Below are positions 1 to 64,000 of a stretch of 64,000 nucleotides of DNA, piece after piece. Position 1 is the first letter of the stretch. Every line of letters begins with the position of its first letter. Location of the stretch: positions 17,420,001-17,484,000 of the forward strand of contig CM049308.1 in assembly GCA_026874595.1 (NCBI GenBank). Reading direction: 5' to 3'. The DNA is from Sipunculus nudus (lineage: Eukaryota > Annelida > Sipuncula > Golfingiida > Sipunculidae). The translations under genes were made by a program, and so were the position numbers. The notes beneath the pieces are model-generated. The model saw only the letters and a list, made by a program, of their open reading frames with translations, made no database searches and was not told the DNA's origin.

Positions 1-54
1 CAAAATTTGTGCTCTTCAAGACTACGTGATCTGTTGATATTAGTTTCCGTAACA
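1..54 (+). mobile_element. 3' end of an LTR, cut by the window edge
   Basis: CTACGTGATCTGTTGATAT and the terminal TTCCGTAACA match the 3' end of the solo LTR at 53354-54363. The following bases do not look like a primer-binding site, so this is a 3' LTR or a solo LTR. Confidence 0.7.
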
Positions 55-2297
55 GCACTTTATAACAAAGGAAATCATATCAAAATTATATTTTTTATTT
101 TTCTTAAAAGACGAAAATCAAAATATTTGAAGGGAGGGGGTTAAAGTTGACGCGGGCGATGCCTGGCCTGAGAACCATAGTTTCTTTTGCCTATTATAGT
201 AAATTTAAAGAATGTGCCAAGAACATTTTAGAACATGCTCACCACGCAGACTAATGATATCAATTAATCCAAAATGTCAAAGGAAAGCACCAGTGCAAGA
301 AAGCGTATACACTGACGGCTTTGTACATCACGATTCTGACCTTACAGGTCATTGGAAGATTGCCAGTAACACGACGTCATGAAGTTTGCTTTACCATTAA
401 ATGCACATAAGTACGTGATAAAATTACCCATGCATTGGGATCTCAAAATTAGATTGTTATATTTATATATATAAATTTTATAAAATATTGATATATAAAA
501 ATTATTATTTATTCAGCATTGCCAGTTCAGAATCATGTCTGTCTATCACAAGGCCGTGTTTATGTTAAAGCAGAAAATAGCTCCTAATTGAGTTATATGC
601 AAGTACAAAGGAAGATTACACATAGTGTAGTCAAGGATGATAGCGGGGGGGGGGGGGGGGGGGGGGTGGCAGTGTCAGTATTTATTTGGAATGCCCCGCT
701 CTAATTTACTTAGCAAACAGTTAATATCCATGCATCATAGAATTCTTAAGCAAATCCTGAAAGCTGAACCTGTCGTGAGGGGATACCTGCGGAATAAAGC
801 CAAAGTGTCAATACATTTCAGGCGTCCCTTTCTGAAAGGAAGGGACAGTTGCGGACGGGGATGATTACTGCTAGGAGATACAGTCAACAATAAAAAATAA
901 AAGAATACATGCAAGATGATATTTAAAATTAAAATCTTTAGCACGGTGATCGATAATTTTGCTTATCTTACCTCTGACTTAAAAAAGCCTTTGAAGAGCC
1001 TATTCATTTATGAATACAAAAAAAATAATTAACAGTTTATCAGGCATTTAATTTTACAAGAAGTGTAACAAAAATTACAAAATTTTTACATATATATAAA
1101 TCCCCAAAACCTTCTGTTGGTTTGCCAAACCTTCATGGAAAGAAGATTTTTTATTAAAGGATAGGGTGTCATATTAAAATATTGCATTCATGTAAGCCAT
1201 TGTAACTCACTTAAGCGTATCTTAAACAACTATTTAACTGTGGTTATCCTTTACAGTTCTTCATCATAATTTGCACAAATTATTACACATTTTAATGTTA
1301 CATTTAATTAAATTTGACTTGATTCGGGTTCTTAAATAGGATGTAGTCATTTCAGTTGTAAAATAGTATGTAAAGTTCATTATGTTATAATTATGGGCAT
1401 ATTTCAACTATATGATATTGGTTCCCTCTCGTGAGTCTGTGCATGTAATTATTATAATGAAATCAACAATTTTGTTATTGTTTTTATGGAATTAAAAAGG
1501 ACGATGGCTTATTATGGAAAGAAAAAGAAATGCAAAACTTTAATTACATTCAGGGCGTATGTTTTCTGTATAAGGCACATGTCAGTTTGTTAGCTTGTAT
1601 GCGAAATCAATATTGTTCTGGATCACGATGTAAAATTAGCGTTAGTTAAGCAGATATACAACACTAGAGTTTTTGTTTGCAGTTATTTGGTATAAAATTA
1701 TTAAAAAAACGTGGGCTCCAATTAAAGATGTACAATCGGCTGCAGCATCTTATGTATACCTTCCATTAAATGACTCTAGCAAGTCAAAATATATATTCGG
1801 GCAGCCATCTCATGACCAAAATGGTATCATAAAATATCAGAATAGCTCTATTCTTCATTCTTCCTTCAAGCTTGTATTATAAAGATAGTACACTTTGGCT
1901 GCTACTCATTGTCTATAGATGACTGTTTTCATGAAAAAAAATTGCTGTACCAGTGATCTTGCTTGGACGGATAAAAAAAGTCTAGATTTTGCCTTTGTGC
2001 CGTTGCAAGTCATTTAGGGTTATTGAAAACAGGATCAAGAATTAAATAATAACAAGCATTTAGCTTTTCCATTTTTTTACGTTTCTGTTCAGATTTGTCC
2101 GTTTTAATTATTGTACTGGTATAACCTACATGCCTCGGTTTTATATTCCCCAAAATAATTCTTACAAAAACAAGCAAAACTAAATCATTTTTAAAAATAT
2201 ACGTTCGGGGGGGGGGGGGGGCTGGGATAGGGTTAAGATGTGACAGAAGATATGCAAACATATATGACAACATGATATGACTGAATATGACACTTTT
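55..2297. other. Intergenic AT-rich stretch, no gene seen
   Basis: The only structured item is a 22-base G run at 645-666. A second G run lies at 2207-2221. Short open frames here have no domain similarity, splice context or biased composition that would support coding. Confidence 0.6.
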
Positions 2298-3778
2298 TAA
2301 CTCAGCTGACTGAAAGTCATCTGAGCTATACCGATCACTCTTTGTCCGTCGTCCATCTGTCTGTCTGTCCGTCTGTCTGTCCGTCCGTTAACAGGGCACA
2401 AATCGTAACCGCTGAACCTGGAATCTTCTCACTTGATATCCAGATGCATTGATCACCATGATTCTTTGCATGGATATTGATCAAGGAGTGTTTCATCAGT
2501 TTGTGCAGACTGGTGGCGCCACCTGGTTTTTTTCAATTTTTTACAATATTTTTTCTCAATTTTTGAGCCCTTTGAAGATGCGTTCATTTGTCAACAGGGC
2601 AGAAATTGTAATGACTGGACCTAGCATCTTGTATCTCCTCCTGTATGGAGGGCGGCCCATGAAAAGTCTCCTTAGAAACCTAAAATTAGTTCTCTGTTAC
2701 CCATAACCTCTGAGCTACATGGGGCTTCGAAGTACCCCCCAGAATAATTGAAACTTTGATGCTTAAGTTCAAGTATCTGAACAACTTTTGCATTGATCAC
2801 AATGATTCATGTCATGGAGTCATGGAGTGTTTAATTAGTTCCTGTAGACTGGTGGCGCCACCTGGACTTTTTCGAATTTTTACTCATGTTAATCTTTATT
2901 CTTAAGACCTACAAAGATGTGGTTGTCTGTTAACTGGGCTAAAATAATAACCATTGGACCTAGAATCTTATTACTTGACATTCTGGGAGGTCCATGGAAA
3001 ATCTCTATGGAAACCTGAATTAAGTCTCTGTTACTCATATCCTCTACGCTATGGGGTTCAGTAGTACCGCCCCCCCCCCCCCCCAGGAATAACCAAAAAT
3101 TTGATACAAAAGCTCAAGTATCTGATCAACTAATGCATTGTGCACCATGATTCTTGCATATTCATCATGGTGGTTTTCATCAGTTCCTGCATCCTTTTAA
3201 GAATTTTAAGCAATTCTTTTTCTCTATTTTTGAGACCTTTAAAGATGCAGTCATCCATTAACAGGGCACAAATCATTTCCACTGAACCCAAAATCTTCTA
3301 ACTTGACAACCAGGGAGGTCCATGAAAAAATCTCCTTGGAAACTTGAAATAATGTCTCTGTTACCCATGCTGTCTGAGCTATGGGGCTTATAAGCACCCT
3401 CAAGAATAATTGAAAATTTGATACCAAAGTAGGGCACAAATCATAACCATTGGACCAAGAATCTTCTAACATTGACATCCTGAGAGTTCCTCAAAAATTC
3501 TCCCCCCAGAAACCTGAAATTGGTCACTGTGACCTATATTCTCAGAGTTTCAGGGAAGGTTTGATCACCCCAGGAATAATGAAAAATAATCACAAATTGC
3601 CAGATTCCTCAGGCTGGTTGGATTGTCTTCAAATTTGGAGTACTTATGGGTCTTCATGAACTTAAGGTAATATGCATGAACGATGATGCCACATACATTT
3701 TCTTATTTAGTTGCCTATGCAAGGACAGAATGTCAACATGTCAGTCGGCTGAGCGTCATGACCCATGGGTCACTTGTT
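2298..3778 (-). mobile_element. Pearl/Helitron-like non-autonomous element, copy 1
   Basis: The left boundary (the element's 3' end on the minus strand) carries the imperfect hairpin CTCAGCTGACTGAAAG...CTGAGCTA followed by a CCGT/CTGT microsatellite at 2345-2390. The right boundary has the 5' signature with the palindrome TGACCCATGGGTCA at 3758-3771 and then CTTGTT. Between them are diverged tandem units containing 'aacagggcacaaatc-taacc' and GGTGGCGCCACC at about 2513 and 2852. A C run interrupts it at about 3069-3085. There is no coding capacity. The family name is by analogy from memory. Confidence 0.68.
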
Positions 3779-4762
3779 TGTTAAGATTTGATATCTAATT
3801 TCAAAATCTGTTTCCTTTCAACAAGACTTCTGCATTGTTTAAGGTCCCCCTTTTTTCCTTACACTCTCCTTAATGAATTCTTCAACAAAAACATATGCAT
3901 TTCACTCATTGTTAGTTATCTGTACTCATCCTACTGTAAATGTCTGTAAATATTTGTCTGCTCTAAACTACTTGATGTGCGCAACTTACAAAAGATTAAC
4001 AATAAAAAGAAATATAATTGATATAAATAGCTGAGACGCAGAGGGTCTAATTGCTCCTAAAGTATATCCCATTGCCCACACAAAGAATTTTGCTGAGGTT
4101 ATGTGATCAACGTTGTTATTTTTTTTTTCTTCTGCTTGTTAATATTTCCTCACACTAGATCCATAAGTTGAATGAAACTTCTTAACACTGTAGATGGTGC
4201 AATTTTCATATGTTCTGTATAAATGAAGCAAATAATTAATCATCGGGTAAAATCAGGGAAAAACGGAGCCATCTACCGTATGCGATACAGGTTGCCTAAA
4301 ATCAGCAAGTGGTCCGCCATACACATTGCACAAACTACCACAGAATACTTTGTTTTATCAATGAAATTATGTGGAACACTATACCGGTGGCCGAAAAACT
4401 AATTATATTTTTTAATAGATAGTCTGATGGATCTTGATGCAGATCCAAGTGTTGGTAGAGGTATGCTCCCTGTTAGTGGTCTTTAATTTTGTAACTAACG
4501 TCTTAACGCTGTCTTCGTGTATTCGGTCTAAGTAATTGTGATGTAATAGATCTTTTGAGTTTTTTTGCTGTATTCCCCTCTGTAGTTAATATTGATATTG
4601 AAACGATAAGTGTCTTAGGATTTCAAATATATAGGATGTTTACAGAGGAACATTACTCGGTAACATATGTCCCCCTCCCCCCCTTATAACAACCGAGTTA
4701 TTAATTACAATTTAGGAGATGTGGTGAATTGAGATCCTTTTATTTATAAATATATATATATA

Positions 4763-4808
<46 letters not shown>

Positions 4809-5620
4809 GTATAATAAGTCAATGGGAGAGAGTCATCCCGTGTTACCAACAGCAGGTAACCAACTGCATCAACATGCGGTGTAAAATTAACGGAAACACC
4901 GGGGAAACCTGTTTTCAAGACGCCCACGCGGACAAATTCTTGTGAATCTCATTATGAATACCTGTAAAATCTTAGTTTACGAGGTTGCGCATGTCCCGTA
5001 TCGGTTAAACAGGACCCTGTTGTAATCGAGATCACTAATTGCTCACCTGCATAAACGTCCTTGAAATAGTTATAAGATTTCGTCATTAATTACCTGAACC
5101 TCGTGGTGACTTCCACGAATACGGCATATACTCGTGCTGTGCAAAATCTTCCCAGGACCTTTCAGGTCAGAGTCGTGATTGCACATGTAAATAATTTAAC
5201 GCCCTGTGACAATTTTCATGCTCTCTAGTGGTGTCATTAAACTGAGTCGTGACTGAGTTTATAAACAAGCGGGAAAAAAACCGCCCAATGCGCAGTCATC
5301 GCACGAATCACATTGTCTCAGTGCATTCACATTATCCTTGATTTATTTGTTATTCCGTTAAACAAATTGTGACGCGCTCAAGTAGAGTAAAAGTATTACA
5401 TATATTAGCTTGTCAATGTTAAACACGCCCATCTAAGTTATTAATATGCAGAAAGACTCCATGATATGCACCTATCGTAACTGGCTTACCGCCACTTATT
5501 TGGTCCCTTTGTGATGGAACAGATATATATCATTAAGCAAATATCATAATACGCCATTTTTGTCTGTTTATTCCAAACATTCCCTGTAACATGAGGATCT
5601 CAAACATCACCATAGTTCTA
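3779..5620. other. AT-rich intergenic DNA with a (TA)n tract
   Basis: (TA)n runs at about 4750-4806. Nothing else supports a gene. Confidence 0.55.
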
Positions 5621-5717
5621 CAGGGGCGGATCCAGGATTTAGGGTAAAAAAGGTCCAACTCGGAAGGACTAATGAAAAAAAGCCTAAGAAACGTCCTTAA
5701 GTCCGGGGGTGGATCCG
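5621..5717. repeat. Small GGATCC-ended inverted-repeat element, copy 1
   Basis: It starts GGGGCGGATCCAGGATTTAG and ends GTCCGGGGGTGGATCCGGA, an imperfect inverted repeat. The inner motif 'gtccaactcggaaggactaatgaaaa' is shared with copies at about 9497, 16570 and 25985. Confidence 0.55.
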
Positions 5718-6927
5718 GACTAAATCATGATTTTGAGCACCCTAAAAGTAAGATGGGCACAAATTGTTTTCGTTAGCCCTAAAGAAACTTCATACGTAAC
5801 ATCCAAGGCAAATCACCAGTTTATGCTGACCTATACTCTGCGAGCTACTGGCAAAACCATTATGTTAAGCACCCAGACAGTCAGACAGGTCACAAAACTT
5901 CACTGTCGGACCTAGTTCCTTCTAACTTGACATAGATCTATGAAAAATCACCCTGGACACGTAAAAAACTCTAAGATATGGGAAGTTTAATTACACCCTA
6001 TAATAATTAAAAAATACAGTACAAAGCTCCAGTATCTGGATAACTATATAACTAATGCATTGATGGCTATGATTCTTGATCATGGAGTGTTTCATCAGTA
6101 CATGAAGACAGGTGGCTCCACCCTTATTTTATCTATATTAAGGCATATTTCTCTAACTTTAACACCTTCAAATGAAGCAGTCCGAGCGTTCCCAAATCAG
6201 AACCTGCAACCCTTAGACCTAGAAGTTTCTAACTTCCAGAGAGGTCTTAGACAGATCTTATAGGAAAGCTGAAATTCGATCATATTGACCTATATTCTGT
6301 GAACTACGTGCCGAAAACGTGAATTTGAGTAGCGAGTAAGACGGGGTAAGATTGTATTAGTAAGGTTTAGAATCTTTTAACGCAATATCCGGGGAGGTTC
6401 TGGGCACATCATCGGAGAGTCTCCTTGCACATCGGATATAAGGTTACTGTGACCTATATTCTGCAAGACATGTGAATGAAAATGATTTGACAACCTTAAG
6501 AGACAGATTTGTATGTTGGTAACAGTCGGACCTTGAAACTTCTAATTTGATTTAAATTCAGGGAAGTTTCTGTAAAATTTACCTTTAAACCTGAAATAAT
6601 GTTACTGTGGCCTATATGCTGTTAGTTATCTGAAAGAACATGATTTTAGCACTTTGGTAGTTAGACAGGCACAAATTGCAGCAGTTGGACGTTGAAACTT
6701 CTAACTTCTAACCATCTAGGGAGTTCCTGGTAAAATCATCTTCGAAACTCTATATAAGGTCACCGTCGCCTATTTCACGGACTATGAACCAAGAACTCTC
6801 GATGCCATTCTACCCATTGTTCAAGGTTCCTTATCAATTATTCTTATCCAGATCATAACATCAATCATTAATGCATGCGTCACCTGTATGCCAAATTCAT
6901 CTGAGCGTCATGGTCAATTGGCCACGT
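5718..6927 (-). mobile_element. Pearl/Helitron-like element, copy 2, 3' end missing
   Basis: It contains diverged tandem units sharing 'gggcacaaattg', 'cctatattctg' and a GGTGGCTCCACC palindrome variant near 6111. It ends at 6901-6927 with CTGAGCGTCATGGTCAATTGG, a decayed form of the family's 5' signature. The 3' hairpin and microsatellite are absent. Confidence 0.5.
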
Positions 6928-7710
6928 TTTTATTTTATAAAACAATTCTCAAGGAGGCAATGAACCAGACTTAAAAATTCAAAGAAAAAGTTGAACAAGA
7001 AAATAAAGTTTGAGAACTACTTTAAAATAACCATAATGTTTGGACATATATACTTAAAACTTGCACTTTAACTGTTTGTTTGTTTTTGTTTCAGGTTTTG
7101 TAATCATTTATTGTATGTTTATGTGTTTACGTCTTTGTATTTATTATCTCTGGTATCCTTGTATCTGCGTATGTACATATGTGTTGATGTATCTGTTCTT
7201 TATTTTGATCGATAACATTGTTTACCTCAAACCCCATGTAACTTCACATGCATCAAACGCACTTGTTATTTTTAATTCATCATTAGGCCGACAGAGGTCG
7301 TCACACATATTTATTTTTTTCAACAAGAAATTCCAAACATTTTTGTGATTTCAACTTAGTTATCTGGAATGAATCAGGAATTTATTTGAGGTGGGCCTAG
7401 ATGCGGATATAGGTGTTGGCGGAGGTATATGCGCTCTGTGAGGGATGTGTAATTGACCTTAGGCCTAGGTTTAGTGAAGACAGAAATTAACGTTCAGGTC
7501 AGTCGAATAACCTTTTGGCGTGTGCAGTTGCCTGGAAACATGGCAGTAAGTCAGCATACAACACTTATTCAAGAATTATTTCCATACAAAAAAAAATCGA
7601 ATATTCTTTGGCAACATGTTTATTTACTCCGTGTTTACGTCTCAATATCGGACGTTTTAGTATTTATACTGTTATTTGGTATTTTACCAGCCGTGGATAC
7701 ACGACTCAGC

Positions 7711-7777
7711 AGACAGACACACACACACACTATCACACACACGCACATCCTCACCCACACGCACAAACACACACATA
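7711..7777. repeat. Interrupted (CA)n microsatellite
   Basis: Runs of CA are interrupted by TATCA, GCACAT and TCACC. Open frames crossing it are low-complexity artefacts. Confidence 0.85.
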
Positions 7778-7789
7778 TATAAGCCATAC

Positions 7790-8400
7790 GGGGAATGCAC
7801 TGCAACGATCATCCATCATGTTGAGTTGATATCGTGATAAACAGCCGATAATCTTAACATTAAGCTAGGAGTGATGAATTAACACAGAATACATATGAAC
7901 TTACAAACCAACCAGAAAATCCTTAAGAGGAGTTATTTCCTGTAAGTTGGCTTCCGTCCATTTGACTGTGTTAGCCCTGCTTATATTGAAGCGGTCAAAA
8001 ATTCAACAAACACGCAGAGGAATTTACCAAAATGCTGAGTTAAAACGGGATTTTTCTAGCACCTGGTAGGTGTTGTTAGAAAGTAAACTGAAATACTGAC
8101 GATTGATCTGGTTTATGTCAAGTGACAGCGAACTCGCGGGCCATGAGGCTTTGTCAGAAATGACGAAAATAGTTGCATCCTCATACAGGCCTATGCTCCT
8201 CTAGGAGCAAAGAGGACTAAGTAAGCAAGTGAAGTCATATGGCCTTACATTGCGGTCTTTGATGCAACGTATAAAGCCTGATGCTTGTACCCTGGTCGTA
8301 AACTCGATCTCTGATGTCATGGGCCGAAATGGTGCTAGCATTTTACATGGTTCAAAGTAAGATTCTACCAGATTATCAAACCCTAAAAGTCTTAAACAAT
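7790..8400. repeat. Dispersed repeat, also present at 17095-17510
   Basis: Shared blocks in the same order include 'aaattcaacaaac', 'gattg-tctggtttatgt-aagt', 'ccatga-gc-ttgtca-aa-tacgaaaata' and 'gggccgaaatggtgct'. No coding frame is shared. The nature of the element is unknown. Confidence 0.6.
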
Positions 8401-8907
8401 GAGGATAAAACAATAAGTTCTAAGAAAAAACTAAAATGAGTAATTGGGAGCCTACATGCCACTGTCGGAATAAGAGTTCCATGTGTGTACGCAGTTCCAC
8501 GATTCAATAACTGGGGTTGTCTTAGTGAATGGCGGGGTAAGCACTGGTCCTAATACCTATAAGTGGGTGCCTTGAACCTAGGGACAAAAGGAATCACCCC
8601 GTTTCACAATTAAATGGAAAAGAAGCAAATGAATTTGGGAAAAAAAATACTTATAATGGTGATTCAGAATACTCCAGAAGTTAGGGGAAAACTACCTTCG
8701 CCCCCTCGCAGAGATAAAATAATAGCACCCATGTCAGTTTCTCCTTTCCGTGTCCTCCTCGAAATACGGTTATTAGGGACTTGAATCCGTCAATACGACT
8801 TAGGAGGTCTGATCGACACGTATCGCCTTCTTTCGGTTAATTCATTAACCAACGTGCGAATCATCACTTCATGTGCAGAGACTGATACATAGTATGTTGT
8901 TCTCAAT

Positions 8908-8911
<4 letters not shown>

Positions 8912-8963
<52 letters not shown>
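8912..8963. repeat. (TA)n microsatellite
   Basis: About 26 perfect TA units, followed by degenerate ATT-rich sequence to about 9015. Confidence 0.9.
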
Positions 8964-8967
<4 letters not shown>

Positions 8968-9015
8968 TATATTATCATTATTATTATTATAATTATTATA
9001 ATTATTATATTTATA

Positions 9016-9490
9016 GTCCCCCGTGGGCACCAACCCGCCCCGCGGGCTGCGGACCAACAAATTTTGAATGCCGGGTGGGGCCGTTGCGGGCTAAAAAAAA
9101 GATGTGCATTGCAGGCGGGCTGCATACCTTATAATGGCTTTCTATGGGTAAAAAAATATGGTTATAGTAAAAGTAAGGGGGTTGTTACATTAACTAGAAT
9201 GTTTTGCACGGGTGTGTTCATGTTCCCTTGAATCCATTTTCAGAAGAGAGATTATTGTTTGTAAAAAGTATTGCACTTGTGAAATATAAATTATCTAAAT
9301 TATGAGTCAGATTCTTCTTTGCAGTGACCACTGGTCATAATATTATTCTGGCCATAGTGTTGTATATTATTGAATATTTAGACTTTTCAGCACTGCAGGC
9401 CTATACTTGGCCTATACTGGTCAATCTCAAATATCATATAACATGGCTGAATAGAGAACCAGCATTATTACCTGTGACTTTATAATTACC
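9016..9490. other. Unassigned intergenic DNA
   Basis: A short GC-richer patch (9018-9085, 'ccccgcgggctgcgg') resembles the 'gcgggctgcgg' repeats common in molluscan DNA. No gene is visible. Confidence 0.4.
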
Positions 9491-9496
9491 ACTTAG

Positions 9497-9670
9497 AAGC
9501 GGATCCGAGGGAGGGGTCCAGGGGGTCTGGACGTCTTCCCCCCCCCCCCCCCCCCCCCCCCCTCGCCCGCCTGGGCCAACTTTTCGGGACCTGGGGACCA
9601 TTTTGTCAGGGTTTTCATTAGTCCTCCTGGGTTGGACCCCTCCTTTCCTTAATCCTGGATCCGCCCCTGC
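9497..9670. repeat. Small GGATCC-ended inverted-repeat element, copy 2
   Basis: The left end is GCGGATCCGAGGGAGG and the right end CCTGGATCCGCCCCTG (inverted). It holds a C run of about 25 bases at 9538-9562. The inner 'ttttcattagtcctcctgggttggac' is the reverse complement of the inner motif of copy 1. Confidence 0.65.
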
Positions 9671-10484
9671 CACTACATAGGCTTCACCTGACGCTGTCAT
9701 CTACATAACTCACAAAGCCAGGAGTATGCTTCTCATAGAAGTGCCAAAGACCACTTGCTGGTTAAGAGCTCTGCATGGGCCAAGCACAATGCTACAAAGG
9801 AGACAGGCTCTTTTCATATATGTGTGTACACAACCTGAACCTAGAGCTGGACTCCCTCTGTAGTTCCATACATGAATGATAAATTGTTATATGCATTTAA
9901 ACCTTGTTATATTGATTAAGCATATAAAATAGTTTGTGAACTGATGTTGAGGAACTTGTATAAAGATGCTTGGCCATAGTAATGTATTGACGATTTACTA
10001 TAAAGACTTTGGTTAAATTTTGTGTTCATACAAAATTTCCAGGGACACGTTTTATGATTAGCAAATCTGCTATACATATATTTTGGACAGCACTAGCTAC
10101 ATTGTTGTTATATAAATTATCGAATTAATTTCATGCCGATTATACAAAACAATCTATATTCATATAAGTCATTTGTTAGAATATCTAATTATGCTGAATT
10201 TATTCTTACAATAAATATTGAAAGGGAACAAGTATTTGATTATTTTGTTCCAGTTAATATTCATTCCACTTAAAAATAGCGGCAAATAATTGTATTTCGA
10301 TAAGTGGTAAATCGAGGACACAGTCCTTATAAGCGAAAAAACAAAAAACAAAAAAAAAAAACAACGGAAAATTGATACTTTCAGCAAACTTGTCAATGCT
10401 TTCCACTCACAGACGATAGTATGCAAACTCATAAAATGTTTTGGGGTTAATTTTCGTGTTCACTTTTTTTTCTTTGTGGGTGCG
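9671..10484. other. AT-rich intergenic DNA
   Basis: Nothing coding or structured was found apart from an A-rich run at about 10338-10363. Confidence 0.5.
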
Positions 10485-10700
10485 GGGTAGTGCCGGATTT
10501 CCCAACTGCGGGGCGGTGCCGGATTTCCCAACTGCGGGGCGGGGTGGTTGCGCACTGAAGGCTTATATATGCGAGACGTCTTTCTGACGTCATTGCATCG
10601 GAACCAAAGTTCTGTAACGTTGGACGTCACCATGACGACGAGACAACGTCGAATTCTATGACGTTGACGTCACCACTAAGACGTCGAAATTGTAACAATG
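10485..10700. repeat. 26-bp tandem pair and GACGTC cluster
   Basis: 'gtgccggatttcccaactgcggggcg' occurs twice head to tail (about 10491-10545). It is followed by five GACGTC palindromes and related ACGTT/ACGTC motifs between 10578 and 10686. One is a perfect TGACGTCA (CRE-type) near 10588. It could be an MITE interior or a regulatory cluster. Confidence 0.55.
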
Positions 10701-10854
10701 GTATTTAGGCCTGAAGTCCAGTCAACTGTTATTGGAACAGACCCCATTATCCAAATTCGCATCCTAATTCCACCGATCCGTCCCAAAGTTACATTTTTCT
10801 CCTTTCGTCAGTGACCCGTATTAAAAACAGAATAACGAATAACTCCCATTCCCA

Positions 10855-10915
10855 TTCCCCCCCCCCCCCCCCCCCAATAACGAATAACTCCCATTCCCAT
10901 CCCCCCCCCCCCCAT
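10855..10915. repeat. Duplicated unit bordered by C runs
   Basis: 'aataacgaataactcccattcccat' is repeated, each copy followed by a long C run (about 10857-10875 and 10901-10913). It looks like a slippage-type tandem duplication. Confidence 0.65.
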
Positions 10916-11130
10916 CCTCGATGAAACCATTAAGGATTTACAACTTATATTTTTATATGAACATATACATTTTATTTTCACGCATGCCGAGATTGTCTGG
11001 TCTTTTCAGGGATACAAACACTTTGCTGAGCAAGTGAATATTTATCATTGTAAAGGTTTCTTTTATCTTAATAGGCCTACTTTGTAACGCTCTGGTGAAC
11101 AAATGGCCGCATCCCACTGCCCTGTAACCA

Positions 11131-11133
<3 letters not shown>

Positions 11134-11196
<63 letters not shown>

Positions 11197-11197
11197 C
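11134..11197. repeat. (CT)n microsatellite
   Basis: About 32 CT units with one CC interruption. It lies about 650 bases downstream of the pseudo-protease stop codon. Confidence 0.95.
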
Positions 11198-11845
11198 GTC
11201 CGGTAGTCGAAGGATAAGTTGCTAATGCATTTCTTGTTATGCATCTTTTTATTAATATTATTAATTTTATTATACGATTAGATTTGATAAAAAGTTCATA
11301 TTAGTAATCATCTGTTTTATATTAATATATCAAAAATAAGCTGGTCATATGGCAATGTAAGTAGCTCAGACACACAGTGTAGTATATTTAATATGAAAAT
11401 TCATACAGACTCAGAAATAACAATATAAGTATAATCATACAATGAACTTAACGATATCCCTCAAATTTTTTTTTTTAAATTTACCATCTCAAGTAATACC
11501 CTTTGTTCCTATATTGGTTTCTTGATCAAAATATTACAATCCATAACATCTTTGTTCTCCCCTCGTTCCACTAAAACGTTTATGCTTTGAAAACTCTTTT
11601 ACCCGCAGAAGTCACGAGAAAGACATTAGAAAATAAGATATTCAATATGTATTGAATAGATTTACAAAAAAAACGATTCGTCTATAGAAGTTGTCAGTTT
11701 TCAATTCTTGAGTAACAAGTGAAATAACAAGATATTCGTCTAACCCCTTACCATTCAGATTAATTTCATATGTCGGAAACAACTGTAAATTTACATTGCA
11801 GTCTGAATCTCGCACAGTTTGTATCTTCACCAAATTTTCAAGTCA

Positions 11846-12118
11846 TTACATAGTGGGTGGTTCACACATGTAGCAGAAGTGCTTTACTATTCCCTTTTCG
11901 CAGCATTCACATCCAGTCGCTTCTTTCAGCGTGCTAGTCGAACATTTTACTTTGTTATTAACTAGAACAATTCCGGCCTTCTGGATTTTCTTTTTTTGGC
12001 ATAGCGTACCCTCTGGTGAGTCCTTGTATACTTTCGTCGTCTTTGCAGGATCGGCACACGCAGTCCCCGGGGCTGATGAATCCGGTGTAAACGTGGGATT
12101 CGCTATCACACAGTCACT
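11846..12118 (-). CDS. Exon 5: cysteine-rich C-terminal domain and stop codon
   Basis: The acceptor has a long pyrimidine tract (TTTTTTTTCATGTTACAG|AGT). The exon is entered in phase 0 and encodes residues 275-364, ending in TAA at 11848-11846. It has nine cysteines (C277, C295, C314, C333, C344, C346, C347, C356, C359), including a C-x-C-C cluster, and many lysines. I recognise no named domain. The start (SDC) resembles the beginning of a self-contained module appended to the protease fold. No canonical AATAAA is seen in the first 400 bases downstream on this strand; an AATACA variant lies near 11652-11657. Confidence 0.8.
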   Translation of the reverse strand, partial: SDCVIANPTFTPDSSAPGTACADPAKTTKVYKDSPEGTLCQKKKIQKAGIVLVNNKVKCSTSTLKEATGCECCEKGIVKHFCYMCEPPTM

Positions 12119-15100
12119 CTGTAACATGAAAAAAAATATATACTCTCAGATACGCGTTGAATTGCATACTTGTCTAGGGTTTGGATTTTACACAGTGCAT
12201 TTAAGCGACCCGTTCTATATTGTTGTTTACTTGACACAAAAAAACAACTTCCTTTGTTAAAAGACCTGAAAAGACATTCCAATAAGAGTACTACTTTGTG
12301 GCCATGAAACGGTTTCTGCTACGTTTCCTGGTGTTGAAACTGTCTTTCGCCTCAGTGAACCAGTCAAGTTTTCAAGTGTTGTACTGTAATATTTCTCCAC
12401 CAGAGAACAATATGGGGCATGTACCCCCAGGAATTTGTATACAATAATCAGAACACATGCGCATAGGTTTCTGTAAGTGCGTGATCGGCTGAACCTTTGT
12501 TACGTCAGAGGTGCCACCATCTGAAGACTACATTAGTAAACATATCACCAATCAGAAAGCGAGTCCTCAGTTTGCTATGCTATAGATGTCGGACCTGACG
12601 ACGGGAGCTTCTTGCCTGATTATCCAGAATGTTAAGTAACTAATGAAGAGATGGACCATATAGGAAATGTCAGAAAAATAATAGTTATACAGAAATGACC
12701 CAGAAAAGTAACAAATTTTACCGAAATCTACACTGATAGCAATTCAAGCCCCTGTGATCAGACTCGGAAATCGGATAGAATGGTGCAAAGTCCAGCTGCT
12801 TGTTGAAATTCAGTATGATGCAAGCCAGGGTGACATTCAGTCTAGAAGCGGCATCAGGTCAGCTGGGCAAGCCTGTGACCTACAATTCGCGTCCGCTAAT
12901 AAACTTTGAAAATATGTGAAAATGACGAAGGGATGCACTCAACTGGACAGCATTACGCTCTTAACACAGCGCTTTACCCATAGGCCCACTACCTATATCG
13001 TAAGCGCTGTTTGTTATGATCTTGTTTCCTGAATATCTACACCAGGGGGGAGCACTTTATTTTGGTCCAATTAGATAAGACCCTGTGCTGAAGACAAAAC
13101 AGTTTACCAGCCAAGCGAGGAATACAGAAGCCAATGTTGTTCATTTCGTTTTTCATGAGTGACAGCTCATCGCCCCGGCGACCGTTTGAACAGGCCACAG
13201 GCTCAGAGAGAATTGCCCTACACGTTGTTTCTGGGCGGAGCCTGATGCCTGTCGAGTGATTGATGACTTCCATTTGACTGGCTGCTATTCACATCAGCAG
13301 TTTTTTTCAGCAGACAGGCCCATGTGCACCACCTGGTGTTTAAGTGCATCATAAACGATCAAAGCATGCAGGCAGCGGGAAAATCAGTAGCTTCTTTAGA
13401 AGCGCAAGATTTCCGCTGCTTCGGGAGCGTACACATGCATGCACTCAAGTTCATTGCATGCTTGGTGTAAATTTAATTTTAATATACCAACAGAAGTTAA
13501 AGAAATCTTTGGCCAAGTTCTGTGGTAAAAGTTTCATATTAACAACGACAATTAGGCAATATTTGTTAGGTAACTGTATAACTCCGGCATAATATACAAA
13601 TAAAGATATCATTGTGAAAGACAGAGGATTCTTTAGATTTTTTACACATGAAAAAATTCAGGCATATACCATTCATATATGTATTTAATATAAACAATCT
13701 TTGGTATAATGGTATGCTTGATGCATTACCAAACGATTGGGAAAAAATCGTAAAGTAAACATTGACATTGACCAGATTAAAGACAATGTAGAAACACTTT
13801 TAAGTATGACAAATGTAACCAATCAGCTTTACTGTAAAATGGTTGAAAAGGTTTGTTGTTTCAACAAATCCGCTAATAAAGCATTTTGAGTGCTTTCCCT
13901 ACACTAAAAAAAGTTTCAAACTCAGTGCAGCTTAGAATGTTCCAGTTCAGATTACTAAATCACAACATGTATCTTAATAGTCATTTGTATGAATGAAATA
14001 TAATTGACAATACCAGGTGCTCATTTTTCAAGTAAGAAGATGAAACATACATTGATTAATTTTGGTCATGCACGTTTGTTAAGTTAGTATGGTCAGATTT
14101 ACTTAAATGGTTCTAAGAGAATAAAGTGACTGAACATGATTTTCAGTTAGACTGTGCACTTTTGTCTGTGCACTGTGACTTTTGACAGTTTGAGGTAAAA
14201 ACAACTTCTTTGAAAGGAGTAATCTTGTTGATTAAACATGTGATGGAAATGGAAAATATATTGCTAATAAGAAAAGAAATACTATTGTACATGATAAAAA
14301 TGGAAGAAATTGAACTGGTTGGTCTCGTGAATGTATTTTTTTTCAATTTAAAAGAATGTAAGCGCGATATCATAAAGATATGTATGTCTCACTAAATTAT
14401 CACTAGATGACATGCAATAAAGAGATACTCAAATCTTTAAAAAATAATTAAATAAAAAATACTAAAAATCAATAGGGTGTAATGTAAACTGTCTGATTGG
14501 TGTGCTTGGTCTGCAATTAAGGCAATGGTTATTCTTTGAAAAAAGGAAATTATCTCATACTCTAATAAGTAAAGTAAGATTTGATATGATGCTAATTTCT
14601 CATTTATTATATGATGTAGCTTATTTCTAATTTAAGATTTGATATAATGCTAATTTCTCATTTATTATATGATTTGGTGCTAATTGTCATTTGAGATTTG
14701 ATATGATATAAATTTTTCATTTTTTTATATGATTTGATACTTTTTACGGAACCTAATATAAACAGATCACGAAGCGAGATGAACACACAATTTTGTAATG
14801 GAGATAAAAAAAAAACAGATTCTGTAACACTAGGCAGCGTTAAATGTCTAGGGGAATGAATAAAGAAGTAAGGGGTTTTTTTGTTAACAAATAACCATTA
14901 TTGATTCTTAAAATAACCCTAACATTATAATACACGAAATCAATACAATTATACAGTGAAACAGCGGTATAACAACAAATCAATACAATCACACAGTAAA
15001 ATACACAAAGTGCACAGTACCTGGATACCACCACCGTCACAACGATAAGTTCTTTAAATATATATTCTCGGAGAATGACTGTCCAGTGTAAAGCTCTTGT

Positions 15101-18100
15101 AACAATCAAGAAAGTAAACTGAAGTCCAAATGCACAAAATCCAGGAGAAAGTCTGACAAAAATCTATAACTGCCGCACTCATCGGATAAGGCCCCAGAAA
15201 CTCACACACGCTTCTGCGTCCGCTAGAAATCTTCTCTGCTGCTCTCTCGGCTCTAAAACACAGTCCCTTTATATACATTTTCACCTCAAGCCGAAAAGCC
15301 TCTATTTCTCGAACATTCAAAGAATCTAACACAACACAGTAAGCACGCGTTACAGGAATCATCTAGAAGAACATCGCTGTGTGTCTCTACACACCAGTGT
15401 CCATACGTGACTCACTCACGATCGGGCGAGAAAGCCCAAGGCTAGCATGACAACGAGAGTTCAACCAGTACGGATTAAACTGAGATTGTAACAAACGGCC
15501 CGGCGAGAGTGTCACAACAGGAGTTACGCCCGTGTCACACAATAAAAAGAGCATACTAATTTCTCATCAAAGATATGATTCGATGGTAATTTCTCATTTA
15601 AGATATGATTTGGTGCTAATTTCTCATTTAAGATTTGGTTTGATGCTAATTTCTCATTAAAGATAAGATTTGATGACAGGTTCTCATTAAAGATTTGATA
15701 TGATGATAATTTTTATATTTATTATATGATTTGGTGCTAATTTCTCATCTAAGGATTAATATGATGCTAATTTCTTATTTAAGATATATTATGATGCTAA
15801 TTTTTCATAAAATATATGATGTGATGCTAATTTCTCGTTAAAGATATGACTCGATGCTAATTTCTCATTAAAGATAAGATTTGATGATAGGTTCTCATTA
15901 AAGATATAATATGATGCTAATTTCTCATTTCAGATTTTATATGATGCCAATTCCGCATTAAAGATATGATTTGATGCTAATTTCTCAATTAAGATATGAT
16001 TTGATGCTAATTTCTCACTAAAGATAAGATTTTATGCTAATTTCTCGTTAAAATTTTGATTTGATTCTCCTAGTATGACTATAGATTTTTCATTGTCAGA
16101 TGATGATAATCAACATAAACATTAAGAACACCACTGACGGCTTACATTTCCTCACCTATACTAAGCTGTATGGATATAGTTTTCTTGACAGGCCTTATAT
16201 GATACCAGCGCTGTTGTCCAGTAGTAACCAGATGGCATTAACCTTAAATCTAAATCATTTCTGAAATGCAGCTAGTGATTGTAAAAAGTAATGATTTTTG
16301 CTCCTTGCTCCCTGCTAATTAGATATTTACATAACAAAAAAAGTGTTCAAACTGAATTGAGGTGTACATTTTTTATCAGAAAGCGATTCGCATGTCATAT
16401 GTGCGAAAGCATGAATGAATGGAATAAGTGCCGAATACATTTTTTTACCGTTTTCCATAGTCCTAACGAAGTATATGATGAACACAGCTTTGAATCAACA
16501 ACGTGGGGAGCTGAGCGGATTCAAGAATCGAATTCAAAATACGCATTAAAGTAGTGGTTGTTCGCAGGCGTGATGTGGCGGATCCAGAGGCCTTTTTTTT
16601 TTTTCTTGAGCCGATAAAACCCTTTTCAGGGTTTCAAACCAAATTTGGCGACCTGCACCCCCTCCATTCCGGACCAGAGGACTTCGTGTTAGGTTTTATT
16701 TAGTCTTCCTCTTTTGGACCCTCCCCTTTCCAAAATACTGGAGTGTCCGTGAGTGTGTTGATTACCTCAAGCTGAAAGAATAAAAGTTAAAGTTCCGGTG
16801 TAAATACCAAAAGTTCTTAACTTGAGAAGATATTTTGATCTATGGATCAGACCAAACAGTTTTTCCAAATACCATTAGCTGGACAGAAATTTCTCAAAAC
16901 AAAATATATGACCAAGACTGAAATAACTTCCTTCATATGATTCGGATGATGCCATTCGGCGATGTTAGAGAAATGCTCAAGCTGCTGAAAGAAGTTCTTA
17001 GCTTGTCACTTCCACAGAAACCATTTGTGCTACTGACAGATGAAGCCGGCATTCATATTGGACTGATAAGCCTACTTGAGTTGTGACATTTGTCATACGA
17101 GGAAGTGCAATGCAACGGTCACCCATCCTACTGCATCGATAATTTAATATCAGGCTACCACTGACGAATACGCACAACCCAACAGAGGTGAAGGTCGACT
17201 AGTATTGTCCTTTGCTTGTATTCATGCTTTAGAAATTCAACAAACATTCATGCGTGTTTATCAATATGCTCAGTTACGACGGAATTGTTTTGCACATGGT
17301 TGGTGTGGATAAAAAGGAAAAAAAAACTTAGGTAGCGATTGGTCTGGTTTATGTTAAGTCCAAACGTACCTCTACGCCATGAAGCGTTGTCAAAATTACG
17401 AAAATATTCGAATCCTTATCACACCTTACAGTGTGATTCTTGGCTAAACTTAACATTTTGACACCTTGATAGACTCTCCTATATCAGAGGGCCGAAATGG
17501 TGCTCTAAACTTCTTTCTGTATGCGAGAGTTATGTAAAAAACTGCAACACTTCGGGGCCTACTTTTTTTATCTTAACCACGGTGCTGAAGCCCCCTTTTC
17601 TTGGATCCTTTATTCGCGTAATAATCAATAATTTGCTTGGTGATTATGTCAACCACATTGACAACATATATTATAATTATAACGCACGTTATAATTTGGA
17701 TGAACGTAAATAAAATTACAATCTGACTTAACAGAACGTAATTCAATGTTCAATTTTACACACGTTGAATTACAGTTAGGGGTCCTATGCAAATGTATCG
17801 GACCTATAGGAGATGCAGATGTACTTAAACGATGCACTGAACAGGAACTTGATCATACAACCTTGGTAAACGACGGTAGGCAAGACAAAAGCGCTCGATG
17901 TTCCGACAGCTCAGCGGCATTAAGTACTTGGACTGATTGTGTGAACTCACAACTTTAGATGGCATCATTTACAAGAGTATGACAGTTGACCTATCCATGA
18001 ACTCTATTTGACCATAATTTCATATTAATTTAATGAATAATCATAAGCATTGGACTAATGAGCAACCAATCAGGTGACCGTAAACATTGTTAAGCGTTGA

Positions 18101-21100
18101 TAAAAACAAAATTTGCATAACAAAATACGTGTAGTCTGTACCAAAGCCCATGCCGGCAAGTTTTCCGGGATATTTTTTTTATACAAAGGAGACAGTATTA
18201 AAAGTTCTAAAGGTTAAAGGTTGCAGGAGTCATTCCTCCGGCTGCTAAGTGGATAATAAAGGCTTACCTTGAACGTTATTTGTGTGAGACAAATAATCAA
18301 AAATATGGCAAGACAGTTCACAATGACTGCAAAAATAGTAACAGATACTGAAAATAGAGAACAGCGATTCCAGTTGATGACGTCAGTCAATACGACATAC
18401 GTCATCAACCTTTGAGACCAGGGTCGCATCCCTCCTAAAATCTGTTCAACAAATTTTTATGGGGCACCCAATTTCGTAAAATGTCAGTACGTGCTCGAAA
18501 CCTTTTGCAAAATAAGCTAAAAAATTGTATTTGTAAGGCTCCGGTCCTAAATTAAACTGTTTCAATTTAGTCACAGTATAGGATGACACCCTCTAGTAGA
18601 GCTCTATTATAGACCAAACGAATTCCTCATCGAAGCTGCTGCTTATGCATAGCTCATGTCGTGTTATGCATGGGGCACGACAGTCCTGGCGGTTAGCCAA
18701 TAATTACCAATTCTGGGATCCTTTCAGGTTACGTTAGGTGTGGTCTCCAAACCCCTAAATTAAAGAAGGCCCGATGAGCGGCAGGGTCAGGAGTTACACC
18801 TTAACGGGAACACGACGAATCCCAGGTGGCCCAGATCGATCAGGAATGGTTGAAAATGTAGAAGTCTCATTCAGTTTTTATTTTAGCTTTTAATAATTTA
18901 AGTGAGGAGACCTCGTGACGGTCCGGGCTGTTCAGGTGTGTCCTATATAGGGCTGAGGAATTGCGCATCCTGTTTGTCATTTAAGAAAAATGTATACGGA
19001 GATTTTAATCAAAATTGAATGGCCTAAATTAAGGAACCCGTTTCAGCCAGGAATTTCCTGTAAAGCGCGCGCCAAATGAAATGTTTAAAAATGTAGAAGT
19101 CTCACTTGATTTTATTTTAGCCTAGAAATTTCCAATGAGGCACAAGAGGCTCGAAAATGATAAAGTCACGTGTTTTACGAAACGTAAATATTAAGTAAAT
19201 AGTGAGTGATCCAAAGGGGCCCGGGCCCATCAGGCTTTTTCTATGTAAAAACACACCAGTAAATACTTGAACATGAGAAAATCACCTTTGGTTGTTAGTT
19301 AACTTGCTTTTATATAGCTGTCACCAAGACGGCCCAAAGGGGCCCGGCTAAATGCTTGTTAATGAGAAACTTTTTTTTTTCGGTGCTAGATTTTAGTTTT
19401 AATAGGAAGTGATCAAAAGGGCCTATGGTGACTCGGGTCCATGGGCTTCCAAGGGCACATGAACAGGCTTGACGATGAAGTCTCAAATTTAAGTTTCTCA
19501 TTTTTCTTTAATAGCATGAGCTATTCTACATAGGTTTTAACCCGTCGGATACAAACGGCTTGGATTGGCCAAGAGTTCTTGAGGCCCTTTAGAATGCATG
19601 GAAATGTAGAAAGTCCTGAGTAATGGTGCATAATGGTTACGGTATACAACAGAATACTAAATCTTATTCAGGACAACAGATCCGTACATGGAAGAATTTA
19701 ATAAAAAATTAATATTTATTTTCTTTAATTTTATGGTCCAGAGGGCCATGGAAAGCGTACACTTTTTTCCGGAATTTCATGCCGTTTGTTTTCAATGTAT
19801 TCTCTAACTCTGTTTATCTGTTTAAAGAATAGATCAGGTATAAAATGTAGGTTAGTTGCTTTTGTTAATTGTTCGTGTATATAATTATTCAAGGTACTGT
19901 ATTTATTTATTGATAAATGATAAGTATAAAACAATTCAGGGGAGAGACCTCTCACTTTTTGTTTTAATTTATCTGGGTGCTTTTCTTTGTGTGTGCAGTG
20001 GTTTGGGGGGGGGGGGGTCTCTTTCATTTTTTTATAAATCCCGGGCTCCATATATATGCATGCATACTATATATATCTTGTCGATTATCAACTTATCAGG
20101 AACCAATAGTTTCCTATTATTGTGACAGACTAGAAATGGATGTGTTCAAAATATTAAATATTAAAATTCATACGAGCAAATATAGGAGTAGTCTTATTTA
20201 TTATGAAACTTTTTTATCATACATGGCGAATATCCTAAGAAAGGAAACAAAAATTTGATAGTTCCTTCGATCTGTTTGGTGGAACATGATGCAAAGCTGA
20301 TATATTTAAACCGTGAGCTATTGTGTATCAAAAAGAATACGTTTTTCGCAGAATCACAGTAGTCATGGATACAGCTTCCACTGCTGATCTATACTAACAC
20401 CTGTCAAAGTATGTAACCATCTGACGCATCTGAACTCGCCTTAGCTCCGGCACTATATTAACTATTAAACCCCTTAATATGTTCCTGTAAATATTTTTTT
20501 TATTCTTTCAAGTTTCGTTTCAATTGGCTTTTTTTTGTGATAGTATTGATGTTGATAGTAAATATAGCATGAGAAGCACATTTTGTAGTGTGATTAACCT
20601 CCTGTAGGTCGCTTGTCTTGAGGTTATAGCTAGGGATGCCTGCATGCTAAGACCTCCGTGTATGATGTTTTTTTGTTCAGTTTTGCAAGGTGGATAAAGT
20701 ATATACATGAAAATATAAGTAACATTACATGGATAAAACTTTGCATCCCTCTGTTACAGTCCATTCTTTAGTATCGATAACTAAATAAGTCCTGGATTTT
20801 AAACGAATAGAGAGTTTATTACAACCATAAAACTGAATGGTTATTATAAAGAAGAAAAGGGTGGGTACCGGAATCCTTTTGTACCACCTCGGAGGCCCTG
20901 CCTAAAGTCTCATTCAAAGGGTTAACATATTATCTCCAAATATATTTACTACATATATAAAAATATATATTTTCTTCTCAATCATCACTGATTTTGAATT
21001 AATCTTAAGGCCCCTCCCCCCAAAAAAGTTTTTTCTCAGGCACTTTTTTTTATACATCAGTTAGGGTGGGTACGGTGGCTGATTTAGGACACAGAAAAAA

Positions 21101-24100
21101 AATATTTATCTCGAGATCTCGAGATAACACCTCGAAGTCTCAATAATAAAATTTCGCAAAAAAAAATTTTAGGAAGCAAAAAAAAAATATCTCGCAAAAA
21201 AATTTAGGAGGCGAAAAAAATAGGAAGCAAAATAAATTTCTCGCATAAAAAAATTTAGGGGGGGGGGGGTTGCTTCAGCCCCTAAAATTCTATAAATTAG
21301 GCAGGTGAATAACGATTTTAAGACAAAAGCAGAGCATTTTGCTGAAGAAAATCATGATGAGAGATAATCGAAATATTGAAACCGTTTATTTATGTATATA
21401 AAACAATTATGAAGATAGGTTGACTAAGTTTATCTGAGCTATAGGTATAGCTATAGGGGATCAGGCTGGGGCTTTAGGGGCTGAAGCACCCCCCCCCCCC
21501 CCCCCCCTACCCGCGTAACTACCCGAAAACACAATAATCATTTTTAGCATGTTAACATTTATGATGGTCATATACATATTCCAAAAAACAACACACCATT
21601 TCAATAAAAACAAAAGGCTATGTCATCATCCTTACGGATATGAATAATTAAATATGGAATTTATATTGAACTTTTCTTCAACTTGCCTTATCTTGGGAGA
21701 TATACAAACTTAATTGATTTTAAATGAATTATATTGTATTACCGTTCAGTTTAACACAGTATACATGGTCTTTGTTTTATAAAAGCAATAGTTTGCACTC
21801 TTAACGTATACTGTCCCCTTTAACGTTGCTTTGCTTTATGTCAATTCAGCTTCGAATGGTTCGTACAAGTGTGAAATTTTATCTCGAGATCTCGAGATAA
21901 TATATATATATATATATATATTTGCTTCCTAAATTTTTTTTGCGAGATATATTTTTTTTGCTTCCTAATTTTTTTTTTGCTTTTTAAATTAATTTTTTTG
22001 CTTCCTAAAATATTTTTTGCTTCCTAAATTTTTTTTAGCGATATATTTTTTTTGCTTCCTAAATATTTTTTGCGAAATTTTATGTCGAGATCTAGATAAA
22101 TATTTTTTTTGTGTCCTCAATCAGCCACCGTAGGCGGGCAAATTAAAAAAATCTTTTTGTATAAAAATATATTGTGATCATGCAGTTTGAAACAATTAAG
22201 CAACATTTGACCTTTGACTCTGGATAGGTTGCTTGTGGATTCTTGATCAAAAGTTTAAGCCACTCAGAGCCACTTAGACTTACTTCTTCACACAATCTCA
22301 GAGAGGGTTTATAGGCAACATTGATACATTGTAGCTGGGGCGAAATTACCTGTTGCAACTGGGGGGGGGGGCTTCCATTCAGCCAATCACACACACACTT
22401 TCTATCCACGGGGTGGTGGGGGGGGGGCTCGTATATAGATTATAGAGCAACTACGTTCGTAAGCCTAGAATGCTCAGACGTTTTGCGGTCATAGCTGATC
22501 ATATAAGGTTGTTTGAAATGCCTAAACCGAGTTTAAAAATATGGACAGAAATATTTGCGAAACCATTTTGTCTTTGGGGCAGACTTATCTCCGTTTTGGA
22601 TTGTTACGTATTGACATGAAAGCGGACCGAACTGTCTCGCTAGTGGAGCTTGATTTTCTAGCGAAGCGATTAGAACATCGGACTTGTGCGCCACCGACAT
22701 GGGTTCGTTTCCGGATAGGCCCAATATTTTCCCCTGAGCAACTTCGTAACCGTATGTTTGGCAGCAATATGCAGAAAATGTCACATATACACCGTACAAT
22801 GCTGCTTTAAATTGTGTTTCAAGAGCTTTGGAAAGCTTAAGCTTTACACATTTTTGGGCTCAACTGGTCAGGAAATGTTTGAAAACACACCCTGAAGGGT
22901 TGGCTGTTGTTGTTTAAACGACTAGGAGAGGACTTTACATGGCCGAACCGCTCTGAACACATTTTGCATTTTCCATGAAATGTATATAATTTAGACCATG
23001 AGACGCTTACCTTGGGAACTGTGTAAGGCAATGTAACAGTCGCGGTCTCTTGGGGTGTGTCACCTGTAACACATATAAAGATTAACGTAAGTAAATATTA
23101 CAAATGGTATATTAAAGGACTACTATATAAACGTTTCAGTAAGTAACACATTGGTCTGTAAACAGATTATGAAAATACCTAACAGATTAAATTAAAAAGT
23201 TTTGAAGGCTGATATTGGTTCCGCAAACAAACAGTTGCCTTTGCAGTGTTATTCATGATAGATTATGGTAATGCAGGAATTTCTCCTGATTAACTGGGTT
23301 CTTTGAGCAATGGACACTTATCAATACCAAAACATTGACTGGCATACCAAACCGGTCAAAACCGCGTAAAACCGTCCCTCTTCGTTACCAAATACCTCCA
23401 AAATAGTTGCAGCTATCATCAAGTGCTTTTACGTCAATTAATGTGCAAAAACAATTATTTAGAGACTTTCTCTATGTTTCAGGGAAATGATTTTCCTTTT
23501 TTATAACTTTGGGAAAATTTCCTGTTTTTACACCATGGTAATTAAGTACTTGGTTTGTAACTGATTATTCCTAGAATGACAACAGCTATCAGTACCAAAT
23601 TACACGTATAAATTGAGCATGTGTATGTTACGGGTGTTACCTGGTGCTACCGGAACTGCGTAGTAAGTAGCTCCACTTTGTTTATACTGTTACTTCCAAC
23701 CAGCGAAAGGGGAAACTTTTGCGGAGTGACTCACAAAAAATATCCCTAAGCTGTCTGGTTTGCAAGAGAAATTAAGGCTTAAAATACAGGATGTATTTGA
23801 CACTGCCTAACTCAATAATAATATTAACTAACTCAATAAGCTTCATTGTGCACCAATTTAGACTTAACTTTGTAATGTTTTGCATTGATTAATTTGCACT
23901 TGCAAAGCTCTGGCTAATCTGACTTGCCGCCAGACGCCCTTGTTGAATTTGCTTTATTTTAGCGGGCGCCATATATTATAAACACGTTGATATAAACAAA
24001 ACAAGCAGCCTGTGTGCGGTGATATCAACGTTTTCTGGCCACTTTTTTTTATAAAAGCTGCAAGGGATTATCTTTAGTTAATAAAGGTCAGATAGGTGAT

Positions 24101-27100
24101 TGGGCCCTTTTAAGAACATGTTTCTCACAATGTAAATTTCAGAATTGCCTTTCATATTTTTTCTTAAATGAGTGCAATGGAAAAAGAACACTCTCACTTT
24201 TAAGGTCTTATTTATAAAATAAAATCATTATTTTTTACTCAATAAAAAAAACACTAAATTTTTTTTAAATATTAAAAAATATTTTCATGGCAGTTTTTTT
24301 TTATATACAAGTTGTAAGAAACAATCAGATATTTAAAGGTTGTATAACATATACTTTCTGAAAAATTAATAATTTAAATAAATTAGAAAAAAATATTTAA
24401 AACATATTATGTGACAAAGGCCTTTTGTAATTTCTGTTGTAAGTCTTGTCATTGTTGTAACTTATTTTGTGAATTGGTATAAACACAGACAGGACGATAT
24501 AATTTAGTGTCTTTATGTAAAGCAGTGATAACTCACTTGTGAATTGATCTTGTAGGTTTGCACCAGCGCCCATCGGCCCCAGTATATAACTGAGATAGGG
24601 ATAGACACTGACGACCACGCTGCATTTGCCCGTCGCACAGTCGGGAGAATTCCGAATAAGGATGCCAGCCAGCCGGCCTTCCTTGATCACGGGAGCTCCG
24701 CAGTCACCAAAACACGTGCCTTGACCTTGTGTGCTTTGACCATGCAGCATACAAATCTTTTTCACGTCATCGGTTATAACGTCTGGAAACGATTGTCCAC
24801 AGCATGTGGAACTTCCACCCCAAGCCGCTTCCAATATTTGTAACTTGTCAGGAGTAGTGGTGAGCGACGTCATTCCCCATGAAACTATTGTTGATGATTC
24901 TCCGACAGCGGGCACTTGTTTTTTTCGACATGGGAGCTTTATCGGCTCACATGTAGTCATTTCTTCATTTGTGATGAGTATGCCGATGCCAGTATTTTTT
25001 ATAGTTCTAACCACCTTCACACCTCCGCCATCATCGGTTTTTGATGGACCAACTTGCAATCTAAAATGAAATGAATACAGGTTATATTTAAACGTGAAGT
25101 TGACACCGATTTGTGCAGTTGTAGGCCTAAAAGAAACTGTGCAGCTGCAAATGTTAATGCTTTGTACAAGTCACAGACTGTTTTATGTCTCGATGAGTAA
25201 ATAATTGCATTTAATGGATTACTCAATCAAGGCTATATATACATGCTCTAGTATGAGTATTTTATATTGATGGTTTCTGTAATAATAATATATTATTTGT
25301 AATATTCTCGTTATATAATCTTGGATAATATTAATATCAGATTATTCAATAAAATATGAGAGATCCTCGACTTCAATTTAGATTTTTTACTTAAAGACTA
25401 TATTGTTAGGCATATATACACGCTGTGGTAAACTGCTATACATAATTATGGTGTATATATAAACATTTAACAATAAATTACTTAATTAGCGCAAAGTTTC
25501 TGGTAAAAGTGACCTCATTTTACACTGACTGGTGTTCAATTCATTACATGTTTAGGCAGTTGTACAATTTCATTCAAGTATACCACGCATCTAATACTTA
25601 TAGATATAATTCGGTTCACGTTTGTTTGCAACGTTCTCTAAAACCGCGTTGTGTACAATACTGTGCCATACATCATTATAAAAACCTTATCCCCGCAGTG
25701 ACATAGACGATATGAGAATAAATTTTTAATGTACATATAATTTTGGTGGTTTTTCCTTTTTTACTGACTTGTAAAGAGGTTAGACCCAGCACAGCCGAAC
25801 TGCCTTCGGCAATGACCGGAATACGCGCATCGTGGTCACTCAACCTCCAACACTATTTAAGACTATTGTTTATATGAATAACGCTTGCTTTCTGTGAGGG
25901 ATTTGAAGCTCTCTGGCCTTACATTTGAGCGAGGCTCTCACCAACGTGCGTGGTCAGTAAAAGAGAAAAACACATGTTTCTCGCTTTATGAAATGGAGAG
26001 TTCAACCCAGTGGGATTAATGAAAAAACCTAATTCAAGGTCCCAATTTCAGGAACAGGGGTGGGTTGGAGTGGTGGCGGTGGTTTCAGGCCTCAAAATTT
26101 GTCTGATAGGCCTACCATGAAAAAAAAAAAGGTTGCGGTGGCTGAAAATGGGAAACGGACCCTCTGCATGGAGTCCCGTTAGGTCCGCTTCTGGTACTTA
26201 TACGAGGTATGCTTATTTCTGTTTCTTTCTTCAGGAACAGTTTCCTTGAAACGTACATTTATTAAATCTTTCATGTCTTGTTCTGTTATTAAAACCTTTT
26301 GAGTCTTACTCTGCCTGGCGATTTAAAAATTACAGTATATAAACTGTCCATAAATGTATTTCGATATGCTGTTATGCAATACAGATATTGATATACTCTC
26401 AGAGGGAGTAAAGTAGGGACCTGAAAATCTGAGAAACAAAACAATTTACAGTCCTCTCTTAGTGGGCACCTCCATGCATAAAGTGGGCACGTCTATAAAG
26501 TGGGCACTTGTAGACAGTCCCATTTTTTCTTCTCTTTATAATGTTTAGCTAATGTGGGAATCTCTATATTCTGTGAAGTAGATACTTTTCCTCAGCTAAT
26601 GTGAGCACTTCATCGAATTTCCCAGTTGAAGTTTGTTCCTATGAAAACTTTCAGAGCTTTATTTATTGTGAATTTGCAACTTTTATCAAGTAGAATAATT
26701 GTTAATTATAAACTATTTAAACTTCAACTACCAGCGATTAATACTAAAACAGATAAACATAGGTCAGAGTTTATTAGTCTAATTACATAATCATAATAAT
26801 AGCCTTCTTGGCTCAAGGCTAAACAATGGATACATACATACTAATTATGGTTGTTCTGGGGATGGTTTATAGCCAGCAGTGAATGCATCACTCAGTAGCC
26901 ATTCATATCAGACTGACAGCCATACTTTGACCTGGCAGTCACTAGACTTTCTTATGTAAGGGAAGCATATAAACTTATAGTTAATACCGTGAGTGGACAC
27001 CTGTTCATTCATCCAATTACTTGGCACTCTGAGATGCGTAACAGGGTCAGGTCCCCCTGGCCAAGTGCAATGTTTACTTGGCAGTTCAACTTTAATAATG

Positions 27101-30100
27101 ATCAACACCAATCACTGATCATTTGCGTGCATTCTGTGTCATATTCACTGTTACTGTCCACTTATAAAATGTCAGCCCAAACTGAAATGTAAAGCTTTGG
27201 CATAGCCCTAGAAGTGTACCTGTTCAAAGATTCAGAGAGTGGTTTGTCTTACAGGAAGTTTGTAGAACAGTATGGTATATTTAAGGATGCACTGCGTAAC
27301 CTATCAGAATATTAGAAAGATTTTAAAAACAGGATCAATGCTTACAGGTTAAATCTACCATTATGTTACCACACACATATATATATATAAACAATTATAA
27401 ATTATTACTTAATAACTTTTATGTTTTAAAACAGGAAGAAAATACAAACTGGTCCAGATTGCACAATCACTACTTTCGAATCATTCTGCACTATGTGGGG
27501 GAATACCCCTTTCCACACACCCCCTACACCTCTGCTAATTCGCGCTTCAGATATGAGCCCCAGGTCCCACTATTAACCACAGGCGTTTGACACAAGTTTG
27601 TGGTAAATTTATTCATACTATTCACTTAAAAGAAAATGACTGGATATCGCAGAATAGTTTTATGGTTTGATAAAAGCAAGCAGATTAAAGAAAAACAGCT
27701 CGCCCATTCCATGTGTTACTATATATCAACTAATTTCTCTAAATCCTAAATATCGAGTTACATAAACAAAGCCGGGAGATGGAGTTTAGAGCCTTCTAGA
27801 CTACCAGATTTTTCTACAGGAAAGCTTCCAGACCCAAAGAAGTATTACCCCTATTATATTAATTGCATGCATATATATATATACCTGTAATATCTATTAT
27901 ATATTATACTTGGAAATGAAACAGTAATGATAAATCCTGTCGCATTAAGAACTGGAAGTTTATTATTGATCCAGGTTCGTAAGGATAAAGAATTATTGAT
28001 GTAATCACTGAAAACATTTTAAGAGTTTTTGATAAAACAGGAATAATTATAAATGTTAGAATTGTCTTAATATGTTCAGATACAAAGGATAAATATATTA
28101 GAACACTGAACTTGCAGCGAAAAAAAAATTAATATTTGTCTTAGAAGTTTTACCCCACTTGGAAAACAATATTAGTGAAGGCTTATAAATCATGCCAAAA
28201 CATATTTACTATGTGTTTTCAATACCAAATTTCACAGATGTAACAGAAATTTAACAGTCAGCAACAAGGAAAAAGCATCAAATAAAGTTGGTCTCCAAAC
28301 TTTTAGTGCAAAACAAGTGACCCATGGGCCATGACGCTCAGCTTATTTTGACTAGGTGCTCATTTCTTTTATAAATGTTATATATTGCCAATAGCCTATG
28401 GCTAATGTTACTCTTTTGAAAAATGGACAGAAAAATCAAAATTTCAGGATTCATAGGAGATCTGCCGAGGAAAATGGATACTATTTCTACCCTGTCTGTC
28501 TGGGTGCTCAAAATCATGTTTCTGGTCCATAGCTAGCAGAACTTAGGTCACCATGAATCAATTTCAGGTTTCCAAGGAGAATGGCCAAGGACTTCCCTGA
28601 ATGTCATATTAGAAGAGCTAATGGATACAATTTGTGCCCTGTCTGACTGCTTAAAAGCATGCTTCTGGCCAGTAGCTTGCAGAATATAGGTCACTATGAC
28701 CTAATTTCGGGTTTCCGAGGAGAATTTGCCTAGAACCTACCAGGAAGTTGCGTAAGACGATTCTAGACCTAATGGATACAATTTGTGCCCCGGCTTTCTG
28801 TCTGGGTGCTTAAATAACATCTTTTCCTATAGGTCGCAAAATATAGGTCATGATGAACTTATTTTAGTTTTCCAAGGACATTTGCCAAGGACGTCTCAGG
28901 ATGTTACATTAGACGATTCTAGGCCTCACAGATACGATTTGTCCCGATCTGACATTCAGGGTGCTCATATGACATCTTTTTCCTATAGGTCGCAGAATAT
29001 AGGTCAGAGTGACCTAGTTTCAGGTTCCAAGGACATTTGCCTAAGATCTCCCTAAATGTCACGTAAGAAGATTCTAGGCCTAATGGATACAATTTGTGGC
29101 CCGTCTTACTGTCTGGGAACTCACAATCATTTTTCGGTCAGTAGGTTAAAAAATATAGGTCACCATGACCTGATTTCGGGTTTCCAAGGAGACTTGCCCA
29201 GGACCTCCCTTGATGTACAGTTAGAAAATTCTAGGTCTAACGGTTACGATTTGTGCCCTGTTAAAAGACGGACGCCCGGACAACCGGATGGACGCCGGAC
29301 AAAGGCTGATCGCTAGAGCTAAATCTAATTACAATGATCAGCAGGGGTTCCCTTGTTTTAAAGGTAACCCGACAGTGAAAAAAAAACTTACTTTGTACAA
29401 CTCTATACGACAGGGCTTCAACGGACTCCTTTATTTCTTACATTCTCCTATGAATAATTGCCAAGCTCATAAAAATCCCTGTTTTCCAGCATTTAGACTG
29501 TAATTCCCTATATTTTCCTATATATTGTCAATGGACAATATCGGGTTTCTAATTATCTGTTATTAATGAACAATTTTGTTATAAAGTACGGTTTTTGATT
29601 CCCAGTTCTTTTGTAGACCGGTACATGTACTTGTTGCAGTTAGTTATAAGGTTAAACCATCTATAAATCAATTAAACAGACCTTTAGGTGCTGTTTGTAT
29701 AACTAATGGTCATTGAATTAAAGTAACTAAGTACAAAACGACTGTGCAGTGTAAACTCCTACATTTTTGTCTCAGGTATTCCTTTAAAATTCCTATATGT
29801 ATTAATTCAGGGCTTGCTTAGATGTCGTTACGACCTTTACATGCAGTGGGGTACCTTTGAAAATGATTATTGTTATTACCTGTCAAAAGAGAACTATGAC
29901 TTGTTTATTTTATTATCTTGGTATTGCGTATTTAAGTTAGTATAACCAAACGATTGTTCCCATAAATTGTTGTATATTAATCTGCCGTATCATGTATCGA
30001 TGTTAGCTTGGAAATGTAGATAAAGGGAACCCAGATGTCTTATCTGATGTTGGTTTCAGTTCAGTCGTTATTGTGTGAGAACTGTTTCTTAGCAGATTCG

Positions 30101-33100
30101 TCAGCGTTAGTCTATACAGTTTCCTGTAATAACATTGTTTACTGTAGAATTCAAATGCAACGCACCTGCATACTTGATTATTCCCATACTTTTTCTCTGG
30201 TGTCCAATTTGGTATTCATGCACTGAACGAAAGGAGGTCTCGTAATATTGTACAGCGATTGGCCAAGAGCGGTTAGCATTTATGACGAAAGCATCAGTAT
30301 ATTTGCTAAAGCCGCGAGAGTAAAGGCACAATCTCCTATAGGTCAAAGCGCTGGATGGTGTAGTCTGGCCATTTGTCGGTCCAGAGGAGGGGCCAAGATT
30401 GTCTGTGAACTGATCAGATGAGGGGCTATTTTCCGTTGTATTGTATGTCAGAGTCTGGGGGCGGCCAACTGAATTTCACTAACGGACTTGTGAATTGTGT
30501 TTACAGAAGGAATTGTAAACAGCCGATGTGTATCTACCGTGGTGGAGCCCAGCGAACAGGTTAAAGGACAACTGATACGCTGATCTGTCTGTATGGTACC
30601 GAATACTGTCGTGTGTGGTGGCATATCCGGTACAGATTACTGGAGTCATCCAGGGTGATACTTCAGTGACATACATTGTCTGAGGCATGCTGCATTTAAC
30701 GCTGTGTGTCTTTCTGTCAGCGATTCAGAGAAGCGAGTACCTCAAAGGTAGAGACTGTGTTCAGCAAGTGATTTGTTTGACGGCTAGAAATGCTTGTGTA
30801 TCGTGTGTATGAAACCATCAGGACCCGGGGAGTACATTCCTAAGTCACGGGCGCGACGATCATGTAACCGGCGGCTTATGTGCCGGGCGAACTTTCTGTA
30901 AAGTGTGCATTCAGGATTAATCAGGAGTCTGTGCATTTGTGTATTTATGTGAACTCTATGTATATTGTGCCATGTGTGTGGGACGCCTCTCCAGAGAAGC
31001 GTGAGTTAATTTTATTATACTTTTATTATTTATGTTACACACGTCTTTCTCATCATTCGGATTGTATGTGTGAGCTTCAGCCGGTTAAGTTCACCGTTTC
31101 AACAACCTAGAAAATCCATTCCTTCGGGGATGTGACACTTCCGCTTTTGCTTCTAAGTGCCATCTAGTTTCCAATCACAAAACGATTCAAAAGTCTTAAA
31201 TATCTATCTTTTCGATTAAGCTTTAATCATATTACAGCGCAACGCAGTGAAACGGTTTGTATTCTCATTGGCAATCCAATCAAATGTATAAGAAAATACA
31301 AAGGAATTATCTAATTTTAAAGTCTTGCTCAAACTGTGTCACTAAATGGGCACAAGATGGCGATTAGATGCAATAGCGGTTTCGCCGTAATTAATAAGTG
31401 TGCTCTTTAAACAAGTGACCCATGGTTCATGACGTTCAGCTAACTAGAACAGTCTATAATGTTAACATTTTCAACTGTGTCAACAGCAGTCCTGAAGAAC
31501 TGCCTGCTCAGATTTTCATCCTTTTTTCAAATAACCATGCATCCTACTTGTGCAGATGATGCACACTATTTTAGTCTTGGGGTTGAGTGCAAACGTTTTG
31601 CTTTGCAGCCCAGAATACTTAAAAAAGTCTGATTTTCTAAGTGCTAAACCGCATGTAACTCCTAAAAATATGGATCACAGTGGCCTAATTTTGTTATGCA
31701 GCGAGATTAACCAATGAAAGAAGACATGTCTAGGTCAAACATTCAAAATTTATGCCTTGTTAAAAACTGGCCAGTCGTAACAACTGGCCAGCAGTCAATG
31801 TGAAAAATGTAGATGGCGCCACCATTCTTCAACAGCTAAAGGGCTATTCATGATCAATAAACTTGCTGAATTTCAGAAAGAATTGTGAAATCATTACTGG
31901 GCTATTTTATCTAAAGTATGAATTTCATAATTCAACAGCTGAAAATGTAGAAATTTTGCAATTGTGTCCGCAACAGTTCTGAAGAACTGGCTTGGCCAAG
32001 TGTCTTCACTTTTCCCCATGGTAACAGTGATATATTTGCCGTAAGTTTAAGGGTTGAGAGCAAACATTTTGCAGCCCAGACCACTAATATAAATCTACGT
32101 GTTAAAACACAACAAGTGACCCATGGGTCATGACGCTCAGCTGACTGGGAAGAGATTCGCAAAAGGAAATTTTATCATCAGAATGGTAGTATATACCCAT
32201 TCAACTGAAGCATCAAACAGATTAACCAACAGGCCAAGATTTAGTCTGTATTTATATATCTCAAAAATAGAGAAAAATGTGTAAACTTTTAAAACTAGAA
32301 TACGGGTAACCGACAAGTGACTACATGTATCTGCCAAAATCGGATAGTGGGGCATGGATTGAGTGGAAAGGGGAAATAGAGTGAGGTATGTTGCATATTA
32401 GCATGGATGTCTGCAGCCTAAATGTGTATGTAGGTTGTGCCACCTACCACAAATCCAGAAAGCTGTCCAAGTTGTATACACCTGCAAAATTTTAGGCAGA
32501 AAAGTCAAACCACTACATGTATATGAGCGATTTTTGCCCATGGCAGACAAACAGACAAACACTGTGCAAAAATCTTTGCAGGTAACCCCTCCAGTTTTGT
32601 GTATGATAAAGACCTATGTGAGATCTAAACACATGCACAATTTTGGCCCAATCGGTCAAATGGTTCCTGAGATATGAGCTTGGATGTGTCCAGCGTTAAC
32701 TAGAATGTAGGTGGCGCCACCTGTCATAAAATCAAGAAAGCTGTCCACGATGTATAAACCTGCAAAATTTTAGGCAGTTATGTCGAACCACTACAGAGAA
32801 ATGAGTAATTTTAGGCCACGGCAGACTAACAGACAGACGCTGTGCAAACATTGTTACAGGTGGCGCCACCATTTTTTGTGTATGTTACAGAGCTATCAAA
32901 GGGCTACATTTGTATAAATTTTATTTCCTGATCGGTCAAACGGTTCCCGATATATAAGCTTGGATGTCATCAGTGTGAACGTGAACGTAGGTGGCGCCAC
33001 CTGTCATAAAATCAAGAAAGTTATCCTGGATGTATACACATGACGAATTTCAGGTGAATTAGTCAATTCACTGCAGAGATATAAGTGATTTTAACCCAAG

Positions 33101-36100
33101 GCAGATGAACAGATGGACACTGTGCAAACATGGTTACAGGTGGCGCCACCATTTTTTGTGTATGTTATAAAGCAATCCAAGGGCTACATTTGTATCAATT
33201 TTATTTCCTGATCGGTCAAACGGTTCCCGAGATATGAGGGTTTATGAGTGGAAACAGACCCACAAATGGACACTGGATAGAGAGGAAAGGTCAGAGGTCA
33301 ATGCAAATTGGTTAGGCACCAGTTCACATGTGACCCGATAATAGGTGTAAGTTTGGGAAAAATCGGTCCATTAGTCTCCGAGGAGCTCTCTGGAAACGAA
33401 CGCCGCAGCGGCGGAGGAACTCGGTCAAAAACATAGTATCCGCAAAACTTCGTTTTGGCGGATACAAAAATACAGGTGGCTCCACCAGTCTGCAGAAACT
33501 AATAAAAACATCTAATGGTCAATATCCATGCAAAAATCATGGTGATCTCTGCATTAGTTGTTCAGATACTTCAGTTTTTGTATCAAATTGTCCATTATTC
33601 TGAGGGATACTTCGGAGTCCTATAGCTTGAAGGATATGGGTAACAGAGACCTAATTTCAAGTTTCCACAGGCACCTTTCATGGGCCTCCTTGCATGACAA
33701 GAATGAAGATTCTAGGTCCAGTTGTTGCGATTTGTACCCTGTTGACAGATAACCACATCTTTAAAGGTCTCAAAAAAAAGAAAAAATTCGTAAAAATTTG
33801 AAAAAAAAATATAGGTGGCACACCCAGTCTGCAGAAACTGATGGAACAGCTCATGATCAATATGTATGCCAAAAATCATGACCATCAGTGTTGTAGTTAT
33901 TGAAATACTGCAGTTTTTGTATCAAATTTTCCATTATTTGGGGGGGGGGGGGGTATTTTGGACCCATACAGCTTAAAGAATATGGGTAACAGAGACCTAA
34001 TTTCAAGTTTCCATGGAGACTTATCATGGGTCTCCCTGTGTGTCAAGAACGAAGATTCTAGGTCCAGTCGTTACGATTTGTACCCTGTTGACAGATAACT
34101 ACATCCTTAAAGGTCTCAAAAATGGAGAAAACAATTCGTGAACATTGAAAAATACAGGTGGCGCCACCAGTCTGCACAAACTGATGAAACATCTCATGAT
34201 CAATATGTATGTCGAAAATCATGACCATCAGTGATGTAGTTAATGAGATATTGAAGTTTTTGTATGAAATTTTTGACTATTCTGGGGGGTAATTTTGGGC
34301 CCCATAGCTCGAAGGATATGGGTAACAGAGACCTAATTTCTGGTTTCCATGGAGACTTTTCATAGGTCTCTCAGTGTGTCGAAAATGAAGATTCTAGGTC
34401 CAGTCGTTACGATTTGTGCCACGCTAACAGATGACAGCATCCTCAAAGGTCTCAAAAATAGAGGAAAAAATCGTAAAAAATCAAACAGTACAGGTGGCGC
34501 CACCAGTCTGCAGGAACTGATCGAACATCTCATGATCAATATGTATGCCAAAAATGAAGACCATCAGTGATGTAGTTATTGAGATATTGAAGTTTTTGTA
34601 TGAAATCTTTTACTATTCTGGGGGGTACTTTGGGGCCCCATAGCTCAAAGGATATGGGTAACAGAGACCTAATTTCTGGTTTCCAAGGAGATTTTTCATG
34701 GACCTGTCAGTGTGTCAAGAATTAAGATTCTAAGTCCAGTCTTTATGATTTGTGCCTTGTTAACAGATGTTCACATTTTTAAAGGTCTCAAAAATAGAGA
34801 AAAAAATTCGTAAAAAATCGAAAAATACAGGTGGCGCCACCAGTCTGCAGGAAGTGATGTAACATCTCATGATCAATATGTATTCCAAAAATCATGACCA
34901 TCAGTCAAGTAGTTAATGAGATATTGAAGTTTTTGTATGAAATTTTTGACTTTTCTGGGGGGTACTTTGGGGCCACATAGCTCGAAGGATATGGGTAACA
35001 GAGACCTAATTTCTGGTTTCCTAGGAGATTTTTTATGGACCTCTCAGAATCCCAAGTTACAAGGTTCTAGGTCCAGCGGTTACGATTTGTGCCTGGTTAA
35101 CGGACGGACAGACGGACAGACGGACAGACGGACAAAGAGTGATCGCCATAGCTCAGATGACTTTCAGTCAGCTGAGCTAAAAACGCACGTAATTTCCAAA
35201 ATATAGGTTACAGTGACCTTATTTTTTGTATCGAGAGAGATTTACCAAGGATCTATCAGGGTATCAAGTAAAAGGTTTCTTTGTAAACGTTTACGATTTG
35301 TGCCTTGTTAAGGACGGAAGAACGGGCAGACCGCCGGATGGACCACTGACAAAGGGTAATCACTATTGCTCAGATGACCTATGGATCCGGTATCGGCCAT
35401 GAGAAATTACTTGATTTTGCATATTGCCATGTAAAACTCTATGTGTTCGAATTCATATTCGTGAAATAAGCCGAGTAATCATATAAATGCCTTATGGATG
35501 TTCCTTTGGTCAATCCAGCTCTCTCAGAATATACCGATTTACATGTTAAAGGTGAATATAAGATACTAGAATTTTGCATTCAGAGATCGCAGACCTCTGT
35601 CAAGGCAGCTCGTTATTCCCCTTATGGCATTGTCAGAAATGTAGCATTTTTCCTTTAAAAAAATCATTAATCCAAATGGTGATCAGGATTACACCAACAA
35701 CTTAATCATTTGTTCCTTGTTTCATTGCCGAGCTATCCTTAAAAGATTTCCATTAAAATCCGTCAATAACTTTTTTGAGTAATGTTGTTAACAGACTAAC
35801 AGACAAACTAACAAAAAAAACAAACATACCAACGCCGGCAAAAACTATGACGAAGGTGAAGGTTGTCAAAAGAGGTGTAGTTTAACAAATAAGGAAATAG
35901 ACAAGAAAGCGTGGATTGTCATCATAAATGAAAATAATGCGGTTACATAGGAATAAAATGCGAACATTTCTATGATAGGAAATGATCCGTAGACCCGCCC
36001 TTGAGATTTGTTTACACATAAATAACTCAAATGAGTACTTAAAGGACTGGTATTACTTACTTTATGTTTGCTGGACTGTCAGTGGCCACGCACGCTCCAC

Positions 36101-39100
36101 ACGTGAGCACCACCTTTTTTCCTATACACACGCCGCTGCACGAAGTAAGTCCGTTTTCAATATAAGCCATGTGATTCGCATACATTCCAGTTGGATACTC
36201 AGCCCCTATGGGTAAAAAAGAACAGATGCAAGATTATTAACTTGGTAATAAAACGATATGACACAGGACAAAATTTAAACCAGCAGAATCATAACATCAA
36301 CGATTAAATGCACATACTCTGAAACGTGGCAATGTTATAAATATCCCTCACAATATATGATAACAGGGTAGGCAAGTTTTGTTTTTTTTTTTTTTGATTT
36401 TTTACACTCAAGTTATTAACATCATTAATTAACGTCAATTTACGTCATATCAAAACATGTTTTTACACCCTTGTGCATATAAAATACTGTATGAAACCTA
36501 TGTTTGCTCTGAAATGAACAGGTTCAGCTGAACAACAGTATCTAGTAATGATCAATTTGGTATCTCAATCCTACACTTATAATATGTCAAATGGACAATA
36601 TGCTTGACAGTCAGGTGAATGTCCAGCCTGCAATTTGGTTCATGGTTTCCTTCCCAGCTAGCCACTGGCTTGCGCTCTTCAATCAAGGATGAATGGCAGT
36701 CCCCTTGTCTTTTATGGTACTCTACTGGCTATACGCTAAAGTTCTCAAAGGGATGGGTCGTCTTTATTACATCATCCTCAGCCATCAAATGTTATTTACT
36801 TTTTGACAGGCTACACGGCCACTTAAGCACCCTAAATGCCAGCAAAATGCTGTTTAGGGGAAACACTGCTGAGAGTCCAACGGAGGGTGTGATGGAGGAT
36901 GACGTCAGAACTTTAAATCCAATGGACATTTGCATCATGAATGGTTTGGTTAAATTGTAGCCCAGCTGTTTTTTTAAAGTAGCCCAACTAGACACAAGAA
37001 AGCTTTCGAATATGTATCATGGGGCTCTGAGAGGAAAATCGCAAATGGTATCACTTTGCATCAACATTTATGCAGAAAATGATTTTACTGATTGTTTACA
37101 TCTCTCTTAGATTAAAAAATAAATTTAATTTTTATTTTCAGTCGAACTCAACAATTTTGATCATCTTTGGGGCTAACCAAAGTTGTCGTAATTTGGGGGT
37201 GGTCATTTTGAAATTCTAAGTTACATGAATCATATATTCGGGACCAGGCAAGGTGGTCGTAATTTTTTGGATGGTCGCACTTGTGGGATGGTCGCAAGCC
37301 GGGGTTCACTTTATATCATATATAACAGGATATGCGTTAATATTTTTTAAAATTATTGTGAGTATATAAGAATGAATTTTAGTTATTTTCAATACTTGTC
37401 AGTTTTTTATGTTAATAACATTTTTTAACAGTTATTTACAAGTTTTTACAGCGTAATGTAACAAAATAGGTTTTGACCGTGAAAAAAAAAAACATTTTTA
37501 CATTGTAACATTTAACATTAATCTCGGAACTGTTAGGGGTCTTCTTTTGCTTAAACTATATATGAGGGCGGTTGCTTGCTTCTCTTTGAATAGAGCCTGA
37601 TATACTTCACGTCACAGGTAACCAGTAGGTCACCAGTGGTTCAAGTGTCTTTTTTTAACAAGCTGTAATTATGCATCAAAGACTTCAGCACATCTTAGTT
37701 TCATCCCGGTACTTTATCAGAAACTCTCATGCTATAAAGGTATGAGTAACATGCTGTTTCGTGTAGTTAACATTGGGTACATTCAGTACAATTAATTCTA
37801 AGCCGAGAAATGTATTTTAAAGATTTATATTGGATTTTGGACATAAGTTTTATGGCTATATCCATTAAGTCATTTCACTTAATCAGAAAATAATCTGACC
37901 ACATTAAGATTGGTGTAAAAGTACTGAATATCCACTGACCGTACCAACGTTATATTTTTTAAGGGGCTTTCGCTGTATATAAGTGTTTGATGACTATTTA
38001 GATACCTTTCAGATGGAAAGATTAAATTCTTTTAGATGGCAGGACCTTGGGCCATGTACTTCAGAGCTAATCAAGGTTTAAACCCTGACAGAAAAAAAAG
38101 CTCAAAGAGCATCAAACAACATGATCGTAGCTGCATGCAGGTGACGATTCTCACTGCACGTGACGCTTCTCACTGCACGTAACGATTGTCACTACACGTG
38201 ATGATTCTCACTTCACGTGTTGCCACTGTGCAAGTAATGCAGGTTGTAAATTAAAAAGAAATAAAACGTGTTGTGTTGTATGTTATTCTCATTCGTATTA
38301 AAGCCAGCTGTTCGCCTACCTTAAAACCAACGGGATTCTGGCTCACTCTGGTTATTCATTGATGTACTGCCGGTAATTTCTGTTAAGAACAGTTTTTATA
38401 ATGCCCTTCTGATGGGTGTATAGTTTATCTACAAAATGGGGACAATTACACAGCTAGGACCCGCAGCTGCGATGCACCGTATCCAGACGCCTGGTCAATC
38501 GTGTGCTACTGGGCTGCCACGTAGTCCGATGCCACGTAGTCCGATGCCGAAATGGAAATTTGTTACTGTACGTGCTTATTTAAACTAGGATTTGAAAAAG
38601 GGGGAGGTTACATACACGAAATAGGCCTGTACTTCCCTGATATTAATTTAGTATACTTTATGGATCTACCTATGAGATTCGTCAAATTTTATTTTTGCAC
38701 AGAATTGTTAATCTTTACTCCGCAGTGACTGTGCTTTTGTTTAGAAAATAACAACCTGAAATCATTCAGGTAACATTCAACTACTACCACTACGACTACT
38801 TGCCGTGTGGATTCCGAATATAGGGAACACACATATTGAAAAACTAATAGCTAGAGAGTTTTACCCAGATTATATCACTTGAAGCAGCTAACAGGGGTTG
38901 ATTTAGACGGAGCTCATTGGGCGCGCGGCCCCTCTTTTGACAAACAAAATCTTGATTACAGAAAAATACACACTTACCACCGAAAAACAGCGGCGGATTA
39001 TATTCCCAGCTTTGCATGCGAGAGTTATGTGTTAAATTTGCTAGCACACTCCGAACACTTATTTACGTATGCAAGGCTGCTAAGCTCCATCCCACCCATT

Positions 39101-41378
39101 CCCGGCCCGCCTCCCAACCCATTTTTTTCCGATTCTGTATCCAAACCTAACTGAGGACGAGTATCTTTCAACTGAAGACCTAAAAAGGTACTACCAGTCC
39201 ATTCCTAGGCCTGTGCTTTAGCATCCATGTACATGTCAGCTAAGGCCCTCTGGCCTTTCCAAAGCCCAGACGGCACCAAACGATCAAGTCCGGCTAAGGG
39301 CACTCAAACGTTCGAATTCCTCCCATGTGTGTTCCACATGAACAGGCATTTCACCAACTCGGCTTACACTGGCGGCGCAGTGATACATTGTACAAAATAT
39401 TTTTCTACATCTCAGTTACAGCTTCGTTATTTGCATCATCCATGCCTCAATTAAATTATAGGCAAAGCAATTGGTAAGCCTATACCAGTGAGGCACAAGT
39501 TACAAGCACTCTGTAAAATGATGGTGTGCATACGTTTACTCCCATGTAACAGGCATTACACCAACTCGGCTTACACTGGCGGCGCAGAGATAAATTGTAC
39601 AAAATATTTTTCTACACCTTAGTTACAAGCTACATTATTTGCTTCTGCCATGCTCCAGTTAAATTAGAGGTCAGGTAAGTGTTAAACCTTCCATTGAGAC
39701 ACAGATTACAAGCACTCTCTGTAAAATGATGGTGAGCATGCAAGGACAAACATTTTTTAAAAGAATCATATGAGTAGCTTCTAATACACAAACGTGGGTG
39801 GTTGCTGTGGCGGGTAAACCATTTCCAATAATTTAAAACACGAAAATGTGCAGGTAGCTACAGAGCCCGCTTTGAACTTTCTGTTTTAGGCACTAGATGG
39901 CACTGTGCTAGGATTTCCATTATAAATGTGCCTGAAACCGTACCGGAGCCAGTCTGGAGAAGGGGTTTTAAAACTGGCTGATCCCTCATTAGCTTGACCC
40001 TAAGCAACATGTCGTTAATTTCTGGTTAGAAACTTGTTCTCATCGCTTCGTAACTTTAACTTTGCACTTGGATAATATGTTTCATTATCTTATTTGAACA
40101 AGAAAACAAGTAAGGTGTCGCAATTAAGGGATTGTTACCAAGACTATGTTTGCATATGTTGTCAAAGGAGAGTCAGTTATTACTCTTTAGGCAGGGCACC
40201 TACAGATATAATTATGTAATGGAGACTCCATTTGCAGAGACGGATACTGCGTCTAGGCTTCGCTATGTTGCTCCATTAATTAATTAATTACTTCCACTAT
40301 TGAAATAATCAGGTTATAACACCCGATGTATGATAGGATTTTAGATTGCCTTTATTAGGAACGATTTTTTAGAAAGCCATCTTGTATTTTCATTTCAACG
40401 ATCAGTACTAAATTTCTTATCATATATTCTTATCTTATTCTGATATTACATCATTTTTATAATTAATTTACATGTCTTCGTCTTTCTCAACCTCTTCGTA
40501 TCGGAATATTTACAAGGTGAGCTGCGGTGTGAGCACCGCCTTCATGCATAGTTATGGATAGTACTTGATATTTTGTTTAGGGACAATTATGATATCGGTG
40601 TCAGAAGATAAAGAATGCTACATTTAATTATTCTGAAGGTAAAATTTACCGTTAGCACTTTAGGCTGTAATTTGGGAAATTAGCTGGGACAATCATACCG
40701 GCCTGATCTGACAGCCGGTAGAACTGGATGCGAACACCCATACCAAGGGTAGGATAGAATTATTGCTGTGTAGTAGGATTTGACATCAGAGGCTTGTTAC
40801 ACAAAATGTGTAGGTTATTCAAGCTGTCATGACAGACGGAGAGACAAACTTTCCGAGTAAAACCAGCCTTGTTATTAATAACTGCTGCCTGTACACAGGG
40901 TGAATACAGGTTAGTCGACCGGGAATGTAAAATTTATTATTTTCCAAAACAGAATTACGTCAATATTTAATCTTACCTCGGGAAAATCACAGTTCGACAA
41001 GAAAATAAAAAAGTACGGTCAGAAATAGGCGTGAACATCTACTTATACTAGAATTGCTCCGAACCCTATATGTTGTACTGCCACCTCAACGTCTTCAGTT
41101 AAATAAAAAATCGACATTTGGGTGGCAGGCTGCCGGTGGGGGGGGGGGGGGGGGGTGGTGGTGTAGTTCTGGACAATTCAAACCAGCGCTATATCATTTA
41201 ATAAACACATTATATGTTCAAAAAACTTAAGTGGCTATATGTAACGTCTATACATCTCACAAATAAACAAAAACTTACCTCCAACAAGAAAATCTTCCTG
41301 CGCCCGTTTATTTCTTTGCAAAAGATCCCGGCCGCATACCGCATGGATGCACAACAGAGAAACGATCAGCAGCTTCAT
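11846..41378 (-). CDS. Secreted trypsin-fold pseudo-protease with cysteine-rich tail (whole gene, 5 exons)
   Basis: The spliced frame is 1095 nt (364 residues plus TAA). It joins exons 41279-41378, 36061-36205, 24537-25060, 23011-23063 and 11846-12118 with phases 1, 2, 1, 0, and every intron is GT-AG. Residues 1-16 form a signal peptide. Residues 17-30 are a propeptide-like stretch with a basic NKR (23-25). LVGG (31-34) matches the mature start of trypsins. Residues 31 to about 243 follow the chymotrypsin fold: Cys42 and Cys58 equivalents are C56 and C72, exactly 17 residues inclusive as in trypsin; SWG at 142-144; GDCGAP at 200-205. His57 becomes A71, Asp102 becomes G106 and Ser195 becomes C202, so proteolysis is not expected. 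Asp194 is kept (D201). Residues 257-274 are a Thr/Pro linker and 275-364 a nine-cysteine domain I do not recognise. The protein is probably extracellular. The role is unknown; serine-protease homologues elsewhere act as cofactors, inhibitors or binding proteins. Additional unseen alternative exons are possible. Confidence 0.88.
12119..14569. other. Intron 4, 3' part: no feature beyond unassigned sequence
   Basis: A frame at 13273-13037 (minus) reads 78 codons with an AATAAA inside its end. It has no recognisable domain, so it is not called. The rest is AT-rich. Confidence 0.5.
14570..14742. repeat. 30-bp minisatellite, left part
   Basis: Degenerate units of about 30 bp, consensus close to 'gatgctaatttctcatttaagatttgat'. 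The same array resumes at 15545. Confidence 0.8.
14743..15539 (-). mobile_element. Solo LTR inserted into the minisatellite
   Basis: Read on the minus strand it starts TGTGACACGGGCGTAAC and ends GATCTGTTTATATTAGGTTCC-GTAA. The last 350 bases align with the 3' part of the LTR at 53354-54363 ('ggtggtatcca', 'tgtattgatt', 'acttctttattcattcccc', 'gctgcctagtgtt', 'gttccgta'). No internal retrotransposon genes flank it, hence a solo LTR. The expected terminal ACA is mutated to AAA. Confidence 0.75.
15545..16065. repeat. 30-bp minisatellite, right part
   Basis: About 17 degenerate units of about 30 bp with consensus 'gatgctaatttctcattaaagatatgattt'. It is continuous in sequence with 14570-14742 apart from the LTR. 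Confidence 0.88.
16570..16745. repeat. Small GGATCC-ended inverted-repeat element, copy 3
   Basis: It begins GGCGGATCCAGAGGCC and ends 'ttttggaccctcccctttccaaaatactgga'. Its inner 'tttagtcttcctcttttggacc' matches copy 2 at about 9618-9640. Confidence 0.5.
16800..17090 (+). pseudogene. Ty3/gypsy reverse-transcriptase/RNase H relic
   Basis: Three short segments in different frames align in the order expected of a gypsy pol. First is a block with FQIPLAGQKF (compare YWQIPLAEED). Next is IRMMPFG (compare TRMPFG) at about 16939-16960. Last is LKEVLSLSLPQKPFVLLTDE (compare LPDF-KPFVLLTDAS), ending at about 17050. Frameshifts, stops and a deletion after MPFG, which removes the YVDD block, show that it is dead. 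It lies in intron 4 on the strand opposite to the host gene. Confidence 0.65.
17095..17510. repeat. Dispersed repeat, second copy of 7790-8400
   Basis: It shares 'aaattcaacaaac', 'gattggtctggtttatgttaagt', 'ccatgaagcgttgtcaaaattacgaaaatat' and 'gggccgaaatggtgct' in the same order. It directly follows the gypsy relic, so it may be part of the same decayed element. Confidence 0.6.
17511..18829. other. Intron 4, unassigned
   Basis: No gene or clear repeat was seen. Several short open frames here lack support. Confidence 0.45.
18830..19610. repeat. Degenerate tandem array
   Basis: Recurring blocks 'aaaatgtagaagtctca-t---ttttattttag' (18852, 19085) and 'caaaggggcccggg/cccat' (19211, 19331, 19410) in fixed order suggest diverged units of roughly 200 bp. 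GC-rich 'gggcccggg' alternates with AT-rich spacers. Confidence 0.5.
19611..21070. other. Intron 4, unassigned
   Basis: AT-rich with a G run at about 20005-20017. No exon-like frame with splice signals in phase with the host gene was found. Confidence 0.45.
21073..22130. mobile_element. TA-flanked inverted-repeat DNA element
   Basis: It begins CGGTGGCTGATTTAGGACAC and ends with the inverted copy (GTGTCCTCAATCAGCCACCG). It is bounded on both sides by TA, the target duplication typical of Tc1/mariner-type elements. The inverted similarity continues inward for over 100 bases through A-rich blocks ('aggaagcaaaaaaaatat'). A perfect 20-bp palindrome TATCTCGAGATCTCGAGATA occurs at 21107-21126 and again at 21880-21899. 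There is no transposase, so it is non-autonomous. Confidence 0.82.
21258..21507. mobile_element. Second inverted-repeat element nested in 21073-22130
   Basis: The left end is a G run followed by TTGCTTCAGCCCCTAAA and the right end TTTAGGGGCTGAAGCA followed by a C run. The ends are inverted copies, about 250 bp apart, and interrupt the outer element. Confidence 0.75.
22603..22750 (+). mobile_element. tRNA-derived SINE-like element, copy 1
   Basis: It starts GTTACG and ends CGTAAC. It shares its body with 43005-42870 on the other strand. The segment at about 22658-22712 looks like a tRNA: 'ctagcgaagcgattagaaca' as an A-box region, 'cggacttgt' as the anticodon stem, and GGGTTCGTTTC as the B box. 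Frames on either strand here are artefacts. Confidence 0.7.
23011..23063 (-). CDS. Exon 4: short Thr/Pro-rich linker
   Basis: A 53-nt exon lies between acceptor TATGTGTTACAG and donor AAG|GTAAGC. It completes Ser257 with the single base left by exon 3, encodes DTPQETATVTLPYTVPK, and ends in phase 0, which is what exon 5 needs. It is too short to be found as a stand-alone open frame; its support is splice signals plus two-sided phase agreement. It probably acts as a flexible, possibly O-glycosylated spacer between the protease-like domain and the cysteine-rich tail. Confidence 0.75.
23064..24536. other. Intron 3
   Basis: 1473 bases, AT-rich. No repeat family was recognised. It starts GTGAGT and ends TTACAG on the minus strand. 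Confidence 0.75.
24537..25060 (-). CDS. Exon 3: main body of the protease fold, Asp102 and Ser195 replaced
   Basis: The acceptor TTTCATTTTAG|A and the donor ACAA|GTGAGT enclose 524 nt (residues 82-257). The open frame has no stop and is the longest in the window. NTGIGILIT (104-112) aligns with the NNDIALLKL block, placing G106 at Asp102. IVSWGMT (140-146) matches the Trp141-Gly142 block. C185 and C198 match Cys182 and Cys191, and C169 or C168 matches Cys168. GTCFGDCGAP (196-205) matches DSCQGDSGGP, so position 189 is Gly, 194 is Asp and 195 is Cys. C223 matches Cys220. SVYPYLSYI (233-241) matches the C-terminal helix region, usually YTKVYNYVKWI. A translation running on past 24537 would be intron. 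Confidence 0.93.
25985..26195. repeat. Small inverted-repeat element, diverged copy 4
   Basis: 'gttcaacccagtgggattaatgaaaaaacct' and 'cccgttaggtccgcttctgg' match the family at 5621, 9497 and 16570, but the GGATCC ends have decayed. Confidence 0.4.
26445..26640. repeat. GTGGGCAC-motif repeat, probable MITE fragment
   Basis: It begins CAGTCCTCTCTTAGTGGGCA, followed by two more GTGGGCAC motifs. The start resembles the ends of pogo/mariner-type MITEs. The far end is not defined. Confidence 0.35.
26641..28311. other. Intron 2, unassigned AT-rich DNA
   Basis: Nothing coding. Short TA tracts occur at about 27375-27388 and 27872-27882. Confidence 0.5.
28312..29323 (+). mobile_element. Pearl/Helitron-like element, copy 3, with 156-bp core repeats
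   Basis: It starts AACAAGTGACCCATGGGCCA and ends with GGACAAAGGCTGATCGCTAGA then GCTAAA. The core has five tandem units marked by 'atataggtca' at 28545, 28688, 28845, 29001 and 29157, spacing 143-157 and mostly 156. Open frames across it encode a repeating GDLPRTS-like string only because the units repeat; I do not treat them as protein. Confidence 0.78.
29324..31409. other. Intron 2, unassigned; possible LTR-like tail near 31000-31128
   Basis: The 30020-31128 stretch is less AT-rich and ends 'ccttcggggatgtgaca' after an AATT/TTATT-rich block, which is LTR-like. I could not define a start or a target duplication. Confidence 0.3.
31410..32110 (+). mobile_element. Pearl/Helitron-like element, copy 4, 5' part
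   Basis: AACAAGTGACCCATGGTTCA marks the 5' signature. It includes a GGCGCCACC motif near 31815. It is interrupted at 32111 by a second complete 5' signature. Its 3' part may be 35181-35390. Confidence 0.6.
32431..33270 (+). repeat. Tandem array of 280-bp units
   Basis: Three units start near 32431, 32708 and 32989. They share 'aatc-agaaag-t-tcc', 'actgtgcaaa' and 'gatcggtcaaacggttcc'. The last two each contain GGTGGCGCCACC twice. Confidence 0.8.
33473..35168 (+). repeat. Tandem array of 339-bp units
   Basis: Five units start at 33473, 33812, 34155, 34491 and 34828 (spacings 339, 343, 336, 337). Each opens with CAGGTGGCGCCACCAGTCTG or a variant, and contains 'gaaggatatgggtaacagagacc' and 'ggtccagtcgttacgatttgt'. 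Apparent open frames in either strand repeat with the unit. Confidence 0.88.
35181..35395 (+). mobile_element. Pearl/Helitron-like 3' tail, probably the rest of copy 4
   Basis: It has 'aaaatataggttacagtgacc', a GGACGGAAGAACGGGCAG stretch, and 'gacaaagggtaatcactattgctcagatgacct', which matches the family 3' end. It directly follows copy 5. Confidence 0.55.
36061..36205 (-). CDS. Exon 2: N-terminal half of the protease fold, His57 replaced by Ala
   Basis: The acceptor TTTTTTACCCATAG and the donor ATAAA|GTAAGT frame 145 nt, entered in phase 1 and left in phase 2 (residues 34-82). Residues 56-72 read CSGVCIGKKVVLTCGAC. In trypsin the same 17-residue interval runs from Cys42 to Cys58 and ends in TAAHC. 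The catalytic His57 therefore aligns with A71. Extra cysteines appear at C60 and C69, positions 46 and 55 in chymotrypsin numbering, which are normally not cysteine. The exon lies between 5.1 kb and 11 kb introns full of repeats. Confidence 0.87.
36206..37138. other. Intron 1, 3' part, unassigned
   Basis: A 113-codon plus-strand frame at 36619 has no recognised domain and no supporting context, so no gene is called. Confidence 0.45.
37139..37315. repeat. Probable MITE with CAGT-GAAC ends
   Basis: The left end is CAGTCGAACTCAAC and the inverted right end is AGTGAACCCCGGCTTGCGAC. Inner 'gtggtcgtaattt' and 'gatggtcgca' motifs repeat. The ends resemble those of pogo/Tc1-type MITEs. Confidence 0.4.
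38135..38225. repeat. 20-bp minisatellite containing CACGTG
   Basis: About four and a half units of 'cacgtgacgattctcactg', with CACGTG or near-matches (GCACGTGA, GCACGTAA, ACACGTGA, TCACGTGT) at 20-base spacing. It lies inside intron 1 of the pseudo-protease gene. Confidence 0.85.
38226..39317. other. Intron 1, unassigned
   Basis: A short pair 'gccacgtagtccgat' is duplicated at about 38517-38547. No gene seen. Confidence 0.45.
39318..39742. repeat. Tandem duplication of about 215 bp
   Basis: Both halves (about 39318-39532 and 39538-39742) contain 'accaactcggcttacactggcggcgcag', 'attgtacaaaatatttttctaca' and 'acaagcactct-tgtaaaatgatggtg' in order. Confidence 0.88.
39743..41278. other. Intron 1, 5' part
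   Basis: AT-rich with (TTAA)n at about 40277-40291 and a G run at about 41138-41155. It begins GTAAGT at 41278 (minus). Confidence 0.6.
41279..41378 (-). CDS. Exon 1: start codon, signal peptide and propeptide-like stretch
   Basis: The ATG is at 41378-41376 and has A at -3. It is the first ATG after the predicted cap site. It encodes residues 1-33 plus one base. MKLLIVSLLCIHAVCG is a typical signal peptide with cleavage likely after G16. RDLLQRNKRAQEDF follows and then LVG. In ordinary trypsinogens a Lys or Arg sits immediately before IVGG. Here the residue before LVGG is Phe (F30) and the nearest basic pair ends at R25, five residues upstream, so classical tryptic activation would not expose the LVGG end. 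The donor site is G|GTAAGT. Confidence 0.88.
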
Positions 41379-41404
41379 TGTGTCTTCTGTTCACACGACT
41401 GGAC

Positions 41405-41475
41405 TGCAATGAGGGATTCGTTGAGATGGGCGTTTTATATATCTAGACTAAAACTGCAGCTCGCTCTGTGATTGG
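41405..41475 (-). promoter_or_regulatory. Core promoter of the pseudo-protease gene (CCAAT, TATA, initiator)
   Basis: On the minus strand CCAAT is at 41475-41471 and TATATAAAA at 41441-41433. CTCATTG with a candidate +1 A at 41410 is 29-31 bases after the TATA box. The ATG follows 32 bases later at 41378. The spacing is that of a strong, tissue-restricted TATA promoter. Confidence 0.72.
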
Positions 41476-41683
41476 TAAATAACTTCTTGTTTTCATGAAT
41501 ATGCATTTCTTCCAGCTGTCAAGTGGGTTATTTTGTCATTCGCCAGAAATCTGAGTCACGAAACACACCTTAATGGCCTTTATTTAAACATTGCAGTGAA
41601 GCATGAAATAGGCCCTTATGTTAAATATGAATAATGGACATCATTACCGAAAAAAACTTGGATTCAACAGGCGATTTCAGTTA

Positions 41684-41684
41684 C

Positions 41685-41728
<44 letters not shown>
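41684..41728. repeat. C run followed by (CT)n
   Basis: About 12 C bases and then about 17 CT units, roughly 250 bases upstream of the promoter of the pseudo-protease gene. Confidence 0.92.
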
Positions 41729-41731
<3 letters not shown>

Positions 41732-42869
41732 GATGTGGCCTACTTTGTTATACAAATGCGACTTAATCGAAAGTACAATAACAGTACTAGAGCGCAGGAC
41801 TAATTTGGCGCTACATGTCGTGACAGAGGGACTGGTAGGAAGATAGCGGGCTGCATTAATAACCATAAAAATTGTGGAATGAACTTTTTTTCATGCAGAT
41901 TGATGAATTAAACAGATAACTTCTCAAAAAGGGTTTTTATGTATATTTGTTAACAATTCTTATAATTATTTTCTTCCAGATTTCTCAGATTGGACTGAAT
42001 CTCTGTATATGTTGTTTACATATAATGTGTCACGTGCTTCGGTAAACAGTGTTTCCAAGGCAGAAAAATGTATGGTTGAACTCATGTGATGAATGTGTGT
42101 GGACTGGTTTGATTTTTTTATCGTTTCTTTAATGAACTGGTGCGAGAGATTCAGTGATGCAAATAGGACAATACTAAATTACATCTCGAGGGATGGGCAC
42201 AACAAGCGGATTATAATTACATTTTAGTCACGAATCTGACTTGATATGAGGCGGCTGTATGGTCACAACAAGCAAGTATTTATGATACTTGAATCACGAT
42301 TCTTACCTGATAAAGGTTATGCATGAGAAGACTGGGCACGACTCGCAGCTGATATTTTTCATAAATGATGTCTTAGTGCGCCGTACCGATTTAAACAGTG
42401 GAAAATGCCCGAATCTCATATTAAGACGTGTTTCTATGATTATAATGTTGAATGCTTTTGATAACTATGCTATAATTGCACACCTTTGAGCGAGGTGTTA
42501 AATTTAATTTGGAATTTATATTTATCGTAAACCTATGAGCGAGGTGTTAAATTACAGTGGTAGGAAACAGTTGTAAAATAATCTTAGGTGAGTGAAAGAA
42601 ATAAAAAGACCGGTGATCGACTTTTAATCGACTATTTTATGTACCATCTATATTACCATGAAATTTATTGTATAGAATTATACCTGAAGTATTTAATGAG
42701 TAAATTCAATATAACTTGTATGTCGTCCGTCCAGACGTTAACATCACATGAGCACCCTATAAGACAGATTTGCATGACTGGTTACAGTTGGACCTAGATA
42801 CGTCAAATTTGATAAATATCCAGCGACGTTCCTGTAAAAAATCCTTGAAAACTGGAAACAATGCACTGT
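41729..42869. other. Upstream intergenic, unassigned
   Basis: 'gagcgaggtgttaaatt' occurs twice, at about 42488 and 42538. No gene seen. Confidence 0.45.
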
Positions 42870-43005
42870 GTTACGAAGACAAATAAATGGGGGGAAATCC
42901 TGGGCCGATCCGGGAGTCGTACAAGTCCGGCGTACCAACCGCTTCACTAGAAAAGCAGGCTTTACTAGCAAGAGAGTTCGATCCTCTTTTATGTCACCCC
43001 GTAAC
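42870..43005 (-). mobile_element. tRNA-derived SINE-like element, copy 2
   Basis: On the minus strand it starts GTTACG, ends CGTAAC and follows copy 1 base for base over most of its length ('gaactctcttgctagtaaagc', 'ttttctagtgaagcggttgg', 'ccggacttgt'). The B-box region is degraded. Confidence 0.7.
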
Positions 43006-44399
43006 ACACCCCCTCTTAAGAGCGTTCTGCTATCAGAAAAAGACTTATTATCCCAGGAGTCACACTAATGTTTGAAGGAACATAGATTTCTGCAGTAATA
43101 TTTATATAATATCACGTTATCAGTTCAGTTTGACTAAAAAGTTTCCCAGCAAAATCATCCCGGCACGTGGACTTGCTACCCAAATTTAATACATCATCAT
43201 GGTTCTGCGAGTAAGTAAACATAGAATATTTGTTTACCATAACAAGACTGCCTGACTAGAAGTCCCAGACAAAGAAAATAAACTAAAACAATAAACACGG
43301 AAGAAAAACTATTTGGAGGCTTGAAAACTTGAAATGTTACGTGGTACGGACACCAGACGGCATGCCTGCTATGTTTGCTTTGCGCCATTGATCGCGTTAT
43401 TTACATTCATGTACAGGAATAATCAAACGGTTTTAGAGAAATATTGGCTGATAATAATTTAAAGGAGGAATCCATCTAATTCATGCATATTTAAGGTAAG
43501 AAACTAGGTTCCATTCATCCTGCAAACAACTGGCAAGCCAGCAGTCCCGATAATATTATTACAGTAACAGATTTGATATAAACCTGAAAGGCATTGTTGG
43601 ACCCTTTATCCAAATAAACTGTGGGTTCAAATGTATGAGCATGACCTCATAACTCAATGAGCATCCCGCAAATAGTCCTTTTTTCTAGGAGGGCAAGCAC
43701 TGAAGTGTACATAACCTCTCCTGCTTTCGGGACTCCAGGTCTAGCACGACGCAATGTTGTTACATTTATAGAAAACCTGTTTGTGTGTTTATTTCTGGTG
43801 CGCTTGAACATTCCCGGTATTCTACAAGTACTAGAGGAGTTTTAAAAATCTTTCCATTACATATCAGCTACATTTCCACTGCGGTCCGAATACGGTCGCG
43901 ATTATGGGTACGTTTTGTGTGCCAATGTATATATTAGTAATCGCCGCACGGCCACCTGCGGTCTGAAGCATATAATGTGACGATACTTTTAATGATTTCA
44001 AAGGCGATATTTTTGGTAAAAACTAAACAGGTAATACTGCATCTGATAAACGCTAATGCAAGTGTTTACTTGCCTTTTCAGCTTCTTGTTTCTGTCGATC
44101 TATCTCCTTTTTTGCATGAAATTCGTACTTTAACGCACTTGTCAGTTTAAATTGATGGTGTTATTTGATATTATAACTCTCGTTTTTTCGATATGTTAAG
44201 CAAATGGGGATAAGTCATCTAGGTTTAGTAGAAACCTAAATATCCTGGCTAGTCCTGAAAACACCCGCACACAGAGCAGATTTGAATCCAGTCCTGTCCG
44301 CTATGTTTGCGGCACTTAGCGGACTCTAGATTTATCTCATATATACGCATAATAATCGAATTAAGCGTATACACAGTGCGATTGTGTATGCGGTACTCA
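43006..44399. other. Intergenic, unassigned
   Basis: No gene or repeat family was recognised. Confidence 0.4.
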
Positions 44400-44813
44400 G
44401 GGGCGTAGCCGGGGGGGGGGGGGATGGGGGATGGGGTGCCCCTCTCTGATGTTGCAAAATTTCCAGACACTATAATTTACTCAGTAGATATTTAGTACAT
44501 GACTGATCATTTCATTATTTTAAAATACTTTCATGTAATAAAGATATTTAGTGTGATAGTAATTTTATAATAATAAAATTATAAACCGTGTATTCATAAA
44601 GTTTCATTACTGTACACTTACATCTGCAGGTAACAATTTAAACATAGGAAGATATCTATCTCGGGGACATTATTCTCTAATTGTCACAGGAAAAACTAAG
44701 AAACTGAAGAAAATGCAATCCATGCTTTCAAAACGATGATAAATAAGTGAACCTTTTTCTCTTGCTTTGAGTCTTAAAATGTTATAAGGATTTTGAAGTT
44801 CTGGGCTGATTCT

Positions 44814-44825
44814 CTATATATATAT

Positions 44826-44881
<56 letters not shown>

Positions 44882-44941
44882 GGTAGTGCTCCGATGTAAA
44901 GTGCTCTAGGCCAGAGCGGTATTTGTTGTTTTTCTCCAGAG

Positions 44942-44976
<35 letters not shown>
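44814..44976. repeat. (TA)n - 63-bp unit - (TA)n, copy 1
   Basis: TA tracts at 44814-44878 and 44942-44976 bracket a unique 63-bp piece starting 'gaaggtagtg' and ending 'ctccagagtta', which recurs at 47267-47365. Confidence 0.8.
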
Positions 44977-44978
<2 letters not shown>

Positions 44979-46410
44979 CGTGTGTGAACACTTTGGCTGG
45001 CGGGTATATAATAATATATAATGATATCTAGAGTATACATTAGAAAGTGTACAGCAAAGGAAGACTAATACTAACATTTTATTATATTTAACTAAATATT
45101 TTAATGGAGTTAAGGCAGCTTGAATACAAAATCGGTAAATTAGAGATTTGTTTAATGTGGCGTTCAAAATTGACACGAGGTGCCTGAGAAACTTTCTGTT
45201 GCCTAATTGTTTTGTGCGAGTTTTCTGATTGTTGTTATACAAGGAGTAAGAGCAATGTTTATTCTTTAAGTTTTAACAGCTAGAGGGCCTAACCAATAAT
45301 ATATAAGTTGAGACGAACCCCTCAAACAAATCAAGCATTTTATTCTGACACAGATCTTGTCAATAATTGGAACACGACTACATTAAATGTTCTCCCATAA
45401 AACGAACTTCTTCAGAGCGAGGATCCCTGCTATAACCACGCGACATAAAACATTGGAACAAATAATAATAATTCTTATTATGAAATAATTAAAGTGATAT
45501 AAACAAAACGGAAATACAGTATTGCACCGTTGCAGGATACACATGACAAAATGTGACCTGAAGAGAAATAACGCCAACAAGAACAAAGTCTGAAACAGGA
45601 CAATCATAAAAAAAATTAGTGTCACGCACTTAAACCGCCGCACTCGCAATGTCGCCTTGTCATTTTAACCAAACTACAGGGCATAATCAGACAACATACA
45701 TCACATACGGTATTTGGGTCATTCGAAAATCTTGAGGAATTTAGCTTGTGTAGATTGCCATGTCCAAAATCAGCTGTCCTTTATTTGCCAAACTTTTTAG
45801 ACTTTCTAAATTAAAATAAAAAATGCACACAAATTCCTATAGTAAATGTTAAATATACAGTTTATGTACATTCAAAGAGTTTTGGAACATATCTAAAATT
45901 TAATCTTAAATTCTAAATCCATTTGAATAGCCAGTATCCATTATCATGGATGAAGGTCATGACTGCTAAAGTTTTGTTTTTGTTTTTTTTTTCAAATTCT
46001 GTAAATGATAGAACTAGAAAAAAGTGCCAAATGTCAAATAGTTGTGCTTGCACTAGACTCAAATCTAAACATGAAAATTGTAACCCTTAACAAAGAGATA
46101 CAACAGAGACAAAAACTTAATGCCAATGCAATTTTCTGTGGCTGTTCTCCATCGTTGAGAGATAGGTAGTACCGCCCAGATGGCGTCCATTACGCTATTC
46201 TGGCGTGACAGTTATGTCCGGACAAGTTGAATTGAGCGTGAGGTACAATCTAAACCAAACATATGATGACAGCTCGAAAGTGTGTGAAATATACAGACAT
46301 TTTCACAAAGATCATTCCCAAAAAATTAGATAATAGATGCAAATGTTTTAGATATTGCTACTTAATCCCACATTTACACCCTACTCTCACAAATAATGAC
46401 AATGTAAGAT
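44977..46410. other. Intergenic, unassigned
   Basis: A minus-strand frame near 45603-45383 reads like a short tail plus hydrophobic segment, but it lacks a well-placed ATG, so no gene is called. Confidence 0.4.
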
Positions 46411-46578
46411 ATGTATATTAACCCAACTGATCAAACTAATCCATTAAATGTATCTAAATACAAGAGGACCTGTATGACACACCTTAATATCAGAAGAATC
46501 TTACCAAAGTTTGATGAATTCTATGACCTCGCATTAAGATGCAACGTTAAAGTCATATCGTTAAATGAAAAATGGCTA
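46411..46578 (+). pseudogene. LINE endonuclease fragment
   Basis: Residues 21-56 of the frame (HLNIRRILPKFDEF then VKVISLNEKWL) match the N-terminal apurinic-endonuclease block of CR1/Jockey/RTE-type LINEs (HLNIRSLLPKIDEL then IDVLCLSETWL). The Asn of HLNIR and the Glu of the E-x-W motif are kept. Coding similarity ends abruptly at a (TA)n tract at 46579 and no reverse transcriptase follows, so this is a truncated relic. Confidence 0.68.
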
Positions 46579-47172
46579 TATATAAATATATATATATATA
46601 TATTTATAAATTTATATATAATTTATATTTTGGTCAGGGTGGTTAAACAAGAAATAATAGTCAAGAAGTACCTCTTAAGTAAATATTTTTGGACACAAAG
46701 CTGAACTGACATTATTTAATAAAGTTTATTTAACCGGTATTCAGACAAAATATTGACATGCAGTTTGTTGATTTTTTATTTGTAAATTAAATAATTTACT
46801 CTACATTTTTTTTCCATGGCATCAATAGAAATTTACTTAAATGATTCAATTACCTCAAGAGTATTCGACATGTACATTTTTGCAAATGAAAAAAAAAGAA
46901 ATCTTTTATGAAATCTGATGTAAATATGACCAAACTGGCACGTTGTAAATTTGGCACTGGGCAATATTAGGCATGGGCTTGAGATGATAACCAATTGAAT
47001 AAACCTTTCATGGGCTTGTTTGTAGATTCATTAACTAGGCTTGGTCAGTGTACATTGCAGCAGTTTCTGGTGGTCAGTTTACACATACTGTGGGGCAAGT
47101 TATTGTTAGGTGAGGCTAGACAGTACTGCTGCAGTATTGGTGACGTTTGAGTAATTCAGGTTGAACCCAACC

Positions 47173-47175
<3 letters not shown>

Positions 47176-47269
<94 letters not shown>

Positions 47270-47368
47270 GGTAGTGTTACCCTCCGATGTAAAGTACTAG
47301 GCCAGAGCGGGTCGCATCCCGTGAAACAGACTGTTGTGAATTAACAGTGTTGTTTTTCTTCAGAGTTA

Positions 47369-47399
<31 letters not shown>

Positions 47400-47407
47400 A
47401 TATATAT
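47176..47407. repeat. (TA)n - 99-bp unit - (TA)n, copy 2
   Basis: TA tracts at 47176-47266 and 47366-47407 bracket the same unit as 44879-44941, here with an extra 37 or so bases ('gggtcgcatcccgtgaaacag'). Confidence 0.8.
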
Positions 47408-47580
47408 TCTATATACACTGGATTGAGATTTATTTGCATGTATATTGAGAGGGATACCTGAACTGGTTACGATATCCAAAAGGGAATGAGATACTGTCGC
47501 GTTGGAACGAGGTAAAAAAAAATTCTGTATGTGATTTACTAGCCACCTGACTATTATTGTGTGTAAAAAATTGGGAACCA

Positions 47581-47680
47581 CCAGGGCGTCATTATAGGGA
47601 GCCGGAGGGGGGTAATCCTCTACCCCACTTTTTTAAGGGGGGTTGTCAATGTAATCAACAACCTGCTCAAACACCTGCTA
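47581..47680. repeat. 'gggcgtcaatatagggg' repeat, copy 1
   Basis: 'cagggcgtcattataggg', then 'accccacttttttaaggggggttgtcaatgtaatcaa', is shared with 63664-63760. Confidence 0.6.
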
Positions 47681-48402
47681 TTTCTTTTATTCATTATAAT
47701 TCATATTAATTAATAATTCCTTAATATTTATATATCGGAAATGAAATACATGTATATCAATAAATAATTCGGTTCTTTGGTTCCATTGAATTTACTATGA
47801 AATATTATATATCTAAACCTGACTATATTTACTACGTAGTAGTAAAAAGTATGATAAAATTTGATTCCTCTATATTTGTATAACAAATATATACATGTGT
47901 GTGTGTGTATGTGATCGAGCGTGCGTCTGCGAGTCATCCCCCCCCCCCACACACACACACACACGTGAAGATAAAATGACGCCACTGGGAACATCGACTC
48001 CTTTTAGATTTTGCGTTGCATCAGTCATGCGACCAGACGAGATCGACAAGACATGAATCCGGTCAACTCTGTTTGTGGCACTTAACGGATTAGTCAGCTT
48101 TGTTTAAAACATTTGTTATAGAGGGAAACGAATATCACAGCTCTCCCAGGATGAAGAATCATTCAATTCAACCGCCAACGTCTATAACGACGGGCTCGAA
48201 AACTCACGACACAACGAAAGAATTAGCTGTGTATAACAAACCCCACCAAAACAAACAGAAGAAAAACGGAGAAGAAACATCATATGGCTTAACCCTCCTC
48301 TGTGCAAGAGCGTAAGATAAAAAGTCGGAAAAATGTTCATGCACCTGAGAGACAAACATATTCCAGCCGGCAACCCTCTTCACACACTCTTCAATAGAAA
48401 CA

Positions 48403-48777
48403 CATAAGCCCCATTTACACACGTTTTTCTGGGGCGCTCTACATCGTTTAGCGCGCGCCAAGTCCCTAATACGCGCCAGATTTCGAGGATTTTCGGTCTG
48501 GGGCGCCCTACATTTTGACCACCGGTTTGAGTCGGTTCTACTTTCTAGCGTGCGCCAGATGCTGTCTGGCGCGGTCTACATTTATACTTCGAACTTGTGT
48601 AAACAGAAGTGGAGCGCGCTATCTATATAGCGCGTTTAGCAAGACTCGGCTGTCAATGTGACTTGGATTTACCCATGCGCGCAAGAGGGAATCCAATCTG
48701 GACCGCGCTATGTTGCAGTATTTATCTGCGTGTAAAGGCAATGCAGATTCTAGGCCGGGCCTAGTGTAATGCGGCCT
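48403..48777. mobile_element. GC-rich, CpG-rich inverted-repeat element
   Basis: The left end is AAGCCCCATTTACACAC and the right end, inverted, AGGCCGCATTACACTAG. The interior is strikingly rich in GCGC, 'gcgcgccag', 'ctgg-gcg-tctacat' motifs against an AT-rich background. Similar motifs continue to about 48890. There is no open frame of note. Confidence 0.55.
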
Positions 48778-50131
48778 AACTTGACAGGGTAGCGCTCTCT
48801 ACATAGTCACTTGGTCCGGCACAGTCTGAACGAAAGTAAAAATGTAGCCCGCTCCACATTTTTCTGGACCGGTCTAGCGCGCGCCACATTTTTCTAAATT
48901 GTAGAAAAATAATAATTATTATAATTTATAATTGTGTAAATTGCGCTAATGACTAACAGGTGTAACCTTTGTTATGGGTTCATAACTGAAATGAGATTTC
49001 AGTTATGGGAATCCTCTTATGGAAAAGCGTAGCAGGGGTATATTGGGATATTTGCAAAATAAACAGAGAAAATGGAGGCAATTTAGCAAATTTCTTACCA
49101 ATAATGGCTAATAAACTGTTCTGGAGTAAAAATAAATTATGTAGAAGTGCCCTTATAAGGAAATTGTTAAGATTTCAACTCCTGTGGTTTTTTTTAGCCT
49201 GCCATGCGGTCATGTTTATCTTTTGTCACATGACCCTGTCCTTGACCTTATTGATATGAGAAAAGTTGTCCTCTGATTATTGTTCCAAATAAATTATAGT
49301 AAATATTGTTTCCATAACTTCCATAGGCAAATTTGTTAAAACCTTAAATGATATAGCCATAAACTTATAAAGGACTTATTGAAGCCATATATTATCATTT
49401 ACTCATAAGTATTATTCATGAAATAAGATTTTTTTTAATAGATTTATTAGCAATAAATTACTCTGGTACACCAGAGGTCAGGTCACAGGTCAGGTCATGG
49501 GTGACCAGAGTTCATGCCTCAGCAACATGGCTGTGTCAGTGATGGTCTTCTGCTCTTCTCTTCATGATAAAATGCTGTTATATCATATATAACATAAACA
49601 GGAGACTCCACATGTATGGAAACTGATATATAAAGGATATATAGGTAGAGTGAACATAGTTTAAGCTGCATCTTATTCTTAATTACTCTTTTATTCTTTC
49701 CTTCTGATACATCAGAAGGACCGCTACGATATTTCGTAAGAACATACTCAAGGCTGAGTATGGAGCCCGGGTCACCTGGTGTGTAATTCTCAGCCTTGCA
49801 CCAAGGCAAGTGTAACCTATGCCAACATGAGAAGCTAGAAATCATGACGTACAAAAGAACGCCACTCCTAAATAAACGACGTGAATACATGTTCCTTAAC
49901 ACTTGCAGGCATCATACAGCAAAAGCCAGCCAACCGTAAATAATCTCACACACGCACGCATACATGAACAAACATATATCAATACCATTCAGTCACCTGA
50001 TGAGTGCCACGCAGTGAGCACGAAACCTGCGGGAAGTGATAGTAATGCATTGATACATTTTAGGAACTTATAGCAGCTCTACTTTATGTAACGAGCAGTT
50101 TGATCCTCGAATGGCAATCAAACCCTTTCAG

Positions 50132-50133
<2 letters not shown>
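48778..50133. other. Intergenic; includes an AGGTCA cluster
   Basis: A 127-codon minus-strand frame at 49902-49519 has no recognisable domain. The AGGTCA cluster is described separately. Confidence 0.4.
49475..49506. promoter_or_regulatory. Cluster of AGGTCA nuclear-receptor half-sites
   Basis: AGGTCA occurs at 49475, 49480, 49487 and 49492. The second and third form a perfect DR1 (AGGTCA C AGGTCA). An inverted GGGTGACC follows at 49499. Function is unproven; no gene start is nearby. Confidence 0.4.

Positions 50134-50227
<94 letters not shown>
50134..50227. repeat. (TA)n(TG)n compound microsatellite
   Basis: TA at 50134-50175, then TG at 50176-50227, each perfect. Confidence 0.95.
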
Positions 50228-50230
<3 letters not shown>

Positions 50231-50406
50231 CCGTTCGGTTTGAGTCCTTTCTGTTTCATGAGACAGGATCGAGAATTCGTCATTGACCAATAAGAGAAGC
50301 TCTTCAAATAACATGACATCTGTACAACTTATAAACGTTCAGGGGACTTTCTATAGAGATATATATATACACGAGCGGGATACGTTTTATTTCTTAAGGG
50401 TATGAA

Positions 50407-50410
<4 letters not shown>

Positions 50411-50453
<43 letters not shown>
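50411..50453. repeat. (CA)n(TA)n compound microsatellite
   Basis: CA and then TA units directly abut the inverted-repeat element that starts at 50455. A similar (AC)n(AT)n lies beyond its other end at 52459-52492. Confidence 0.9.
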
Positions 50454-50454
50454 C

Positions 50455-52430
50455 CAGAGTTGGGTCCGACTACTTTTAAAGTACTCGAGTACGAGTACCG
50501 GTACCTTACAAGTACTCATGAGTACTTTTATGATTACTTTTTATTAACAAACTTATTTAATGACGTAATTTATTTAATATACTCATATATATAATTATTT
50601 TTTTATAAATGAAAATCTAGGACAAAATATAAAATAAATACAATTTTGTGTTATGCTTAATCAAACTACTGAAGCGAAATGCTAAATATGCATATTAACA
50701 GGCCATATACACTTGAAAATATATCAAAGTATAACTTATTATAGTGGACGGTTGCATTGAAGAAACATTTGGTCTCGTAGGTTCTCAAAAAATTATTTTT
50801 CTTATCCAGGACAAGATATACAATTTACATGCATAATGTTGTATTATACAAATTCAGAATATACTGGTGGAAATGTTAAGAAAATGAAACATATTAAAAG
50901 TTCATATATAAAAGTTAATATTGTTAAAGGAAATCTCACTGACATTATATAAAGCATATAACCATATGTTAACCATATGTTTTCATATAATAATAACAAT
51001 GACAACAATAATAAAAACAATAATGATAACAACCATGTTATTTTATATCAACTTATGTGGCTGTCGCCTTTTGAAGATATTTAATGACAAACAGTATATG
51101 TGAAAAGTAAATATCAACATATATGGCAGACTGACCGTGTCATTCATCATGTGTAATAATTTATGAGTATTAACAACAGTTTCATCAGTGGCATATTAGT
51201 TAGTAAGAGGTAGTTAGTTAGTAAGAGTAATATTACTATTGATAGAAAAGAAATTTGAACTAATAATAGTAATAGTACCCCAAGTAATAGAAAAAAATAG
51301 TTATTTTCAATTACAACCCTAGGCTAACTCACCTAATGAACGGAGTGCTTTTGGCTAAGCTGATAGAGCACATTAAAGGACCCAGTGTAGTGTGATTAGT
51401 TAATGCTGGGTGCATATGGTCAAGTGGGCACTGGACAGAGGTCTTTGGCGTGAGGTTTACCCTGGGATCTCTTTGTAGATTCATTAAGTAGGCTTGGTCA
51501 TTAAACATAGGAGAAGACCTCTGTGAGCGTACACAGTATTATGGGCAGGTTATTGTCAGTGGAGAGAAGAATGTAATGCTGCAGCCTATGTGGTAGTAGC
51601 TACGGGATGTATGGTCTGATAGTCACTGCTTTTCATGGGTTAATCAGTTGTGCCACAGACTGTGAATAGCTAACCACAGACTGCAATTCCCACTGAAAAT
51701 CTGCTAAACCTACAATCACATTTAGTTACATATATAAATAAATTCAAGCTTGATTAGCACAGGCCCCGGAGCACTCCTGAGTTTATATTATGCTGAACAG
51801 GTTCCAAGTATATTTAATTGTATTGAACTGTGGCAAACCTTAACTTTTTTATTTTGGGGTCTTTCAATAAATAGAATTTTCTCTTAAAATGTTTATACTC
51901 AGTATGAATTGGCTGAATTAATGATTATTGAACACTATGTTGTACTGATCTTGCTGGAAATATATAATGCTATTCACATCAATTGCATGCATGTTTTAAT
52001 AATAAAAGAGTTCAATTTATGTTTTATATTAAATGTAATTGTATTAGTAATAGAAGCCAAGTAACAGTAATAGTAGAAGTAATCAATGGGGAATACTGTT
52101 ATAGTTTCAGTTATAGTAACAGATGGATAACTTTATGTTATATTTTTTATATATTATATATATATTATATTATATATAATATATTACGTTTATATACTAT
52201 AATTAAATATTGCTAATATTATAAATTGAGATTAAAGTTTATTTAGAAATTTTAATGAAATATGAAATACCAAAAAGTACTCATGAATTACTCATATGAG
52301 TACCAAGTACTTTCAAACTACTCGAGTTCAAGTACGAGTACTTTTTTTTATTTTTAATAAGTACTCGAGTACAAGTACTGAGGACTCAAAAATGTACTCA
52401 TGAGTACGAGTACTTTTGGACCTGACTTAG
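50455..52430. mobile_element. 2-kb inverted-repeat DNA element with GTACTCGAGTAC ends
   Basis: The left end is CAGAGTTGGGTCC and the inverted right end is CTAAGTCAGGTCC. Both ends carry multiple copies of GTACTCGAGTAC, AGTACTCATGAGTAC and GTACGAGTAC within the terminal 100-170 bases. The interior is AT-rich without a transposase. The ends recall non-autonomous hAT elements; the 8-base flanks agree only partly. Confidence 0.6.
51200..51330. repeat. AGTAATAG-motif element fragment
   Basis: 'taatagtaatagtaccccaagtaatag' followed by 'caattacaaccctagg' matches the 3' half of the element at 59249-59510. Confidence 0.5.
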
Positions 52431-52458
52431 ATACAGACATACATATATTGCTTTCCAT

Positions 52459-52492
<34 letters not shown>

Positions 52493-53298
52493 CTATCATG
52501 TATTTATAAAGAGACAGGGGAGTATATATTGTATTAAAGTTCACAGGATACTAAATCGTGACCGTTCTTTACCACTGTCCACCTAATTTTCGCAATATTT
52601 CCAAGAGTGATATTTTAAATTTTAAAGAAGAATAATCGTTTTGGGCCATATACCTTCTGCAGATGAGGTTGGAATGAAGGAATTGTGTTGACGAGGAAAG
52701 GTTAACTAAACGGACTAAAGACCTCTCATGGTTATGTCCCTTAACCATTGTGAATACCCCGGAGATACTCTAAGAGAACATATCACTGCCCACGCTAATT
52801 AATAGTTTTATAATCAACAGAAAGATTAAGTGGATCACCTAAAATGTAAAAATGTGTCACGGCGCTCAGCTGATATTGTCTGAATGCATAATTATAAAAG
52901 TTATTACCATAGTGAACAAAATATAGTCCGATTTTTGATTGTATTTTAACCATTCGAACTGTTCAGAGGTATGTTGCAAAATGTATCATGGCTGGGCAAA
53001 CCTCGGAAAACGCTGTCAAAGATATGTTTGCGTTTACACATTTCAGGATAATCGTTTTCTTTATGCATTGGTGTAAACAATATTTTTATTGCAAACATGC
53101 AACGAGGATAAGAAAACAGGGTAGAACCCAATATAAATTCTGCAGCCGTTCTTTAGATATTGGTAAAAGACATGATATCATGCATGTAAACATCTAATTG
53201 TCAATATTTTTTTTGCAGTTGACCAGCTTAAATTTACGTAAAGACACCTTGAAAATCATATGATTGAATTTATAATTTATTTCCAATGGCGTGGCAAT

Positions 53299-53303
<5 letters not shown>

Positions 53304-53353
<50 letters not shown>
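53304..53353. repeat. (TA)n tract, left side of the solo LTR
   Basis: About 25 TA units stop exactly at the LTR's first TG. Confidence 0.9.
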
Positions 53354-53357
<4 letters not shown>

Positions 53358-54359
53358 ACATGTAACTGTTTATAATGCGCAGGCATTGTGATTCGTGTTG
53401 GGCGCTGTCCCTGTTCGTTGCTATGGGAGACGCGCGAGTTGGGCTCTGGCTTGCGTCTGAAGTGTGAAACGTGGAAACACCGCGTTCTTTATATTCTAAT
53501 TGATTCGGTCTGTTCAGGGGCTGTAGGCGCACGTGTATCGTTGTTCTTTGGAATGCGCAGGCATTCTGATTCGTGTTGGGCGCTGGCTCTGTTCGTTGTT
53601 ATGGGAGACGCGCGAGTTGGGCTTCTGCTTGCGTGTGAAGTGTGAAACGTGGAGACACAGCGTTGTTTGTATTCTTGATGATTCGGGTCTGTTCAGGCGC
53701 TATAGGCGCACATGTATCTTTGTTCTTTGGAATGATGGTGAATGTGGAAGTTTCTGGGCTTCTATAAAGCTATAAATATGGGGCTGTGTTTAGAGCCGGC
53801 AGGGAAAAATATACCAGCGGACACGGAAGAGTGTGAATCGCTAGTCAGTGTTTTTTGGGACCTTTCCGATAATTCCAGAACTTACAGATCTTCAACGGAT
53901 TTTATTCAGACTTAATATTCGGATTGTCTTTAGTTTGCTTTTATGATGATTACCAGAACTTCACTTTTGGATTTTAACAGATTGTTTCCGTGGTTAAACC
54001 GGACTATACTTTAGAAGATTTATTTGAACTATTTACGTGGATTATTTTTGTTAAAGGACTCTTGTTGAGCTGTAACAGTGGTGGTATCCAGAAATCAAAG
54101 CCTAGGATCCGGACACTGTTACTGTACATTTTTGTTATTGTTATATTGTGTAATTGTATTGATTTAGTATATTGTAATGTTAAGATTGTTCTAAAAATAA
54201 ATTATAATTGTCTACAAAAAACCACTGACTTCTTTATTCATTCCCCAGACATTTCTTTATTCATTTCACGCTACCTAGTGTTGCCGAGGCTGGTTTTTTT
54301 ATCTCCCTACCAAATTTATGCTCGTCACGACTACGTGATCTGTTGTTATTAGGTTCCGT

Positions 54360-54363
<4 letters not shown>
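53354..54363 (+). mobile_element. Solo LTR of a retrotransposon inside a (TA)n tract
   Basis: 1010 bp starting TGTTACATGTAAC and ending AGGTTCCGTAACA, with perfect 6-bp inverted ends (TGTTAC/GTAACA). (TA)n lies on both sides (53304-53353 and 54364-54432). The 3' part matches the LTR at 14743-15539 and the window start. An AATAAA at about 54197 is a plausible poly(A) signal. The U3-like region holds a tandem duplication. No internal domain remains. Confidence 0.85.
53374..53730 (+). repeat. 178-bp tandem duplication in the LTR
   Basis: Units 53374-53551 and 53552-53730 both run from 'aatgcgcaggcatt' to 'tgttctttgg' and are highly similar, including 'gggagacgcgcgagttgggct'. Confidence 0.92.

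Positions 54364-54432
<69 letters not shown>
54364..54432. repeat. (TA)n tract, right side of the solo LTR
   Basis: About 34 TA units begin at the last base of the LTR. Confidence 0.93.
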
Positions 54433-54434
<2 letters not shown>

Positions 54435-54829
54435 CGTTACAATGGTCGAAGCGGTGGGATTATTATCCATGTAGCCCGGCTTTGGTACATGAGCACGACT
54501 TTAAAAAAAATACCGTTAGTATCGCGTCTGGTGACACAGTTTTTCAGTGTGGATAGGTCGTTTACAACTGGGGCAGGTTACCGTTTGGAGGATTTCGTTC
54601 GGTATCGGGTTGTCTGTTATTGGACCCGGACGTGTGTGTGTTTTTTTATTTACTCCCCCGGTTCTCCATCTTATCTCAATTGACGTCTATAGGTAACCAT
54701 GGGTGTCTACAGGACATGAGGTAGAAATGGGGAGGACCCAGTTGTATCATACTTAGTGCCATTTTGTGTATGCGTGATTGTATTTAGGTGTTGTTTCCAG
54801 TCAGCTTTCTCATGCTGTTCTGAACATCC

Positions 54830-55700
54830 CTACAAGTTCAAGAAGTTTCTTTTACAACGTTCACACAAACCGTGACCCATTGGATGGCATGGAGTTGTGT
54901 GAGACTTCGGAATTCCAGCCAAAGCACAGAGTTCTCTGATGACTTGACTCTCAAAATTACGTACCTGGTCAGAATGTAATTTTAAGTGAAATCCATATTG
55001 GCAGATAAATTGCTCAAATAATATATTTGCAACAAGTGACGATTTCTGAGTTTGATATGGGAAAGCCCTTGCGTATATGGTGAAGTGGTCTGTTATGGCT
55101 TGAATATTTTCAATAAAAACCTTACAGTGTTCAACTGTCAAAAAGTCCATACATAATAGTTCTAGAGGGGCAGAGGTTTGTATGTTGACCAGGGACGCCC
55201 TCTTGTTGATCGGAGAATTCCTAGCACACTACGGGAACACAACTCTATGTAACTGATAATATCCTAACGGATCCCAGGCCAAAAATATCTATCCCTGATT
55301 GACCAACTGAACAGTTTGCTCTTGACCTATGTACCCTGCTTTTGCTGTGAAGACCTTAAATAATAAATAGCTAAGGAATGTAATGATGGAGGCAGTACAA
55401 TCTGGTGAAGGAACTTTCCATCAAGAATTCTCTTCTTACACAGGACATCCCTAAACATTATCATATACGATCCACATTTGATCGATAATACTGTATTTCG
55501 GGATCTCCGGATTGATCTTTAGGAAAAACCATAGTCTGGAGATGTTCCTAACACATTTGCTTACTACACTGATTGCAGGGTCATTAAATTGTTCTTTGTT
55601 GGTGTCAACAGGTTGTGAAGGAAGGTCCGACGTTGACAGATGGGTTAGATTTATTGGAACCTCATTTACTGAAACTCCAAGAAATGGTACCATCTGAGAA
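54830..55700 (-). pseudogene. Ty3/gypsy integrase relic
   Basis: The frame from about 55210 to 54830 matches the gypsy integrase core: a block ending APLELLCMDFL, then ITDHFT, HSDQVRNFES and a C-x-x-HPMGHGLCER block. Counting from MDFL, the catalytic residues are D2, D61 and E97, exactly the D,D35E spacing. Upstream on the same strand, 55693-55451 reads like the segment between RNase H and integrase, and 55440-55250 contains the degraded zinc-binding region (FWPG motif) with stops and frame changes. No intact pol is present. Confidence 0.85.
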
Positions 55701-55816
55701 TGAAAAAATTGTCCTTATCATCTCAGGGGACAAATGATAATCACTTGTATTATCATCAAACGCACTTGGTGTGGTTTTGGATCACAGTGGAGGTCGCGTT
55801 ACGAAACGGTATCCAT

Positions 55817-55880
<64 letters not shown>
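55817..55880. repeat. (TA)n microsatellite
   Basis: About 31 TA units. Confidence 0.92.
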
Positions 55881-55885
<5 letters not shown>

Positions 55886-55887
55886 TA

Positions 55888-55935
55888 GGGTCAAATGTGG
55901 ATTCGAACCCGTAACCTGTGACATACAGGTAAAAC
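55888..55935 (-). repeat. tRNA-like T-arm fragment
   Basis: The minus strand has 'acctgtatgtcacaggttac' followed by GGGTTCGAATCC, a perfect B box. The 5' half of a tRNA is missing. It is probably SINE or retrotransposon derived. Confidence 0.45.
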
Positions 55936-56117
55936 AAACTTCACTATCATGGCCAGTAGGAACGCTTTTGTGTGTCCAGTTACATTCACCCCCTCTCCGA
56001 GAACATTCTGTCCCCAGAATGTGGGATCAGTCCCGGGGGTCACACAATTTAACTGGGTGGGCAATATGCTCCCTTGATCCCACCGCTGCCACCCTTGTAA
56101 CGGGTGAAAATAGAAAA

Positions 56118-56190
56118 AGGGCCGAACGGGGATTCAAATCCAAATAACCTGTTACACACAAGTCAGACGTTCTACCGCTCGCTAATAAAG
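56118..56190 (-). repeat. tRNA-related sequence, probably SINE
   Basis: The minus strand has 'ttagcgagcggtagaacgtc' (A-box region), 'tgacttgtgtgtaaca' and the B box GGATTTGAATCC in tRNA-like spacing. The acceptor stem does not pair, so this is not a functional tRNA gene. Confidence 0.5.
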
Positions 56191-56421
56191 CAAGCTTCGT
56201 GGGTCTTGATGTAAGGCTCATGTGTCAGTTCTGCCACTTCGGTGCCCCTTTAACTGTTGCCTCTAGAACTGTCACACTTGAGCTATTACGGGCCGCCCTT
56301 ACATCGAGACCCGTGAACCACCGGGAGCCTGAGCCTAACAACCTCTGAGCGCTGCGACCGAAACCTGGACCGAGAGTTACCGTTTAATAGCAGCCTTGTT
56401 TTCCTTCTCTCATCATGCTGG

Positions 56422-56575
56422 AGTTACAACCCATATTGTAATAAAATCATAGTGGCAATATTGTAATAAACTGGCCCATATTGTGATAAAAAACGGCGTA
56501 TATTGTAATAATTACCAATAATGTAATAAAAACGGCCCATATTGTAATAATCTTATCCTACTAATACTGTAATTG
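56422..56575. repeat. 'cccatattgtaataaaa' minisatellite
   Basis: Seven or so diverged units with variable spacers of about 20-26 bp. The motif appears inverted at 58735-58795. Confidence 0.75.
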
Positions 56576-56985
56576 CCCTTGAAATTGGTATGCTTAATTA
56601 TATTGAAGAATGTGAACTGCTTCATTTTCTTCATTTTAACACATTTCTACTTTTATTTCTGAGAACGACATATAACAGTTCTACTGAATTTAATTTATTT
56701 AGTCTGCCTCCGTAGGGAGGGGACGCTTCTAGGGCAGTGCTGCCATTCTATACTATTTTTAAAAGTAACACTTTTTCAGGCAAGACTCTTTTTATACTGG
56801 TTATAATAAGTTGTTTACCTAAACCAATCGAGTGCAACAGACATGCTCTATCAATATTTTATAACAGTGGCCTTTTACTAGCGATGATTGTTTTCTACTT
56901 TCTTGTCATTTATTTTTGACCTTGACCTTACTTCAAGCTCGTACACTATATCTATTCCGATCAACCATTATCGTTCGGATCTGTC
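56576..56985. other. Intergenic, unassigned
   Basis: No feature recognised. Confidence 0.4.
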
Positions 56986-57830
56986 CAAAACTGAGCTAGC
57001 TCTAAAATACGGCTGATTATCCAAAAGTTTGTTTAGGTCAGAGTAATATTGACAGGTAATAGATTTGCAACTGGTGTTTATTTTGGACCTTGACCTAATT
57101 TTCACGCTACACCTTATTTTCAAGCTACATAGCCAATCCGAACTATCCTTATTCATAGGCGCGGGAACAGAAATTAAGGTTATTTGTGTTCCCACCTGCA
57201 TTGGTCTTTATGTACGGGGGTCAACGGTGTCCGAAGCATACAGAGGGCTACAAAAAACTTCTTCTCTGAAAGGGTAAAGCCAGTTTGTGTAATATTGCAC
57301 AGAAATGCTCCAAGGGAAGTGCTTTCTTTGTTCAAATGGTCTCTGTTCAATGACTTTTGGCCGAGTTATGGGAAGCTGAATATAGTCAAATGTTATAGCA
57401 GCCCATTTCTGCTCAGTGGATACAAAGACTTTCTCAAAAAACACTGGGTCAAATTCTTTAATCTCACACATGAAATTTGTACAAATGGTTTTGATTCTGT
57501 GATTTTCTTATATTTTATACAGGAAAAGTTAAAAAAAATATATAAAAATCCTCATCTCCGAAACTGTCCAGCCAAATTGTCAAATTTTTCACAGAAATAA
57601 TCCCTAGAACAATCTCTCGAAAATTTGTTTGAATGACTCCAGTTTGGTGATTTTTGGCCGAGTTACAGGAGGTTTAACTTAGTCATCTGTGCAAAAAAGC
57701 ATACTAAACTTTAAATCGCAGAATAGCTGGAGCTGTCATCACCAAATTTTTTGCCAATGTTTGTCACATGAGTCATATCTGAAATTGAGGTGTTGGTGGC
57801 GCCACCTACATTGATCTGTTTTTTTTACAA
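56986..57830. repeat. Pearl-like core repeat module
   Basis: Units repeat 'cacagaaat--tcc', 'caaatg--t', 'tttttggccgagtta--gg' at about 57298-57375 and 57592-57672 (period about 297). They end near a GGTGGCGCCACC at 57794. A 138-codon frame through it follows the repeat and is not called. Confidence 0.5.
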
Positions 57831-58734
57831 GCAAAACTGTAAGTTTAGACTCATCTAGCTTATACACTGTTTTTTTTTAAGAAACTGTTAAGCTGGTTGG
57901 TTTAAACTTTACAACAATTGTTCTATGGTATTGTTCTGTCAGTTTTATAAAAAATAATAGATTGGGTAATTGCAGCTCTAAAAAAGTAGTGTAGCCAATT
58001 GAAAAAGGCCTTCTGTGTTTGAAAACAGATTTTGCAGCATGGCGAGTTTCAACACGTCAAGTCAAGAGGTCAATCAGTGCACCAAGGTGAAGTCCAGACA
58101 TCACCATGGCAGCTTACCTGGCTCAGCTTGGTGTCCAGATACAGTCTAGACCTCTATAGACGTCTAGAACCTGCCAACTGTGTCAGATTTCACAATAGGT
58201 CAAGTTATCTATAAATAATTTGGCAGACTGCCAACCATTTCAGATTTGCAAACAGGTCAGGTTTTCAGTTTGTAAGAGCCAGTGGTATGTTTCGGTCTGT
58301 AACAGCCAGTGGTGCGGTTACATGTGGCACATTAGGTACCCTTGACCTGGGGGAATGCTGACCCTCCATTGCCAGGATGCATGAATAGATGTGACTCAAA
58401 ACCAAGGCCTAAAGAGAAACTTGTTTTTGATTTTATAGGGAAAAGGCTTTAAAAAATTTAAAATGTTCTTCTCCGAAAAAATGCTGCCAAATTGACCGTT
58501 TATCTCTCCAAATATCCCTCCTTGGCAAAAAGTAACATATATGAAATATCCTGACTGATACATCCTAGTTTTAAAACGTCCTAATCCGAAACGTGCACGT
58601 CCGAAACGTCCCTTTGGCTGAAATCATAATGACTAAGGTAGATAAGCAGGACATGAGAGGATCAATATTAAATTTAAAAAATAAACTTTCATACTCCCAA
58701 ACTTTGCACAGGTTCGCATTAGGCCTGAAGGCCT
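57831..58734. other. Intergenic, unassigned
   Basis: Short internal repetition ('ctgccaac--tgtcagattt', 'gtaacagccagtgg'). No gene is supported. Confidence 0.4.
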
Positions 58735-58795
58735 TGTTACAATATGGGTTGTTATAACAATATGGGTCGGTTTACAATATGGGTCGTAACACCTT
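58735..58795. repeat. Inverted copies of the 56422 minisatellite motif
   Basis: 'acaatatgggt' occurs three times. It is the reverse complement of 'acccatattgt' at 56422-56575. Confidence 0.7.
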
Positions 58796-58986
58796 GTCTC
58801 TTTTAATCCTTTCGGGATCCCAATAAAGTTTCTCCACCAAACAGCTGACGCTTCAGGGCTAGGTGCCATGCTGCCGGCAACCAACGGGTCTACTCTTTTA
58901 TCGAAAAACAGCATATATATAGCAAGGCCAGAAAAGATACGCTTTTGTGCGTACGGTTACATTTATATATATAATATTATATATAT

Positions 58987-59248
<262 letters not shown>

Positions 59249-59510
59249 CAGGGACTGGGTAATAGTAATATGTAATAGTAATAAAGTAATAGAAAATTAC
59301 ATTACTGTATTTAGTAATAGTAATAGTAATATAGTGATTGAACCCCAATCCAAGTAATATAGATAGTAACATAGTAATAGAAAATGACAGTTTTTAGTAA
59401 AAGTAATAGAAATAGACATGAAAATTTTAACCAGTAATAGTAATAGTAATATAGTAAAAATACCCCAAGTAATAGAATAATAGCTGTTCCTTTAACTTTT
59501 ACAACCCTTG
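59249..59510. repeat. AGTAATAG-rich MITE-like element
   Basis: It starts CAGGGACTGGGTAATAG and ends with inverted CAAGGGTTGTAAAAGTT. The interior is built of AGTAATAG units. The ends resemble those of hAT-type MITEs (CAGGG). Partial copy at 51200-51330. Confidence 0.5.
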
Positions 59511-59710
59511 ACTAAAACAGATCTGGTGTATATATATATATATATATTGGTATGGTCACACTACAGTGCAAGCTAATACCACCCCAGGTACACTCATGGA
59601 AAATAAGGCAAAAGTCAAATAGAACCTTAACAAATCTTTTATTGCCGCAATTTTTTACACTCTATTCATTCTGAATAATTATAACCTTCTTAATCTGTAG
59701 ACCGTGACAA

Positions 59711-62280
59711 AACAAGGGACCTATGGGTCACGACGCTCAGCTGTTATATATGATAAAAAAATATTATTTAGAAATGAGGCACATGCTGGTTAAGTGTGGT
59801 AATAAATATAAGCTGTATTATGAGTTGTTGTTGTTTAGCTTATGTATGATTTTGATAGTACCTTTAGAGACAGGGAAGAGGATTGATTTCATTTATTTAT
59901 TAACAAATGGAGTACTATTGTCACACAGATTTTGACTTGGCCATATAACTTATAAGCAGAACATATAATATAAAAGTTTAACTATTTATTTAAAAAAATT
60001 ACAAATCTTGTCCCAAATATAATTTTTATTAAAAATAATAAGAGAATCATATGATTTTTTTAAAAAGAAATATAACTGAAATGATTATTAAAATAATATT
60101 AAAGAATATATTCATGAATGCATTCATGAATACATTTTGAAAGTATTAGCACGAGTATTCATATACTTTCATTTTTACCTGAATTCCCATTCTTTATGCA
60201 AGAAATTTGGAGTACATAATCATATTCGTATTTAAATACAATTATAAAGTATTCGCACCGTGTCTGGTATTTATACAGTTTTCACCAAAAAATGATGTTG
60301 AGAATCCAGAATATACAAAATTCACACATTTAAATAATGATCATAAGTACATGGTTTTATGGCTTTTACTTATATTAAAAAATAACTGTAAAAAAATTCA
60401 TTTTGGACTAATTTCACATCAATGTACACACTAGACACAGTAGGAATCTAGATTAATATTATCAACTGCATCTTTGTCTATCATTAATTTCCTTCATATG
60501 ATCCCTAATGATTAGTAATGAATAATATGATTTACTTCTTTATCATTAAAATTGAACTGAAAAATGCCATAGGTGACTGCATGGTGTTATTTGGAATACG
60601 TGACATTCTACCCATCGATACAAGATTCTTATATCATTAGTAACTGCAAGTTAATTTCCTGTTATTTTAAATAAACAAATTCCTTTTCTATTTTTCTTTA
60701 ATTTGTTATTAAAAACCAATAAAAATTTATTAATTTATTGTTTATTGTTATGTTGTTGGTTAAAACTACTAGATGAGTTGGGTTGGACACCTGGATCAAC
60801 TGTGGCTGGCCATAAGCTGCCTGGATTCCGTGTATGCCTCGCCTCAAGCATGCATACAGGTGGCTCAAGAGGGGCTGGAGAGAGCCAAAGTCTGACAGGG
60901 TCTCATAAAAAAAAACATTAATAAAAGCTACAATTTTTGGCCAATTTCTTTCAGCTTTCTAAACTAAAAAGCTGAAATCCTTATGTGTGCATGATATGAA
61001 AATTATATCAACAGTGCTCACGGGAAACAAACGTGCCATGGTCAGTTGGGCAAAATTTAAGTTACTAATTTTTCATTTATACTAATAACTTATAAAATTT
61101 CAAAAATTCAGAACTAATTTTGGGTATTCAATTGAATCTTGATTAAATAATGTTACATCCCTGACAAAATAATATCTAGCTTCAGCAATCGCCTTGTTAA
61201 GGGAGTAAATATATTTCTTGAATTTTTACAAAGTGCATTATGTTTGGGCCCATAACTTAAAACAATTAAGCAATACTGACATCATTCTGGCATGTGCATA
61301 GAGAATGAAAAATATGTATATTATTTATGATTAAAGTCAGATCAGTGGTTTTGATATTAGGCAGTCTTGAAGTGTAACAATGGGTTTTTAATGGGAAAAT
61401 GAAGTTTTTCATTAATATCTCGAAGGTAATAAGTCCTAGTGACCAAATTCTTGGCATGGTAGGGGATTTTGGAGACATATAACTGTATGCCGAATTTAAG
61501 GAACTTAGAGCTGAAGCTGGGGAGCTGAGCTCTTGCAAACTGCATAACACTAGCTTGATGTAAACAATATGTTACATGGTGCTTGAAAACTTGAAAAAAA
61601 ATCTACAGTTTTTGATCAACTGGTTTCAAAATTTTGGTGTTAACAGTTGAAATGCTAACAAAAACATGCTGTGAAAATTAAATCCACAGTACTTACAGGA
61701 AAAACACGTGCCATGGTCAAAGTTGGGCAAAATTTAAGTTACCAATTTTTTATTTTTATTAATATTTTAAAAAATTCAAAAGATTTTCATCTAATTTTGG
61801 GTATACAATTTTTTTTTTATTAATTAAAGTTAAATTACTGGAAAAAAGGTCTATAGCTTTAACATGTTTTGTGTTTAGTGATCAAATATCTTTCTTGATT
61901 TTTTACAAAATGCATTATGTTTGGGCCCATAACTTTTTTAAATTAAATAATACAGACATAATTTCTGGCATGTACATAGGAACTATATAGAGTAATATTT
62001 ATGGTAAATACGAGGAAAAACAGATGAGTTGTTTTGATATTAGGCAGTCCTTAAGTGTGAAAATAGGTTTTTAATAAAAAATTGAGGTTTTTCCTTAATT
62101 TCTCAAAGGAACGAAGTTGCAAAGACCCAGTTTTCGGCTTGGTAGGAGCTCTTGGGAATATCTAACATTATGTCGAATTTTTAATTCCTAGGTCTTACGG
62201 TTTCAAAACGTGCCACATCTACGGACGGACGGACGGACAGATGGACGGACGACGGACAATGGACCACGACTATAGCTCAG
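59711..62280 (+). mobile_element. Pearl/Helitron-like element, copy 6
   Basis: The 5' signature AACAAGGGACCTATGGGTCA is followed by ACGCTCAGCTG. Near the 3' end are GGACGGACGGACAGATGG repeats (62221-62252) and TATAGCTCAGATG at 62267-62279; the terminal hairpin's second arm is lost. AT-rich DNA fills 59750-60950. Confidence 0.6.
61017..62215 (+). repeat. Two diverged tandem units of about 670 bp
   Basis: Units start near 61017 and 61690. They share 'cgtgccatggtca-gttgggcaaaatttaagtta', 'tgcattatgtttgggcccataact', 'gttttgatattaggcagtc' in order. Confidence 0.85.
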
Positions 62281-62880
62281 ATGTACACGTAATTGAATAT
62301 AGGTAGCTGATCCGAGTGGATGCCCATCCAGGTCTCCGGACCAACCAGGAAGTAGCTCAAGATTAAAATTCACCAAGAAGCTATGGCATTCCTAACTCCT
62401 GACTACGCTTTCTAATTTCTCAAGGCGTAATTACACGTACATGCCAACAGCGTCAACGAAATTACAGAGCGCATTCCTTTGTTCTGTATCGTATATATTA
62501 TACAGGAGCGTCATTTATCATGTAAAAATTAGATATGGTATACGCATGATAAAGAAATAAATAGATACAAGTAGTCCGTGAGTCGATTTGGCGAATTTAA
62601 AAGCAAATGCTTCAAATTAATCAAATGCAAATGCGATTAAAAATTTCAAATGTAAATGCAATTAAAGATAACAAATTCAAATGCAATGCATTTGCAAGTG
62701 CACTAACAGATGCATTTGCATTTGAACTCTTTTTTGTCGGATTTCTTTAAATTTAATTGATATATTCACAACATGGTGAATTTTCATAAAAGACTACCAA
62801 ATAGTAACTTAACCTTTTGTTTTTGCCTTGGATATGCGTAAATACTGTTTTGTCAGTACCCCCAGATTAATTACAAATTT
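62281..62880. other. Intergenic with a short 'caaatgcaaatgc' repeat patch
   Basis: At about 62600-62730 a run of 'aaatgcaaatgca(t/a)tt' motifs recurs irregularly; it includes the octamer ATGCAAAT in several near-forms. Nothing else seen. Confidence 0.45.
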
Positions 62881-63300
62881 GATACAAAAAAATTGATCAT
62901 GCAGTGTTTTATCAGTTTCTGCAGACGGGTGGGGCCACCTGTATTTTTTTTTTTAATTTTTATGCATTTTTGTCTCTATTTTGAGACCTTCAAAGATGCG
63001 GTCGTCCGTTAACAGGGCAAAAATTGTAACCGTTGGACCAAGATGTTTCTAACTTGACATCCCTGAAGGTCCTTGGCAAGTCTCCTTGGAAACCTAAAAT
63101 AAGGTCATAATGACCTATATTCTGCAAGATATGTGAAAGAACACCGGTGTTTTGGGTAAATCGACGGACCCCATGATTTGAGCACCCTAGAGGGATTTGC
63201 ATGATTGGTTGCAGTTGGAAGTAGAAACTTCTAATTTGATTAAGATCCAAGGGGGTTCATGTAAAACTTTCTTGGAAACCTGAAATAATGTTACTGTTCT
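62881..63300 (-). mobile_element. Pearl/Helitron-like module, fragment
   Basis: 'ggtcgtccgttaacagggcaaaaattgtaaccgttggacc' and 'gacctatattctg' match copies 1-3. GGTGGGGCCACC at about 62929 is a variant of the family palindrome. Confidence 0.6.
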
Positions 63301-63663
63301 AATGTACTAAGGGTCAGTCTATTACTACAATTCTCACTCTCTGTATTTAATCATGATTATATATTATATAAGTTGCAGGTGTTTAAGTTAATTGGGACTT
63401 TGTGTATTCAAATGTCAGAGCTGAGTTGCCAGGTATTAACATAATGACTGTAATTGCTTAGCCTTGATTACATGGCAACTCTATTTAATTGAATCTGCGG
63501 TGACACGTTAGGGAAATCTCTTATTGGTTTACTGATGGTCTATATGAATCTTGCTAGGAGAGATGCGATTTGTTCAGAGGCAGTAACAAACTGGGGGCCA
63601 AGCCCTGTGGCATTCTCACTCCTGTATAGTTAAAATAAAGAATATTTTACATCAACTCAGAGC
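63301..63663. other. Unassigned, possible retrotransposon tail
   Basis: It ends 'gtatagttaaaataaagaatattttacatcaactcagagca'; the AATAAA and the abrupt change suggest a 3' terminus, but no partner was found. Confidence 0.3.
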
Positions 63664-63770
63664 AGGGGCGTCAATATAGGGGGATGGGGGGTATATATAC
63701 CCCCACTTTTTGGCAAGGGGGGATGGTGAATGTAATCACCCCCCCCCCCCCACTTTTCAGAGAATAATAT
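63664..63770. repeat. 'gggcgtcaatatagggg' repeat, copy 2
   Basis: It matches 47581-47680 and includes a C run at about 63740-63751. Confidence 0.6.
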
Positions 63771-64000
63771 TATAATATTGCAAATAAAATATATTAATAA
63801 ATAGAATTAAAGACGTTGGATCTATTTACTTAATAATGTTATATCTAAACCTTGCTTAGAATTCACAAAATAACTTATTGTCTAAAACATTATAATTATT
63901 TAAAATATTACGTATATATAATAATTATATATATAATAATTATATATATATATATATATAGTTGAATATGTCACTCAGACACGCTGAAAAGGGTATATAT

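Follow-up and report, generated by a model that had tools for sequence, protein, structure and literature searches.

Gene structure and protein layout

The locus described here is a minus-strand gene running from 41378 to 11846 in a window of 64,000 nucleotides (C3:17420001-17484000) from the 1.43 Gb genome of Sipunculus nudus. Its five exons join in consistent phases with GT/AG borders throughout and end in a TAA stop, and the encoded protein of 364 amino acids is laid out as a signal peptide, called by eye, followed by a short propeptide, an S1 trypsin domain, a linker and a cysteine-rich tail. A TATA-like box, TATATAAAA (41433..41441, minus strand), has its first base at 41441, 63 bases ahead of the start codon, and is putatively functional.

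Exon 1 (41279..41378, this and all following exons and codons being on the minus strand) carries the start codon, the signal peptide and a propeptide ending in KRAQEDFLVGG, and closes with a phase 1 donor. Weak matches to it (E 0.07 to 0.41) are correctly placed upstream of all five tandem paralogs on C3. Exon 2 (36061..36205), for which paralogous exons are found, holds the Cys42-Cys58 block, CSGVCIGKKVVLTCGAC, and has a phase 2 donor. Within it lie the codons for Cys69 (36099..36101), at chymotrypsin position 55 and a cysteine in all 15 family members, and for Ala71 (36093..36095), at position 57, which is His in peptidases. The remaining S1 domain, up to residue 256, is encoded by exon 3 (24537..25060; donor phase 1), whose AlphaFold model matches trypsins and which includes the codons for Gly106 (24988..24990; position 102, Asp in peptidases) and for Cys202 (24700..24702; position 195, Ser in peptidases), the latter within GDCGAP.

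Since the exon 3 donor is in phase 1 and exon 5 starts in phase 0, a linking exon is needed, and this fourth exon is the uncertain part of the five-exon model. Five candidates are phase-compatible; the one at 18347-18268 scores highest (16.5), and the one chosen, at 23063-23011, ranks second among distinct candidates (13.2). The proposed exon 4 (23011..23063, 53 bases, phase 1 to 0) encodes the linker SDTPQETATVTLPYTVPK and is favored by its nearness and linker-like sequence, with no homology support. Exon 5 (11846..12118) is backed by homology and encodes the 90-residue tail, which has nine cysteines and GCxCC-like and CxxC-like ends, followed by the TAA. A possible AATAAA polyadenylation signal lies at 11266..11271 on the minus strand, with others at 11253 and 10976 and an ATTAAA at 11392. 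An earlier note on this DNA had confined a five-exon gene to 24537-41378; three exons do lie in that interval, and exon 5 and the proposed exon 4 fall outside it. The protein is thus longer than described there by its cysteine-rich tail, and Cys55 had gone unmentioned.

Tandem arrays of long period (156, 280 and 336 bp) occupy parts of the large intron separating exons 2 and 3, at window positions 28679-29258, 32395-33235 and 33466-35101. The 280 and 336 bp units have GGTGGCGCCACC in common, and a short GACGGACA repeat is also present in the window. On the minus strand at 54833-55228 lies a fragment of a retroelement integrase core domain (Pfam rve, E 3.6e-9).

A trypsin domain without its catalytic triad

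The Pfam Trypsin family (PF00089) covers residues 32-240 of the first 256 amino acids (E 5.2e-15; 56.3 bits against a cut-off of 20.6); for the 364-residue form it scores 54.4 bits and is the sole Pfam family matched. Among solved structures, fire ant chymotrypsin is the closest relative (E 3.7e-11), and alignments with solved relatives place Ala71 on His57, Gly106 on Asp102 and Cys202 on Ser195. The earlier note had described a trypsin-fold protein without the triad, and both the Pfam match and the alignment of solved chymotrypsins and trypsins over the domain bear this out. Its residue assignments (A71, G106 and C202 at positions 57, 102 and 195) prove exact once exons 1-3 are joined in phase, and the 17-residue block that it claimed is C56 to C72 (positions 42 to 58). 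Asp194 is kept, as it had said, along with Gly193 and Gly196. The N-terminus lacks a clip domain: the propeptide has about 14 residues, with the signal cut placed by eye, and PF00089 alone is matched in the 364 residues.

An AlphaFold model of exon 3 alone, built with 15 aligned rows, reaches a mean pLDDT of 76.1 and a pTM of 0.74. It yields 665 PDB matches at E <= 0.001, including trypsins and chymotrypsins, and haptoglobin, HGF-beta and SMIPP-S-I1 are also present among the 50 matches listed. The trypsin matches listed for this exon 3 model have TMq values of 0.52 to 0.64.

That a different exon might bring the triad back had been named as a possible objection to the loss of catalytic residues. 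Three regular expressions for TAAHC-like and GDSGGP-like motifs find no hit among the 1210 reading frames of 30 or more amino acids in the window, and such an exon is rejected.

The gene family in the genome

Exon 3 as a query returns 30 matches in its own genome, itself included. Nine paralogs are 44 to 49% identical in exon 3, of which five are on C3, three on C6 and one on C14; the five C3 paralogs stand in tandem at 17.16 to 17.37 Mb, on the same strand as the window gene and adjoining it. More distant members whose exon 3 is open are found on C8 (three), on C10 and at C3:54.59. Exon 2 relatives lie upstream of each paralog. Exons 2 and 3 are both open in at least 14 paralogs, and the window gene brings the count to 15 members. 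This count leaves aside a second C10 gene, a broken gene at C14:11866971 and the copies at C3:21.13 Mb. The second C10 copy (C10:16304545-16308730; L052, L027) has Cys55 and Cys195, and its exon 3 is read in two pieces (16304545 and 16308524). The relatives at C14:11866971 and C3:21132395-21142349 (L024, L043, L025, L057) are broken by stops or split frames; Cys195 is still readable in both the C14 and the C3 copy, and Cys55 in the C3 copy.

All 14 genes spliced are compatible with a phase 2 intron separating exons 2 and 3, an agreement that is partly by construction, as splicing demanded a phase 2 exon 2 donor and a phase 2 exon 3 acceptor. The first exon 3 donor is in phase 1 in 14 of 14 genes, and a phase 0 acceptor stands ahead of 13 of the 15 other tail exons examined. 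In the C8 genes at 7.815 and 7.774 Mb, the acceptor used trims exon 3 by about 20 residues. The C3:54.59 gene is included in the tree and the residue counts and stands outside the 14-row alignment; counts over 15 members include this one gene scored by eye.

A branch with support 89/88 sets the 15 Cys195 genes to one side in a tree of 27 rows built from the exon 3 part. A wider group (99/97) holds these genes together with three homologues that have Ala195 (C6:17.69 and C13) and one that has Gly195 (C8:69.27), and eight triad-type rows fall outside it. The root is a midpoint root, and the program warns of long branches meeting here. The Ala195 homologues (C6:17690607 and C13:50857202-51039523; L029, L030, L033, L035, L037, L038) read YTGDAGAA or YYGDAGAA in the three examined; one lies near the C6 members of the Cys195 family and the rest are clustered on C13. 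Their exon 2 was looked for and not found, and the coupling of Cys55 with Cys195 described below thus covers the other S1 domains only.

Fixed and variable active-site residues

Across the 15 members, position 57 is occupied by Ala (6), Thr (1), Lys (2), Arg (3) or Asn (3) and in none by His, and position 102 by Glu (9), Gly (5) or Asp (1). Positions 195 and 55 are Cys in 15 of 15, and C55-x-x-C58 recurs in every member. Gly193 is kept in 13 and Asp194 in 14 of the 14 aligned members. Four triad-intact S1 domains from the same genome have Ala55, His57, Asp102 and Ser195; L007, L008 and L034 likewise have His57, Ser195 and Ala55, and the inactive outgroup at C8:69.27 (L032/L051) has Ser55, Tyr57 and Gly195. 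Among the eight S1 domains that lack Cys195 and have exon 2 read, seven have Ala55, one has Ser55 and none has Cys55. Because Cys195 and Cys55 occur together in all 15 members, and S1 domains without Cys195 have Ala or Ser at position 55, Ser195Cys is, on the sequences, an ancestral change retained along with a second cysteine rather than the decay of a single gene. The earlier note had pictured one gene losing three residues together. This does not hold, as the absence of His57 and the presence of Cys195 are common to all 15 members and position 102 varies.

Both TGT and TGC codons occur at positions 55 and 195, and these synonymous changes indicate that the residue is kept and not the DNA alone. 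Residue 57 drifts while the cysteines at 55 and 195 are constant, a pattern suggestive of a new, selected structure at the old active site.

Other features of a working peptidase are missing as well. Ser214-Trp215 is absent from 14 of 14 aligned members, the window protein having I217-R218-N219 on its substrate strand, and the Arg or Lys that precedes the IVGG-like start is absent from all five propeptides read among the 15 members (F, Y, Y, Y, Y). Triad, activation site and substrate strand are all lost, and the protein is very likely unable to cut proteins. With its S1 domain, replaced triad and intact gene, it falls in the class of S1 pseudoproteases, or SPHs. A Cys-His-Asp or Cys-His-Glu protease was also considered, prompted by Glu102 together with Cys195 and by Asp102 in the C3:54.59 gene, and was rejected as exon 2 reads without His57.

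Selective constraint

Nei-Gojobori dN/dS values range from 0.21 to 0.68 for the other five C3 tandem genes (ten pairs) and from 0.25 to 0.36 for the C6 genes (three pairs), and they are below 1 for all 53 defined NG86 values (55 pairs, 11 genes). This set leaves out the three C8 genes and the C3:54.59 gene, and YN00 values cover part of the pairs. When the window gene is compared with its nine close paralogs, dS is above 1.2; the ratios there (0.27 to 0.41) are therefore saturated and no more than indicative. In seven pairs chosen from the 55, pN/pS is below 1 in each, with a Fisher p below 0.003 in six. The tandem pair 17.225/17.164 gives a pN/pS of 0.71 (p 0.12), which indicates that constraint is moderate. 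The proposal that the gene is maintained by selection for another task is supported by the 14 paralogs in which exons 2 and 3 are open and by nonsynonymous changes being rarer than synonymous ones.

The cysteine-rich tail

Relatives of exon 5 lie downstream and on the same strand for all 14 paralogs, nine at E <= 1.6e-5 and five at E 0.02 to 7.2; these five weak matches belong to the remoter paralogs and are convincing mainly by their place and cysteine pattern. The tails have nine cysteines in ten rows and ten in three rows from C8 and C10, and they are basic, with pI values of 8.1 to 9.7. None of 13 members matches Pfam at E <= 5, and a profile search of the PDB returns no match at E <= 10. 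The structure model of the tail is of moderate confidence (best pLDDT 74.1, other models 51.7 to 73.5, pTM 0.57). Compared with PDB folds it gives a best Foldseek E of 6.4 and nothing with VIA-align, which does not imply a novel fold. Structure prediction followed by structural search, one of the checks that the earlier note had proposed, thus connects the exon 3 part with trypsins and leaves the tail without a PDB fold match.

A proposed disulfide framework

The cysteines of the three standard S1 disulfides (positions 42, 58, 168, 182, 191 and 220) are present in 14 of 14 aligned members and in four of four triad-bearing controls. Two further pairs covary: the cysteines at window residues 60 and 119 are both present in ten of 14 members and both absent from four, and those at window residues 168 and 228 are both present in seven and both absent from seven, each pair representing one or two events on the tree. 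After the standard disulfides and covarying pairs, the unpaired cysteines of the domain are Cys69 (position 55), Cys202 (position 195) and Cys126. Counts for domain and tail are 13+9, 11+9 and 10+10 in the respective subfamilies and hence even throughout. The simplest reading would be that all cysteines are paired, although the parity would be unchanged if 55 and 195 were both free thiols. A Cys55-Cys195 bond would bridge the former catalytic center and lock it; window residues 60-119 and 168-228 would form further added bridges, and Cys126 may be joined to the odd tail cysteine in the close subfamilies.

Proposed function and alternative explanations

We consider it probable that the window gene encodes a secreted, catalytically dead S1 protein with a C-terminal cysteine-rich domain, one of a family of at least 15, which acts as a disulfide-locked, non-catalytic two-domain binder. 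Secretion itself is probable. The protease domain would serve as a disulfide-locked scaffold in a rigid two-domain protein, whose function would be to bind and not to cleave; its partner could be a ligand, a protease or an inhibitor, or the basic tail could attach it to an extracellular surface. Such roles have precedent in other S1 pseudoproteases, which act as ligands, cofactors or scaffolds according to the accessible text of PMC13194640. A distinctly unlikely elaboration is that the Cys55-Cys195 disulfide is redox-sensitive and switchable, opening and closing the old cleft and thereby controlling binding, in a two-domain family not described before whose tail has a new fold.

The protein may alternatively be a structural or matrix component, its disulfides and Thr/Pro linker making it a building block of shell, byssus, egg coat or mucus rather than a specific binder. 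The 22 cysteines outside the signal peptide of the window protein, the tandem expansion of the genes, the TATA-like box and the basic tails would all suit such a role. No repeats or low-complexity blocks are seen by eye in the 364 residues, however, and the even cysteine counts suggest internal pairing, so we regard a matrix role as unlikely but credible; it overlaps with the binder proposed above, and the probabilities given to the two do not sum to one. Extracellular cysteines are usually oxidized, which counts against a thiol switch or metal site formed by Cys42, Cys46, Cys55, Cys58 and Cys195 (CSGVC, TCGAC and GDCG). The invariance of Cys55, Cys195 and the C55-x-x-C58 spacing would agree with a redox or metal center of this kind. 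Against it, Cys42-Cys58 is a standard S1 disulfide, the triad-bearing controls have both of these cysteines too, and Cys46 is replaced by Phe in the C8, C10 and C3:54.6 members, making this explanation quite improbable.

Two further alternatives carry very little weight. A cysteine peptidase, with Cys195 of GDCG as nucleophile and another residue as base, could draw on the retention of Gly193 and Asp194 and on the Glu102 of nine members. Position 57 is variable and devoid of His in all 15, the substrate strand and activation site are lost, and the window protein's three histidines beyond the signal peptide (45, 188 and 354) stand elsewhere than at position 57, which leaves such activity very improbable. 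That the gene is a decaying trypsin pseudogene is scarcely credible. Broken relatives do exist, at C14:11866971 with stops and at C3:21.13 Mb in pieces, but the frame is open across the window gene, exons 2 and 3 are open in 14 paralogs, pN/pS is below 1, and splice phases and the nine tail cysteines recur. Decay confined to this single gene is rejected on the paralogs and pN/pS values alike.

Relation to known S1-fold proteins

Viral 3C-type cysteine proteases of the chymotrypsin fold have a nucleophilic Cys in GxCG and keep the His. The GxCG-type cysteine of the present family is alike; unlike in those enzymes, His57 is found in no member (A, T, K, R or N). Haptoglobin and the HGF beta chain differ from the window protein in domain architecture and in the residues replaced. 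They resemble it in using the S1 fold for binding and not for catalysis, as presented in the accessible part of PMC13194640. The same text describes PRSS23 as a secreted S1 protein without the Ile16-Asp194 activation switch that keeps its triad, whereas both triad and activation site are lost here.

Insect SPHs are likewise mostly secreted S1 proteins with replaced catalytic residues in a large gene family, as far as the accessible text of PMC11172050 goes. For Tenebrio molitor it reports 125 SPHs, with Asp102 replaced in 13 of them and Cys not among the residues listed for position 195. The whole triad can therefore be lost in at most 13 of 125 there; the view in the earlier note that such a loss is unusual stands insofar as it is uncommon, but it is not unheard of. 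Relative to the Tenebrio proteins in that text, the present family is set apart by the loss of His57 and Ser195 and the presence of Cys195 and Cys55 in 15 of 15 members and by its new tail. The SMIPP-S proteins of the scabies mite also come from a multigene family whose S1 domains are inactive and have mutated triads (PMC4930577, accessible portion), and one, 3h7o, is a fold match at 19% identity. Neither a Cys55/Cys195 pair nor a cysteine-rich tail is mentioned in that portion of PMC4930577, and the accessible open-access literature yielded no report of a conserved pair of this kind or of such a tail.

Isolated dead proteases occur often and are difficult to interpret; the 15 genes here amount to an evolutionary experiment. 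The family would be a clean case of an enzyme active site turned into a structural element, beside a tail that has no match in Pfam or the PDB.

Elsewhere in the assembly, many contigs from C61 to C90, together with C117, contain equal-scoring, uninterrupted S1 frames of about 391 to 537 amino acids. Guessing from their length, these look like bacterial DegP-type proteases, and an associated bacterium may be represented in the assembly by several strains.
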